Positions 1 to 64,000 of a DNA stretch of 64,000 nucleotides are shown here, piece by piece. Position 1 is the first letter of the stretch, and the number at the start of each line of letters is the position of its first letter. The notes beneath the pieces are model-generated. The model saw only the letters and a program-made list of their open reading frames with translations. It had not been told where the DNA came from and did no database searches. This stretch comes from Eunapius fragilis (taxonomy: Eukaryota > Porifera > Demospongiae > Spongillida > Spongillidae), in NCBI GenBank assembly GCA_963681505.1, contig OY811973.1, positions 5,552,128 to 5,616,127 on the forward strand, written 5' to 3'. Both the position numbers and the translations under genes were made by a program.

Positions 1-543
1 GTTATATGCGGTTTTGTAGGTTGTATAACCGTGGTCTGCTTGCAATGCAATGCACTCTGCACAAAATCAGATGTGAAATTTTTAAGTTATAAAAACTAAT
101 ATCCCAGGTGAACATAGACACTAATTAAGATTGCTGGATCAGTTTGCCATGCATATTCACATTCAAAGTGGGTATTTGCACTTGAAGCCCGTGAAATAAT
201 GTTCGTACTTGGAATGTGATTGGATTTTTATAGACACTGGACTGTATGTAAAATTAAAACGACTACAATGCACAATCAGGACGATAACGCGTTTTGAAAA
301 CCATGCATTTAGTGATATAATGGCCGATTTCCATCCGTAATTGAGCTACGTAACGTTTATTTTTTTCCACCTGGGATGATATCACACCATACCACAATCT
401 TCTCTTAACTGACCATTTGACTTTACTTGCACTGCAAGTCTACCCTAGTTAAGAAAAATACCATATTAATAAAAGTAACATACAGTGGTCATAATACTGA
501 AGTGAAAAACGCAATAGAGAAATGCAAGGCAAGAATGGCTAAC
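1..543. other. Region downstream of the GTSF1-like exons; no gene recognised
   Basis: AT-rich sequence in which I can place no confident exon. On the minus strand it should carry the remaining coding sequence or the 3' UTR of the GTSF1-like gene. Two short open stretches follow plausible acceptors (near 110-170 and 280-380), but neither resembles a GTSF1 tail, so I do not annotate them as exons. Confidence 0.4.
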
Positions 544-2077
544 CTTGCTTTCACAGTGTTCCAGGTGGAATGAATATTCACTTCTAGGGACAATGTGGCG
601 CTCATTGAATGGACATGTCTTGAAGTCGATCCCAGCTGATTCAAAGTTCTTGAGAAGTAAAGTATAAAAATACAGTTGCTAATTACAATGATGAAAGTAG
701 TTGGATTTAGAGTAATGCATGGATCAGACATGTATGGCTTGATCACTGAGAAAATAATGCATTGATGACTATATAAACATAGTGGTTGCTATGAAAATTA
801 ATAGTTGGCCCAGTCACCACAAGGGCAATTCCTTTCTTTATAATACAGCCAAGACTATCACCATGGTCTCCAGATAGATTACTACTACATAAAATCCCAA
901 ATAATTGCTGTAACGTCTATTTGGGACTACAATCATGAGTATCCCCCACAAAAACAACAGCACCACATTCTCTGGCTTTGCCAGGTTTTTGCATAGCAAC
1001 CAAGCATGTGTGCATCCTTCAATCATCCTTACAACAGTACTAGGTTTCTATGGTAGGTATCCAAATCTTCGACGCAAGCAAAATAGATGCAGCGGTGTTT
1101 AATTCAGATTTTGACAATATTGCTCAACATGTTACATTTTATGGAGTAAGTGTTGCAAGCGTCACATTATAGGCATTTCCACGGCAAACTGGATCAGTCC
1201 GGACGCATTGCTGTCAATTAATTTATTCAGTGAATAGGGATCACTGAATAAATTCATTTACCGCAATGCGGATTGATCTGGTTTGCCTTTGCTAGTGCTT
1301 GAGACTTACTGCAATGTGCACATTGTTTCGGAACTATTTGTTTTGAGAGCATGGCAAATGTAGTAAGTTTTGATTCTTTAAAAAAATCCAACGTTAACAT
1401 AGTTAGTCTAGTACACAGCCAATCTCCTAGTGCGATGAGTGCCTCTGATGGAACATGATTCTGCCATGACATGCATCCAATGATATTTTTAGATTACCTC
1501 CGCCTCATAACATATGGACACAAGGCAGCTGGTGAGTTATAAAACTCTCATATTCTTCTTTAAGGGGACAATAGTTTCCTGATCTAAACCGGGTTAGGTT
1601 TAATGCTGTGATTTAAATGGGTGTCAAGTACACCCTTGTAATTAGACAGGTATCGAAACTTTCCTAAGCCATAAAGCTAACCTAATCTAAAGCCCAGATG
1701 GCATGCTCAGCTTCCTCTCTGAACATCCGTTACTTATTAGTAACTGGGCTTAGGTTCGGGTAGGAAAGGTTACTATTAAACTGTCCAAGCCGGACATCAT
1801 ATCGTCACTTCACACTTCAGGTCAGCACACGTGCGGATATAATAAACGATCATCAATCGCCCGAAATACCATACGAAATCTAACACACAAATTAAAGTCC
1901 ACTGCCTAGAACACCATTACGAGAACAACTGTAAACGGAAACTTGCTGCCGCCTATAACCGGTACTACTTACCTTTTTACATTTAACGATATGATAGGGC
2001 ATTCTTTTTCTTTGTACTCTGTGAACAGGATCGAACGGACACGCAATCAGCTCGTCTGGATCATATGATTCTGTCAT
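544..2077 (-). CDS. GTSF1: GTSF1-like protein with two CHHC zinc fingers (partial model)
   Basis: GTSF1/Asterix proteins are small cofactors of nuclear PIWI-piRNA silencing and are related to the U11-48K CHHC zinc-finger family. Two exons of 105 nt each are visible. Exon 1 (2077-1973) starts at ATG, encodes 35 codons including CPFDPVH and the pattern C-x5-H-x9-H-x3-C, and ends at a GTAAGT donor. Exon 2 (648-544) is in phase 0 and encodes CPFNERHIVPRSEYSFHLEHC, a second finger with spacing C-x5-H-x8-H-x3-C; it ends at AAG|GTTAGC. The two-finger order and the acidic start before finger 1 match the family. The intron between them is 1.3 kb, far longer than most introns here. The stop codon and C-terminal tail were not found and may lie at 1-543 or beyond the window. 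Confidence 0.85.
649..1972 (-). other. Intron of the GTSF1-like gene
   Basis: No coding similarity recognised. A third small exon between the two finger exons cannot be excluded, but the phases (0 and 0) already join without one. Confidence 0.5.
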
Positions 2078-2229
2078 TTTTTTTTTTCAGAGCCACCTGG
2101 CCGACAGCAGGCCTAATAAAATAATCAATGATAAATTAACGATAATTTAATATTGTTATATTTTAGGATAGTAATGAGGTATCACGACAAGCCCACTTTC
2201 CCTGAACTTTTCAGGCGGATTTTTTGGTT

Positions 2230-3930
2230 TTATGGACAATATCCCACCTTGTGGTACCCTTGGGTCTGAACAAGGAGTTCAGCAGGGGGACCGTTTGTGT
2301 CCTCTCCTGTTCTCTCTAGTTCTGCATAAACTTGTTTGAACTACTACTTCTGACAGCGAGTGTTCCGAGCTTTTGTTCAACTTGTGGTACCTTTTCGATA
2401 GTACTCTTGCAAGTTCTAAAGCTGCAATTAATTGTGCCATTCTCCTCATTCAGCAGGTTGGTTCCCCCCCCCCCCCCCCCCCAAGATGACAACATGAGCC
2501 TAACTTTGAGATCCTGGGTGCTCCTACTGGGGACGTCATATTTTGTGCCAAATTCCTTGCTCAAAAGTGGGCTAAGGCAGTCGGGTTGCTGTCCCAGCTG
2601 TTGGAGGTGGGTGCGTTAGATCGTCAAATTGCACTTCTCTTACGTCATTGTGCCTCATTTAGCTCGCTCCATGCCACCTTCTCTTGTGTCTGAAGACCTA
2701 GCATTTTTTGATGAGGAGGTCCATCATTACTTCTCTGATTGTGTTGCAATTGATGCTTTGGACTCTGATTGGCTGCAAGTTCAGCTGAGCCTTAGTAGAG
2801 GTGGTCTAGGCCAGGGATTTATCTGACCCACTCTTTACCCACCCGCTACCCACCCGTGACTTTTGGGCTTACCAACCTGTGAATATTGGGTGGTCTGCTT
2901 TTTATAGTTAATCATGCCATCACTTTCTTTCAAGTGGTGTGGGCGTGATTACGTTGATGGTTAGATCTATGAATTATTTCATTACATATAACCCCTCATC
3001 CCCCCCCCCTCACCCCCCGCCATCCCGAGTGCTATGTATGTGAACACTGGAAATCTATTTGTGTATGCTGTTATTATATATTTATACATGTACATTATGA
3101 ATCATGAATGAATTCTGGCATATTACACATAACTTCCATGGTTGACATAACCCACCTGTGCCCAGTTGCCTACCCACCCATCATAAATAAAAGTCAGATA
3201 AATCCCTGGTCTAGGCTTCCGTAAGTTGCTCTGCATTGTTCAGCTGCTTATTTGGCATCAATCATCAAAGCTGGTTGTGCAGATCCTCTCGATAAGTTAA
3301 CTCTGCAAGCTGTTACCATATACAACAGCTTGGTTCCTCCTGCAAGTTCAGTCTTTTTTGAGTCTTTGCTAGGTTCTGGCTCAGTCAAAAGAAAGCACAT
3401 CTAGTTAGCAGGATTATTGATGACCATCAATTTGACCAGTTGTACCTCATCTCCAGCCAACCATGCCTGCCTGCTATCGGTCTCTTCGCGTCATGCTTCA
3501 TCTTGGCTAGCTGTAATTCCATCAAAGGGTCTTAATCTTAACTTGGAGCCAGAAGAGTTCCAGTTAAATGGTGGCTTGGGAAGGCCACATCATAGCAGGT
3601 ACGTTGCCCTTACTGACTTGAATCCTCTGGGGTATCATGTTGTTACGTGCAAACTGGGTGGTGATGTTGTTGTGCACCACATAGCCTGAGGGATGTTTTT
3701 GCCCAATTTTGTCATAGGGCTCAGGGCTTGGTGGGCAATTTGAAGTAGGTCACAGGTCTGGAGGCTGATGGTTCACGTAGTCTGCCAGCAGACATCCTGG
3801 TGCCGAACTGGTTGACTGACAAGCCAGCTGCTTTTGATTTAACCATAGTCTCACAGCTTAACTCCAATACATTGAACAAAGCAGAAGCTACAGGTGGGTT
3901 AGAAGCTCACATAAGGGTGGGCACGCTGAC
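2230..3930 (+). pseudogene. Decayed non-LTR-type reverse transcriptase remnant, copy A
   Basis: Frames contain pieces typical of retrotransposon polymerases: near 2262-2335 a GVQQGDRLCPLLFSLVLHKL motif (the RT 'QGDPLGPLLF' block), near 2660-2815 FDEEVHHYFSDCVAID followed by DSDWLQVQLSLSRGGLG, near 3480-3690 WLAVIPSKGLNLNLEPEEFQ followed by a GYHVVTCKLGGDVVVHH block, and near 3790-3880 NWLTDKPAAFDLTIVSQLN. They are split by stops, frameshifts, a C19 tract (2464-2482) and an inserted MITE at 2812-3208, so the copy is dead. The palm aspartate motif was not recovered intact. The exact clade is uncertain. Confidence 0.75.
2812..3208. mobile_element. Short hAT-type MITE with perfect 16-bp TIRs and 8-bp TSD
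   Basis: The 397-bp insert begins CAGGGATTTATCTGAC and ends with its exact reverse complement. It is flanked on both sides by GTCTAGGC (2804-2811 and 3209-3216), an 8-bp target-site duplication as expected of hAT elements. Removing it rejoins the RT reading GGLG to the following segment, so insertion post-dates the retrotransposon. The interior is non-coding, with pyrimidine-rich CACCC-containing stretches. Confidence 0.92.
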
Positions 3931-3944
3931 AGAGGTTGAATACC

Positions 3945-4930
3945 TCATCTCGGAGTTGATTGTGGTGTCATACCTCCCCCATGCCTGCACGGTGACCAAG
4001 AGGATCGATCAAGAGCAGTGTTGGGGGAGAATGGGCATATGGGCAAACCGGAAGTATCCAACCCCAGCCACCACCTAATGGCCATCTGGTAACATGGCCA
4101 TCTGGAACTCACTACATGGACTCCAGGAACAAGCCCAAAACCAGGGGAAGGGACCACCGCAAGCCAAAAGGAAGCATGAGGAGCTGCCACCGACAGGAGG
4201 GTGAGCTGTTGGCTGGGGAGGAAGATTCCAACAAGATGTGGAAATGTTGGACTTGGGTCATTCCTGACAAGACCTTCTGGGGAATGGGAGAGTCCAGAGT
4301 AGAACTGATCAAGATGGCAAGCCTGCACCAATAAGTATATTTATTTCTAAGTTGTCCGAGGTATTACCAGAGTCAGCCAGGTCTAAGTGTATGAGATGTA
4401 TGGAGCAGATTATCTAGAGTTATTTGAAAGAGCCAGTAAAAAGTTGGAGACTGGGTACTGGAAGATTGAAGATAGAGGGAGACCTGGGTATTGAACACTG
4501 CAACTGCCAGCTGTAGATGGATGTTATCAGCACTGCCAAAGCCTGAGAATTATAGGGAAGCAATGAAAGTAGCAGCAGCCAAACCACCAAACTGCGGTCC
4601 AATGCGTGTAAAAAGTTGGAGACTGGGTACTGGAAGATTGAAGATAGAGGGAGACCTGGGTATTGAACACTGCAACTGCCAGCTGTAGATGGATGTTATC
4701 AGCACTGCCAAAGCCTGAGAATTATAGGGAAGCAATGAAAGCAGCAGCAGCCAAACCACCAAACTGCGGTCCAATGCGTCATCAGTAACATTGATGGCGG
4801 AACACATTGCAAAGCACTGCTTGACCTCCTCATCAAAGACCTCAGAGCATCTGAAGCCAGGTTTGGTGGGGTGACCCTTGCTATGTGGACCATCCTGCAG
4901 AAGCTACCACACATGTGCAACAGGGTAATT
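3945..4930 (-). pseudogene. Decayed reverse transcriptase remnant, copy B (opposite strand)
   Basis: On the minus strand, near 4260-3960, LLSVAAPHASFWLAVVPSPG and RWWLGLDTSGLPICPF correspond to the same protein region as WLAVIPSKGLNLNLEPEEFQ in copy A. Near 4925-4790, CGSFCRMVHIARVTPPNLAS and then SDALRSLMRR correspond to the region of copy A that reads FDEEVHHYFSD. The two copies abut tail to tail at about 3930-3945. Stops and frame changes make it non-functional. It contains the 172-bp tandem duplication at 4436-4779. Confidence 0.65.
4436..4779. repeat. Tandem duplication, 172-bp unit, two copies
   Basis: The unit starting GTAAAAAGTTGGAGACTGGG at 4436 repeats from 4608 to 4779 with only about one substitution seen (AAAGTAGCAG versus AAAGCAGCAG). 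It lies inside the minus-strand RT remnant and looks recent. Confidence 0.93.
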
Positions 4931-5467
4931 GCTGCCTGGAGATCAACTCAACATCCACTAGACCAGGCAGTAGCTTCCTGGAATGGTAAACTATGGTTGT
5001 CAAGTGCCTGATGTTGCAGACACCAGGGATTGGCAACACTAGCTCAGATTACATTATATTGAATTTATATGAATGCTTCAACTCACTAGTACACAGTATA
5101 TTGGTGATATCGTAATGCACCTAATGGAAATGCGGGCACAGGTGGTGTGAAGGTGGGGATTTGGCAATCGCGGTTTTCAAATCACCCAGCATTTTAACCC
5201 AACGTCATTTCTCATGGAAATTTAAAGCATGGTCATTTGTCAAACCCCCCCCCCCCCCCCCCATTCCTGGGGAAAAAATCTTAGTCAATCCCAAACCCCC
5301 CAACTATCCCCGCACTGGGGGAAGTGGGGGAGACCACTGATAGGTGCATAATGCTCCACTGATCAGGCGGTATCTAACTTTGTCGTCCGATGAATAAATC
5401 CACAATAATGAAAAGTGACACGGCCTCCACAACTATGTCAGAGTTGCAAGTACACAGGTCCAAAACA
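4931..5467. other. Intergenic; C18 tract; no gene recognised
   Basis: Contains an 18-base poly-C run at 5245-5262 followed by C/G-rich sequence to about 5335. The part next to 5468 may be 3' UTR or further exon sequence of the minus-strand small ORF. Confidence 0.5.
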
Positions 5468-5674
5468 CTACGATTTTGACACAGCAGGTATTGTCGTTTG
5501 TGCAGGGTCCGAAGAAAGACTTTCTTGCAAATTCTTCAGCCTTGATATAGAGTCAATCGAAATTGTTTCGGTAACACATCGTGTTGCCAAAAATCGTTCC
5601 AAGTAGAGCAGCATTTCTGAGCTTGAAATGCCGCTGTCGCGAAGAATTGTGACCTGTGAATTCGTCGTAGCCAT
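5468..5674 (-). CDS. Small unrecognised protein, 68 aa, divergent from MCM3AP
   Basis: A minus-strand ATG ORF of 68 codons begins MATTNSQVTILRDSG and continues with a helix-prone stretch, SEMLLYLERFLATR then ISRLKNLQESLSS, and a short Ser/Pro-rich end. I do not recognise the family. In favour of a real gene: the start codon sits 66 bp from the proposed MCM3AP start on the other strand, the layout used by every other gene pair here, and the residues look like a small coiled-coil subunit. It may be the first exon of a longer gene rather than a complete one. Chance ORF remains possible. Confidence 0.4.
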   Translation of the reverse strand: MATTNSQVTILRDSGISSSEMLLYLERFLATRCVTETISIDSISRLKNLQESLSSDPAQTTIPAVSKS

Positions 5675-5740
5675 ACTATTAGATTTAACCCGTAAATAGC
5701 GCTATTTGTAATTAATAGTACAAGTGGCTTCCACTGTATA
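5675..5740. promoter_or_regulatory. Putative bidirectional promoter, small ORF / MCM3AP
   Basis: 66 bp separate the divergent start codons. The interval is AT-rich (TTTGTAATTAATAGTAC) and includes a TATAA-like string just before the MCM3AP start. Promoter status is inferred from the head-to-head layout only. Confidence 0.4.
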
Positions 5741-8700
5741 ATGTATAATGCCAAGGTTGACCTTGCGAAGAAAAAGGTAATGTATTCGATGTGCTATTAC
5801 CATAGAGTAATTGAATGAATTAATGTATACCTTTATGAGCTTGTTTCTGGGCTCCACGTAGAAGAATAAAGCGTTGAAAACACTCGCTCAATCGGGTAGA
5901 ATTGGACTATCTCCTGCTGGAAGTACTTTGACCAGCACTAACCCTTGTAAGTTGGTATTTATTTTGATTCTGTACATCCTCACATTAAAAGTTTACACAC
6001 CGAGCAGTTCTCACGTCTTTGGAAGATAAAGGAAGCGAGCCACATGTACAGCAACCTAAGAACCCGTTTTTGGTTGAACTGGGCAAGCAGCAAGAGGTGG
6101 GAACTAGTGCACAAAATTTTCAGAAAGAAACCAGGCAGCTTTCGTCATACGCTGCAGCTCTACAAGGTAGAAAGGCACAAAGTCAGTCGAAGCAGGCTCC
6201 ACCAACATTTATAACCCAAGGTCCTGCAAGTGTGAAGATAGGCTCGGCACATCTTAAAGAAGGGAATGAATGGCAGCCTCCATCAAACCCCAACCAAGGC
6301 ATACCTAGTATCCAGGGCATACCTAGTATCAGATATGCGCAAAATCTGGGATCGTTCCAAAGGCCTCAAGTCATGTTGCAAGATGTTAATTCTACAATAC
6401 AAGTTCCTAATGAAATGACAGCAACAAAGGTTTCTGTTAGTCAGCAACAGGGCAAGATATTGTTGCCTGCAAGTGACCCTAACTGTACCTCAATTCATGT
6501 CAAAGGCATTCCTGTTAGTTACAACAACCATGATTTTTTAACAAAACACTTTTTGAAATATGGACAAGTTCAGGGCATACAGTGTAATCCTACTAAGTTG
6601 TGTGCAACTGTTACCTACAAGCAGAAGGTAAAAGTAGGGCTGGTATTTATGATGAGGTTGTCACAGTGTTTTATCCCCCTCTGTAGCAGGACGCGGTGCA
6701 AGCTAAGAAGTTGGGGAAGCAGTTACCTGATGGTTCCAATGTCCAGCTCTTCTGGAGCAATATTTCTCCCATTGCTATGGCAAGCAATGTAAATAGCAGT
6801 TATGTGCACAATAGTGTACAAATTCCTACATCTGCTCCTACATCTGCTCCTCCATCTACGTCAGGTACAGCGCTCTTTCTTACTGTCTGTTTGTGTGATG
6901 TGTTCTTGCCTCCAGTGGCAAAATTTACCAAAAGAAGACAGGTATGTGACCATTTTGTGTTGCGTGTGATATAAATTTCATTTGTAGTATGGGAGAGGGG
7001 AGGTGCAAAGTAAGTTATAGGATTAGGTTATAAATCGATGGCAATACAACCATTGTCGTCTTGGAATGATCCAGTTCTGACCTTAGCAAGAAGGTTTTAA
7101 ATTTGTTGAGGGTAGGTAAGGAGTTGTACATGTAAATTTTGTTCCTTTTACTGGTGGTAAATTTGCCATTATTATAACTGTATACATGTATTTGCATACC
7201 AGTGTAATTTAATGTGCCATGTAATTTTTCTTCGTGACCATTTTAATATAAAATTTTACATTTCACTGAGCATCTATAGAATCAAGGCCGGGCATCCCTT
7301 AAATTGGCTAGAAGCTACTTAGAACTACTTACAACTCTTTTGTTTTGTTAGGACAGTAGCAAGGAGTAGTACTGTCAAACACTATCATATCACCTACTTG
7401 CTATGTATAATTAAAAATATCGTAAGATGGGTATGGGATGTGTCTACAACCATATTTACCTTCTCTCTAAATGGTATTGGGGGGGGGGGGGGGGGGGGGG
7501 TAATAGAATTTTACATACATTGCATATTGGTGACTTGTTTATCGAACAAGCTTGTGCAAACACATTTAATTTATCAACACAACTTATTTCCAAAAAATAT
7601 TTATGCTCATGTATCACTAGTTCAAATTATAGATATAGCAGAATAGTGGAGCCACTTACAATATCGCGTGCATGCCAGCAGTTGTTGCTTTGCATCGACA
7701 TCATTTCCAACACCTCATTAGTCCATAGAACCATAGTTCTAAAGCCAACTGTAAATTGATACTACCAGTTAAGAATAAATTAGATTAGAATGCACCCCAA
7801 CCCCTAACCTTAGCCATTTATATTAAGCCAGTTATTTATATACTGAAGCTGCAGCATTTGAAAGAGGACGACAAAAACTACATTCCAGCGGATGATGATG
7901 AAGACAGTGATAATGTGGATTTTGATGATGAGGGTGTTGCAGAAGGAAAAGATTCTGTACTTGCCCAGAAAGTGGAAGATCGAGAAGAGATGGACACCAT
8001 AGCAAAATATGCAGGCCATAACTATTACTTGAGATCTCTGAACAAAGCGGAGTCTTTCCCAATGACATCTATTGCGCCAGCAGTACAGTCATCATGGGGT
8101 CCAACGCGTTCGGCCAAAGCTAGTCTGAACATTCGAGCAGTTGGAGGTACAGAAGACAACTTTGTTTTGTCTTCGTTGCACAATTGTCGACATGTATGTA
8201 AGAAAACACAACACCATTTTGTCCACGCTTTGTATGTGGTGAAGTACACAACAAAGTGTGCTGCCATATTATGCAAGGAATGATATCATCACCATTGTTC
8301 CAAAACACATGTAAACCTATTGATGCAAACTTGTGCAACGAAGTGACATATATGTACTCATGATTTACTCATACTTTATTTGGCTGACATGTTTGATGCA
8401 GTTCTGACATAGCTCCATTTCTAGGAGCTGAGGTGTATTCCATTCCTAATCCAAACCTTCCCATGATACCTGTGCCAAAAGGAGGCACAGCTGCTGACTA
8501 TTGTGAGGCTCTAGAATGTCGGGATCAAGAGATACGCAAAAGTGAGGTGTTTCTAATAAATGAAGCTACCCGAAATGTTATTTCTACATGCAGCTCTTGT
8601 CAAGCAGAAGTCAATGACAGCAGCCACACCAATGATTGGTACATGTCCAGATATGTGCCCTGAAAAGGTTTGTGAATATTTCAGCTGCCTCATTTGACGG

Positions 8701-11700
8701 TCTCTTGCTTTGCCTAGGAGCGGTACCAGAGGGAAGAGAGGCGATGTTTACATATGTTTGAGATCCTTCCTGACTCCAGTCCATCTGTAAGTTACCAATG
8801 TATATTGGTCTTAGCTGGCTCTGTGCTGTAAGTTTCAAGTTTGTGTGGTTAGCAAACAAAATATACCTCTGTATATATCTGATACAGCAGCCACAGGTCA
8901 ACCATGCTGCTGCAGTGAAAGAGTACAGTGGTTCTGCTGCAGATAAGGTTTGTGCTTCTAATGATATTGGGCCTCATATGCTGATTTGTGCATTTTAGGA
9001 AGAGCCTCTACCACATGAACTTCGTCCCATCGGAGTCCTACGTATGACCATGGATTATCTTGCCACTTGCATAATGGATAGTGGGGAGGGCAGACGAGCA
9101 GAGTGGTATGATTTTGTTTGGAACAGAACTCGCGCTATTCGGAAGGTTAGACTTTGATTTCTTTCTTCCTGTGGTAACTGATCTATATATGCATGACAAT
9201 ATAACTTTAGGACATCACAATTCAGCATATATGCAACATAGATTGTGTCGGTTTGGTGGAAAAATGTGCAAGGTACATGTACGTCCTGTGTTACGATCAT
9301 TATGTACACTCCTTTGTTGCATATGGAAGGTTTCACATTTTATGTGCTCACCTGATGTGTGAGGAGGATTTGAAGACATTTGATCCCAAGTTGAACAACG
9401 ATAATCTCATCAAGTCTCTTCAGACGCTCAAGCAATTCTATACTGATTTGCAGCTAAAAGAGGTAGGATGTGTGCATGCAATGTATTGTATGGATCATTT
9501 GGGATGGGATATTAGATGCTCTGTGAATGTATCACCACCTAATTGCTCATGCAGAGTAATCGTGGACATTTAATGCCTTGCGGTGCGGGGTTTACCTGAT
9601 GATTACGGAACAAATATATGTACACATGTAAAGTTTTATTAGTGCAAACATATCCCGTTTAAAACGAAATATCGCGTGTGTGCTTTATGCCCATGTATGT
9701 GCGTGATACGTCAGAATTTTTTATTTTGTGTTTATGTCACTCAAATAGTTTGCATAGCCAAATTGCTTTAAAACAACTGTGTACCTTCTCAACAATGCAG
9801 ATCTTAACATCCGTAATGGTTAATAATAGGCTACCAATAGGTACTTTTAATTTTAGAGTCATATGGAAATCAATCACCAAGGGGTTTCTGGGTTTGACCT
9901 CTGTTTCAGACTGCAGGGCATTAAATGATGGGATTCTTAACTTGTTATATGTACTACTTAACTGTTGGCAAGGTCATTCCATTATAAGTGGGGTAAGTGC
10001 GTGCTTCACATCTTCTGATCCTGATGCAATTATTCATATTTGTTTGTCTTTGGGTGAATGTTACTTTAACCGCTTATTATGTTAATAACTTTCAAGGTTT
10101 ACGAAAGATGCAGCCCTGAATAATTAATATTTGCAACTTTGCAGGCTTATAATCTTTCCATTTTTTGCCTGGTAGTGCCTTCTTTAGCATCAAATTGAAG
10201 CTCAATGTACGTAGAATCTGTTTATTATATTTGACTTTAGTAGGTGGTGATAGGGCTAAATGAAATTTATCATCGTAGTGCAGATTTCTAAATTGAGATG
10301 GTTTCCGGATCGATTTTTTTTTTCAGGATTGAAGGGACCATCAATATTGTTGTTTTTATGAAATAAAAAAGACAAGCTCTAATAAAAAAGACAAGCTCTA
10401 GGGACCGCATCGAGTTTTACGAGTGTCCGCCATCTTAAATGTTATACTGATTTCAGCACTAATCTAAAGTGTTTGTTTATACGCCACAAGTGTGTTACAT
10501 AAGTATCGCGAACCGCAGCCAGAGATCATCTGCCGCAGCTAAGAACACTGGCGCTCAGCTAATTAAAATGAGTTTTTTTTTAAAGGAGTGCATCATTTGA
10601 AGAATGGGCAGGTAAGCAAGTCTATATAATGCATGAATATAGAAAAATAAATTGCTTCGTTCTTGTTGAAAGTAAAAAGCAACCAGCCACGGCCGTGAAC
10701 TCTCTACTTCATGAAGGCGACCCGGCAGCGATCACATCTATGACTGATGGCGAACCGGCAGCGATCGCATCTGTGACAGTCGCTATATGAGAACGGGTAG
10801 CGATCGAACCGTCCCCTTCCGATAACCCTGAAGGGTGTATGCATGCTGTTGATACCGCGGGTTTATTCCCGCACACAGCTCGTCATAGATGTGATCGCTG
10901 CCGGGTCGCCTTAAAGAAGGAGAGTTCTCGGCCGTGGCTGGTTGCTTTTTAAACGAAGCAATTTATATTAATTTCTATATTCATGCATTATAGACTAGCT
11001 TACCTGCCCATTCTTCTAAATGATGCACTCTTTAAAAAAAAAACAACTCATTTTTAATTAGCTGAGCGCAATTAGTGGCCAATGTTCTTAGCTGCGGTTC
11101 GCGATACTTATGTAATACACTTGTGGCGTATAAATACTTGTGGCGGACACTCGTAAAACTCGATGCGGTCCCTAGAGCTTGTCTATAAACAAACAATATT
11201 GATAGTCCCTTCAATCCTGAAAAACAAAATTTCTGTTTATCGATCCGGAAACCATCTCAATTTAGAAATCTGCGCTACGATGATAAACCCTTTCACCACC
11301 TACTAACGTTAAATATACAGATTCTACGTAAATTGAGCTTTATCACTATCAGCCAAAAAATGGAAAGGTTATGAGGATGCAAAGTTGCAAATTTTAATTA
11401 TTCAGGGCAGCAAATTTCATAAACCTTGAAAGTTATTGTATTAATTAGTGATTAAAGTAACATTCACCCAAATGCATCATGATCTGAAGATGTGAAGCAC
11501 GCTCCCATACAAAGTCATAGTGGAATGACCCGGCAGTGAGTAACATACTCAGAGCATTCATTGGACTTCGTTTTTGAATTATTATGTATCAGTTTCAATG
11601 CAACTATAGCATGCTATCCGTTACTGTGAGAGTGTTGCAGATTTCCATTTGGTTGTTAGTAAACTTAACTTTCACACAATAGTACAAAGATCAAACACTC

Positions 11701-14666
11701 AATATTACAAAGGGTAGACACTCAGTTACAAAGATCAAACACTCAAGGTCAAACACTCCATTAAAAAACAGCAGTTGATAATTTTTTCACCACACAATTT
11801 ACCTAGAGCATTAAAATCTTATAATTCGCATGTTCTCATTATCAGCTACATAGACATATCCATAGTTGTCAACTGTGACACCACGAGGGTGTACAAATGG
11901 ACCAAATCCATTGCCAACTGTCCTAACAGAGTTGAGTATGTTACCTTCGGGGTCTAGAAAGGATATGCTATGACTTCCAAACTCTGTAACAATGTACCTT
12001 CCATACAAGTCACAAGACACGGCTATTGGAGAACACAACAGCCCTTTCTTAGCTGACGTTCCTAACATATGTACATAAGCACCGTTAGCATCAAAGACTT
12101 GCAGTCTGCAGTTGTGGTCATCACAGACAACCAGCTGTTCATGGCGATTGAAGCAGATTCCTGCAGGCAGGTTAAACAGGCCTTCCCCTTCACCCCGTGA
12201 TCCAAACTGGCCCACATAGGTTCCTTCTGGGCTAAATATTTGGATTCTGTTATTTTTCATATCTGAAATATACACCTTCTTTGAGGTAGGATGAATGGCA
12301 ATTCCCCGTGGGTGCATGAACTGGCCTCCTATGACCCCCTTGTTTCCAAACTGCAGCAGTTTTTCACCATTTGATTTAAATTTATGCACATTGTGAGCTT
12401 CACGATCACTAACCCATAGGTCACCCTGAGTATCAACTGCCATTGCATAAGGTCTTGAGAAATTTGACTGAATGACTCGAACCTCCTCATTTGCTGCAAC
12501 ATCAATGATGTGGATTTTATTGTCAGAAGCTGAGACAGCCATTGTGTGGTCTGCAAACATGGCAAGTCCCCAAGGACTAGCATTAGAAATGGTGAAAATG
12601 GCCGGTTCCAGCTTTACATCGGAGTAGTTTCTTGCAACTTCTACTTCAAAAGGGCTATCCTTCACATGGACATCACCGAACTTGATACTAACCTTGTTCT
12701 TCCCAGGATAACGAGGAGTATAATGGACAGAATAGGTTCCATTGTGATTGTCAATAACGTCAGGGTTATATCTGTCTTCCTTTCCAAGGGTTTGCACATG
12801 ACAGTTCACCTGTGCTGTACATAGATTCCCCCCGTGATATACAACATTGCCGGCACTATCAGCTGCTTGGATTTTAAGAACTACTTCCGCTCCCTGGATG
12901 ATATGTTTCCTGCCGTCTATTCCTTCAATTGTGCTCATAGGGGCATAAGTTTTCTCACTGAGTTTGGCCATCTGTTTTACGCAATCTGGGATTTCAATTA
13001 ACTGCAGTGTACTCTCAGCATCAACATCGTGCTTGGTCTCCATTGACAGCAGAGTTTCACACCTTGCCTTGAGATCTTTCTTGCATGACAGGAGCTGAAT
13101 TTCAGTGGCATTGGCTAGATTCGTCCGTATAAAATCCATTGTGCCTGTTATTTGCTGCTGATCCAAGTACAGTTCTTTAATGTGAGGTTCAATCTGTTTT
13201 AATTTCTCTTGGAAATGATGGTCTACTTGTGATTGCAGATCCTGAGCTTGCTCTTCAAATTTTCTAATACATTTTGCCTTAATTTTTTCAAGCTGGTCGG
13301 ATTTTTCAGCATGTAGCAATTCGACTGCTTCCTTGCAGTTCTGGACTTTTACACTGCACTCGTTCAGAGTTTTCAGCTTTTCTTCTAGGCTTACCAGCTG
13401 CTTCTCCATCATTGCCTTTTCCACAGTGACAATATCCTTGATGAATTCACAGGCATGATCCTTATGATCACGGACTGTGCAGTCCCCACAAATCACCGTT
13501 TCACATTTCAAGCAGAACCATTTTAACTCGGTGTTGTGCTTTTGGCAAAGTGGAACGGGTTGTATGGCCGGTTTAGCAGAAATTTCAGTAGCACCTTTGA
13601 TTTCCTTTAGACTGCAGTACCTGTGCGACCGTAGGTTTGTCACCCTTTCGTGCATCTTGGTACAAAAGTCGCATAAAGGTGAGCTGCAGTCATAGCAGAA
13701 TGCTACAGCGGGCGCTGCAATGCTCTCGTCGCATTTTCCACATAGCACGACTTCTTCTTCTGAGAGCTTATTGTGGATTTTCAGGTGATCAACAAGATTG
13801 GCGTATACGAAATTGGTGGTGATGCCATCAACCCCGTTTTCGTTTTCTGTGGTTCGGCGACAAGTAGGACATTCCACTATTTTTGGGCTGTTATCCGGAC
13901 GGTGTTTGGCCCGTGCCTTACCGTATCCTTGGAGACAAGCTGCACAAAAGGTATGTAGACACGGAAGGGTCTTTGGCTCAGTGAATAATTCCGTACATAC
14001 AGCACACGTTAGCTCCTCTTTAACTTTATCTAGCGTCTTTGTTGCCGCCATCGCTAGAAAGATTGTCAGTACTGATGAAATCACGTGCGTTTTGCGAAGT
14101 ATCGGATTATGAATTCATGTATAATGTACTTGAGGCAATAATGCCGTTCTAGAGGATAAATAATAGTATGTAGAATGGAACCTGTACATAATCCGTAGCA
14201 CTAATACCAGGCCCTCCGAAATTTTTATCGTTCTTACGCGTACATTTATTATTCTGTTGAAGCACCTTCAGCTACATACCTGTTCTTGCATTCATCCAGT
14301 CACCCCCACCCCCCCCCACCCCCCCCCCCCCCCCCCCCCAAAAAAAAAGAATTCAATCAATACGTTTTAATCCTACCATTACACGTATTCCCTGTAGGAA
14401 TTGGTTATTTAATTGTCATTTTTAGGATTGTTTAATTAATAGCAATAAACGTTTTTATTTAGCTTAATGGGGCCCCACAATTGAATTTGTTCTCAGTAAT
14501 CATTGTAGGAAATGTTACACACTGAAATTTCTTCTGTAACAAGTGTAATTTCATTGCAGATAACGAATAGTACACTTTGGGAACTTTGATTACTGATGTT
14601 CAAGTGTGATTCATAATTGTAGCCATATGATTTACGTGTATGATATGATTTATGCACACACACACT

Positions 14667-14724
<58 letters not shown>

Positions 14725-17700
14725 GGCATCACTTGTGAAAATGAGCCAGAGTTTTGCTGTTATGACATACTACTTCACTTGAATGATGGTGATGTTCTCT
14801 CGTTAGTATACTATAGTATTGGGTTACCTGTGTATTCATCATTGCATCATTTTATATCGTGTTAGGTATACAGATTTCTTTTATTCCATAAGCATAGTCA
14901 TTTTTTATGTTCACTTGAAAATGAGTGTGAAATGTTCCTTATGTTTCTTTGTGTGTGTCCCTACCAGCATTGTACAAAATTACTCAAGCTCTATTCGTGA
15001 TCATCCAACTGTGCGGTTTGCTATTGAAGCAGCCCTTGCATTGGACTCAAACAATTTTGTCAAGTTTTTCAAGCTTGTCTAGTAAGTTTGTGGGTCCATT
15101 TTTTAAATGTGCAGCACATTATCTTGTTCTCCTATAGCTCAGCCACATATCTGAATGCATGCATCCTACATCAATATTTTTCACAAGTAATTTAGTGTTA
15201 TTATTTTCTACCATCATGGCACTTATTAATTCATAGGTCCGAGCTGATGCTGTTAGGGTGCTCAATCAATCTCACAGTACAGCAGCACAATCATCGTCCT
15301 TTCCTTTAAGCGCTGTTGTGAGAATGTTATCATTTGATGACGATAACAGTGTACGTGGGTTTGGCTCATTACATAAGTGGGTTTGGCACAGTGCATAAAA
15401 GTGGGTGTGGCTCAGTGCATAAGTGCACAGTGGCAAATAAGCACATTCTTTTGAAGCTCTAAGTTGCAATAGCCCATATTTACAGAGGTGTTAATATTGG
15501 ACAGGCTTGCCAAGGAATGTACACACAGCTTTACATGTGTAGCATGGCAATGGATCGTGGTTATATCTAGAATCAGATACTCGAGATTAGTGTTCAATTG
15601 CTCTCCTTTTGTGACTTGGCTACCATTATCTTTTGTGTGTGTTATTTTGTCTGCTTTATTCTTCATTTTCTGTTTGGAAATCATTTTCTTCGTGTAGACT
15701 GTTCAATTCTTACAACACCATGGGATTGAAGTCAAAGGAACTGATGTTATTTTCATGAAAAGGAAGTTAGAACTACCAACCCAGTATTTCTTTGGACGAT
15801 CTTATGCACTTGTTGAATCCAAGAACAGCCTATCTCTAGGGGAGGTAGGCCCAAGGATATGTATAAAAGTGATGTTTGTGACCTGTATTCCTAGGTGATA
15901 TACGGAGGTGCTCTTCCTGCAGTCCCGATTCATACACCATACTCTAGTTTTGTTACTAGCACAGAATCTGTGCAATTAGTTGCACCAAAGGTGACTTCTA
16001 CCCCTTCATTACATCCTGAAGAGCTGGAGGTACACGTATGTCTGTTTTGCTAAATACTTGTATGCGCTATGTCTATCCCTGCTGCAGTCCATTTTGGCTG
16101 AGGTTCAAGTTTTAAGTGATAATGTTGCGGCAGAGGAAGTCGTGCGTGTTATTGATGAATGTGTTATGGAGGTTAGTGCTACAGGGTTTGTGGAGTATAA
16201 TCTATTGAATTAATAATAATTCAGGCAGAAAGGCTTTCTGCTTGCCAGTTCATCTGTGAAGAGATATTGGATGAGGTTGTGGGTTTGCTGTGCAAGGCAG
16301 ATGTTGGAAGTGCAATGGCTTCAGCTCATCAACATATGGAATACCAAAGGTTAGTAGTGGCATCATTACACCTGAAGTAGCCATTAAGCCTTATGTGTAA
16401 TGGTCTCAGGGAGCAAAATGCCCTCAGAGAACTTGCGATTGAAGCTGTGGGTAGTGAGCTGCTTGCTGCTGTGGTTGCCACGGAAAGCCAGCGGGAGTGT
16501 TATGAGGCACATGCTTATGAAACCTCCTTATCTATTTTTGTTGGTGATATGCTTGATGAAGTACTATGTGGTGAAATTCATTTAACAACGACTAGTGTGT
16601 TGAAGCAGGAAAGAATGATGAGAAAGTTACACCACGAATCTCTTGCAATGCTATTTCTCAGAAAGAAATTGAACAGATACTGGAAGATGTAGGTGCACAT
16701 GTGTGTTTGTAGATGTCGTAATCAGGGCTTAGGTAATCTATATTTCAGGTGGTATTATGTAACGTCCAAGCGTCAAAGTGTCAGAAAAGCAGCTTTGGAC
16801 TTTCCTACAGCTGCAGCTGTGTCCACCCTGGCACAACAACTGGATCATCTATTGCCAATAGAGAAAAGGAGGAAATTAGATCTTAGACGCACCAGGTGGG
16901 TTGGCATTTGTCCCACAACAAATAACCTGTCCTTTGTTGGGGTTACCAGGCATCCCTGTTATGTCTAGTGTGTCTTGTGGGTTCATTGCTCCTACTGTAT
17001 TTTTTTACCACTTTATTTCATTGCCTGCAGTCTTGTTGATGTACCCCAGAGGATATCTGAGCAGCTACATGCAAGCTGTTTGAAAGTTGAGAAGCTAAGG
17101 TGGGGACTTCCTTTGTTTGCCAGTGAAGTTTACTATGTACATATCAATATGTAGATGTGACTCCTTGGCTGCAATTGATCTACCTTCACTGTTGTACTGT
17201 GATCTGCTAAGGACGCAGATCACTGATCACATGGATCCTCACCAACCTTTTAAACTCTGTTGGCAATTAGTGATATCGCTTTCAGATTGGGTTGGAAATC
17301 CTGAAGACAACCAAGTTATTCAGTGGCTGAGAAGTAAATTGAGTTACTGTATCCCAATTGATGTGAATTCAGGACAGAATGAAGGAGTAGAAAGGATTTC
17401 TTTATGGAGTGATTTCATCAAGGATTCAAATCCATACACTGCAAAGAAACTTGAGATGGTTGTCAAACTTGTCACTGCGACACATACATGCAGTTCTGCC
17501 GTGTTGTATCACCAGATGCAGGGTACTACTGCCATATTGTTGTATGTAAGAAAGCCAAATCATGGGGAAACAATGGAGGTATAGAGGACATCTCTGCGAT
17601 CATACATGTGTGCGGTCTATAAATGTGCTTGCCATCACTTCTTTAATCAGGAATTTTGTGGTTCAGTTATGAAGCAGTTTGATGTAGTAGCTGTTCATAT

Positions 17701-19543
17701 GACGTCTCATAGGGTACCGTTGTTGGTTGTGGGAACTCAGTCATTAGAAGATGATTTCCTGGCATACTGGATTAAATTAAGGATCAGTGAGTATGTCATG
17801 TCCCCTTAGAATGATTACTTAATACTACATATCATTCTATAGCTCTCAACACACTCACTGATCTTGCAAATACTTGCATCTCTACTATTGATTTCCAACT
17901 ATTTAATCTGACAAGTAATAAGATGGACTGTGCAAAGCAGTCCGAAGGCAAGGTGAGTCACCACTGATGCAGGAGTTTTTGCGTTATGTACCTTAACTTC
18001 AGCTTTGCAGTGGATTGCAATGGCTGGCACAACATTACCCTCATCAGCCATCAATTGTCCACTGCGCGCTGAAAGACTTCGTCGAAGAAGGTATTTTGGT
18101 TGACATAAGCAGTGTCAGTATATAATGTGTATGTGTATGTGTGTGAGCAGGCATTATGGAGCACTTCATATCACGAGTTTGTGCTGACAGAGAGAAAAGG
18201 AAGGTTGCCGGACTTCCCTCTCAGGTATGGACCAGCTCCTGGAATTTCGTTATGCAGTGATCATACTATATTTCTAGCCACTTTTGGTATTGGTGGATCT
18301 CTACAATGCAGTGCTAGACTACCTTGCTACAGTGGCAACTGTGTCCATGAAATTACCTTCTTGGCCGGTTGATTTTGCCCCACCATCCTTCATTAGAGGA
18401 GGTATTGTATTAATTAAACTTTTAGTGATTGGTATATAAAATACTGGTTCTATGTTCAGAACACCCACCAGCATTTTGGAACAGCCCAGAGTATTTGCAA
18501 ATAATTGAAGAAGAAATTACAAAGCTAAAACTGCCTCCACCTGAAATCAAACAGGCTGTCAATTCAGGTCTGTCCTATCCAGAACAGTGCAGTTGACATG
18601 ATCCATTTTGTGCTTTTCTGTAGCCACTGCTGCGAACATGCTGTATGCAGATTGCTTGCAGTATGTTTCCAGTCTGAACTTGCCTGGTGGAGATCAGCTG
18701 ATTGTGCCTATGCTGTCCAGGTATGTACATTTAGCAATTCAGTTCTATTGACTGTTATCATTTATTTTGTACACGTACTTCAAAGAATTAAGGTGTTGCT
18801 TCATGATCAAGAGATGTCCTTACAACATGACAGTGTTGAATCTTGCTTGTGCATTCCTTGGGATGAAGTGATGTTTCTCATTGTGGAGCAGATCATTACA
18901 CATCTTCGATGTGACCTATGGTTTGCACTTGATAAGGAGAGTGAAAGGGAGTTCACTATACCGACGTCTTGGCTAAGGGCAGAAGTAGAAACTAGCATTG
19001 ATCAGGTTCCACAGTTGAAGGAACAGGTGGATGGTGCTTATCCACTGAGGTATGGGCTGTGTATCTTTCTACTTCACTAATAAGCCTTATACCATTTGCA
19101 CTACATTGAAGACACCAGAGTGAACCAAGTTCATCTGTGCCCTCACAGCTGATGGAATATAGAGATGCACTTCAGATGACTTTGAAGAATGAAAAGGAGT
19201 CTTCTGAAAGGTCAGTTATACAGAATGCTGTATGAGTTTATAGTTCAAATCACACTTATCAGATTTGAACTACTATTAAATCAATGGGCTAATGAACCGT
19301 TAGAAATGCCAGAAGAGAATACTACCACAATTCCTTGTTCATCACCAGTGGATGATGAATTAGGCACCAAATGGAATAATCCTGATGCAGCACTTCAACT
19401 GTTACGTATGAAAATACGAACAAGCAGGTAATATTTTCATTTCCACTGTATTGCTTTATGTTTTATGTACTTGTATATAAAGATTTCAGGCACTCAAGGA
19501 TACAATACAGTTGGAAGATGTAGTCAATGGAATGACAATTTAG
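5741..19543 (+). CDS. MCM3AP: GANP/MCM3AP: RRM + SAC3/GANP mRNA-export scaffold, 36 exons
   Basis: GANP is the metazoan Sac3 scaffold of the TREX-2 complex, coupling transcription to mRNA export at nuclear pores. Exons: 5741-5776, 5862-5946, 6008-6627, 6690-6864, 6916-6941, 7855-8146, 8425-8541, 8594-8667, 8718-8786, 8897-8947, 8999-9145, 9211-9272, 9330-9462, 14725-14801, 14968-15081, 15138-15186, 15237-15350, 15698-15844, 15895-16029, 16088-16171, 16225-16349, 16410-16688, 16749-16895, 17031-17099, 17155-17578, 17651-17786, 17843-17952, 18003-18090, 18151-18224, 18278-18401, 18460-18567, 18624-18720, 18786-19049, 19112-19210, 19263-19427, 19483-19543. The sum is 4977 nt, 1658 aa (human about 1980). 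Seen: NPF-containing N-terminus; RRM at about 198-270; acidic linker; SAC3 signature [19 protein letters not shown] from about 464 and [10 protein letters not shown]; the helix [16 protein letters not shown] corresponds to the Sac3 region that binds centrin/ENY2 in relatives. Exon 1 is the least certain part. Confidence 0.93.
7479..7500. repeat. G22 homopolymer in MCM3AP intron 5
   Basis: Twenty-two consecutive G within the 913-bp intron 5 (6942-7854). Otherwise that intron is AT-rich and I see no exon in it. Confidence 0.95.
9463..9970. other. Start of MCM3AP intron 13, non-coding
   Basis: The 5262-bp intron 13 begins here with a GTAGGATG donor after AAAGAG. Open frames exist but match nothing I recognise and lack a consistent exon phase. 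Confidence 0.5.
9971..11531. mobile_element. Foldback element FB-1 (4-bp TSD)
   Basis: A 1561-bp inverted-repeat element whose two halves are imperfect reverse complements almost to the centre (about 10744-10882). Ends read AGGTCATTCC and GGAATGACCC. Direct repeats GGCA flank it (9967-9970, 11532-11535). Shared inner blocks include ATCAAATTGAAGCTC and CCCGGCAGCGATCACATCTA, whose reverse complement lies at 10886-10905. The left arm has a local duplication of GACAAGCTCTA near 10370-10400. No transposase is encoded. It belongs with the elements at 29357 and 33409. Confidence 0.9.
11811..14051 (-). CDS. TRIM-NHL protein: RING, two B-boxes, coiled coil, filamin, NHL
   Basis: Probable E3 ubiquitin ligase of the TRIM2/TRIM3/TRIM71-type architecture, 746 aa in one exon. 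From the ATG at 14051 ([10 protein letters not shown]): RING at C16, C19, C31, H33, C36, C39, C61, C64; B-box 1 at about 102-145 (CGKCDES...CYDC...CDFC); B-box 2 at about 165-205 ([12 protein letters not shown]...CGDC...HKDH); a Lys/Glu/Gln-rich coiled coil at about 210-340; a filamin/Ig repeat at about 370-475 ([20 protein letters not shown]); and about six NHL repeats at 490-746 that should fold as a beta-propeller binding RNA or protein ([34 protein letters not shown]). An in-frame GTG upstream is not needed. The gene lies antisense within MCM3AP intron 13 and has no introns in a locus rich in introns, which suggests a retrocopy or a member of a lineage-specific expansion. The family is known; the orthology within it is not resolved. 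Confidence 0.95.
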   Translation of the reverse strand: MAATKTLDKVKEELTCAVCTELFTEPKTLPCLHTFCAACLQGYGKARAKHRPDNSPKIVECPTCRRTTENENGVDGITTNFVYANLVDHLKIHNKLSEEEVVLCGKCDESIAAPAVAFCYDCSSPLCDFCTKMHERVTNLRSHRYCSLKEIKGATEISAKPAIQPVPLCQKHNTELKWFCLKCETVICGDCTVRDHKDHACEFIKDIVTVEKAMMEKQLVSLEEKLKTLNECSVKVQNCKEAVELLHAEKSDQLEKIKAKCIRKFEEQAQDLQSQVDHHFQEKLKQIEPHIKELYLDQQQITGTMDFIRTNLANATEIQLLSCKKDLKARCETLLSMETKHDVDAESTLQLIEIPDCVKQMAKLSEKTYAPMSTIEGIDGRKHIIQGAEVVLKIQAADSAGNVVYHGGNLCTAQVNCHVQTLGKEDRYNPDVIDNHNGTYSVHYTPRYPGKNKVSIKFGDVHVKDSPFEVEVARNYSDVKLEPAIFTISNASPWGLAMFADHTMAVSASDNKIHIIDVAANEEVRVIQSNFSRPYAMAVDTQGDLWVSDREAHNVHKFKSNGEKLLQFGNKGVIGGQFMHPRGIAIHPTSKKVYISDMKNNRIQIFSPEGTYVGQFGSRGEGEGLFNLPAGICFNRHEQLVVCDDHNCRLQVFDANGAYVHMLGTSAKKGLLCSPIAVSCDLYGRYIVTEFGSHSISFLDPEGNILNSVRTVGNGFGPFVHPRGVTVDNYGYVYVADNENMRIIRF
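14302..14339. repeat. Poly-C tract, interrupted
   Basis: CACCCCCACC followed by long C runs up to position 14339, then A9, between the TRIM gene start and MCM3AP exon 14. Confidence 0.9.
14655..14721. repeat. (CA)n microsatellite abutting the MCM3AP exon 14 acceptor
   Basis: An almost pure CA repeat runs to CACACACTAG, where AG at 14723-14724 is the acceptor of exon 14 (GGCATCACTTGTGAAAATGA). The usual polypyrimidine tract is replaced by CA dinucleotides. Confidence 0.93.
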
Positions 19544-19693
19544 TGTGTGCACAGTACATTCACTGTTGTGTCCGTATGAACTGAACTGTTATTCTCATGT
19601 TCATGTGATGTGTAAATGCTACATAATTAATACACGATCATTGCTGGAGTAAAAAAAAATTTAGACACACACAGCATTCTGATTGTTTCCTAT
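19544..19693. other. Convergent 3' interval between MCM3AP and ADA-1
   Basis: 150 bp lie between the MCM3AP stop (+) and the ADA-1 stop (-). The transcripts must have very short or overlapping 3' UTRs. I see no canonical AATAAA on either strand within it. Confidence 0.6.
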
Positions 19694-21277
19694 CTACTGA
19701 TTCTCTTTGTACAATTGCATTTTGTTTTCCAAGTCTTGCACTAGTTGTATTCTCTCCTCCTCAGGAAGAAAGGCAGCGTTAGCCGCACAGAATACCTATT
19801 AGGAAAGGACACATATAAAACATTTATTTTTAACTAGGTCATTAATTCATATAAGAATCGTACTGATTGAATGAGCTGCTCTTCATTTAGGCCCATTTTT
19901 TCAGCCAAAATATATTCATCAGAAATACAGCACTGCATAACACCAGGATCATCAGTGCTCAATGAAAAGCTCTGTCCTTCTGTCTCATTGGCAAATCTAT
20001 ATGGAAACAATGCAGTTACTAAGTATTGTTGAGATATGCAATATGAAGGCACACTGTTTCAACGCATGCTCCTCCAAAGATTGCTGTGCACTGGTGAAGA
20101 GGCTTGATGTAGGACACGCCTGTAATATCAAAAGCATTATAGCACACTGCCGTATCTGTATCAGTGATAATTCATATACCTCAAAATGCACCTTGTGTTT
20201 TCTAGCCAGATCATACACACCTTGATCCTCGATAACGTGATAACCATGCCCAATTCTTTCTGCACCAAGAATTTCAATTGCCTGCATGGAATACATTTGT
20301 TAGGCAATAGCACAAAACAAAAAAGCTAATATGTGCTTTTTTACCTCCTTCACATTAGCAGCTGGTCCGGATTCTCCTGCATGTACGGTGATGTGAAGTC
20401 CATGCTTTTTGGCCATATGGAATGCATCTATGAACCTCTGATCCATTGGTAAGGTTTCATCCCCAGCTATGTCAACTGCCACCACACCTCTAGATTGATA
20501 ATTCACAGCCAATTCCGCAATTTGCATTGCCGTTTCTATGATATTATTTAATTACATTCGATCACCACAAACCACAGCCGACACTAACCTGGTTGATGTC
20601 TCATAAAGCACAGAATCTGTCTGACTTTTACTTTAAAAAGTTTCTGGCCCTTATCCAGTCCATCTGATATCGCTTCAATGAAATCTTTAGGGCTAACGTT
20701 GTGATCGGTCCCAGCTAACGGCCAGTATCTGTACTCTGCATATATCACGTTGTTGTTATAGCAGTCTTCACAGAACTCGAAAGCAATCCTTTTCAGATTT
20801 TCCTTAGTGCTAGAAAAGGCAAGTGGTTCTTTATCGCTTGCCACAATAGTATTCAAGCAGAATGTACCTTATGATTTTGATGATATTAGGAAATACCTTA
20901 AGAAAGGCTACAAGCGATGGCTGCTTCTCTGCACAGCAGACGAAGGGTTTGAAATTGTCTGGATCGGTGGGAAAGCCGTTGCCGTTCTCTTGGAGCCTAT
21001 AGGGTGATTGTATAATTACCCTAGCCTAGGTCAGAGATAATACCTCTGGCTGTACTGTCTCAATCGTGCCATAGGCCATCATATATATAAATATAAATCC
21101 GAGGTAAGAAACTTACCTGCTTAGTTCGAACAAGGTACTCAAGCGACAGGCTCCGTCGCCATGCAGGTGAAGTTCAACCTTTACGAAACAAAGGGTATTT
21201 GTTCCTAATGTTTGATATCGTGGGCCGTAACTTACTTTCGGTAGCCTACGATACCTTTCTAAGTCTATAGCCGACAT
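19694..21277 (-). CDS. ADA: Adenosine deaminase, paralog 1 (compact, complete)
   Basis: Zinc hydrolase converting adenosine and deoxyadenosine to inosine and deoxyinosine in purine salvage. Nine exons: 21277-21236, 21178-21117, 20996-20868, 20809-20589, 20535-20345, 20281-20180, 20119-20055, 19996-19864, 19795-19694. Total 1047 nt, 348 aa (human 363). Start MSAIDLERYRRLPK. Catalytic and metal residues are all present: VELHLHGDG (H18, H20), VHAGESG (H203, E206), RIGHGYH (H227) and SLSTDDPG (D286, D287). Exons 1-4 encode an N-terminal helical part typical of ADA. Introns are 52-120 bp. It is divergent from AP5S1, whose ATG is 81 bp away. Exon 7 to 8 uses donor ACA|GTGTGC, the weakest splice site of the model. 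No signal peptide, so cytosolic rather than the secreted ADA2/ADGF type. Confidence 0.96.
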
Positions 21278-21358
21278 CTCTATAATAATAACAAGTATGG
21301 TGATGTATTGCGGCTTTTATTGTTAGTGGACTCGTTCCCAGACAGTTAATTAATTAGG
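21278..21358. promoter_or_regulatory. Putative bidirectional promoter, ADA-1 / AP5S1
   Basis: 81 bp separate the two divergent start codons; the interval contains TATAATAATAACAAG close to the ADA-1 side. Shared-promoter function is inferred from the layout. Confidence 0.55.
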
Positions 21359-22187
21359 ATGGTTCTAGCCTTTCTCTGTCACACGGTAGTCTCAACACCG
21401 TGTAGAATGCTATACTCAGCAGTCTTCGGGGACGATTTGCAGCAAGCATCTACTATTGAGGTGAAATGAAAGCATCCTCTCCCTCGCACACACCAAATAA
21501 ATACACACGCTGCGCAGGGAGCTTCGTACGAGTCCCTCCGAAGTATAAGAAAAGATCAGTTAATGCATGTTGCTTGCCGTGTACAGACAGAGTTTGGATT
21601 TAAGTTAGCTTGCAGAGATGCTGATGGTAGCGAAGGGTAAGTTACATTTGCATGCTTACACTTTATTTTATATCTTGTTATTTCAGTGTTACTTCAGATA
21701 GGGGATTCTTAAGGTTTGGTTTTTCCGAATCGCTTGCAATTCAGTTCGTTTGTGCAACAATGTAGATTATCACCTGGTGATCCATTTATGACCTCCAAGG
21801 CAGTGGTGTGGCAGGCAGTTGATAGGTAGGCCTATATACTATCATTGATCATGTGATCAAATTGCTTTATAATGTGGACCCAGCTGTGCCTATGTTATGA
21901 TCTGTGAGCTAGACGAAAACAGACTACAGGCTGAGTGTGTCCTCGCTCTTTTAGTGAGACTAATACAGGTGCACATCGTGTCAGGTGAACAAAGAAGTGC
22001 TGAGGTGAGAGGAGTGTGTGGTTTATATACTACATAACATATTTCATATCATCAGATCCTGCTCAAAGGTGATAAGATGACAGCTATACTTCACCTTTTC
22101 CTCCCAAATGGCCATATTCTTTTTCTGAACAGTAAGGTAGTTGCTCAATATGAAAAGCAGTTAGAGAAGCTCATAGGAGGGAAATGA
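21359..22187 (+). CDS. AP5S1: AP-5 adaptor complex sigma subunit
   Basis: Small subunit of the fifth adaptor-protein complex, which with SPG11/SPG15 acts in late-endosome/lysosome sorting. Six exons: 21359-21460, 21518-21636, 21687-21713, 21766-21825, 21884-22004, 22056-22187; 561 nt, 186 aa (human 200). N-terminus MVLAFLCHTVV and CRMLYSAVFGDD match the longin-like start of AP5S1. The middle has LRSIRKDQLMHVACRVQ and KAVVWQAV, and the C-terminus GDKMTAILHLFLPNGHILFL corresponds to the family's conserved RFLPxGQLLFLN block. Exon 3 is only 27 nt. An AATAAA at 22405-22410 is a plausible polyadenylation signal. Identification rests on my memory of the family; the phases close without error. Confidence 0.9.
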
Positions 22188-22668
22188 AGCCTTATATGTG
22201 TGTGCCGCACAGTATAGAGCTTCCTTGGACAGTGGACCATGCAAGTGCACTCAAATGTTGTACAATGGATAGTAGTATTACTACACTACTCAGAATTAAT
22301 GTAGGCATTCCCTGCATCAATACACCAGTTAGTTATGTGCATTACAATGTATAACTATACGTGGCAAATCATCTCAGTGTTCATGCATGATCGTAGGTGA
22401 TACAAATAAATTTAGTTTGTCACCTGGCAACACACACCTGTGCAGTTGTGTCATGAGAATAATGTAATGATTGCATAAGCCTGGCCGACAGGTCTAGATG
22501 CTGTTTAGAATTCTTTCATCCACAAAGGATGGCTTTAGTACCATGCTCACTTTAAAAAATGCAGTTGCAAATAAACTTGTTATGTTTGCACAAATATTAT
22601 AGTTGTACCCAACACATGGCACAGAATGGACACCATATTAAAAAGAAATTCACATATGCTGATCATAC
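22188..22668. other. Convergent 3' interval between AP5S1 and ELP6
   Basis: Non-coding, AT-rich, with AATAAA at 22405 and again near 22569 on the plus strand. No repeat recognised. Confidence 0.6.
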
Positions 22669-25600
22669 TTAAAGCACTGCATTTGATGTTCCTTTTGCAA
22701 ACAAATGAACACACTTTTCTGATAGCCGGAATTGCATAAGTTTTCTGCTCAATGCTGCTGTGGGTGATGACTGTTCAGGATTCCTCCATTCAATGATTAG
22801 CTGAAATGTTTATTGTATAGATCATTAACATTCAGTTATTACCTAACAACAATAAACAAGCTGTGTGGTCTTTCTGGTCAGCATTAAAGGTTGGTTCCAA
22901 AGAGCATGCTAATATGATGGGATAGGATTGGTTGTAAATGAACCTCAATGTGATCTACTTTGTAATTATTGGCGCTGCAAAATCAGTGTTACATTTACAA
23001 TCAATAGTCACACCTCATGTTGGAATGGATATTACCTGCAATTAAAGGAGGGGTCACTGTTGCCATTAGGTCATAACCTTATAAGCAACTGTTTGAGGAG
23101 GGAGGGAAATTAAAGGAAGAAGAGAAGAAATCTAGGGCAAATGATGCAATATACTGAGATCACAGTTTTGTTTTTTCTTGACTTGTTGTAATGAATCAAT
23201 GTGCTCTCACCATCTAATCACCTATTTAGTACCTGAGCTTACACTACAAATTTAATACCATTTTAAATAGTAGTTGTAGGAGTAAATTTAGACAGTTATG
23301 TATTAATAATAGTGCAAATATGGAAACACCACAACTCCCACTTACTACAGTTGTATCACTACTAAGAACACTTGAACCCTGCATTGCTGAAATGTGTTCA
23401 CAGAGCGAAGTACATTAAAGCTATGTGCAAGTAGCTCACCTCTCCATGCACTTCCTGAGAATAGCCAGTACTTAAACCTTCAACGTGTAGGTTGAGGTCA
23501 CATGAGTGCATACAGTATGCTTTGAGCAACTGTTCATCTTCATCATGACAATCTTGGTCATTATGCACAGCGACGATAAAGTATCCAACTCCCTACAAGT
23601 GACAGGCAGGAGAGGACAAGTACAAGATTCTATGAACACGGTGTCAAACCAACCATTAAACGTGCATTAAAAAACAATATATTTGATATTTTTTATAATG
23701 ATAAGAGATTATGTTGTTTTCAGGGATTCATGAGTGACAAGGTTGCCCTGTTTTGAAGTGCCAACGTGGACATTCAAAAACATGAATGATAATCATAACT
23801 ACTAGATCAAAAAGGTTAATAGAAAATCATATGGCTTACTTTCCCACATCTACAAAACATGTAGCCATATATTCTCAGCACTTTAATAGTGATCCTGTAA
23901 AATAATAGGGTGAAATGCTAATATCTATCTCACCACTGTGCTCTTATTTTATACCATAGCAAGATACTGCAGGATGATATCATTGGGTGACATTTTATAA
24001 GCACCTAGGTCACTACTCAGTGAATTAAAGACTTCAAGGTTCTCTTGCAATTGAAAAAGTTAGTTTCCATTTCAAAGTCAAGTTGTTTGCCCTATCTAAC
24101 CTCTATGGCAAATTGCATGAACCTTGTACTAGATTGCATCAATCCAAGGGGCTATATATATCATACTGTAAGATGACAATAATGATGCTCAAAAATGGTT
24201 GATACTGCCATTTTTTATACAAAGAACAATTTCACCTATCATTTATTGTTGTAAGGCGCAGAGTGGTCAAATTTCCGCACTATATAAAGCCTCAAAGAAG
24301 ATGTTTCAAAAAAATAAAATAATAACCATGCGGGTTGTCTCAGTTTAATCTCCAGTTTGCGGTGAATTTGCTGAAACTGTAATCAAATATTCATCAGGCA
24401 GATGAATATATGTACTTATATAGCTCTTGCAAACAACTGAACGAAACAAAGGCAAATAGTTTATTTATTTATACACTACAGTACAATCTGAAACAATGGA
24501 TGCATGTTGAAATGTTTTATTACCACAGAATGAACGACAATTAAGGACAACCAATTTCCAGAATATGCAGTGGCGGCAGAAGGGGGGGGGGGCTGGAGGG
24601 ACTTCAGCCCCCCTAATCTGGGCGAAGGTGGGGGCTGAGCCCCCCTAATTGAGTGTGCCTTATAATTAATTTATTTACATCGCAGTAATCAGTGTTTAAA
24701 AGCGGCTTCTGCATTGAAAAGCTTAAGAGAGAACTAGGAGTTCTTATAGATGCTATTCATGTTGCTCTGCCTAATGTGAAGAAGGTCACAAGTACTCGGA
24801 CGATATCTGAAGCAATGTGCACTTATGCCAACAGGCAAATGCTTACAGAAGTGCATAAACTTTTGAGGTTGTATTTCACCATCCCTATAACGTCATCCAC
24901 GTCAGAACAAAGCTTTTCTGCTTTGAAGCAATTGCTAACATATCTAAGATCGACCATGACAGAGAAAAGATTGAACAATTGCTTTTTACTACACGTTCAC
25001 AAAGATATTACTGATGCTATTGATTTGGTAGAGGTTGCAAAGGATTTCATCGCGCACAACGATGAATGCAGAGCATATTTTGGAACGTTTAAGTGTTAGC
25101 CGAGTAGTATTAATATCCATGAATTTCATTGACTATATTTATATAGCCCCCCCCCCCCCCCCCCAATAATTTCGAGCTTCTGCCGCCACCGATATATGGA
25201 CACATTCTATGGCAGCTTTATTACCAAAAACACAAATTCATCAATGACCACAATGTGTACTGCGTGATAGACGCTAAGATTTAATAGTGCTATTCTCACT
25301 GCACAACATTATACTGGGTGATCCAAAAGTTGCACAAAATGGTATAACTACAGAACTGAACATTAAATAACCTGAGCAGTAACTTCTAATTAATAACTTC
25401 ATGTTAATGATTGGCATGTTTTTTGGTTTAAATAGCATAATTTATCAATGCTCAGTTCTGGAGTTACATCAGTTGTACCAATTCGAAGATTTTGCGCGAC
25501 CTTTGGATCACCCTGTAATCCCCCCCCCCCCCCCCCCCCCCCCCTTCCCCAGTTGTTTCAGGCTAGCTGTTCCAAACCAAAACATAAATACATTAGCCAT

Positions 25601-27016
25601 GTCCTAGGTGTAGGACAATAATCCTACATGTATAACAATGAGAAATTAAAGTTTAAGTGCTTTGTTTATTGCACAATTCAGGCATAGTTACATTGCTGTA
25701 CACATAATTCATTACCTGTATTATTGCAATGGAAAATGATGAGCCATAGTTGTTTCATAATTTATTGCTATTTATATTAATTTAGTAGCATTACCTACAC
25801 GGAATAATTTTGCCACAAACAGGAGGTTAATGTAGGGTTGTCATTTATAGATCATGCCATTTTTTTAATTATGCATATATACATGTAAAATGTGAACAAT
25901 CCAAAAAAAAGGATTGGTAAGTATTAGGGTTAGGTTTAGGACATGTCAGATTATTGGTGGTGAGGCAATAACTACACAAACTGACCACATAATTGATGTT
26001 TGCTATGTTAGAATATTACATGATTGTGGAAATACCTGCATGGGAGCATATACACAAAGTGTTGAATGCACAAAAGAACATAATACAGGTACATGTATCT
26101 ATGTTCTAAAGTTTTGAAAGAATGGTCATCATCACTATCACTATCAGTCATCACTACTATAAATGTGAAGGGGGACTCAGCAATAAACATATATGCACAT
26201 GCTTAGGAAATTGCACATTAATTAGAAATCGGTTGAAAAAAATGAACTAACCTTACAATGCCCAACAGAAGCACACAACAGAAAGTTGCAGAGATGAATA
26301 AAATTAACCAATTCATGAACTTTCAGTCCAAAGCTCAGCAGAAGACTAAAATCATCCACCAAAAGACACACTGGTTGTTCAGGATGACTATTCTTTAGCT
26401 CTTTGACACAGTGAAAAATTGTATGGTACAGGTCTGCTAACAATGAGCTGACAATGAACAAGAAACAAACGACACATTAGATCACTAATGAATCTACTAA
26501 ACCTTTACTTTTTTGAGGCTGCTGAAAATAAAATGTGATGCGAGGTATGTTCAACCCTTTTGATTGACTCCCTGTCTTCAAATAATCTTGTAAGGCAATC
26601 AAAAAACCTCAGCTTTCCAGCTTGTTGATGCCTAAGCAAATTGCTTCCCTACAAATATCAGCTACTATAAATATCACACATCAGTTGAATGAATAAGTAA
26701 CAGACAAGTTTCATCCCAGCTGTGTTGTAATGAGCAAATGCATGTGCTAATGATACCAAACAAATTAGATGTCCATCTGCATGATAAAATCAGGATATAT
26801 TTTAGGTGTGGGAAATGAGTCCAAACACACTACCTTTAGTAGCTTGAGAAAGGAAGTGGTGAATAAGAAAACTACCATCGGCGATTGAGTCCGAGAGTAG
26901 AATCATTTTACCCTGCAAAAGTAGATCTATTCATGTCTTTAATTCCACTAATTTATAATTACCACAAAATGGGTGTCAGTCCTCTTATCTAAAAGGCTCT
27001 CCAACTCAGTAGGCAT
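22669..27016 (-). CDS. ELP6: Elongator complex subunit 6
   Basis: ELP6 is a RecA-like subunit of the Elp4-5-6 ring of Elongator, needed for wobble-uridine modification of tRNA. Seven exons: 27016-26963, 26912-26834, 26776-26706, 26648-26509, 26447-26252, 23592-23440, 22800-22669; 825 nt, 274 aa (human 266). Landmarks: MPTELESLLDKR start; DGSFLIHHFLSQ (degenerate P-loop region; ELP6 lacks a classical Walker A); HAFAHYNTAG; QQAGKLRFFDCL; PVCLLVDDFSLLLSFG (Walker-B-like strand); VEGLSTGYSQEVHG; terminal HLFAKGTSNAVL. Intron 5 (23593-26251) has grown to 2.66 kb and contains a hAT fragment. Head to head with ADA-2, 93 bp between start codons; tail to tail with AP5S1. Confidence 0.94.
24568..25191 (+). 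mobile_element. Internally deleted hAT element with transposase C-terminus
   Basis: Ends CAGTGGCGGCAGAAG (24568-24582) and CTTCTGCCGCCACCG (25177-25191) are near-perfect inverted repeats, next to G- and C-runs. Inside, an ORF around 24692-25099 ends with the hAT dimerisation domain: IPITSSTSEQSFSALKQLLT then YLRSTMTEKRLNNC and LHVHKD. The catalytic N-terminal and central parts are absent, so it is non-autonomous. Flanks AGAATATG and ATATATGG are a poor 8-bp duplication. It sits in ELP6 intron 5, transcribed antisense to ELP6. Confidence 0.88.
25520..25544. repeat. C25 homopolymer in ELP6 intron 5
   Basis: Twenty-five consecutive C. The surrounding 25200-26250 is AT-rich intron with no exon recognised. 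Confidence 0.95.
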
Positions 27017-27109
27017 TGCGCTCGCGTTCAAAGTGTTGTTAATGGATTAACAACAGTTAATGTTAACATTAATAATTAAACCGCTAACCAGATTAGCGGT
27101 GTGCATGTG
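27017..27109. promoter_or_regulatory. Putative bidirectional promoter, ELP6 / ADA-2
   Basis: 93 bp between divergent start codons. It contains an AT-rich stretch TTAATGTTAACATTAATAAT, itself nearly palindromic, and the inverted pair ACCGCTAA / TTAGCGGT around 27080-27100. Promoter role is inferred. Confidence 0.55.
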
Positions 27110-28144
27110 ATGGAAAGCAGATACAAGAAACTACCAAAGGTTACGAATGTGTTATCCCCTCTTGTCCTTGTAAAACACTTTTTTTGTGGGTCCCATAATT
27201 TAATTTGCACCCCCCCCCCCCCCCCCCTTTGTTGTACGCAGGTGGAGCTTCATCTCCATGCTGATGGGGCTTGCCGCACTAGTACTTTGCTAGAATTGAG
27301 CAAGTGAGTCGGATAGTATACACCACTTAATTGTGCCTGCGCTGGCATGGCTATAATTGTCCGCATGATGTAATATTACAAATCCATGCATCGCTGATGT
27401 AGGCCTACGTGTGCATATGTAGTGGATTTCTTAATAAACGTATATTTCTATCTCTCGATCGAGGCAAAGAGATCTTGGTTTTCCAGAAGACCTTGAGAAG
27501 TTCAGTTCCTGTGTCTGCCTGATGTCAAGGCAGCAATCTTTCTCTGATTTTTTGAAAGTGTTTCCGAATATAGCAAAAATTCTAAGGTATGTATGATTTA
27601 ACTTCATTAATTATGCAATGCTGAGAAATGATGCTAATCATAGTCATGGCTACAGCTCAGACTGTCATCAATTTGTCAACCTCAGTTTATATAGCAGTTT
27701 TGTAGTGTAACTTCAGCTCTCCATAATTACTACAGTTTGAAAACCAAACCACACCAATCATGATTTACCTAATAGGGCATATTTCAACAAATTTTATATG
27801 CACTGTAATTAATAGTCCAAGTCAAAATTGAGTAAAAAAAAACAAACCAAATGTATCAAGATACTGTAATACCTGTAAATTAAAATCAGGGTGATTTAAC
27901 AAAGTCAATAAAACAGGTATAGGGGGTAAATCTGGATTAATGAGATGTATTTTTTTGGTGGGGGCAGAGGGGGGTGGCTTAGTACACGAACTCGGTAGAT
28001 GAATTCAAATAGCTAAAGATCTGTGATTGCTTTAATTTCTTTATGGGAATGGGAATGCTATCCATGTCGTGAAAACACGTGCTTAAACGATACCTGCAAT
28101 GGTTAACTAAATGCACATAGCCACACCCCTTTTTGACGACTCCT

Positions 28145-28178
<34 letters not shown>

Positions 28179-31100
28179 TGGAACCCCTAAACCTCCCCCC
28201 CCTTCTATCCGCCCCTGATAAGCACCTTACATATGGACTGGAGTGAACGTTATGCAAATAAGCCTTTTGAAAATACTCACTATTGGTTTTGATTTGACCC
28301 AAATTGAAGAATGCCCTTGACACTGGGAAAAAAGCCTGCAGCCTCCCAAATCCTTTAAAATTAAATGTTTCAATGCAAACTTCCCATGTATTCTGTGATG
28401 CAATCTACATCACTTGAAGTAGTTGCCATGTTAAAATAGTGCGCTTGCACATTAATGTTACTCAACAAACAATAAAACCTTCAAGAGATAACCTGCAATC
28501 GCACTGAAGTCATTATATATACATGCAGGTACGCGACTCTATGTCATATATGGCAAAGACAGCGCAACCCTCCACAACAGAACAAAGGCAGTATTGTCTC
28601 AGCCTCTCTGTGAAAGAACATCGATTCCATACCGGCAGCACGCATTAACTAAAAGAACCCCACGTAGACAGTCCCACACCTTCGCTGTTATTAATAAAAT
28701 TTATAAATTAGTCTTAGTCACTGCCCGTCACTCGTTTGAACATTAGTAGCAGCTCCTGCCGCGCATGCCTGCATGTTTATTGCTCCCATAGTGACCAATA
28801 TTGATGCCAACGTCACTTGATGCACGCCATAACTACAACACAACATACATGTAGACCCACAAAGGACAGTGCATGCTTATTAAAGACAGGGCATGCTTAT
28901 TAAAGACAGGGCATGCTTATTAAGGACAGGGCATGCTTATTATCTGCCAAAACTATTAGAAACAGCTAACTATCTTCCCATAGAATCTTTCACATAGCTG
29001 CCTGACTCAGACATCCAGTGGCCATGTTACTTAAACAGCCTTCAGGAACGCCTGCATTAGCAGCTGTGGTAGCACCCTTGCTCACAAACTATGCATACCA
29101 AACAACTCTGGGTCCTTACCTAGCTGGGCAATCTTAAACCCTGATTAACTCAACCCTCCCCCGATCTTGCGTAATGTCTCACCTGACTTGGTATGAACAA
29201 TTGGCCTGAAGACTTTATCATGTAAACCAATGCAGTGATTACTCAACTGAAAGTAACACCACTGGGCAGCTACTTAATCCCGTCTGTGCAACAACTAATG
29301 AACTAATGATTGAATTAATGAACTGATGGATGTAGCATTCAAGACTAAACTCTACAGGGTCAATCCATTATATGTCAATCACTTTTGGCCCTCACATCTT
29401 CAGATCTTGATGCAATTTCTCATATTTGTTTGCCTTGATATGGATGTTAATTATGTCTATTATCAACTTAATAATTTTAATGGTTACGAAATATATCTTC
29501 CTGAATATTGATTTTTTACAACTTGGAGGGCTCACATCTTTGCCACCACAACAGATGCTAGTATATCAGGCATCAAATTGAAGCTCCTTCTCAGCACAAC
29601 TGAACGATGTAAATCATTTTTCAGGGTGATGAAAGAGTTAAATATGAAACTTGTTTAATGTTAACTTTACAAAAAAGAGGTCACTTGCCATATGATACTC
29701 AGACAATTGCAGCAAGCTACGACTCCACTTTGTAGCGAGAGAGATGGGTTTCTACAATCAATGATGCTGGTACAACTCGAAGGTGCGAGTATATACGGCG
29801 CCGATGGTGCTTGAAAGGATCGCAACAGTATCGACTCCAATAACTGCTTATGGCTGTACACTGTAATCAATGCGTTCGCACAAGTACATGTATGCCTCTA
29901 TTTAACGCTCAACGATTCGTTACAGTTAATACCAAAAAAAAACTGCTGAGTCATGGCAACTAAATTTGGATAGGTAAGACGGTTACGCAATACTGCCCCC
30001 TACTACGTAACACCACTTACTTTTAAGTTGAAAAAAAAAATGGCGACTTCAGGTTTTAGCTGCGCATGGTGCCCAGGGGTTACTGATACTCAAACTTTTT
30101 TTATTTTTGGAAAACATTGGGACCATCAATGACTACTATATGGTGAAATAAAAACCTGTATCATATGGCAAGTGACCTCTTTTTTGTAAAGTTAACATTA
30201 TAAACAAGTTTCATATTTAACTCTTTCATCACCCTGAAAAATGATTTACATTCTTCAGTTGTGCTGAGAAGGAGCTTCAATTTGATGCCTGACATACCAG
30301 CATCTGCACTGTGGTGGCAAAGATGTGAGCCCTCCAAGTTGCAATTTTTGGTAAAAATCAATTATTCATGAAGATATATTTCGTAAACCATTAAAGTTAT
30401 TAAGTTGATAATAGGCATAATTAATATCCATATCAAGGCAAACAAGTATGAGAAATTGCATCAAGATCTGAAGATGTGAGGGCCAAAAGTGATTGACATA
30501 TAATGGATTGACCCTACATCAGCACATACCAATTTTAACAACACAGAAAAATACCAGGAGACACACTGCCAGCAACCTGACCTCCGACAAGGATGGCTCA
30601 GATCCTGCAGCATCCACCATGGCCTTTAACATATCAGCTGTCACAGGCAAGCTCACCTTATACACCTTTGGCTGTGCCAGCAGTGCCTAAACCCAGCCGG
30701 AGCTGCATGCACCAGCAGTGCACTACTCACAGGCAGCAATCCTGCTGCCTGGACACTGCATTCACTGCCTCCTCAATATCTGACTTAGACTCAACAGTGT
30801 TGCAGGCAGAGAACAACGTGTTTCCTGAGCAGGAAAATTGGGTACTCCCTAATGCGCACCTCTGTCCATTGTTTCCATCTCCTAAAGGCATCCAGGTGCT
30901 TCTTGGTGCTGCTGCCTTTCCCCTCAGAGTGATGTCAAGTAGAGCCTCCACAAACCGCCGCAACTCATGGTCTGAGTTGCTTCAGTAGTGGCCAGACACC
31001 AGCTGATAATAAATATATCTATATCTACATAGATAGAAGAGAGTAAATTATACCAAAAGCCCAACCAAAAATGGCTAGACTCAACACTGTCCTGTTGATG

Positions 31101-34100
31101 ATAAACCCTCCTGGGCCACACAGACCAACCTGGGTGACCTGGCCCCCTTGGTTTTCTGTTTGATTCACAGGTCAAACATTGACCTCACATAGACCAGCAT
31201 GCCCCGTGGCAATGTGACCCACATGTCAACAAACATGATCCACTGGTCAAAGTAACATGACTGATCCAGTGGTCAAAAAACATGACCCCTTGTCAACATG
31301 TACTCATCTAATTCAGCACTGAAATAATGTTTCTGGCAGGATGCCCCCCTGAACTCCCTGTAGAAACCTCTCCTCCTGCAACATCTCTGATGCCACCACA
31401 AAATGAGCAAGCTTCGGGCACAACAAGGGCCAAAAAGGTGCTGACTCCCAGAGGCACAACAAGTGTACTATTAACTCTGTGCACAAGCCTCTGCATGACA
31501 CACCACCCATGTTCCAAAACTGGGTGGAGGGCACTACCAGTTATTTTCTCCATAACCCACAAATGCTCAGTGAAAGTATCTACTGCTTCGGTCCCAGGGC
31601 AAGCAAATCTAGTCAGCTGTGTACTATAATTATCAGCAAACTTGTCAATAGAATAGGGACCCCATGCTTCATTCAAATAATAGAATAATTCTGGATTGAA
31701 CTGCCAGTGATCATAATCAAAAATGCAACTTGTGTAATCAGCTAACTTGTTCTGCTCTCATGGTACCTTGTCAGGCTCTAGACGTATCTGATGAATAATG
31801 CAAGTTCCTAGTTAACACCTTCAAGGTTTGTTCCAGCAGGTTAGGCAACTTGAAGAATGCACACTACATTCTGGTTACACCTAACATGCATATTACGCAG
31901 CTTAACTGCCATGGAATCGAGCATTGTCCTTATAGCCATTAGTTTTCTCCACATGTAGCTTTACACAGCCTCTTCTGTGTACCTTGCTCCACAGTGTAAC
32001 TATATCACTTACATCAGAGAAAACCACTTTAACAGCAGAGGGAGTATGCCATAACGGCTGGACATTATACTTAAGCAGACAGCTTGCCCAAAACAACACC
32101 AATTCCATGCAGAGGAGAAAATAACTCTAACATATCACACCAAGCATAAGTTTCTAGTCATGAATTTTGTAACTGCTGGAAGTTAATGCTCATTGCATTG
32201 TAGTCTGTAAAGCTTGTATCCTTGTCCTAGGGACTGTTACACGACCTTTCAGTAAGTCATTGTCGGACCCCGCAGTGTGATGGCACACAAACTGACTTAT
32301 CGTCGTTAAAAACAAGTCCTGACTTTAGCAAAGTTACCCACTGGCCCTCATAGCCTCTTCCTCACCCGGCCCATAGGTAAGGGGGTGGCTTGGGGGGCTA
32401 GTTTTTTGGGCTAACCGCTTTTTTGATGTGCAATGCCTATGGTTATGGTATGTGAGTTATACGCGGATTGCATTTTTCTAATGTTATTCACGACCCGGAT
32501 CTATGGGAACGTAGTTCCTGATACTTAATGTACATGAACACCACATTGGTGCATGCACTATAGAGCGTTAATTATTCATGTACAGTGTACAAGGGCATTA
32601 TTCCTTTCCTGTGAGTTAGCATCTATTGCTATGAAATGAACCCATGATGTACCACATGCACGTGAATAATTATCTTGGTTCTGGATATGCATATATACGT
32701 ATGCATGAATAAGATTTGATTGCATATAATTATTAATGACACATTGTCCTATTTTTGTGTAAAGGCTTAATATGGGTCTATTCAATTTCTCCATTTCACA
32801 TGGCAGCAATGCATTTATATTACTGCGTTTCACTAGATGTACCATGTTCATACAGTCAACAGTGGTGTCCATATTAGAATACACTGCATTAAACAAGTTG
32901 CATTTATATAAATCGCCCAAATATGTGCAAGTGACTGTCGTTTTCAAAGTCATTCACGGTGCTCACCAGGGAGCGGCTATCTGTTTTATCCTTGCGTATG
33001 TGTACGTGTAGTATGAAGTACCAATTCATTTCTGCACTGTTTCTGGTTTTAAGGTAAGCAATTACAGCATCAACGGGCTTCCACTGCACGTATGCAAAGC
33101 ATGGAGCTGTGTCCGAAGGCGATCACCATTCTTATCAGCTGCTCTTAGAATGAAGTTATATATCTCTGATTGCTTCTTGCAGTTCAATGGATTGAGCTAG
33201 TATTATTGGTTGTAAGAACTGTTTCAAACTTCTTAAGCATTTGAAAACCCTTTTGGTCAAACCTGTTTGCAATAGCAGTTGTGATTAGGTCTCCTTTGGT
33301 AGTGATCCCTTGCATTAGTTAGTGGGACTTTTCTATGACGTGAAAGTGAGGGAAGTGGCACATCAATTGAATGCTTTTTTGTTTCAAAGTAGTTCCAGAA
33401 ATGGTCAAGGATCATTGTATATCTTGTGAACAAGCAGATGGACACCATCCCCATTCAAAATATGGTCTTTATTTAAGAGATCATTTAATGAAGTAATTAT
33501 TTTTTCACCCTTACATGATAATCGATGTTGAATAATGAATAAGTTTACATATTATCTGAACTTTGCAGTGTCTCATGTTGATGAAGACAGGTCCATGCAT
33601 AGCACCAAATTGAAGGGCCTGATAAGTAATGTCAAGAATTTTGACTAGAGATGAAAGGGTTAAACAACTTATAACACATATTTCGTAATTACTGTGTGAA
33701 GAAGGTTGATAATTGCATATTTTATTTTATACTATGTGCCACATTATGTTCAACATTTATGTAAATAAAAGTTTTGATTATTGATAACCTTCGATAACTA
33801 TAAACTGTTTAGTGTATTGCAGCCATTTTGGTGGAGGCATGTTGCTAAGACCCAGTTATCAAAACTTTGGCCACAGCAATATGAATGACAAAAAAATTCT
33901 TTACATAAGGTTGTGCTAGTAACCCACTTACATGTAGCAACACATACATAATAGCCCCCACAAAAATGGCTTAAATAGTTTGTGGTTATCGGAAGTCAAA
34001 ACTTTTATTTTGAACATAATGTGGCGCACAGTATTATATGCAATTATCAACCTTCACACAGTAATTACGTGTTATAAACTAATACATTGCTTAACCCTTT

Positions 34101-37100
34101 CATCTCTCGTCAAAATGCTCGACACAATAAGATTGTACTTATCAGGCCCTTCAATTTGATGCCATGCATGGACCTGTTTCATAGTGAGCACCAAGATAAG
34201 ACACTGCAAAGTTCGGATCATATGTAAACTAATTAATTATTCAACAATGATTATCTCGTAAACCATTAAGTGTGAAAAAATAATTACTTCATTAAATGAC
34301 CTCTTATATAAAGACCAATTAACATAAATGTTGTCATAATCTAAATGGTGGTGTCCATCTACTTGTTGACAAGGTATACAATGACCCTAAAAGCACTGAT
34401 CATATTGAATGGATTACAATGTCAGCTTTGTTGTTTGCACATTTCTTTGCCCTTCACATGCTTGGTTGATTGCAGTGAGCGCGAGAGTGTGTCAACCATG
34501 TTGAAACGTATCCGTCCAAGTTCAACTCCAAAGTCGAAATCAAAGATTCCATTTGTGCAATGACTCCTCCAATTCGTGCCTTCATCTCAGTGTCTCTTGT
34601 AGCATCCTTGTTAGCATCCCATGTCTGTAGTGCATTGATTGATGTCAGGGCTTCAGCATGCACTGTCCTCCATGTTGGGCAAAGAATTCTAATTCTGCAG
34701 CGTCATTCTTAAACTTCTGAAAAATAGTTTAAAGTCAGGTTGGTGAATTCATGTACTGTATCTTCATGGCTTTTATACCCTTGGGTGTATCTTGTGTTGC
34801 CAAATTCAATGCATGACATAGCAATGGGTGAATAGTACCCTAGGCTCGTTGGCTAAAAATTTAGTTGCTACCCCTGATTTGTCATGTTACTTGCTCCATC
34901 ATAACATTGTCCATGACAATGATCAAGCCTCATGTGCAATCTGGTTTCAGTACTCCCAACAGAAATATATAAACTTTGAACCCAAAAGATAACAAGCACC
35001 CTTTGTTCAGTTGGGAAGTAAATTCTACCATATAGTGAAATGCTAATTGTTCAGAAGTTTTATTGACTCCAATGCATAGGCAGAGAAATCCTGATTGCTT
35101 CAGGTGTCTATTATTGGGCCAGGAGTTTGAATTTTGTTTTGCAATTGCTTTTTTAGTACAAACATTGCAGCTTATGTCATTGTGTTGTCTGCTGTAGCAC
35201 CAAAGACAACCTTACAAGAATTGCAAAAGAGTATTGTGAAGACTGCTGCAGTAATAACATAATTTACGCCGAGTACCGGTACAATCCATATGCTGGAACT
35301 GCGTATGGTCTGCAACCTTCAGACTATATTCAAGCCATATGTGATGGATTAGATGAGGGACAAATAAATTATCCAGTAAAAGTTCGCCAGATTTTGTGCT
35401 TTAAAAGGGAAGAGCCAGGTTAGTAAGTTAGATTGTAGCAAGTGGCACATGCAATAACCTACATGTATTACATAGAAAATGCTGATGCCATAGTTATGTT
35501 GGCTGTGGAATATCGATCCAGAGGAGTAGTGGCAGTTGACATAGCTGGAGATGAAACCTTACCAATGGATCAGAGGTTTATCGATGCATTCCATATGGCC
35601 AAAAAGCATGGACTTCACATCACCGTACATGCAGGAGAATCCGGACCAGCTAATGTGAAGGAGGTAAACAAGCAATTAGTACTCTATGAAAATTTTGAGA
35701 TTTATAAATGTCTGAATGTTATATATTTAAGAATGTCTAAATTAGCTGTAATGTTGATAACAGTGTGGTCTTCTCTACACAACACTATTGTTAGCTACAT
35801 GTATTTCAAACAATGGCTTAAACTTTGTACAGACCTTTTGTCAATCCTTCTCATGATGAACAAATTGTTTTCTTTATGTAAACTACTGATCTTACAAACA
35901 TTCTCTATGAGAAAGTTGGTGGTATATAGGATTTGAAGGCAATTGGTGATGTAAAAAGCAAGGAAACAAGGTCTTATCAGATCGGAAAATGTAATGGGGC
36001 TATATTTAGCACATTTCTAGGGCATGTGTTTGTGTGCTAAATATATTACATTTTCCCTTCTAATAAGACCGGTCTTGTTTCCTTGCTTTTTACACCACCA
36101 ATTGCCTTCAGATCCTATATACCACCAACTTTCTCGTAGAGAATGTTTTTAGTTACTTGTTTCCTTGATTTTTATTCATACCCAAATCACTGAATATTAT
36201 GTATCGCTATAGAATGCCCGTGCTGATTCTAAAAATCGTCTCGAACTTGAAGGTATTTTGCACGTCATTTTGCTCGTTTCTTTTCCTGATGTGAAGGCAT
36301 TTTGAGAAAACCAACTTCACTTACAGAGGTTGCACCAAACGACGATTGAAGCACCAAAGCGTTTACTCTTGTTGTTCGCTATTTATACAAACATTTATTT
36401 TTAGATATCTAAAATTATGCGTCTTACATAGACCGTATAGTCCATTGTTTTCCAATATATAACATCGACTATTTTATATGTAAGCGGTTCTTCCAGCCTA
36501 TTCTGAAGCTATTGGTGAAATTTTCATTGTTTAATAGTGTTCCTATCCCGAGGTATGCGTTGCCAAGAAGAAGAAAAAGGAGACCACGTTCCGGGACTGG
36601 GTGCGAGGACAGGCAGTACCATTTTGTTCTCTACAACCGCGTGGTTATGTGACATAAAACAAAGACGAAACTACTCATTTTTGACTTCTAGTTCAATTGC
36701 TATAACAAGCTAAACGATCAGATCGCGTATTTTTAATAAGATTCATAGTCGGAGTCAAATCCTATATGGAAGTTTCTAGCGCAACTTCCGATACATTTTT
36801 ATGTCTCTCTTCCACTCTGGTACATCTCTATTATTTAGGTAGCAATGTGTATTGCCAACATTGGGCTATACTTAATAAAAGCTGTCTGTGAATCCAAAGG
36901 AAGGATGGTAAAAAGATCTGGCAGTATATAATTAACGGAGTATAAACTTCTCTTATAATGGTGCATGCATGGTACATGCATGGTTGATGGAGAACAAGAA
37001 GAAGTGTTTAGTAATTAGGTGTGTCTTAGAGCATAAAATGTAGAGTTCTAAGAGAGGCATTTATTGCGCACCATTTTTACACTTGCGATGGATGATTATA

Positions 37101-40100
37101 ATTGACAAGGTCAAAATTTACCCTTGGCTAATTTTTGTATCGAAAACTAGGGTATGACCGGTTTCGCTTTGTACTTTACATATTAAAGAGTTTGAATCAT
37201 TAGGATAACTTGCAAGCAACATTAGGACCGTGAAAGATTTCAATTTACAGTGTATTAAGAACTTACACATCCTCCATTGAAGTGAATAGTAAAGAAATAG
37301 GGTTTTCAAAAATCTGATTTTGATTGTAGATGCTACTTCAGAGCAATTTTTATCCTCCAAAATATATTCATTTTTAAAATGAGCCATCAAAACAGGTTAA
37401 ACAACACGTAGGTAGATAATTATTTGTAATTTTGCCACATACAAATAGCCCCATTTAATCCCCCTCCCCCTCCCATAAAAGATTTGTGTACTTGTACGAA
37501 ACTGATGTGTTCGAGGTTACACATTTTTTGTTCTTAAATACCAGCCATTTTTATTTCGATGGATTCGATGGGGGTCGATAATTTACGGTATATGTACACG
37601 CTGTATCCCAACGCATAAGAGTGAACACTAGTTGTGCCTGCTGAATTACTTTTCGTACTTTTCCGTCTATTGCCGTCCTATCTCCATATCCCATGTACGT
37701 TGTGTACCGCGATAAAAATATCGCAACATATCTCGCGGCAGCTCTGATCCAACCAAGCTCAGTCATTTTCCTTATTAAAACCATTCAAAGAGTTCATCGT
37801 TCTGATCAGAACATATCCAGAGGTGGGCTAGCCTAACTAATAGTAATACTTGAATACAACTCTCGTTTTAAAAATCGCGCACTGTTGTTATGCACCACAC
37901 TGACTTAAAATATTTGTTTGATTGCCCACTGCTTTACTTTGGTCCTCTGTATGGACTGGAGGCAACCAATGCCTAACGAATGTTTCCTTCTGCAGACTGT
38001 AGGTGTACGAGTGGCTAGTTGTTGCCGGGTTTTGTGTTGTGGTAGGGGAGACACATTCTAGTTGGAGCCTCTATATCTGCTGTAGACTGTATACCATAGT
38101 ATCGGATCGTGTATGTGGTTCCACTAACTAAATTCAAAGTTACCATAAGAAGCTATAGTAGAAATCAATTAATACATGCAATAGTGTTGAGTACTTCCGT
38201 GTATGGTAGTTTTGGTGGGACTTGTCGATGGCCTAATTTAAATTACCTGCTTACTTGGCTTTCATTTCAAACTGTGTAATGAATGATAGAGTTGATGATA
38301 ATGCACAGGTGTCATGCTTAAAATGATACCTTGAATTTTCATCAGGAGGCTTTCTTTAACGTCATCATATCCATGTATCACTGCTCCATTCCGTTTTTCA
38401 ACCGTTTGGCAATATGGTTGGACATGTACACATGGAGCCGTAGGGACCCTGTAACAATTAAAAGGGCCTCAGATGCTCTTAGATTTATTACTTACCTCTG
38501 GTTCCACAGCATGCAGGAATGTTAAGAATTTGAATCACACCTACGACACATGATTATTACAATATTTAAAAATAGCTAGCTGATGTAATTGGGTATTTTT
38601 TAACCAAATACCAAATAAGGTGCTATTCACTTTAGTTAATTGCCCGAACAGTTAGGCATCTAACAGACATCTGAAGATAACCTGCAGACGCATCCTGAAG
38701 CGATTGGTACACTTGGCGTGATTTACAAATGTTCCTGTCATGAGTTATGCTATCTCAAAGGAAGAAGACGACGGAGAAGAAATTTTTGATGGGACTGGGT
38801 ATGGACGATGGGGATGAGTATTTTTGTTCTCTAAAAGTACACTGTCTTATGACACAGATATAACGCAAAACTGTTCTCCATTTTGATATCTTCGATTGCC
38901 ACTAAGAGCGAAGATCCCGACTCTTGGCTGTCCCGCTTGACGCAAGTGACGTTTTAAAATGACATTCATCATACTGCAGGATTCCTAATGGAACCTACTT
39001 GTGTAGGTTCCGATTGATCTGGCAGCTGAGACACGAGCGAAAAGTGGTCCTGGTACACCTTGTCAGGCAGCGACAGTTCTGTGATGTTGGATGTACCTTG
39101 AGCAGGCTGTCGACTAATGTGTTGCCCGTACCCCCAGGTGCTTGTTCTGTGCGATGAGTAGGAGGGGTTGATCAATGGAGGCATTTAGCACTGAGTCAAC
39201 TATGAATGTTGGACGGTGACATGTTTGAAAGTGCGTTGTTAATTTCGATTACCACATGGAAATAAGTAAACATGGAATAATGCATATACTTTGATAAAGA
39301 ATGAAACAGTACCCTTGTGATGATTTTGATTTTGATTTTCAGACAGCGTTAGCATTGTAGTTTTTAAAAATGTGACCAAAGTTACGGAGCTTGATAGGGT
39401 TTTAATGTTTATATTTACCAGTCATGATAATGTGGGTTCAAATCTCTTCAATCCATTTCGTCATATGGGGTTTTAAATGTAGCTTTTGAAATTGTTGAAA
39501 ATAAGGTTTCCATCATTTTTCAGGCTATTGAAGTATTGGGTGCTGAAAGGATAGGACATGGTTACCATGTTGTTGATGACGAATATGTTCTTCAGCTGTC
39601 AAAGAAGTATGGCATACATTTTGAGGTTTGTAGACATCGACATTTGCATGTGTGAATCATTGGATCGGAACAATTTGTGCATGATGCATCAAAGGCTATT
39701 CCATGTAAGATAACATTTGTATTTAATGTACGAACGTCCAGCGGGAACACGCGGGAACATATGTTCCCGTGTGGTTCCCGCTGTTCGTGCAATATTTATA
39801 AAAGTGCGCGAATGTAATGACCCCGATAGTTATATTTTTTGTTTCATGAAGGAGTGTAGATGTTTCCCCATCAATATTAAAAATACTATGCTTCAAACAG
39901 TTCAGATAAATAGCCTCAAAAGTTGTTTCTTCGCGACCGCATTAACGTTGTCTATGCAAGGTTCCCGGGGAGATGACTCCCTTTGACCCTCTACTGTGCA
40001 TTGCTGTTTAACAGAATCTCGATTTTAATGCATGCACAAGACATAGGAGGAGGAACACTACTTTCCCCATTGATACGATGCATTTTCAATGACGTGATTA

Positions 40101-43100
40101 GATGGTATACTAAATTGAAAAGGTAGGTTTGGTTCCCGCCTTCCCGCTGCCTCCGTAACTAAACTAGAATCATGAGTACTATCAACATTAACTTCATAGC
40201 ATTGTGATTATGTAAACTTCGCAGTGTCTGTATATCAGCTGATAAATGAATACATGTAGATATTGGAATAAACAAATGCACGTTACACCATGGTGCCAAG
40301 ACAAGAAATGCGTATAAGAAAACTGCAGTCTGGTTCATTTTGCATTCTGACAATGATAGGCATGGCCACGTAGAGAATTGTGCCCACAGATAACAACAAT
40401 TGAGCCTTGTGACACATCTGAGCATGTCACACAGAAGTAGTGAGCATTGTGTTGTTTCCCCTAGGCTGCACAAACATTTACGACGTGCCCCTTCCTTTGA
40501 CCCTATGTTTTCCTTGTACAGGGGCAAAGTCAACAAACTTTTCAGAAGGTGGGCTTCAAAAGGGACAACAGGAATTGGTTGTTCCGCAGCAATGGACTCA
40601 TCTGACAACCTCCTCCGTGACACTAATTCATAACCATCAAACTTGTTGAATACGAGAGACAGAGCAAGGTCATTTGTAACGTCCTCAACACTCTTAGCAT
40701 CAACCCTGCGTTCATAGTTATAGGCCAACATTGCATCAATAACTGTGATTCCAAAGAAAGTAGCAGCCAGTCTATGCCACCATGTTTGGAAGTATTCACA
40801 CTTAGAGGTTTTCGCTTCATTTCAGCCAAACGAGTATTAGTCTTCTCAATCCAGAAAGTGGCCTCAACCATCGGGAACATGGCACAAAAATACTCTAATG
40901 GACTCCTTTGTTCAACAGGGTTATCAAATGTCCAGATAAAATCGAGGTGACGTCTTGCGCCATCATAGTAGTCAATCTGGATTCCTTCCGTCTCAACTGC
41001 CCACTCGGTGCCATGTGGTCTTAGCTGGCTCACCCCCGGTTCTTCCAGATCGCTTTGCCACCCTTCAGAATAGTCCATACTATCACCCGCTTCTTCATCT
41101 ATCGAACTCTCCGAATCAGTGCTTTCCTCAACTGCTTCTACTGAAGCACATAGATCGTCTATTTCCAATGATCGCGCTGAAAGGATGGAAATATCATCGC
41201 ATTCGTTCCATTTAACCTTTAGTTTTCGACTACGACCGACACCCACACATTCGATAACACTCGCGTGGAGCTCAGATTTTGCTGCCCATGGACCAAATAC
41301 GTCCCCAGCCCGTCTATTGCCCAGCACATTGACTGCCTTGGCCTTGACTTGATCACCAACTTTCAATCCCGGCGCCATTTTCTACCTTGTGCGGTTAACG
41401 ATTGCTTCTCTAATTAAAAAGTAAATCCAATTAATAAACCTCATGTACATGGTTCCCGTTCGGGAACCTTTGTTCCCGCTGGGTTCCCGCAAAATACGCA
41501 AAAAAGTTCCATTACAACTTCGGATCGATTACCATATATTAGTTGTATGTTTTCGCATATATGATTTATGGATTAACAAAAGCATGGTGGAAATAGCAAA
41601 TGCGGGAACTTTGCGGGAATTAACGCTGCGCGTTCGTACGTTAACCTCAACATTAGTAAAGAATGCATTTGCTGTTGTGGTAATATCCTTCCAAAATTAT
41701 GTAATACACTATCATTAAGGATTATTTTTCACATCTATAGAACTTCAGCCGACATTTTATTAGATACATGTATGACTTCTGGACAATCTTAAGCTGTATG
41801 GTACAAACCTAAACATAGTTTAATGGGACCCAATTATTCCTCAGCGCATATGGGCTATGTATGTGGTGCACGCCTCTACTGATCCTTAAATAATAGCATT
41901 TCAAGTGTATCTGCTTGATCTGCCACTGCATCCATCAGTGCTCAGACAGGATGCTGCAGGGCTGTTGATTACAGCTCCATCTGTACACTAGCTCGATAGA
42001 GCCCAAAGCAGCTGCCTTGTCGCCATAGCTGACATTTCGACCACACTCACAGGGCTCTACCATTTTCTAATCCTCATGGTCATTCCAAAGGTCGTCACAG
42101 GCACACCACTCATGCTCAGAATGAGCAGAAGCAGCCACTCTGTGTCCAGATACTGGTGCTACCATGGTCACTGCCGCCACCACTGCTGATCAAGTAGCCT
42201 GGTCTCACCCTTCCACTTCTGTTTGACTACACGGGTAAAATACTTAGGGCGGAGTAAGTTATAAACTTTGATTGCTGTCTGGGTCTCATAGCCATAACGC
42301 CCTCCAGCTTTTGGGGATGCAAGCAGGGAGAAATGGGGTTAGTAAATGGTGCACGAGGGATTTCCCTAGATGAATGTCTTTTTGGTGGTCCGCATCCTGT
42401 CCTTCCTCCCGACCATGCTGCAGCTAGTAAAGTACCAGGCTGCTTTAGTTCATCCCTTCCTTCCCAGTGGGCATCTGTATCAAATATGATAATCTGTTTC
42501 AGGCAGTTGCCAGAAAAATCACCTTATCCCAAGGTAGAAAATTCTGGTGGTGTGTACCTGACAACTCCTTTTAGTTCCACAAGCTGGGACTCATCCTAGG
42601 CAGTACCCCTGTGCCCCTACCCTGCCACAGGTGCAACTGTCAGTCAGGCTGGAAGGTGTCCCATGTTACCTGTCGATAGGAAGGGACAACCATGGTAACT
42701 GCACTTGAGTCAGTTGCACCTTTGCCCACAAGTGCAGGGCAGGTGACCACCCAGATACAACTCAGAGATCCAACTCAGAGATCCGTGAAATATGGTTGCT
42801 TTCATGGGATATCTTCTACTTGTCGTCGACGCTTTTCAAAATTGCTTGGCATAGAAATCTTTCAATCAAGAAAGCATATAAAGAAAGTCAAAGTTCAGCA
42901 CAAAATGGTGTTACAGAACCAACAAGTAGCAACATTCTGCTACTGAAGAAACGAGGGCAACCTCTCCTAAATGTATTAAGTGATAACCTTGACAAGATGC
43001 TGCAACACTACTTAAGGAAGATCAGACAAGGAGGAGATGTTGTCACTGCCAGCATTGTAATGGCTGCAGCTCAAGGAATTCTTCTATCGTTCCAAGCTTG

Positions 43101-46100
43101 TAGAATATGGTGGTCACATTTAATTGAATAAGCATTGGGCTTGTTACAACAGTACTGGTGACAGCATTTCTACCAATGCCAGGTATTTCTGCATCGCTCT
43201 CAAAAACAGAAATGCGTTTTTGCAGTGACTAACCATCATACCACCCGCTTTGACTTGCTTCGCTTAGTCCGCCTTGAGTTAACTCGGTGTCCCATACTCT
43301 TGAATTTGCTTATGTGGCTCTCCTTGCAGATATTTGTAACAGTTTCTATCTTGAAAGTAAGCTTCCTGCTCTTTCCTCAACTTTATACCTGACTTTGATG
43401 GTAACCGCGGCATTATTTGCGAACGAAAAAGGACGCTAAGCCTAAACATTGAAAAGGAATAAAAATTTGGACTAAAATGGATAGTGCTGTTTAGATGAAA
43501 GCCTACAGAAGCTAAATACCAACAAAAAAAATCATCAATACTGTTCAAATTGATGTCGATACGAGCGGCGTAAAGTCATCCTTAATGATTTCCATCCTGA
43601 ATGAAGATTAAAGGTTAAGGTGCAAAATGTGTTCAGATTACAGGTGTCAACAACAAGCGTCTCATCTCAGCTTTTTTCTGTGGTTCTTTAAGTGGTGACT
43701 TTCTGCCTCTGCAACTTATCTATAAAGGGAAAACCAATCGTTGCCATCCAAAGTTTCAGTTTCCAGCTGACTGAGATATCACCCATGCAAGACAAAGGAG
43801 GCAAAGGAACTACAGCTTGAGGACAAGCAAATACCATTTGTCCTGCCACATGGACACTCAAAAGTGCAAAATGTGTTGAAATTACAGGTGTCAATGACAA
43901 GTGCCTCATCACAGCTGTCTTTAAGTGATGACTTTCTGCCTCTGCAACTTATTTATAAAGGGTAAACAAATTGTTGCCATCCAAGGTTTCAGTTTCCAGC
44001 TGACTGGGATATCACGCATTCCAAAAAACACTTGTCAACTAAAGTTTAAACTACAGTACAGTATATTAATAACATCATTGTTCCATTTGTGGATTGTAAG
44101 CGACACTATTTTGGGGAGAATACATCTGCACTACTGATAATAAATAACTTCAAAGGGCAGGTAAACCCAAGAATTAATAGCCTTCTTGAATCACACAACC
44201 TTAAGTGTGCTTAATTCCCCCAGACACTACAACTGGATATATCAGTTAAAAACCTGCCAAACACTTTTTGAAGAACAAATTTGATCATTGGTATTTAGGG
44301 GAAATCACTAAGCAGATTCAAGGAAAAGATGTTGAGTCTGTTGAGTTGCTACCTATTGATTTGAGTTTGGGTGTTGTGAGAGAGCTGAGTGCAAGATATA
44401 GTTAGTTGAAATGGCTGAATATATATATATCAGACAACCCACAGTTCATCGTTAATGGTTTTATACAAGCAGGGATTTCTGAATTACTAGATGGATGCGA
44501 AGATGTAATTTTAGTAGAGAATGGTGATTCCTGTTCTACACAATCTACAGATGGAGTCTTATCAAGCTACAGTGAAGACGAGTTCTAATACTGCGCATGT
44601 TGATACATGTACTGGTGTGACATTCCAATCATGTTAATATACTTACACATTTATTAACTCGGTCACAATTTTGTAAGTTTCATATATTGTTTTAGTTTGG
44701 TAATTTCCTTGTGAAGAGCAGTGTACAAGTTATTTCCAGTCCTCCTTGTTGTAGATCTATTGAATATTCTTGGGCCAGAAACAGTACACTGTATTGATCC
44801 TCCTCTTTGCAGAAAGAGGGAACAAATCTTGGGTATGTTTTTAGGAAGATGTCCGATGATTGCGCTATCCTTTATTACAGCAACTGCATAACAATCAGTG
44901 GGATTACCAGTTTTCCGTGTAAACGTCAGTTGCTCTCCAATTGCTGCTAACCAAATTGCTTGGTAAACATGATAGCCATGTACGCAAGCCTCTATTTCAT
45001 ACTCCCCAGCACCGTACATCGTATTTAATTCGGATAATCTATTTGAAAAAATTTTTTTTGGATATTTAGATTTCCAAAAATATATACATTTCAAAAGTTT
45101 TCATCTGGAATTTCTTTCAATTGATAATTTCCCAAACTACGGTATAGGTACTGGTTTTTTTTAACGCTTGTTTATGACAGAAGTGGGGAAATCCATTAAA
45201 TGAATAATTCCCTAAGTGTAGAAGTGTGTATTTTTACTATTTCCTATAAAGCATTTTGATACTCAGTGCATATTTATTACTGCCCTATGGAAAATGCCCA
45301 ATTTTATACAGGTTTGTGTGGTCAGACAACTCCACAAACTTGCCATGCCAGGTGCACCTTTTCTATGCAATTCCTGGTCGATCTAACTACAAATACCATT
45401 GTATAAGTCTGATATGTGTATGAGTATTGTTTCTTTACCTGCACTTCTCTTTTTGCATAAAAGTATTAAGTAATCGGTGCAGCAAGCCAGTCTTGTGATA
45501 AGTAGCATCGGGCCATGTTACAGCTGGTCGTAGAATAAATGGAATCATTTACTAGGACCGGATCCGTGAAAATTGAATACATTTTGCCGTTTTGGAAATT
45601 AGTCGGAAGGCTCTAATAGTAAATAATACATGTGCAACATGGAGTTCGATTCTCTAGACGCTGTTTAAAACTATTCCCGGTCTTCCAATGAGGGCCTGCA
45701 TTCATTTTAAGTCGAGAAGGTAAGAACCGTTACCTAAGCGGTACACTTTTTTCTGAGAACGTTTCTGATTTCGGAAACAGTATAGATATGCTCACGTTAA
45801 TCAAAGGAGTGTACACTAATCGATAGGGTACCATCTGTATTCTGTATTCAAGATAAAAGAAACGTAACACATTGTTATATTATCTTCTCTTCATTCTGGT
45901 ACGTAATATTTCCCATACTTGCAACGCTTTAGGTGGTCACAAACAGTATGTTCCAAAAGAGATAACATACTTGTAACAGTTTTGACTGGCGAACAATTCT
46001 CACACCTAAAATACCACACAAGAAACAGAGCAAAACCCTAAGCTCTAAAAAAACTTAGAAACGAAAAAAGTTCCCAAACAACTATCACATGTATTAACAA

Positions 46101-48038
46101 CAAACGGACTACTTACCGTCAGCCTCAAGTTGTTTTTCTTTTTGAAAACCCTGTTACTGATAATCATGTTCCTTTTGCCAAACAGCTTTTGGATTACGAA
46201 GAAGAAAGACAATCTGGGGGAGAAACTATCCCAAAAGGGGTAGTTGGTGGGGGTGGTGGTAACTCCACAATCCAGGAGGAGACCAAGAGGATTGTGCAGC
46301 TGTTGGGCTCTTTCTCAAGTGCACTTACTGGTGGGGTAGGAAAGGGAAGCCAGCACTGCTTAAGAGGGCCCCTGAGCAAGACATAATACAACTACCTACA
46401 GGAGGAACAGTTATGTGTATTCAGTGTCACAAGTCATACTAACGGAGCGTAGGAACTTAAACAGGATTGTCCAATATAAATTCACCTTACCTTTTATATA
46501 TATACTGGTATTTAGCACTTCTTTTGGTTCTGTTACAATTACATGTGCTAAATATAGGATTTTTGTCTCATTTTCCCAAAACCTTGTTCCCTTCCTTTTT
46601 ACACCACCTTTGCCTCCAATTTCTATATCCCACCAAATTTCTCGTTAAAGAATGTTTTTCTTTACTTGTTTCCTCTTTTTTTTTGGTGGAAGAATAATAC
46701 ATATATATCAGCTCATTCATTTGCCATTGAGAATAGGTCCCCCGCATATATATGTACATATGCATATTATCCACTCATGTTGGGGGTATCATGAGGCCCA
46801 CTCATTGTCGACCATTTTAGGCAAATGGATGGATGAGATCACGGCACCATAACACACACATGATATTGCTATCATCTTTGCATCAACACAACAACAGAAT
46901 TAATGAACTGGATGCCAGTGTTTATCAAGTCTAATAGCACAGTTACACAGCATATGTGGGCAATGACTGTTCTTTGACATGTGATGTATGTAACCTATCA
47001 TTCATTGTGTCATCTGGGCGCATTGTAGCAACTTGTTAATTTCACCAGACACACAGACATAACGCTCGTCGATTCAAGGTCTGCTCTGTAGCTGTCACGA
47101 ACAGACACCCGCTTTGTTTCAGGATCAGCCTTGTATTGAACGCGGGAGGACTACTCGTCGTCTTGATTTTGGAGGTATCTCTCTCATTGTTTTGCTCTCC
47201 TCTTTTGTTGACGCGAAGGCATTTTGAAGAAAACAACTTCGCTAGCCAAAAGTGGTGAACAAAACTGTGCTCAGATGAAATCCCACCTGTTAATAACGCT
47301 GCTAAAAGTATGAATGTCGCCATGGGAACGGTTAAATATAGCACTCCATATTACGTAATGATTACGTTTATCAAGTTCACATATCTGATACCTGAAGATG
47401 TCCATCCAGGAGATTCTAAAGCGATTGGTTTAACTTGCACTCTTTGCATAATGGTGTGCATAATGGACGCTGCACCAATATTGAATTGATATGTGATATG
47501 CATGAGGCAGAGCATATGACGTTGGAAGTTATGAATATTTTATATTCCCTGCATCCATCAGTAAGCTTTAAAAATAAAAAAAAGTTTTATTACTTAAATT
47601 TATTTATTTCTAATCAGGCTTGTCCAACGTCTAGTCTCTTCACAGGTTCTAGTAGTGAAGAATGCCATGCAATACTCAGGTTAGCTTGAATATTTCAAAA
47701 TAATACATGTAATATCTATGTTATTCATAGTTTTGTAAAAGAAGAAATGAGCTATTCTTTAAGCACTGATGATCCAGGTGTGATACGGTGCAGTATTGTA
47801 GATGAGTACATTTTAGCAACACGCATAGGATTGTCTGAAGAATTAATAATTGAATCTGTGAGTTGTTTGATACTGGATGTGACTGCATTAAAGAGCTTAT
47901 TTTTGGTTACTGCTTAATCTTGAAATGCTACAGGTTTTTTATGCTGCCAAGGCATCATTTCTACCTGATGATGAAAAGCAGGAACTAATAAGAGACCTAA
48001 CAGAAAAGATTACTTTATACAAGGCATCAGCACTGTGA
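27110..48038 (+). CDS. ADA: Adenosine deaminase, paralog 2 (intact, transposon-swollen introns)
   Basis: Second ADA gene. Exons: 27110-27139, 27242-27303, 27470-27586, 35198-35418, 35476-35663, 39524-39625, 47618-47679, 47731-47857, 47934-48038; 1014 nt, 337 aa. The exon boundaries and phases match paralog 1 one for one; exons 2, 4 and 6 are the same length. Active-site motifs are present: VELHLHADG (H14, H16), VHAGESG (H195, E198), RIGHGYH (H218), SLSTDDPG (D274, D275). No stop or frameshift in any exon, so it is probably functional despite introns of 7.6, 3.9 and 8.0 kb that carry foldback, hAT, DIRS, piggyBac and pogo-like remnants. Exon 5 is far more similar to paralog 1 than its other exons. 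The donor of intron 1 (GTTACG) is weak. Whether the large introns splice efficiently cannot be told from sequence. Confidence 0.93.
27210..27227. repeat. C18 run serving as polypyrimidine tract of ADA-2 intron 1
   Basis: Eighteen C followed by TTTGTTGTACGCAG at the exon 2 acceptor (exon starts at 27242). Confidence 0.9.
28147..28176. repeat. G30 homopolymer
   Basis: Thirty consecutive G, the longest single-base run in the window. Confidence 0.95.
28861..28941. repeat. Tandem repeat, 20-bp unit, four copies
   Basis: Unit ACAGGGCATGCTTATTAAAG repeats about four times with one or two substitutions per unit. Confidence 0.9.
29357..30514. mobile_element. Foldback element FB-2 (perfect 4-bp TSD TACA)
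   Basis: A 1158-bp element with long inverted arms. Ends GGGTCAATCCATTATATGTC and its reverse complement; TACA on both sides (29353-29356, 30515-30518). Inner blocks CACATCTTCAGATCTTGATG and GCATCAAATTGAAGCTCC occur in both arms and resemble FB-1 and FB-3. The centre (about 29710-30150) is unpaired. No transposase. Confidence 0.93.
30727..32108 (-). pseudogene. DIRS-like retrotransposon remnant (RNase H region)
   Basis: Minus-strand pieces in order: 32108-31902 with QPLWHTPSAVKVVFSDVSD, resembling the start of RNase H in DIRS/Ngaro-type tyrosine-recombinase retroelements; about 31730-31400 with DYDHWQFNPELFYYLNEAWG then PYSIDKFADNYSTQLTRF and PGTEAVDTFT; 31440-31390 with SAPFWPLLCP in another frame. 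The minus-strand ORF at 30963-30727 follows and may belong to the next domain. Stops and frameshifts break it. RT and recombinase cores were not found. Clade assignment is by memory of motif order. Confidence 0.65.
32109..33408. other. ADA-2 intron 3, no feature recognised
   Basis: A minus-strand open frame of 125 codons at 32576-32953 shows no family resemblance and biased composition; I treat it as chance. Confidence 0.5.
33409..34387. mobile_element. Foldback element FB-3
   Basis: A 979-bp element with inverted arms; ends GGATCATTGTATATCTTG and GGTATACAATGACCC. Flanks TCAA (33405-33408) and TAAA (34388-34391) are a one-mismatch 4-bp duplication. The inner block CACCAAATTGAAGGGCCTGA and its partner CAGGCCCTTCAATTTGATGC correspond to the ATCAAATTGAAGCTC block of FB-1 and FB-2. 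It lies directly beside a hAT transposase remnant. Confidence 0.88.
34400..35120 (-). pseudogene. hAT transposase remnant (ZMYM1-like)
   Basis: Minus-strand reading gives, from high to low coordinate, LKQSGFLCLCIGVNKTSEQ then HYMVEFTSQLNKG, GQCYDGASNMTNQG, CPTRWTVHAEALTSINALQT across a frame change, and RIGGVIAQMESL followed by FGVELGRIRFNMVDTLSRSL. This is the order of the hAT DDE-region blocks in ZMYM1/'52 kDa repressor'-type transposases. Several stops make it inactive. It ends just before ADA-2 exon 4. Confidence 0.75.
35897..36148. mobile_element. Hairpin MITE, about 250 bp
   Basis: Left arm AAACATTCTCTATGAGAAAG to AAAATGTAAT and right arm ATTACATTTTCCC to TAGAGAATGTTT are reverse complements with about 100-bp arms, including TTTGAAGGCAATTGGTG. 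Possible TTAC duplication flanks it. A diverged half copy is at 46540-46675. Confidence 0.8.
36149..39523. other. Rest of ADA-2 intron 5; dispersed repeat fragments
   Basis: No gene recognised. Segments around 36560-36730 and 38760-38900 are diverged copies of one repeat (AAGAAG.., GGGACTGGGT, TTTTTGTTCTCTA) that recurs near 52240-52380 and, more distantly, inside the palindrome arms. The block 36285-36330 (GAAGGCATTTTGA) resembles 47215-47240 and the palindrome foldback. Confidence 0.55.
39727..41640 (-). mobile_element. piggyBac-like element, internally deleted, TTAA TSD
   Basis: Outer bases TGTACGAACG and CGTTCGTACG form a short terminal inverted repeat, flanked by TTAA at 39723-39726 and 41641-41644, the piggyBac target signature. 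Both subterminal regions are packed with GGGAAC/GTTCCC motifs in direct and inverted orientation (39740-39782, 41451-41488, 41603-41620), likely transposase-binding sites. It encodes the disrupted transposase at 40159-41378. Inserted in ADA-2 intron 6, 98 bp after exon 6. Confidence 0.93.
40159..41378 (-). pseudogene. piggyBac transposase, centre missing and frameshifted
   Basis: From ATG at 41378 the ORF begins MAPGLKVGDQVKAKAVNVLG, has an acidic stretch, then reaches SPLEYFCAMFPMVEATFWIE and TNTRLAEMKRKP, the N-terminal part of the piggyBac transposase domain. It then jumps with a frame change near 40760 to ATFFGITVIDAMLAYNYE, normally near the domain's end, and to a Cys-rich tail (RRKCLCSLGETTQC). 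The catalytic Asp-containing centre is missing, so the protein cannot transpose. The frame change at the join suggests an internal deletion. Confidence 0.85.
41645..42829. other. ADA-2 intron 6, GC-richer unrecognised stretch
   Basis: 42000-42750 is richer in G/C than its surroundings and has several open frames on both strands, suggesting a decayed coding transposon, but I recognise no domain. Confidence 0.45.
42830..44588 (+). pseudogene. Decayed pogo/Tigger-like (DDE_1) transposase
   Basis: Pieces in order: 42940-43100 KKRGQPLLNVLSDNLDKMLQ and VVTASIVMAAAQGI, then EYGGHI (N-terminal region of DDE_1-type transposases); 43690-43790 SGDFLPLQLIYKGKTNRCHP and FQFPADxDISHAQ (DDE region); 44040-44140 pieces ending in GENTSALLIIN; 44270-44588 WYLGEITKQIQGKDVESVEL and KWLNIYISDNPQFIVNGFIQ then AGISELLDG (C-terminal block). 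Many stops, for example TAG at 44403. The DDE segment is present twice (about 43619-43793 and 43864-44020), a partial internal duplication. Confidence 0.78.
44663..45019 (-). CDS. HIRAN-domain-like protein, 118 aa
   Basis: From ATG at 45019 (MYGAGEYEIEACVHGYHVYQ) the ORF shows the HIRAN pattern: a first strand, GEQLTFTRKTGNPTDCYAVA, VIKDSAIIGHLPKNI, then a basic tail (RSTTRRTG, KLKQYMKLTKL). HIRAN domains bind DNA ends or damaged DNA in HLTF-type helicases; stand-alone versions occur in invertebrate transposon-rich loci. It is antisense inside ADA-2 intron 6 and directly beyond the dead pogo-like element, so it may be cargo or a passenger ORF of a transposon. The frame is open, unlike its neighbours. 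An upstream exon is possible since the frame stays open to 45094. Confidence 0.6.
   Translation of the reverse strand: MYGAGEYEIEACVHGYHVYQAIWLAAIGEQLTFTRKTGNPTDCYAVAVIKDSAIIGHLPKNIPKICSLFLQRGGSIQCTVSGPRIFNRSTTRRTGNNLYTALHKEITKLKQYMKLTKL
45095..46539. other. ADA-2 intron 6, no gene recognised
   Basis: AT-rich. Open frames at 46189-46391 overlap on both strands, are Gly/Pro-rich by composition, and are not convincing. Confidence 0.5.
46540..46675. repeat. Diverged half copy of the hairpin MITE at 35897
   Basis: Shares the ordered blocks ATTTTCCC, CTTGTT, CCTTxCTTTTTACACCACC, TTTCTCGTT and AAGAATGTTTTT with the right arm at 36047-36150, continuing as TTACTTGTTTCCT on both. No matching left arm was found here. 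Confidence 0.7.
46676..47617. other. End of ADA-2 intron 6; repeat-family fragment
   Basis: 47205-47300 (GACGCGAAGGCATTTTGAAG then CTTCGCTAGCCAAAAGTGGT) is a diverged copy of the arm sequence of the foldback nested in the terminal palindrome (54545-54600). Otherwise non-coding. Confidence 0.55.
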
Positions 48039-48567
48039 AGGATCCATCGTGATCCTAGATCTATTTACTAAGTGTACACATTATAACTATTAATTTTATG
48101 CAAAGTCACAGTATGCATATATAATGATAATAATATTATTACGGTGCTAGAGATGTGGACCAAATTTATAACTTTTTATACGGGACTCGAGGTAGTGATA
48201 AGGGACAGCGCATATTTTTTCAAGTTTCAAATTACTTCATATTCTAACACACCCATGTCCTTTACAAATTCTTTCTTACGCACTAGAAATTTTTCTGACC
48301 GTCATGGTGTGAATTTCCTACCCACTCTTGTGGTGCAGAGGAGCAATCTCAGGCACTACTTGTTATGTCAAACTTAAAATCACCCAAAGACTGGACTGTA
48401 GCTCGACTAATGTCGTCAACGTAATCCAGTGCACCTATTGCCAACTTCAATACTTTTAATTACGCATACATTTTTAATTGCACTTGTCAACTTTGATGTT
48501 CCTTCCTGGAAAATTTTATAAAATGCACTAGGTCCTTTTTCGCTGCCTCGACCCCATATATATATAT

Positions 48568-48816
48568 GGGACTGTGTTCAGCTAAATCACCCTTATGGTA
48601 CTTTTTCAAAATTTCCAGAACAAGCAAAAGAAAAGTAACGCTCACATTGAAATGTATGGCTAATTATAAATTCAGTGCCTAATAACTTTGTGATGGATAG
48701 TCCGATTTAGGATGCGTAAGGACCATTTGACAGAAGCTCATGGGTGTTCAAGGAAAATCAAAAAATTTGAAAACTTGAAAAACTAGCCAGAAGGGTGATT
48801 CTGCTGGACACTGTCC
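48568..48816. mobile_element. Small inverted-repeat MITE inserted in a (TA)n tract
   Basis: Begins GGGACTGTGTTCAGCTAAAT with CACCCTT and ends AAGGGTGATTCTGCTGGACA with CTGTCCC, about 30-bp imperfect TIRs. TATATATATA lies on both outer sides, consistent with TA target use of Tc1/mariner-type MITEs or with TA-microsatellite targeting. Confidence 0.75.
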
Positions 48817-49032
48817 CATATATATATATATATGTGGGACAGTATCAGTGTTGTCTGAGAAAATCTCACATCGCTATATTCATACAAAAGTTATAAAAAT
48901 GATTCACGTTTGAATCGCTATAACTTCCGTACATGCCCTGAGATTCTTCAATGAAGAGGTAAGGCATTGATTTTCTTCCTGCATAACGGTGGGCGTACCT
49001 GATACACACTGGCAACAGGCACAACTTTAAAG

Positions 49033-49248
49033 TTGCTGCCCTCCTCTGGTCACCATAGGCCCATGCTGCTAGTGTTGCTGCCCTCCCCTGGTCACCATAG
49101 GCCCATGCTGCTAGTGTTGCTGCCCTCCCCTGGTCACTATAGGCCCATTCTGCTAGTGTTGCTGCCCTCCCCTGGTCACCATAGGCCCATGCTGCTAGTG
49201 TTGCTGCCCTCCCCTGGTCACCATAGGCCCATGCTGCTAGTGTTGCTG
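49033..49248. repeat. 42-bp minisatellite, about five copies
   Basis: Unit TTGCTGCCCTCCCCTGGTCA continuing to GCTGCTAGTG. 42 is divisible by three and neither strand has a stop, so it reads as a 14-residue repeat (LAAWAYGDQGRAAT on the minus strand). No flanking gene supports a real protein. Confidence 0.93.
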
Positions 49249-49749
49249 GATCCTGTGGTAAGTGTGCATCATGCAATGCAATTTTTATTATATAATCCTT
49301 TTACCAGGGTCATAGAGACCACTTTCATTTTTATGGTTTCAAAACTCCTATTGTGGGGCATTTAACCCAGAAACAAACTCCTCTGAATTTCAAAAGGAGA
49401 CTATGATCATCTACCTGAAAGCAAAGGCTGCAGGCAAGTCAGTAATGTCTTAATGCTGCATAGCAATTATCACATTCCAATTGATGATTTAGCATCAACC
49501 AGGAGCAACCAGTTGTCTATGCACATGTCTTTAACTCTATCATAAGAAAAACATGTATCATCCTATTAACCCATCACTGCTGGAAGAAAACTGCTGCCCA
49601 CTGTGACGTTCAGCTTCTTCGAGCACACTCGCTCTGATGTACTAGCATTTACTCATGCTAACTGGATTAAACAACTTATGATCAGTTATAGACTTTCCTG
49701 ATTGTAGTATTTGAGGTTGTAATATGCGGAATCTACTGGCAATGGTTCC

Positions 49750-50310
49750 TGCTAACAATAATGCTGCACAGTATTTGGGCTGTCTGTCTACCTGTCATGG
49801 CTCTTGATTGCCAGCCCTTTTGGACTGCCATGGCTACTCCAAGCTGCTTCAGACAGGTGTGCACAAATTCCTGCGGCATTCAGAGACTAATTGTTGGGAG
49901 AACATTATTTAGCAAACTGTCCTTCCAACGTGACTCTAACCGTCTAACGTATTGTATGAATGTATTGTGAAGTGCAGCGAGTTAGGTTGGTTATGTATCC
50001 CTCTTGTGGTTGAGTCATATGGTGCATGGGGGAAAGAGGCTATGGAGTCATTTTCGAGTCTAGCCTCTCACCTAGCCATAACATCATCAAGGCCCAAATC
50101 TGCCGTTCTATCAGAGCTGTATGGCCGGCTCAATCCGAACCTAGTAAGGGTAATGTGAGGGCTATAATGTCCAGATATTACCCTCAAGATTATTTCTGAA
50201 GTGTTGTTTAGTTTTGGTCATGTTTTCCGTGTGTTTTGTATGTCCTATAATTGTATCTTGTATCAGTGAATATATATAATAATGCTATTAAAATATAAAA
50301 AATAATAATA
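49750..50310 (+). pseudogene. Reverse-transcriptase element 3' end
   Basis: The ORF at about 49952-50158 reads CSELGWLCIPLVVESYGAWG then EAMESFSSLASHLAI and VLSELYGRLNPNLVRV, the C-terminal block of the same type of retrotransposon polymerase as at 2.2-4.9 kb. About 150 bp of 3' UTR follow, ending in AAAATATAAAAAATAATAAT, a LINE-like A-rich tail. Confidence 0.65.
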
Positions 50311-51774
50311 CGGGGGAAAATGGTTTATGATACATGGAAGATAGATGATTTGGATGAACATTTATGGTACAGTTGTAGCTACATTCTGGGTCGTTAACAT
50401 AGTATGTACCAAGGTGTGTCAATTTACCTGTAACAAATCTGACTACATATACGGTACATACGTCTTACTGGTATGTACCAGAAATTAGAAGTTGGCTGTT
50501 CGTTATATTTGAAATTAGAAGTTGGCTGTTCGTTATTTTTGTTCTGTTTTGTAATTATTTCTGTCGTATATAATACAAGTACGGCGTTTTCGCTTCTTGC
50601 AAACTTCTGGTTCTGTTCCCCTTCTTGGCTTCTTCAGCAGAGCGAGCAAATTCGTAAGACTTGGATTCAGCTGCCATCAGCCTGACTAGTACGCGCAGGC
50701 GCCTAGAATCGAGCGTGTTGGCTCGGTCAAACTGCTTCATTTATGCGTGCATAACGCTACAGAGCATGAAAGTGCACGGTGTCCAGGGCTAGCTTAATCT
50801 GAAACGCAACCCTTCCTTGCTGACTTCTGCACACGCACAGATTTCAAACATGCACCCCCTTGTAGCTACATTTATTAGTATTTACCGACATGTAGTACTC
50901 TCATTGGCCTACTAAAACCTCTTTATTTTCATTGGTTATAGTTGGTTCTACAAAATAATATCCATACAAAATAAAATCCATAAGTCACACGGACACGCAA
51001 CACACACACATGCACACACTCACATTCATACACAACCTCAGATCAGAGCAATTGGAGTCATTTAATTCTGTCAGAATGCTCCCACATGCTTCGTTTGCAA
51101 TTTCCTGCTGAGTGGACGGTTTGAGAAGCTATGCACCACTATTCAAAATATTTATTGCAGTACGCACATATTGATGGATCAAAAGGCAAGATGCAAGACT
51201 CGCTACTTTGACATGAAATTGCATTCAAAAAGACTTCGACAAGCCAGATTAATACAGTTCGATTATTTTGCCAAAACGTGTAGTTTGGAAACGATTTTCC
51301 TACTAGTCATTAAAATTTGGCATTCGAAGTAAGTTATGATACAATGCCCCCGAGACCTATCAGGCCTCAGATACATCTAGCGTAGTGAATGAATATTGCA
51401 CGTGTACTATGATGGGCAATATGTTTCTTGAATTAGTCATGAAACGAATATATGATTGGCAAGAAGAAAATATATGGTCCCGGAAATATAACGTTTGATA
51501 GAGGTCATCATTAAAAAAGGGCAATGTCAAACATTTAAGCTTTATTCATATATTTGAAGATGGACGTCCTTCCAGGAGATTCTGAAGTCAAGTGATTGGT
51601 ATAATTAGCGCTCTTTAATATCATTCATTCTTTAATATCATTCCTACCCGGAGTTACCGTACTGCCAAGACATAATGGCGGAGAGAACTATTTGGCCGAG
51701 CCAAAACTACTAAATGGCGATTTGCAATTGGCGGAAGGCTCAGAATCATTAAATTTATAATTGGCGGAAATGAT
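50311..51774. other. Intergenic, no confident gene
   Basis: A 61-codon minus-strand ORF at 50555-50740 (MKQFDRANTLDSRRLRVLVR start) could be a first exon but matches nothing I know. Contains a direct duplication GAAATTAGAAGTTGGCTGTT at 50480-50535. Confidence 0.4.
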
Positions 51775-51981
51775 ATGATTAATGTTGGCGTAGCTGTTGA
51801 TCATAATTCGAAAGCGGACTCACTGGGGGATTCGGGGGAGGATCCTCAGCAGAGAGAGTACGGGGGTAGGATACAGCTCAGTGCCTTCCATGAATTGAAC
51901 AGTATCAGTTGTATAGCGGGGAGAAAGGAATTATTTCGTATGGCTGACCCCGCTACCGGGTATATAGTAGTACCAGTATGA
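51775..51981 (+). CDS. Possible exon of a C1orf53-like (DUF5522) small protein
   Basis: From ATG at 51775 the ORF reads MINVGVAVDHNSKADSLGDS, then LSAFHELNSISCIAGRKELF and RMADPATGYIVVP. The last part resembles the ...DPxTGYxVxT block of C1orf53 proteins, which normally continues into a CCGxxCRHCPY motif. That downstream motif is not visible here; possible donors are ATA|GTAGTA or GTA|GTACCA near 51965. So this is at best a partial gene or an exon remnant. Resemblance is short and from memory. Confidence 0.35.
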   Translation: MINVGVAVDHNSKADSLGDSGEDPQQREYGGRIQLSAFHELNSISCIAGRKELFRMADPATGYIVVPV

Positions 51982-52872
51982 ACACTACAGGCGCCGTATG
52001 TCTGTGCATTGTATAAAAAGCACATGTACATGTACGGTAATCATTTAGCATGGCAAGATTAAGAGCCATAGGACTAGGGCCCTATATTTACACAAATGTC
52101 CCTCCCCCCGCCCCCTTCCGCGACGCCGTGAATAACACATGTTGGCGGAAAAATTTATATATTAAGTTGATGGCGGAGCCTTCCGCCAAATAGTCGCCGC
52201 CAGAACATCTTGTCAGTACGGTATACTCACCCGAGTATAAGATGACGACGAAGAAGAATTGGCCTGGGGACGAAGTAAAACACGAACTTTTTTGTTCTCT
52301 TAAAGTAAACAGTAACAGTTAAAACATTAAAATGACCATCTTTTCCTTCTGGTTCGATAGCAACAAAGAGCTACACTATCCGTTTCTTGGTACGTGAGTG
52401 TATCGCGGGTCATGATATTCACGACCCGGGTCAATTCTTATATAGGATCTACAATTTGATATCGGTATCTTGTGTCACCATATGTGTCGTATATATTGTA
52501 TTGTCGAATATGTGTTTATTGATTTGATGGCTGGTGACCTTTCACGGGCAATCCTCTACTGTGGACTGCTCTCTATTATTTATTTTAGGCTCTTAAGAGG
52601 CCTCGCGTGAAAATCGCTAATGTAAGGTAGAAAGCAACATCGGATTTGAGCTAGTCATTACTATGTACACGGCAATATTTCATAATCATACCTATGGATA
52701 TTAAATTATTTGTTCGTTGTATTTTATTGTTTTTCTGCAAGGCAAAGCATTAATGACTTTGAAATAATTAACCGGTTTCATGCATACCCCTACTTCCCAA
52801 ATGGCAAGATTCTTTTTGTTTTGAAAGAATCTCCATTATCTATGATAAGGCAAATTATTAATGTAAAAAACC
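51982..52872. other. Intergenic, dispersed repeat copy at 52240-52440
   Basis: Carries TTGTTCTCTTAAAGTAAACA and a CACGACCCGGGTCAATT segment also seen near 32490, 54765 and 55545. No gene recognised. Confidence 0.5.
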
Positions 52873-53570
52873 CTTTAATGTCTATTGTCCTGAGCGTCCA
52901 CCCGGGGGTACAATTGGACACCCGGGTGGACAGCAAAAAAAGTTTTTGCCGTTCGGTCATGAAAGGGACCTAGTGGCATTTAACGGTACCGGCTTATAGA
53001 ACAAGTCCTTTTAGGATCGGGCCGAGATAAGTAAGGCTTAAATCCTTTCGATACCCGTAAAACGAGCCGTGCTAGCGGACCTATCCATTACGTTCCGTGC
53101 GGTATGTACATATCGTATACTAGCTACTGTACGTAAGGCACGTTATTTTTGCCCACGTTCATACAGATAGTAAAATAGCCATTTTAGTGTTTGTCAACAA
53201 AAGGTGATAGAGAGCTTTCAGCTGTCTGTTTAGGCCTATGTTTAAAAGGTCATTTAAACATAGCCTAATAGCAAACAGAAGGCTCTTTTGTTGACAAACA
53301 CAGAGAAACAGCTATTTTACAATCTGTATGAACGTTGGCAAAAAAAACTTACCTTACGTAGCTCTGTACGTACCGCACGGAGCGTAATGGATAGGTCCGC
53401 TAGCACGGCTCGTTTTACGGGTATCGAAAGGATTGAAGCCTTAGATCCTAAAAAGACTTGTTCTATAAGCCGGTACCGTTAAATGACCGAACGGCAAAAA
53501 CTTTTTTTGCTGTCCACCCGGGTGTCCAATTGTACCCCCGGGTGGACACTCAGGACAATAGACATTAAAG
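52873..53570. mobile_element. Foldback element of 698 bp with a hairpin at its tips
   Basis: Two arms of about 340 bp are near-perfect reverse complements, from CTTTAATGTCTATTGTCCTG to its complement at 53551-53570; loop near 53230-53250. Each tip contains its own palindrome, GTCCACCCGGG...CCCGGGTGGAC around GTACAATTGGAC. No coding capacity and no clear target duplication. Confidence 0.88.
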
Positions 53571-54471
53571 TTCCAACTAGAAAATGATAAGTTATTGGTT
53601 TTTCATTGTATAACAGTCGTTATGCATGACAAATTACTCATTACAGTATAAACCATGCAAGGATATGATTGGTAGTGAGTATAGTTTAATGTTGTTGTTG
53701 ATAAAGTTATAAACTTACCACATTATAAGTTGCCGTTGTATCCTCTTTGCATGGATTACTGTAGCATTTGCACACATCATATGCCGGTAAGTCTACCATA
53801 CAGATCAGATCGGGAGGGAGCAATGAGTACATCCTCAGCTGAACGCATGCAATATCTTAATGCGTTCTAACAACAGCTCTTATACAAGCATTTGATACAG
53901 AACCGAACTATGTTGTAATTAACGCAAAATGAGTCAGGCACAGATTTTTAATCGTGCATTTTATTGTCAGCATACTTAATCTCAAATGAATGGTGGTTTA
54001 GCATTCAATTTGGTGTTACATATATAGTATATCATAACCAATTGAAATATTGATTATAGCATCTATATATATATATATATATATCCATTCGTTGGATTGC
54101 AATATGAAATGTATTACGCATATTAAGATTTAGTGATGACATTTAATCCAAACTGTTTTAATATAGTTCAAGTAGTTGAACTATATTTCATTAGAACGGA
54201 TGTTATACATGTCCGGCTTTTGAGTATTTTGTTTGTAGATGAATTTGCATACCACGTGTCTGTGCAGAAGGAAATACGCCAGGAATATCGAAAACTGGCT
54301 TCGCATGATAACACAGTGGGGGATAGGATCATAACCACAATAGAATACCAGTATATCAGGCAATGTCAGTAAACTTTCAATTCCCGCAACAAGGATAATT
54401 TTATAATGTGTATTTCATTGCTTATTCAAGTTCATTATATACCCACACATACCCTCAACATGTAAAGACTA

Positions 54472-55874
54472 ATTAAAGATTAACAAGCGAAGCTGATCTA
54501 ATTGATGAATTAATCATTACTTGCTTCTTCTCTCACTGATTTAGCTCTCGACGTAAAAGCATTCTGAAAAGAAAAATATCGCTAGCCAAAAGTGGTGAAT
54601 ATCGCACAATGATTAGGAATATTAGTAATATGCTTTATATTATATATCAGGTGAATTGATACCCGGCGCAGGACACGACGATAAAGAATTAGCCTGGAAA
54701 TGAGACTTGAACAAATCATTAAAATGACAGTTTTTGTCGCAATAAAATGATATCACGACCCGCGTCAATTTCTATACGATCGTTCCTGAGAGTCGTTCCA
54801 CTTACCTGATCACTATTGCCTATTAGGATGATTAATAGTGTTGTTTCACTTGTAAATTCTAAACAGGAAGAAGGAAACATTTTATGTGCATTGATCACTG
54901 TACGTTAACCGACAAGTCAGCTTGAGATTGAGGAATGCCCAGAAAATAAGAGTTGTTAGGATTATTATTTATTGGACTATTTATACCATCACTGTATAAT
55001 CTTGATGTCACAGAGGCACAACATGCTTCGAAATGAATTGTTCAGCACATTTCGCCATGCATCTTTATCAGCTCAAATCCAATGAGGTGATGTGATGGCC
55101 TAAATAGGCCAATAAATAATAACCTTTATTTTCCGTTCAATCCTCGATCTCAAGCTGACTTGTTCGGTTACTTGGCAAGCGCATAAATTGTAACAAATCC
55201 TTTCATATGTAGGTTAAAATGCCATTAACTAACATTAGAACCATATCATATTATATACCAAAACTCTGTCGATCACTTCGATCGATGAAATGTATGCAAT
55301 CACCATATTTGTTACAACGATGAATGTTTAGTTACCAATGTTTAGGCATTTCAACGATATGTCCGCTTAACATACCAATCAATGCACACATAAAATGTTT
55401 GCATTTCGTGTAGTTCCATGAAATGTGTGCTTAAAACCTTTCGCTCTTACTGTTTAGAATTATAATTAGATTGAGTGTGAACAATTAATATCTGGTAAGT
55501 GTAACGATTCTCAGGAACTATTGTATATAAATATACGCGGGTCGTGAGAACAGTGACTCGCGTATAACTGGCGATCCAGAAGACACAAACGATAATTTAA
55601 AATGTTGTTTGAGTCTCCAAACCGTTTAAGAGAAGAATTTCCAGCCTAATTCTTTACAGTCGTCTCCTTCTAGGCTATAAATATATAAAAAAAGCATATT
55701 ACTATATATACCTATCATGGCGACATTTGTGTTATATTCATTTGATTGCTGTTTTATTCACCATTTTTGGCTAGCGAAGTTTTTACGTCAATAAAGGAGA
55801 AGTAAACAATGCTAGAAGAAACAAGTAAAGATTAATTCATCAATTGGATTAGCTTCTCTTGTTCTTATTCTTCA
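54472..55874. mobile_element. Nested foldback, left copy
   Basis: About 1.4 kb with imperfect inverted arms of its own: GCGAAGCTGATCTAATTGAT at the left and ATCAATTGGATTAGCTTCTC at the right; CGCTAGCCAAAAGTGGTGAA against TTCACCATTTTTGGCTAGCG; GACAAGTCAGCTTGAGATTG against CGATCTCAAGCTGACTTGTT. Centre near 55050. Arms are clearly diverged from each other, unlike the near-identical big arms. Confidence 0.87.
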
Positions 55875-56285
55875 ATGACGACGGCTTATCGGATTTGAAA
55901 TCTTAATGCATCACGAAATTTTTACCAAATGTGACAAGCGCACCCTGAAACTTTGAAAGCAGTGCAACCTATATTAGCTTATATATATAGATACGGTCAT
56001 CTATGCTTATGCTTTTGTTCCCCCACGCAATATGTAATACTAGCGTTGAATTAGCATACAAATCACATCCCATAATGCATTATCTATCGATTGTGAAAAG
56101 CTGTCGATTGTTAAAAGCTGACGATCGATCAATCATAACAGATCAATATTGGAACGCCATTTGGGTCAAAATTGATCATTTCTGTAATTCGATCAAACTT
56201 TTTAGATCGACGTAATTTTCTAACCGATCGCTATATCTCATTCGATCATGCGGATTTGACACTAATTTTTTTTTGATGGGATTAA

Positions 56286-56400
56286 ATCGATGGACATCGA
56301 TTGATGATCAATCGATCGACATCGATTGATGATCGATTAATCGATCGACATCGATTGATGATCAATCGATGGACATCGATTGATGATCAATCGATCGACC
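56286..56400. repeat. ATCGATTGATGATCA minisatellite, left copy
   Basis: Short units of ATCGATTGATGATCA and GATCGACATCGATTG repeat about four times. Each unit is itself palindromic and rich in GATC/ATCGAT. Its mirror is at 61341-61455. Confidence 0.9.
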
Positions 56401-56550
56401 ATCTTCGATCGATCACAGATCTGGATCATTCGACGGGGGAACGATTTGGTACGAGGTTAGGCTGTTTCCAGAATCGGTATATAGAGACTGGGACTTTAGT
56501 AATAATATTCATCTTCGCTGCACAGGAAGGTGCTACATTAAAATACGATC

Positions 56551-56652
56551 AGGAGCAGGAGATGCTACCTAAACCAGGAGCAGGAGCAGGAGCAGGGCTG
56601 GCCAGAGCAGGAGCAGGAGCAGGAGATGCTACGACGGACCAGGAGCAGGAGC
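56551..56652. repeat. GGAGCA hexamer repeat, left copy
   Basis: CAGGAGCAGGAGATGCTACC units and pure CAGGAG runs. The same motif family, inverted, reappears outside the arm at 58185-58290 and, in the arm copy, at 61089-61190. Confidence 0.88.
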
Positions 56653-57340
56653 AGACGATGAAATCGAACTGCAGATAATAAAATCATTATTATTTCCGAT
56701 TTGTATTATCTCCGATGTAAGTAATGTACATCAACCATACAAACGCAATCTTTGCTTCAAACACCATGCGAGTTCGCATGCGGGTGAGCACACGTGCCTT
56801 CTAGTTCAGTCCCTTCAGTAATGGAGCAGGCGAAGTGATTTTTGAGAATCTTGATCTTGATGGCGATCAAGTGCTCGAGATCTTCCAAATTATACTACAA
56901 AGTAACGAGACTCTGTTGCGCAAATTCCGCTAGTGTTGCCAAAGGATGTATTTTAATTGCACGATGATTGTTTGAGCGGAGCAGATAAAATCGGTATGGT
57001 TTAAGAAGTGCATCGCTTATGTATTCGAATTTGTATGCCGTTTAAGCTTCCACTTCCCAGGCCCCCTATAGATGTGATCAGTATCGCTGGGTGACAAAAG
57101 GGGTGTATAATATAAAATATGAAAAAGAAGTCAAACGCTATTGATAGTGACCAGTTCATCAAGGAGGTGATATGCGGTCTCGACAATTTGTTATTGAATT
57201 TCAACAACTTATACATAACAAGAATTTGATGTTGAGTGGAATTGATTATATAAAGAATCTCTTGATGTCCTACTATTAATGCATTCTTAGAAACAGTCCT
57301 GCTGAAAATGAACTCAAAGCATCTTCGTATTTACGTAAAG

Positions 57341-57775
57341 TTAGTGGATGATATACACAATGGGAAAACCATAACACCTAAAAACTTGAAGGAAAAAGAC
57401 AAACTGCTTTCGATCGGAAGTATTCAAACAGAACGGAAACAAAGTACCGTTTAGAACCTGAACATTCGATTTTGGAACAGATGTTCTCTGTCCCCATGCA
57501 TTGGGATGAACTTTCGGAAATGCTGCACGTGGTCGTTTCCCTGACAGCCCTCCATTTGATGAAGAAATTGATATTGAAAAATTGAGCACCTGGAAAACAG
57601 AAGTTTTTTTAATCGATGTTATGGACTGTTCAGAAGTTTGAGCTGGAGCCCCTGGACGATCCCACTTGCTATTGCTTCTTTTCAGGGAGACTCGCTTACT
57701 AATAACACTTCCTAGAAAAAATTTTTTGATGGAGCATTTATGTACTGGTGAGTTACTCTTAAAAGTAAGGAGCAT
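57341..57775 (-). CDS. Unrecognised 144-aa ORF in left arm
   Basis: Begins MLLTFKSNSPVHKCSIKKFF, is rich in Ser, Lys and Asn, and contains SSNGGLSGKRPRAAFPKVHP. A second ORF (57712-57897) overlaps upstream in another frame. The identical protein is encoded in the right arm at 59966-60400. No domain recognised; conservation between arms reflects duplication, not selection. May be a decayed transposon gene. Confidence 0.3.
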   Translation of the reverse strand: MLLTFKSNSPVHKCSIKKFFLGSVISKRVSLKRSNSKWDRPGAPAQTSEQSITSIKKTSVFQVLNFSISISSSNGGLSGKRPRAAFPKVHPNAWGQRTSVPKSNVQVLNGTLFPFCLNTSDRKQFVFFLQVFRCYGFPIVYIIH

Positions 57776-58168
57776 CTCATTTCACTCCTGCTGTTATGGG
57801 CCAAAGAAAGTTGTGGTTTTACCATCGACTCTTTGAAACTGACAAAGTACGAGTGACACCTATGAAAGAAGCTAACATGTTTGGACAAAAGGGACATGTA
57901 TTGGTTAAGTTTTCATCGTGCATGCATACGTATACAGCATTTTTTTGATCAATTATAGAGGTCTCATTATATATTAAGTCTATTTTTTTGTTTCCTCAAT
58001 TACTGTGTTTGCTGTTAAATGAGGAAACTATGTTTTGTTAATACAATAAATAGTCATTTCTATATTACTAGAAGTAATATCTGCAGTTGAGTTATCATCC
58101 TTGCACCTGCTTCTGATACGTCCTTATATAGGTAGCTACGCCTACTCCTGCACTTGCTCTTTTAGGTA

Positions 58169-58759
58169 GCATATACTTCTCCTGATCCTTGCTACTCCTG
58201 CCCCTTCTCCTGCTTCTGCTCCTGGTTTTAGGTAGCATCTCCGGCTCCTGCTTCTGGTTTTACGTAGCAACTCCTGCTCCTGCTTCTATACAGTGCACAC
58301 GAATTTTTTAACTATTGAACCATACGAGCGGCAGACAAGTGGTACATTAACTTAATAAGCACCTCGTTTCGATGAAGAATGGATATAGCATATAGTTTAG
58401 CGTAGCTAGCTGTATTCCTTGTGTGTGGGCATTCAAGTGGTGTACGCTTATGCGTGTAAAGATTAAATGGCTCATGAAGTGTTGCTCGTTTACACTATAA
58501 AACCTATGAGCGAATAAACTTATTACTATATGTTAGTTATATGTAGTTACTTTCAATGCTTGTTTGTACATGTTGGATGACTGTTTGTACGCCTGCCTGT
58601 TTGAGATTAGAGCAAAGGAACCGAATGTGGAGAACGCACCCCTATTAAGAAACACTAACATTAATCACCGTTATGGGTTTACTCGATGAATCTAATTGAC
58701 AGAGTCTGTTTCTACTAGCCGTCGAGCACAATAAAAAATTCCACTAGCATTTGGCAAGC
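58169..58759. other. Left part of palindrome spacer
   Basis: 58169-58290 is a degenerate repeat of GCTCCTGCTTCTGGTTTTAG-type units including GTAGCA. The rest is AT-rich and non-coding. Confidence 0.6.
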
Positions 58760-59515
58760 TAGGTGTGCAGCACTGTGCTCCTTTGCAAGCCCCTGTTTTC
58801 ATTACTGCTTCGCAGGGTTTCTTTGTGCGCTCTAATGCAGCCTTTTCCTCTAGAGCTGCCTATCTTTTTCTGCGTCGCTCCTCTTTCTCGGCTATCTCTC
58901 TCCTCTTCATATCCTCAGCAGCCTTAAATTCATCAATCCATTGTGCTGAAGTCATGCACTGAGTTGAGCCTTTCATACGCTTAAAAGTAGGGGTAGTGTT
59001 GTCCTCTGGATCCAAGCTTTCTCCTTCTGAATCATCAGTTGTGCAACTTTGTGGAGAGGTTGGTTCAGCATGTTGCACCTGCTCAGGACGTACTGCACAT
59101 GCAGCCACATACATGGAATGGTACTGAATGGACAATTTCAGACGTAACTTCTTCTGTTGTCATTGCAACAGCCTCAATATCTACACGCCTCTTCACCTCT
59201 TGAGCCACACCATCCTCTATAAAGCTTACAATGGTGACTTGATCAGAAAGTGCTGCCCCCGACACACCACATGAAGCCATTCTTGCATCATGGGGTCCTA
59301 CTGTATCTTCAGGAAGAGCATCTACCGCACGTAGAGGAGACAGGCCTGTCTTTTGGAATGCCGACATGATAGGCATCATTGATTATCATTGGAACATCGT
59401 GTGGTAGAATAAGATGTGATACTGAATGTTTGGTCATTGCAGCAGAAGAAAGCATCTTTAGTGGACCAAACACTCCTTCCCACACCAGATGGCTGGTGTG
59501 GGAAGGCATGAGCAC
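58760..59515 (-). pseudogene. DDE transposase C-terminal fragment in palindrome spacer
   Basis: Minus-strand pieces in order: 59515-59450 HTSHLVWEGVFGPLK, the block that follows the catalytic region in DDE_1/pogo-like transposases; 59379-59320 MSAFQKTGLSPLRAVDALPE, resembling their GFRKTGIxPxNxxAIP block; and 58960-58860 EEKERRRKR preceded by WIDEFKAAEDMKRRE, a basic C-terminal helix. Several frame changes. No N-terminal or catalytic part remains within the 1.4-kb spacer. Confidence 0.65.
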
Positions 59516-59563
59516 AATGTCAAGCTGTTTGTTTGGTCCACTAAAGATGCTTTCTTCTGCTGC
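59438..59563. repeat. Short inverted repeat next to the right-arm junction
   Basis: GCAGCAGAAGAAAGCATCTT plus TAGTGGACCAAACA at 59438-59471 is repeated in reverse complement at 59530-59563. Between them CACACCAGATGGCTGGTGTG forms a second inner palindrome. The right arm begins only 9 bp later. Confidence 0.9.
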
Positions 59564-59965
59564 ATCTTATTATACCTAAAAGAGCAAGTGCAGGAGTAGG
59601 CGTAGCTACCTATATAAGGACGTACCAGAAGCAGGTGCAAGGATGATAACTCAACTGCAGATATTACTTCTAGTAATATAGAAATGACTATTTATTGTAT
59701 TAACAAAACATAGTTTCCTCATTTAACAGCAAACACAGTAATTGAGGAAACAAAAAAATAGACTTAATATATAATGAGACCTCTATAATTGATCAAAAAA
59801 ATGCTGTATACGTATGCATGCACGATGAAAACTTAACCAATACATGTCCCTTTTGTCCAAACATGTTAGCTTCTTTCATAGGTGTCACTCGTACTTTGTC
59901 AGTTTCAAAGAGTCGATGGTAAAACCACAACTTTCTTTGGCCCATAACAGCAGGAGTGAAATGAG

Positions 59966-60400
59966 ATGCTCCTTACTTTTAAGAGTAACTCACCAGTACA
60001 TAAATGCTCCATCAAAAAATTTTTTCTAGGAAGTGTTATTAGTAAGCGAGTCTCCCTGAAAAGAAGCAATAGCAAGTGGGATCGTCCAGGGGCTCCAGCT
60101 CAAACTTCTGAACAGTCCATAACATCGATTAAAAAAACTTCTGTTTTCCAGGTGCTCAATTTTTCAATATCAATTTCTTCATCAAATGGAGGGCTGTCAG
60201 GGAAACGACCACGTGCAGCATTTCCGAAAGTTCATCCCAATGCATGGGGACAGAGAACATCTGTTCCAAAATCGAATGTTCAGGTTCTAAACGGTACTTT
60301 GTTTCCGTTCTGTTTGAATACTTCCGATCGAAAGCAGTTTGTCTTTTTCCTTCAAGTTTTTAGGTGTTATGGTTTTCCCATTGTGTATATCATCCACTAA
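59966..60400 (+). CDS. Unrecognised 144-aa ORF, right-arm copy
   Basis: Protein identical to that of 57341-57775 on the other arm. Same caveats apply. Confidence 0.3.
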   Translation: MLLTFKSNSPVHKCSIKKFFLGSVISKRVSLKRSNSKWDRPGAPAQTSEQSITSIKKTSVFQVLNFSISISSSNGGLSGKRPRAAFPKVHPNAWGQRTSVPKSNVQVLNGTLFPFCLNTSDRKQFVFFLQVFRCYGFPIVYIIH

Positions 60401-61340
60401 CTTTACGTAAATACGAAGATGCTTTGAGTTCATTTTCAGCAGGACTGTTTCTAAGAATGCATTAATAGTAGGACATCAAGAGATTCTTTATATAATCAAT
60501 TCCACTCAACATCAAATTCTTGTTATGTATAAGTTGTTGAAATTCAATAACAAATTGTCGAGACCGCATATCACCTCCTTGATGAACTGGTCACTATCAA
60601 TAGCGTTTGACTTCTTTTTCATATTTTATATTATACACCCCTTTTGTCACCCAGCGATACTGATCACATCTATAGGGGGCCTGGGAAGTGGAAGCTTAAA
60701 CGGCATACAAATTCGAATACATAAGCGATGCACTTCTTAAACCATACCGATTTTATCTGCTCCGCTCAAACAATCATCGTGCAATTAAAATACATCCTTT
60801 GGCAACACTAGCGGAATTTGCGCAACAGAGTCTCGTTACTTTGTAGTATAATTTGGAAGATCTCGAGCACTTGATCGCCATCAAGATCAAGATTCTCAAA
60901 AATCACTTCGCCTGCTCCATTACTGAAGGGACTGAACTAGAAGGCACGTGTGCTCACCCGCATGCGAACTCGCATGGTGTTTGAAGCAAAGATTGCGTTT
61001 GTATGGTTGATGTACATTACTTACATCGGAGATAATACAAATCGGAAATAATAATGATTTTATTATCTGCAGTTCGATTTCATCGTCTGCTCCTGCTCCT
61101 GGTCCGTCGTAGCATCTCCTGCTCCTGCTCCTGCTCTGGCCAGCCCTGCTCCTGCTCCTGCTCCTGGTTTAGGTAGCATCTCCTGCTCCTGATCGTATTT
61201 TAATGTAGCACCTTCCTGTGCAGCGAAGATGAATATTATTACTAAAGTCCCAGTCTCTATATACCGATTCTGGAAACAGCCTAACCTCGTACCAAATCGT
61301 TCCCCCGTCGAATGATCCAGATCTGTGATCGATCGAAGAT

Positions 61341-61455
61341 GGTCGATCGATTGATCATCAATCGATGTCCATCGATTGATCATCAATCGATGTCGATCGA
61401 TTAATCGATCATCAATCGATGTCGATCGATTGATCATCAATCGATGTCCATCGAT
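61341..61455. repeat. ATCGATTGATGATCA minisatellite, right copy
   Basis: Mirror image of 56286-56400 with the same unit number, so no slippage has occurred since the arms became identical. Confidence 0.9.
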
Positions 61456-61866
61456 TTAATCCCATCAAAAAAAAATTAGTGTCAAATCCGCATGATCGAA
61501 TGAGATATAGCGATCGGTTAGAAAATTACGTCGATCTAAAAAGTTTGATCGAATTACAGAAATGATCAATTTTGACCCAAATGGCGTTCCAATGATTGAT
61601 CTGTTATGATTGATCGATCGTCAGCTTTTAACAATCGACAGCTTTTCACAATCGATAGATAATGCATTATGGGATGTGATTTGTATGCTAATTCAACGCT
61701 AGTATTACATATTGCGTGGGGGAACAAAAGCATAAGCATAGATGACCGTATCTATATATATAAGCTAATATAGGTTGCACTGCTTTCAAAGTTTCAGGGT
61801 GCGCTTGTCACATTTGGTAAAAATTTCGTGATGCATTAAGATTTCAAATCCGATAAGCCGTCGTCA

Positions 61867-63269
61867 TTGAAGAATAAGAACAAGAGAAGCTAATCCAATT
61901 GATGAATTAATCTTTACTTGTTTCTTCTAGCATTGTTTACTTCTCCTTTATTGACGTAAAAACTTCGCTAGCCAAAAATGGTGAATAAAACAGCAATCAA
62001 ATGAATATAACACAAATGTCGCCATGATAGGTATATATAGTAATATGCTTTTTTTATATATTTATAGCCTAGAAGGAGACGACTGTAAAGAATTAGGCTG
62101 GAAATTCTTCTCTTAAACGGTTTGGAGACTCAAACAACATTTTAAATTATCGTTTGTGTCTTCTGGATCGCCAGTTATACGCGAGTCACTGTTCTCACGA
62201 CCCGCGTATATTTATATACAATAGTTCCTGAGAATCGTTACACTTACCAGATATTAATTGTTCACACTCAATCTAATTATAATTCTAAACAGTAAGAGCG
62301 AAAGGTTTTAAGCACACATTTCATGGAACTACACGAAATGCAAACATTTTATGTGTGCATTGATTGGTATGTTAAGCGGACATATCGTTGAAATGCCTAA
62401 ACATTGGTAACTAAACATTCATCGTTGTAACAAATATGGTGATTGCATACATTTCATCGATCGAAGTGATCGACAGAGTTTTGGTATATAATATGATATG
62501 GTTCTAATGTTAGTTAATGGCATTTTAACCTACATATGAAAGGATTTGTTACAATTTATGCGCTTGCCAAGTAACCGAACAAGTCAGCTTGAGATCGAGG
62601 ATTGAACGGAAAATAAAGGTTATTATTTATTGGCCTATTTAGGCCATCACATCACCTCATTGGATTTGAGCTGATAAAGATGCATGGCGAAATGTGCTGA
62701 ACAATTCATTTCGAAGCATGTTGTGCCTCTGTGACATCAAGATTATACAGTGATGGTATAAATAGTCCAATAAATAATAATCCTAACAACTCTTATTTTC
62801 TGGGCATTCCTCAATCTCAAGCTGACTTGTCGGTTAACGTACAGTGATCAATGCACATAAAATGTTTCCTTCTTCCTGTTTAGAATTTACAAGTGAAACA
62901 ACACTATTAATCATCCTAATAGGCAATAGTGATCAGGTAAGTGGAACGACTCTCAGGAACGATCGTATAGAAATTGACGCGGGTCGTGATATCATTTTAT
63001 TGCGACAAAAACTGTCATTTTAATGATTTGTTCAAGTCTCATTTCCAGGCTAATTCTTTATCGTCGTGTCCTGCGCCGGGTATCAATTCACCTGATATAT
63101 AATATAAAGCATATTACTAATATTCCTAATCATTGTGCGATATTCACCACTTTTGGCTAGCGATATTTTTCTTTTCAGAATGCTTTTACGTCGAGAGCTA
63201 AATCAGTGAGAGAAGAAGCAAGTAATGATTAATTCATCAATTAGATCAGCTTCGCTTGTTAATCTTTAA
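61867..63269. mobile_element. Nested foldback, right copy
   Basis: Mirror image of 54472-55874. Confidence 0.87.
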
Positions 63270-64000
63270 TTAGTCTTTACATGTTGAGGGTATGTGTGGG
63301 TATATAATGAACTTGAATAAGCAATGAAATACACATTATAAAATTATCCTTGTTGCGGGAATTGAAAGTTTACTGACATTGCCTGATATACTGGTATTCT
63401 ATTGTGGTTATGATCCTATCCCCCACTGTGTTATCATGCGAAGCCAGTTTTCGATATTCCTGGCGTATTTCCTTCTGCACAGACACGTGGTATGCAAATT
63501 CATCTACAAACAAAATACTCAAAAGCCGGACATGTATAACATCCGTTCTAATGAAATATAGTTCAACTACTTGAACTATATTAAAACAGTTTGGATTAAA
63601 TGTCATCACTAAATCTTAATATGCGTAATACATTTCATATTGCAATCCAACGAATGGATATATATATATATATATATAGATGCTATAATCAATATTTCAA
63701 TTGGTTATGATATACTATATATGTAACACCAAATTGAATGCTAAACCACCATTCATTTGAGATTAAGTATGCTGACAATAAAATGCACGATTAAAAATCT
63801 GTGCCTGACTCATTTTGCGTTAATTACAACATAGTTCGGTTCTGTATCAAATGCTTGTATAAGAGCTGTTGTTAGAACGCATTAAGATATTGCATGCGTT
63901 CAGCTGAGGATGTACTCATTGCTCCCTCCCGATCTGATCTGTATGGTAGACTTACCGGCATATGATGTGTGCAAATGCTACAGTAATCCATGCAAAGAGG

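Follow-up and report, generated by a model that had tools for sequence, protein, structure and literature searches.

A palindrome of about 29 kb in a sponge chromosome, probably formed by a recent fold-back-primed inverted duplication

How does a long, nearly perfect palindrome come to lie within an animal chromosome? The origin of such structures is usually guesswork once the centre has changed or the arms have been converted. The window analysed here, 64,000 nucleotides of Eunapius fragilis (contig OY811973.1, here C3, positions 5,552,128 to 5,616,127), ends inside one arm of such a palindrome. A preliminary description had proposed near-perfect inverted arms, and these are borne out: self-BLAST aligns 53742-58168 with 64000-59573 over 4,428 columns with one mismatch and one gap, and a 38-kb stretch containing the palindrome has a longest exact reverse-complement match of 6,235 bp, whereas in each of three mononucleotide shuffles of that stretch it is 15–16 bp. 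The arms had been given as at least 4.4 kb and open at the window edge, an incomplete extent, since the proposed arm start at 53742 is only the mirror position of that edge. When the right side was extended by 28.9 kb of flank beyond the window, with the numbering continued along C3, the left arm was found to start at 44174, and the full arms measure 13,995 bp (left) and 13,614 bp (right). The palindrome is present in the assembled sequence and is about three times longer than first noted, spanning about 29 kb at an interstitial position, with the chromosome continuing on either side (Table 1).

Table 1. Positions of the palindrome, its central parts and associated repeats, in window numbering.
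Feature	Position	Strand	Remarks
Repeat running across the outer end of the left arm	43849..45146	.	part of a DDE_1 transposase encoded in the C4 relative (87%)
Left arm	44174..58168	+	repeat-rich; ancestral state at the centre
Bulk of the "spacer"	58169..59406	+	absent from the right copy
DDE_1 transposon fragment	58608..59529	-	broken off at 59529
Fold-back loop, 57 nt	59473..59529	.	flanked by AACA (59469-59472) and TGTT (59526-59529)
Hairpin with 14-bp perfect stem	59475..59506	.	arms 59475-59488 and 59493-59506, inside the loop
Right copy, first block	59530..59564	-	exact reverse complement of 59438-59472, 35/35
Right copy, second block	59563..59576	-	reverse complement of 59403-59416, 13/14
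Right arm, part within the window	59573..64000	-	goes on to 73186 (C3:5625313), 13,614 bp in total

Alignment with MAFFT revealed ten differences between the arms: a substitution (58116/59625), a 1-bp indel (56147/61594) that had already been reported and is real, a complex micro-indel (49909/67830, 3 bp shorter with one base changed), a stretch of 365 bp missing from the right arm (44969/72405), indels of 2 bp at 44396 and 12 bp at 44267, and four small differences within 44202-44233. Leaving aside the 365-bp gap and the outermost 220 bp or so, only three small differences remain in about 13.4 kb. None of the ten falls inside the hexamer array or the minisatellite, so that these are equally long in both arms, as first described.

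The right copy is a single collinear reversed copy of the left, beginning at 59472 and ending at 44174, with its blocks in strict reversed order: 59472-59438 (35 of 35 positions identical), 59416-59403 (13 of 14) and 58168-44174. A 23-bp skip with a TG microhomology precedes the second block, and a 1,238-bp skip with a GGTA microhomology connects it to the arm; what looked like a spacer of 1.4 kb is therefore mostly sequence that is missing from the right copy. The larger skipped segment consists of the terminal minisatellite of a repeat (as far as about 58287), some 320 bp in which 58349-58467 matches seven other places at 77%, and the first part of a DDE_1 transposon fragment. Independent template switches had been considered for the junction, and were dropped once block order and orientation showed that the copy is single, collinear and reversed, interrupted by two skips.

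Between the two copies lies the single-copy loop, no repeat of which is found in the right copy. Its boundary carries the 4-bp inverted microhomology AACA/TGTT, a match that, taken alone, is weak and could be due to chance at this length. The hairpin within the loop has the appearance of a further short copy made by snap-back, as the left side of its stem has a different sequence in the relatives of the transposon fragment on C8, C19 and C21.

These three relatives differ from the fragment by about 2–3% substitutions (89–92% identity counting gaps), and all of them extend beyond 59529, the point where the fragment is broken off. Measured against them, the junction has TGTT added and one T missing. 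The assignment to DDE_1 comes from the C19 relative, where a 540-aa frame matches at E 5.5e-16, and from proteins related to one ORF of the fragment, which carry PF03184; the three ORFs of the fragment itself that were tried matched no Pfam family below E 0.001.

That the turning point lies inside a transposon fragment bears on another proposal, that the palindrome is a transposon whose terminal inverted repeats are very long. Inverted arms in a repeat-rich region would suit such an element, but the arm ends lie inside or abut other repeats, and no target-site duplication is present (the abutting sequences share 1 bp, and within 15 bp they have no common word longer than 3). A genome search for copies with the same outer ends found none beyond the two arms, which were the sole full-length matches among the 40 of 329 candidates scored, and we regard this origin as having next to no probability. 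Very improbable, too, is an inverted amplification to three copies, of the ODIRA or tandem-inversion type, with later deletion of one copy. Such events likewise begin at short interrupted inverted repeats (PMC4689423), but a third copy was not found among the same scored candidates, and the structure is explained without one.

A different picture emerges at the outer ends. In the repeat that crosses the left boundary, the C4 relative has a DDE_1 match (E 5.9e-09), and 44666-45100 (minus strand) shows a HIRAN-like match (E 2.7e-05) that, at 24.3 bits, is slightly under the cut-off of 24.7. The right-arm copy of this repeat lacks 365 bp, with CA common to both ends of the gap (judged by eye), and ends at the position of 44174, where it adjoins a truncated repeat inside which the right flank starts. 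As this arm ends at TTAA, insertion of a TTAA-duplicating element was considered to account for the right boundary and rejected: in nine element ends compared from five loci, shared sequence continues upstream of the TTAA point, mostly through the 120 bp shown, so that the element at the right end is itself truncated. Comparison with relatives places all four larger gaps (1,238, 365, 23 and 12 bp) in the right copy, although the C4 and C1 relatives cover only about half of the 365-bp segment.

The divergence is far from evenly spread. Seven of the ten arm differences fall within the outermost 806 bp of the 13,995-bp arm (binomial 2e-7), and three of the four changes private to the left arm within the outer 223 bp (1.6e-5). 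Polarisation, based on two or three relatives, assigns private changes to each arm but leaves the differences at 49909 and 56147 unpolarised; both arms are unlike the relatives at 44211. The outermost 220 bp or so look older than the remainder, and a cluster of differences at the outer end is what would be expected if this part alone were an older pair of paralogs.

The same concentration at the outer end would also suit an old palindrome whose arms were homogenised by arm-to-arm gene conversion, with only the outermost 220 bp or so left unconverted. Palindromes of the human Y are known to undergo such conversion (PMC3723533), and it has been proposed for inverted repeats of C. elegans (PMC1803023). 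The duplicated transposon fragment, however, is separated by just those few per cent of substitutions from its relatives, which sets a limit on the age of the palindrome centre. The inner 47 bases (the first two blocks), which are cut off by the skips from the arm match, differ from their source at a single site, a weak point given the few bases, and no host gene that would provide selection for the palindrome was recognised among 15 ORFs of the arms. These had been chosen from the listed ORFs and compared with Pfam: one, the HIRAN-like frame, matched below E 0.001, two matched at E 0.04–0.08, far below cut-off, and 12 were without a match. The window also gave no Rfam hit at gathering score and no tRNA. 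On balance we consider an old, converted palindrome rather unlikely. Of the three origins first suggested, an inverted duplication fits best; the conversion that was coupled to it could have taken place but is not required.

We favour, as the probable origin, a recent inverted duplication that was primed by fold-back, acquired skips or deletions at its centre and was captured at an inverted paralogous repeat. The locus has collinear reversed blocks, microhomologies, near-identical arms and divergence clustered at the outer end. From these we infer a DNA break near 59529, inside the transposon fragment, as well as the order of the steps and the enzymes. The 3' strand would have folded back via the 4-bp microhomology, leaving the 57-nt loop and priming a reversed copy that proceeded from 59472 to 44174. 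The two central skips would have arisen during copying or shortly afterwards, and would have shortened the right copy and made the centre asymmetric. Finally, the outer end of the copy would have been joined to the right flank at the repeat with HIRAN and DDE_1 remnants, at a site probably set by a diverged inverted repeat copy already present there. We infer this capture of the other end from the interstitial position, the join at a truncated repeat and the clustered divergence; since the right flank begins in a truncated repeat, the outer join could alternatively have been based on microhomology, without an earlier paralog. Only tentatively do we suggest that a single repair episode comprised priming across the loop, reversed copying over about 15 kb, symmetry-breaking skips and capture by the inverted paralog while the distal chromosome was retained. 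It is equally tentative that the locus is a near-fresh natural record of the birth and settling of a long palindrome in an animal chromosome.

An origin in the laboratory, as a fold-back chimera of ultra-low-input (ULI) sequencing or a haplotype join made by HiCanu, was also among the first suggestions. The assembly was made from ULI HiFi reads with HiCanu and purge_dups, by a library protocol that presumably includes PCR amplification; it has 802 gaps and a primary k-mer completeness of 55.49%, and the mean read of 9.85 kb (184.53 Gb in 18.74 million reads) is shorter than an arm. Whole-genome amplification yields palindromic fold-back chimeras (PMC6218980, a paper that does not deal with the ULI protocol). 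Junction-spanning ORFs lend no independent support: of two searched, one had matches to two related proteins that covered about 60% of its length and the other had none, an uninformative result. Several observations stand against this explanation. Comparison of 54 kb of left with about 50 kb of right flank, at a cut-off of 150 columns, gave one repeat hit only (295 columns, 74%), and the right flank was thereby rejected as an inverted allelic left flank. Each polarised arm has private changes, the junction is templated, sites that tell the arms apart are at most 6.24 kb apart and thus within read length, and the joined sequence of 132,873 bp contains no N. Between two haplotypes of an outbred animal, a single clean substitution over some 13.4 kb would be little, although the genome paper does not state the heterozygosity of the sample. 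These points make an artefact less likely, and we judge it improbable.

At the sponge locus the loop, the microhomologies and the skips are still legible. If confirmed by reads, it would be a place to ask how fold-back repair yields interstitial inverted duplications and to time how fast palindrome centres turn asymmetric; if it proved an artefact, it would warn that ultra-low-input assemblies may contain convincing palindromes.

Inverted duplications of the fold-back kind are already known. Those described in human have short inverted sequences at the loop, and, as in fold-back duplications with a disomic spacer, the sponge palindrome has an inverted copy adjoining a single-copy loop; the inverted microhomology at the loop boundary is 2–8 bp in 13 human junctions and 4 bp here, and a further likeness is the extra inserted or inverted sequence at some of the human junctions (PMC3907307). 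The human events reported there are large and lie beside terminal deletions, translocations or rings, with loops mostly of a few kb, whereas the sponge event is interstitial and its loop far shorter. Priming at short inverted repeats is likewise shared with fold-back inversions induced by double-strand breaks in yeast (PMC10622511, PMC11724301). There, large events are primed by fold-back and later stabilised through repeats (PMC10622511), while in short inversions, which use a 41-nt loop, the other end is captured by end joining (PMC11724301). The large yeast events are explained by way of a dicentric chromosome and the short ones are mostly of 5–34 bp, unlike the long copy in a continuous chromosome seen here (PMC10622511, PMC11724301). 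With the palindromes of the human Y (PMC3723533) and C. elegans (PMC1803023) the sponge locus has in common highly similar arms and a non-palindromic centre, and such a palindromic locus is stabilised only after a deletion has made its centre asymmetric (PMC1803023, citing earlier work). Those cases are sex-linked or conserved across species and contain gene pairs, in contrast to arms without a recognised host gene. The sponge example seems recent enough for its formation to be read step by step.

The two inverted arms that the preliminary description had recognised at 53742–58168 and 59573–64000 were reproduced by a self-comparison of the window, with one mismatch and one gap over 4,428 columns, but its left boundary at 53742 is merely the mirror image of the window edge. 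Once 28.9 kb of right flank were added (positions above 64000 extend the window numbering rightward), the arms lengthened to 44174–58168 and 59573–73186. There are ten differences between them, 7 of which start within the outermost 806 bp. Over 44397–58168, with the gap omitted, a single clean substitution was found, i.e. 0.0075% (Poisson 95% interval 0.0002–0.042%), together with a 1-bp indel and a complex micro-indel that includes a changed base; for the same range, BLAST counts 2 mismatches. We favour a recent fold-back inverted duplication as the origin of this structure.

Features in and around the palindrome (C followed by a number denotes a contig of the assembly; the window is C3:5552128-5616127)
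Feature	Position	Strand	Remarks
TRIM/NHL-type protein	11811-14114	minus	open 767-aa frame; protein 746 aa
Outer-end repeat with HIRAN-like exon	left arm, outer end		its C4 relative encodes a DDE_1 piece
Self-inverted (fold-back) element, 700 bp	52873-53570		halves 79% identical; one per arm
Minisatellites	within arms
Repeat flanked by inverted CAGGAG/CTCCTG arrays	56550-58287		far end inside the spacer between the arms
DDE_1 transposon fragment	58608-59529		end of spacer; family assigned via C19 relative
Truncated element	73190-75015 (extended)		right outer flank; related to a ~3-kb family (C2, C5, C10, C19) that has long terminal inverted repeats
CAGGAG/CTCCTG array pairs, 1.2-1.7 kb spacing	C6:3019966/3021198, C12:8518770/8520412, C16:5580068/5581346, C5:5354817/5356382

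Within the arms lie repeats and remnants of transposons, and no host gene was recognised in the 15 arm ORFs tried (a sample of ORFs rather than a gene prediction). The array-flanked repeat belongs to a family found at many places in the genome, with minisatellite arrays (CAGGAG/CTCCTG and the GGTTTTAGGTAGCA motif) at both ends, which are inverted here. Among the matches listed, several other arrays form closely spaced minus/plus pairs, a pair on C17 is about 2.4 kb apart, and other places have a single array. About five 42-bp tandem repeats (49032–49248) are open throughout a 144-aa frame of LAAWAYGDQGRAAT units (48866–49300), present also in the right arm; this frame has no Pfam match.

The genome comprises 218,937,333 bp in 24 contigs, C3 accounting for 14,860,723 bp; the Eunapius fragilis assembly note gives 218.91 Mb, with 23 chromosomes, a mitochondrial genome of 28.5 kb and a length of 14.86 Mb for chromosome 3. 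The window also contains a near-exact (99%) 172-bp tandem duplication at 4436–4779. Its TRIM/NHL-type protein, with Pfam accessions that we take to be RING, B-box, filamin and NHL, shares 81–86% identity with its three closest other relatives; for Em0005g1175a (by its prefix presumably Ephydatia muelleri) the value is 81%.

At the centre, the sequence reverses directly after the DDE_1 fragment, the relatives of which on C8, C19 and C21 extend beyond 59529 (three ORFs of the fragment itself matched no Pfam family below E 0.001). Positions 59530–59564 are the exact reverse complement of 59438–59472, 59563–59576 match that of 59403–59416 at 13/14 positions, and from 59573 onward the sequence is the reverse complement of the left arm from 58168 downward. 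As the three blocks share orientation and order, they are most simply described as one reversed copy starting at 59472, which skips 59417–59439 (23 bp, with TG common to both ends) and 58169–59406 (1,238 bp, with GGTA common to both ends). A 57-nt loop, bounded by AACA/TGTT, separates 59472 from 59530 and contains a perfect 14-bp hairpin absent from the C8, C19 and C21 relatives. Judged by comparison with relatives, the left copy has the ancestral state at the centre, because two relatives of the minisatellite repeat pass the GGTA point as it does, and because 58608–59402, absent from the right copy, is unbroken in the transposon relatives. Either errors in copying or deletions that followed could account for the skips.

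At the outer ends, the left arm's repeat runs unbroken through 44174, matching C4 (87%) and C1 (83%) over 43849–45146, while in the right copy it ends at 73186 and is followed by a different repeat, shortened relative to its relatives. Compared with C4 and C1, private changes occur in the left arm at 44203, 44233 and 44396, and in the right arm at 44221 and as a 12-bp and a 365-bp gap (for the latter, the relatives reach only 45146); at 44211 both arms are unlike the relatives. Two informative relatives show the left arm to be derived at 58116, where a third did not align. The left-private changes, 3 of 4 of which cluster within the outermost 223 bp, cannot be errors from synthesis of the right copy. 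Although the numbers are small, these changes suggest that the right copy ends, over its outermost ~220 bp, in an older, diverged repeat copy that received the new strand. The right flank is rich in duplications, with a second inverted pair at 81542–86404 (extended numbering; 1.5-kb arms, 90% identity) beside smaller inverted and tandem repeats.

An artefact of assembly or amplification is an unlikely explanation, yet one that retains an appreciable probability. The library was made for ultra-low-input sequencing, a protocol that includes PCR amplification, and was assembled with HiCanu; the mean read is 9.85 kb (184.53 Gb in 18.74 million reads), so that few reads, if any, cover a whole arm. 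However, sites distinguishing the arms are at most 6.24 kb apart, and reads of average length could therefore thread each arm. Moreover, the outer flanks are unrelated save for one short repeat, both arms carry private changes, and a read folded back during amplification would be expected to return to the left flank, not to enter a new one. Two junction-spanning ORFs, compared with a protein collection, found no independent support there, although such pieces need not be predicted genes.

In a fold-back duplication, a two-ended break would have separated the DDE_1 fragment from the right flank, the left broken end would have folded back to prime a copy of ~15 kb, and the new copy would have joined the right flank at the inverted repeat. 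The opposite direction, where the right end invades the left repeat, copies towards the centre and finishes by joining through a fold-back, is likewise compatible with the observed sequence. The DDE_1 fragment differs from its relatives by 20–28 substitutions in alignments of 859–1,013 columns with many gaps, and these relatives differ among themselves at 34–39 of 2,278 columns. The transposon insertion predates the duplication, which the arm divergence puts at a much younger age still, unless gene conversion has reset that divergence.

A literature search combining Eunapius fragilis with "inverted repeat" returned nothing, and one on sponge palindromes and inverted duplications had no sponge palindrome among the matches listed, judged by title. 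The kind of event is already known. Human and yeast studies describe the steps of fold-back duplication separately (PMC3907307, PMC10622511, PMC11724301), and according to PMC1803023, which cites earlier work, a long inverted repeat becomes stable only after a deletion has made its centre asymmetric.
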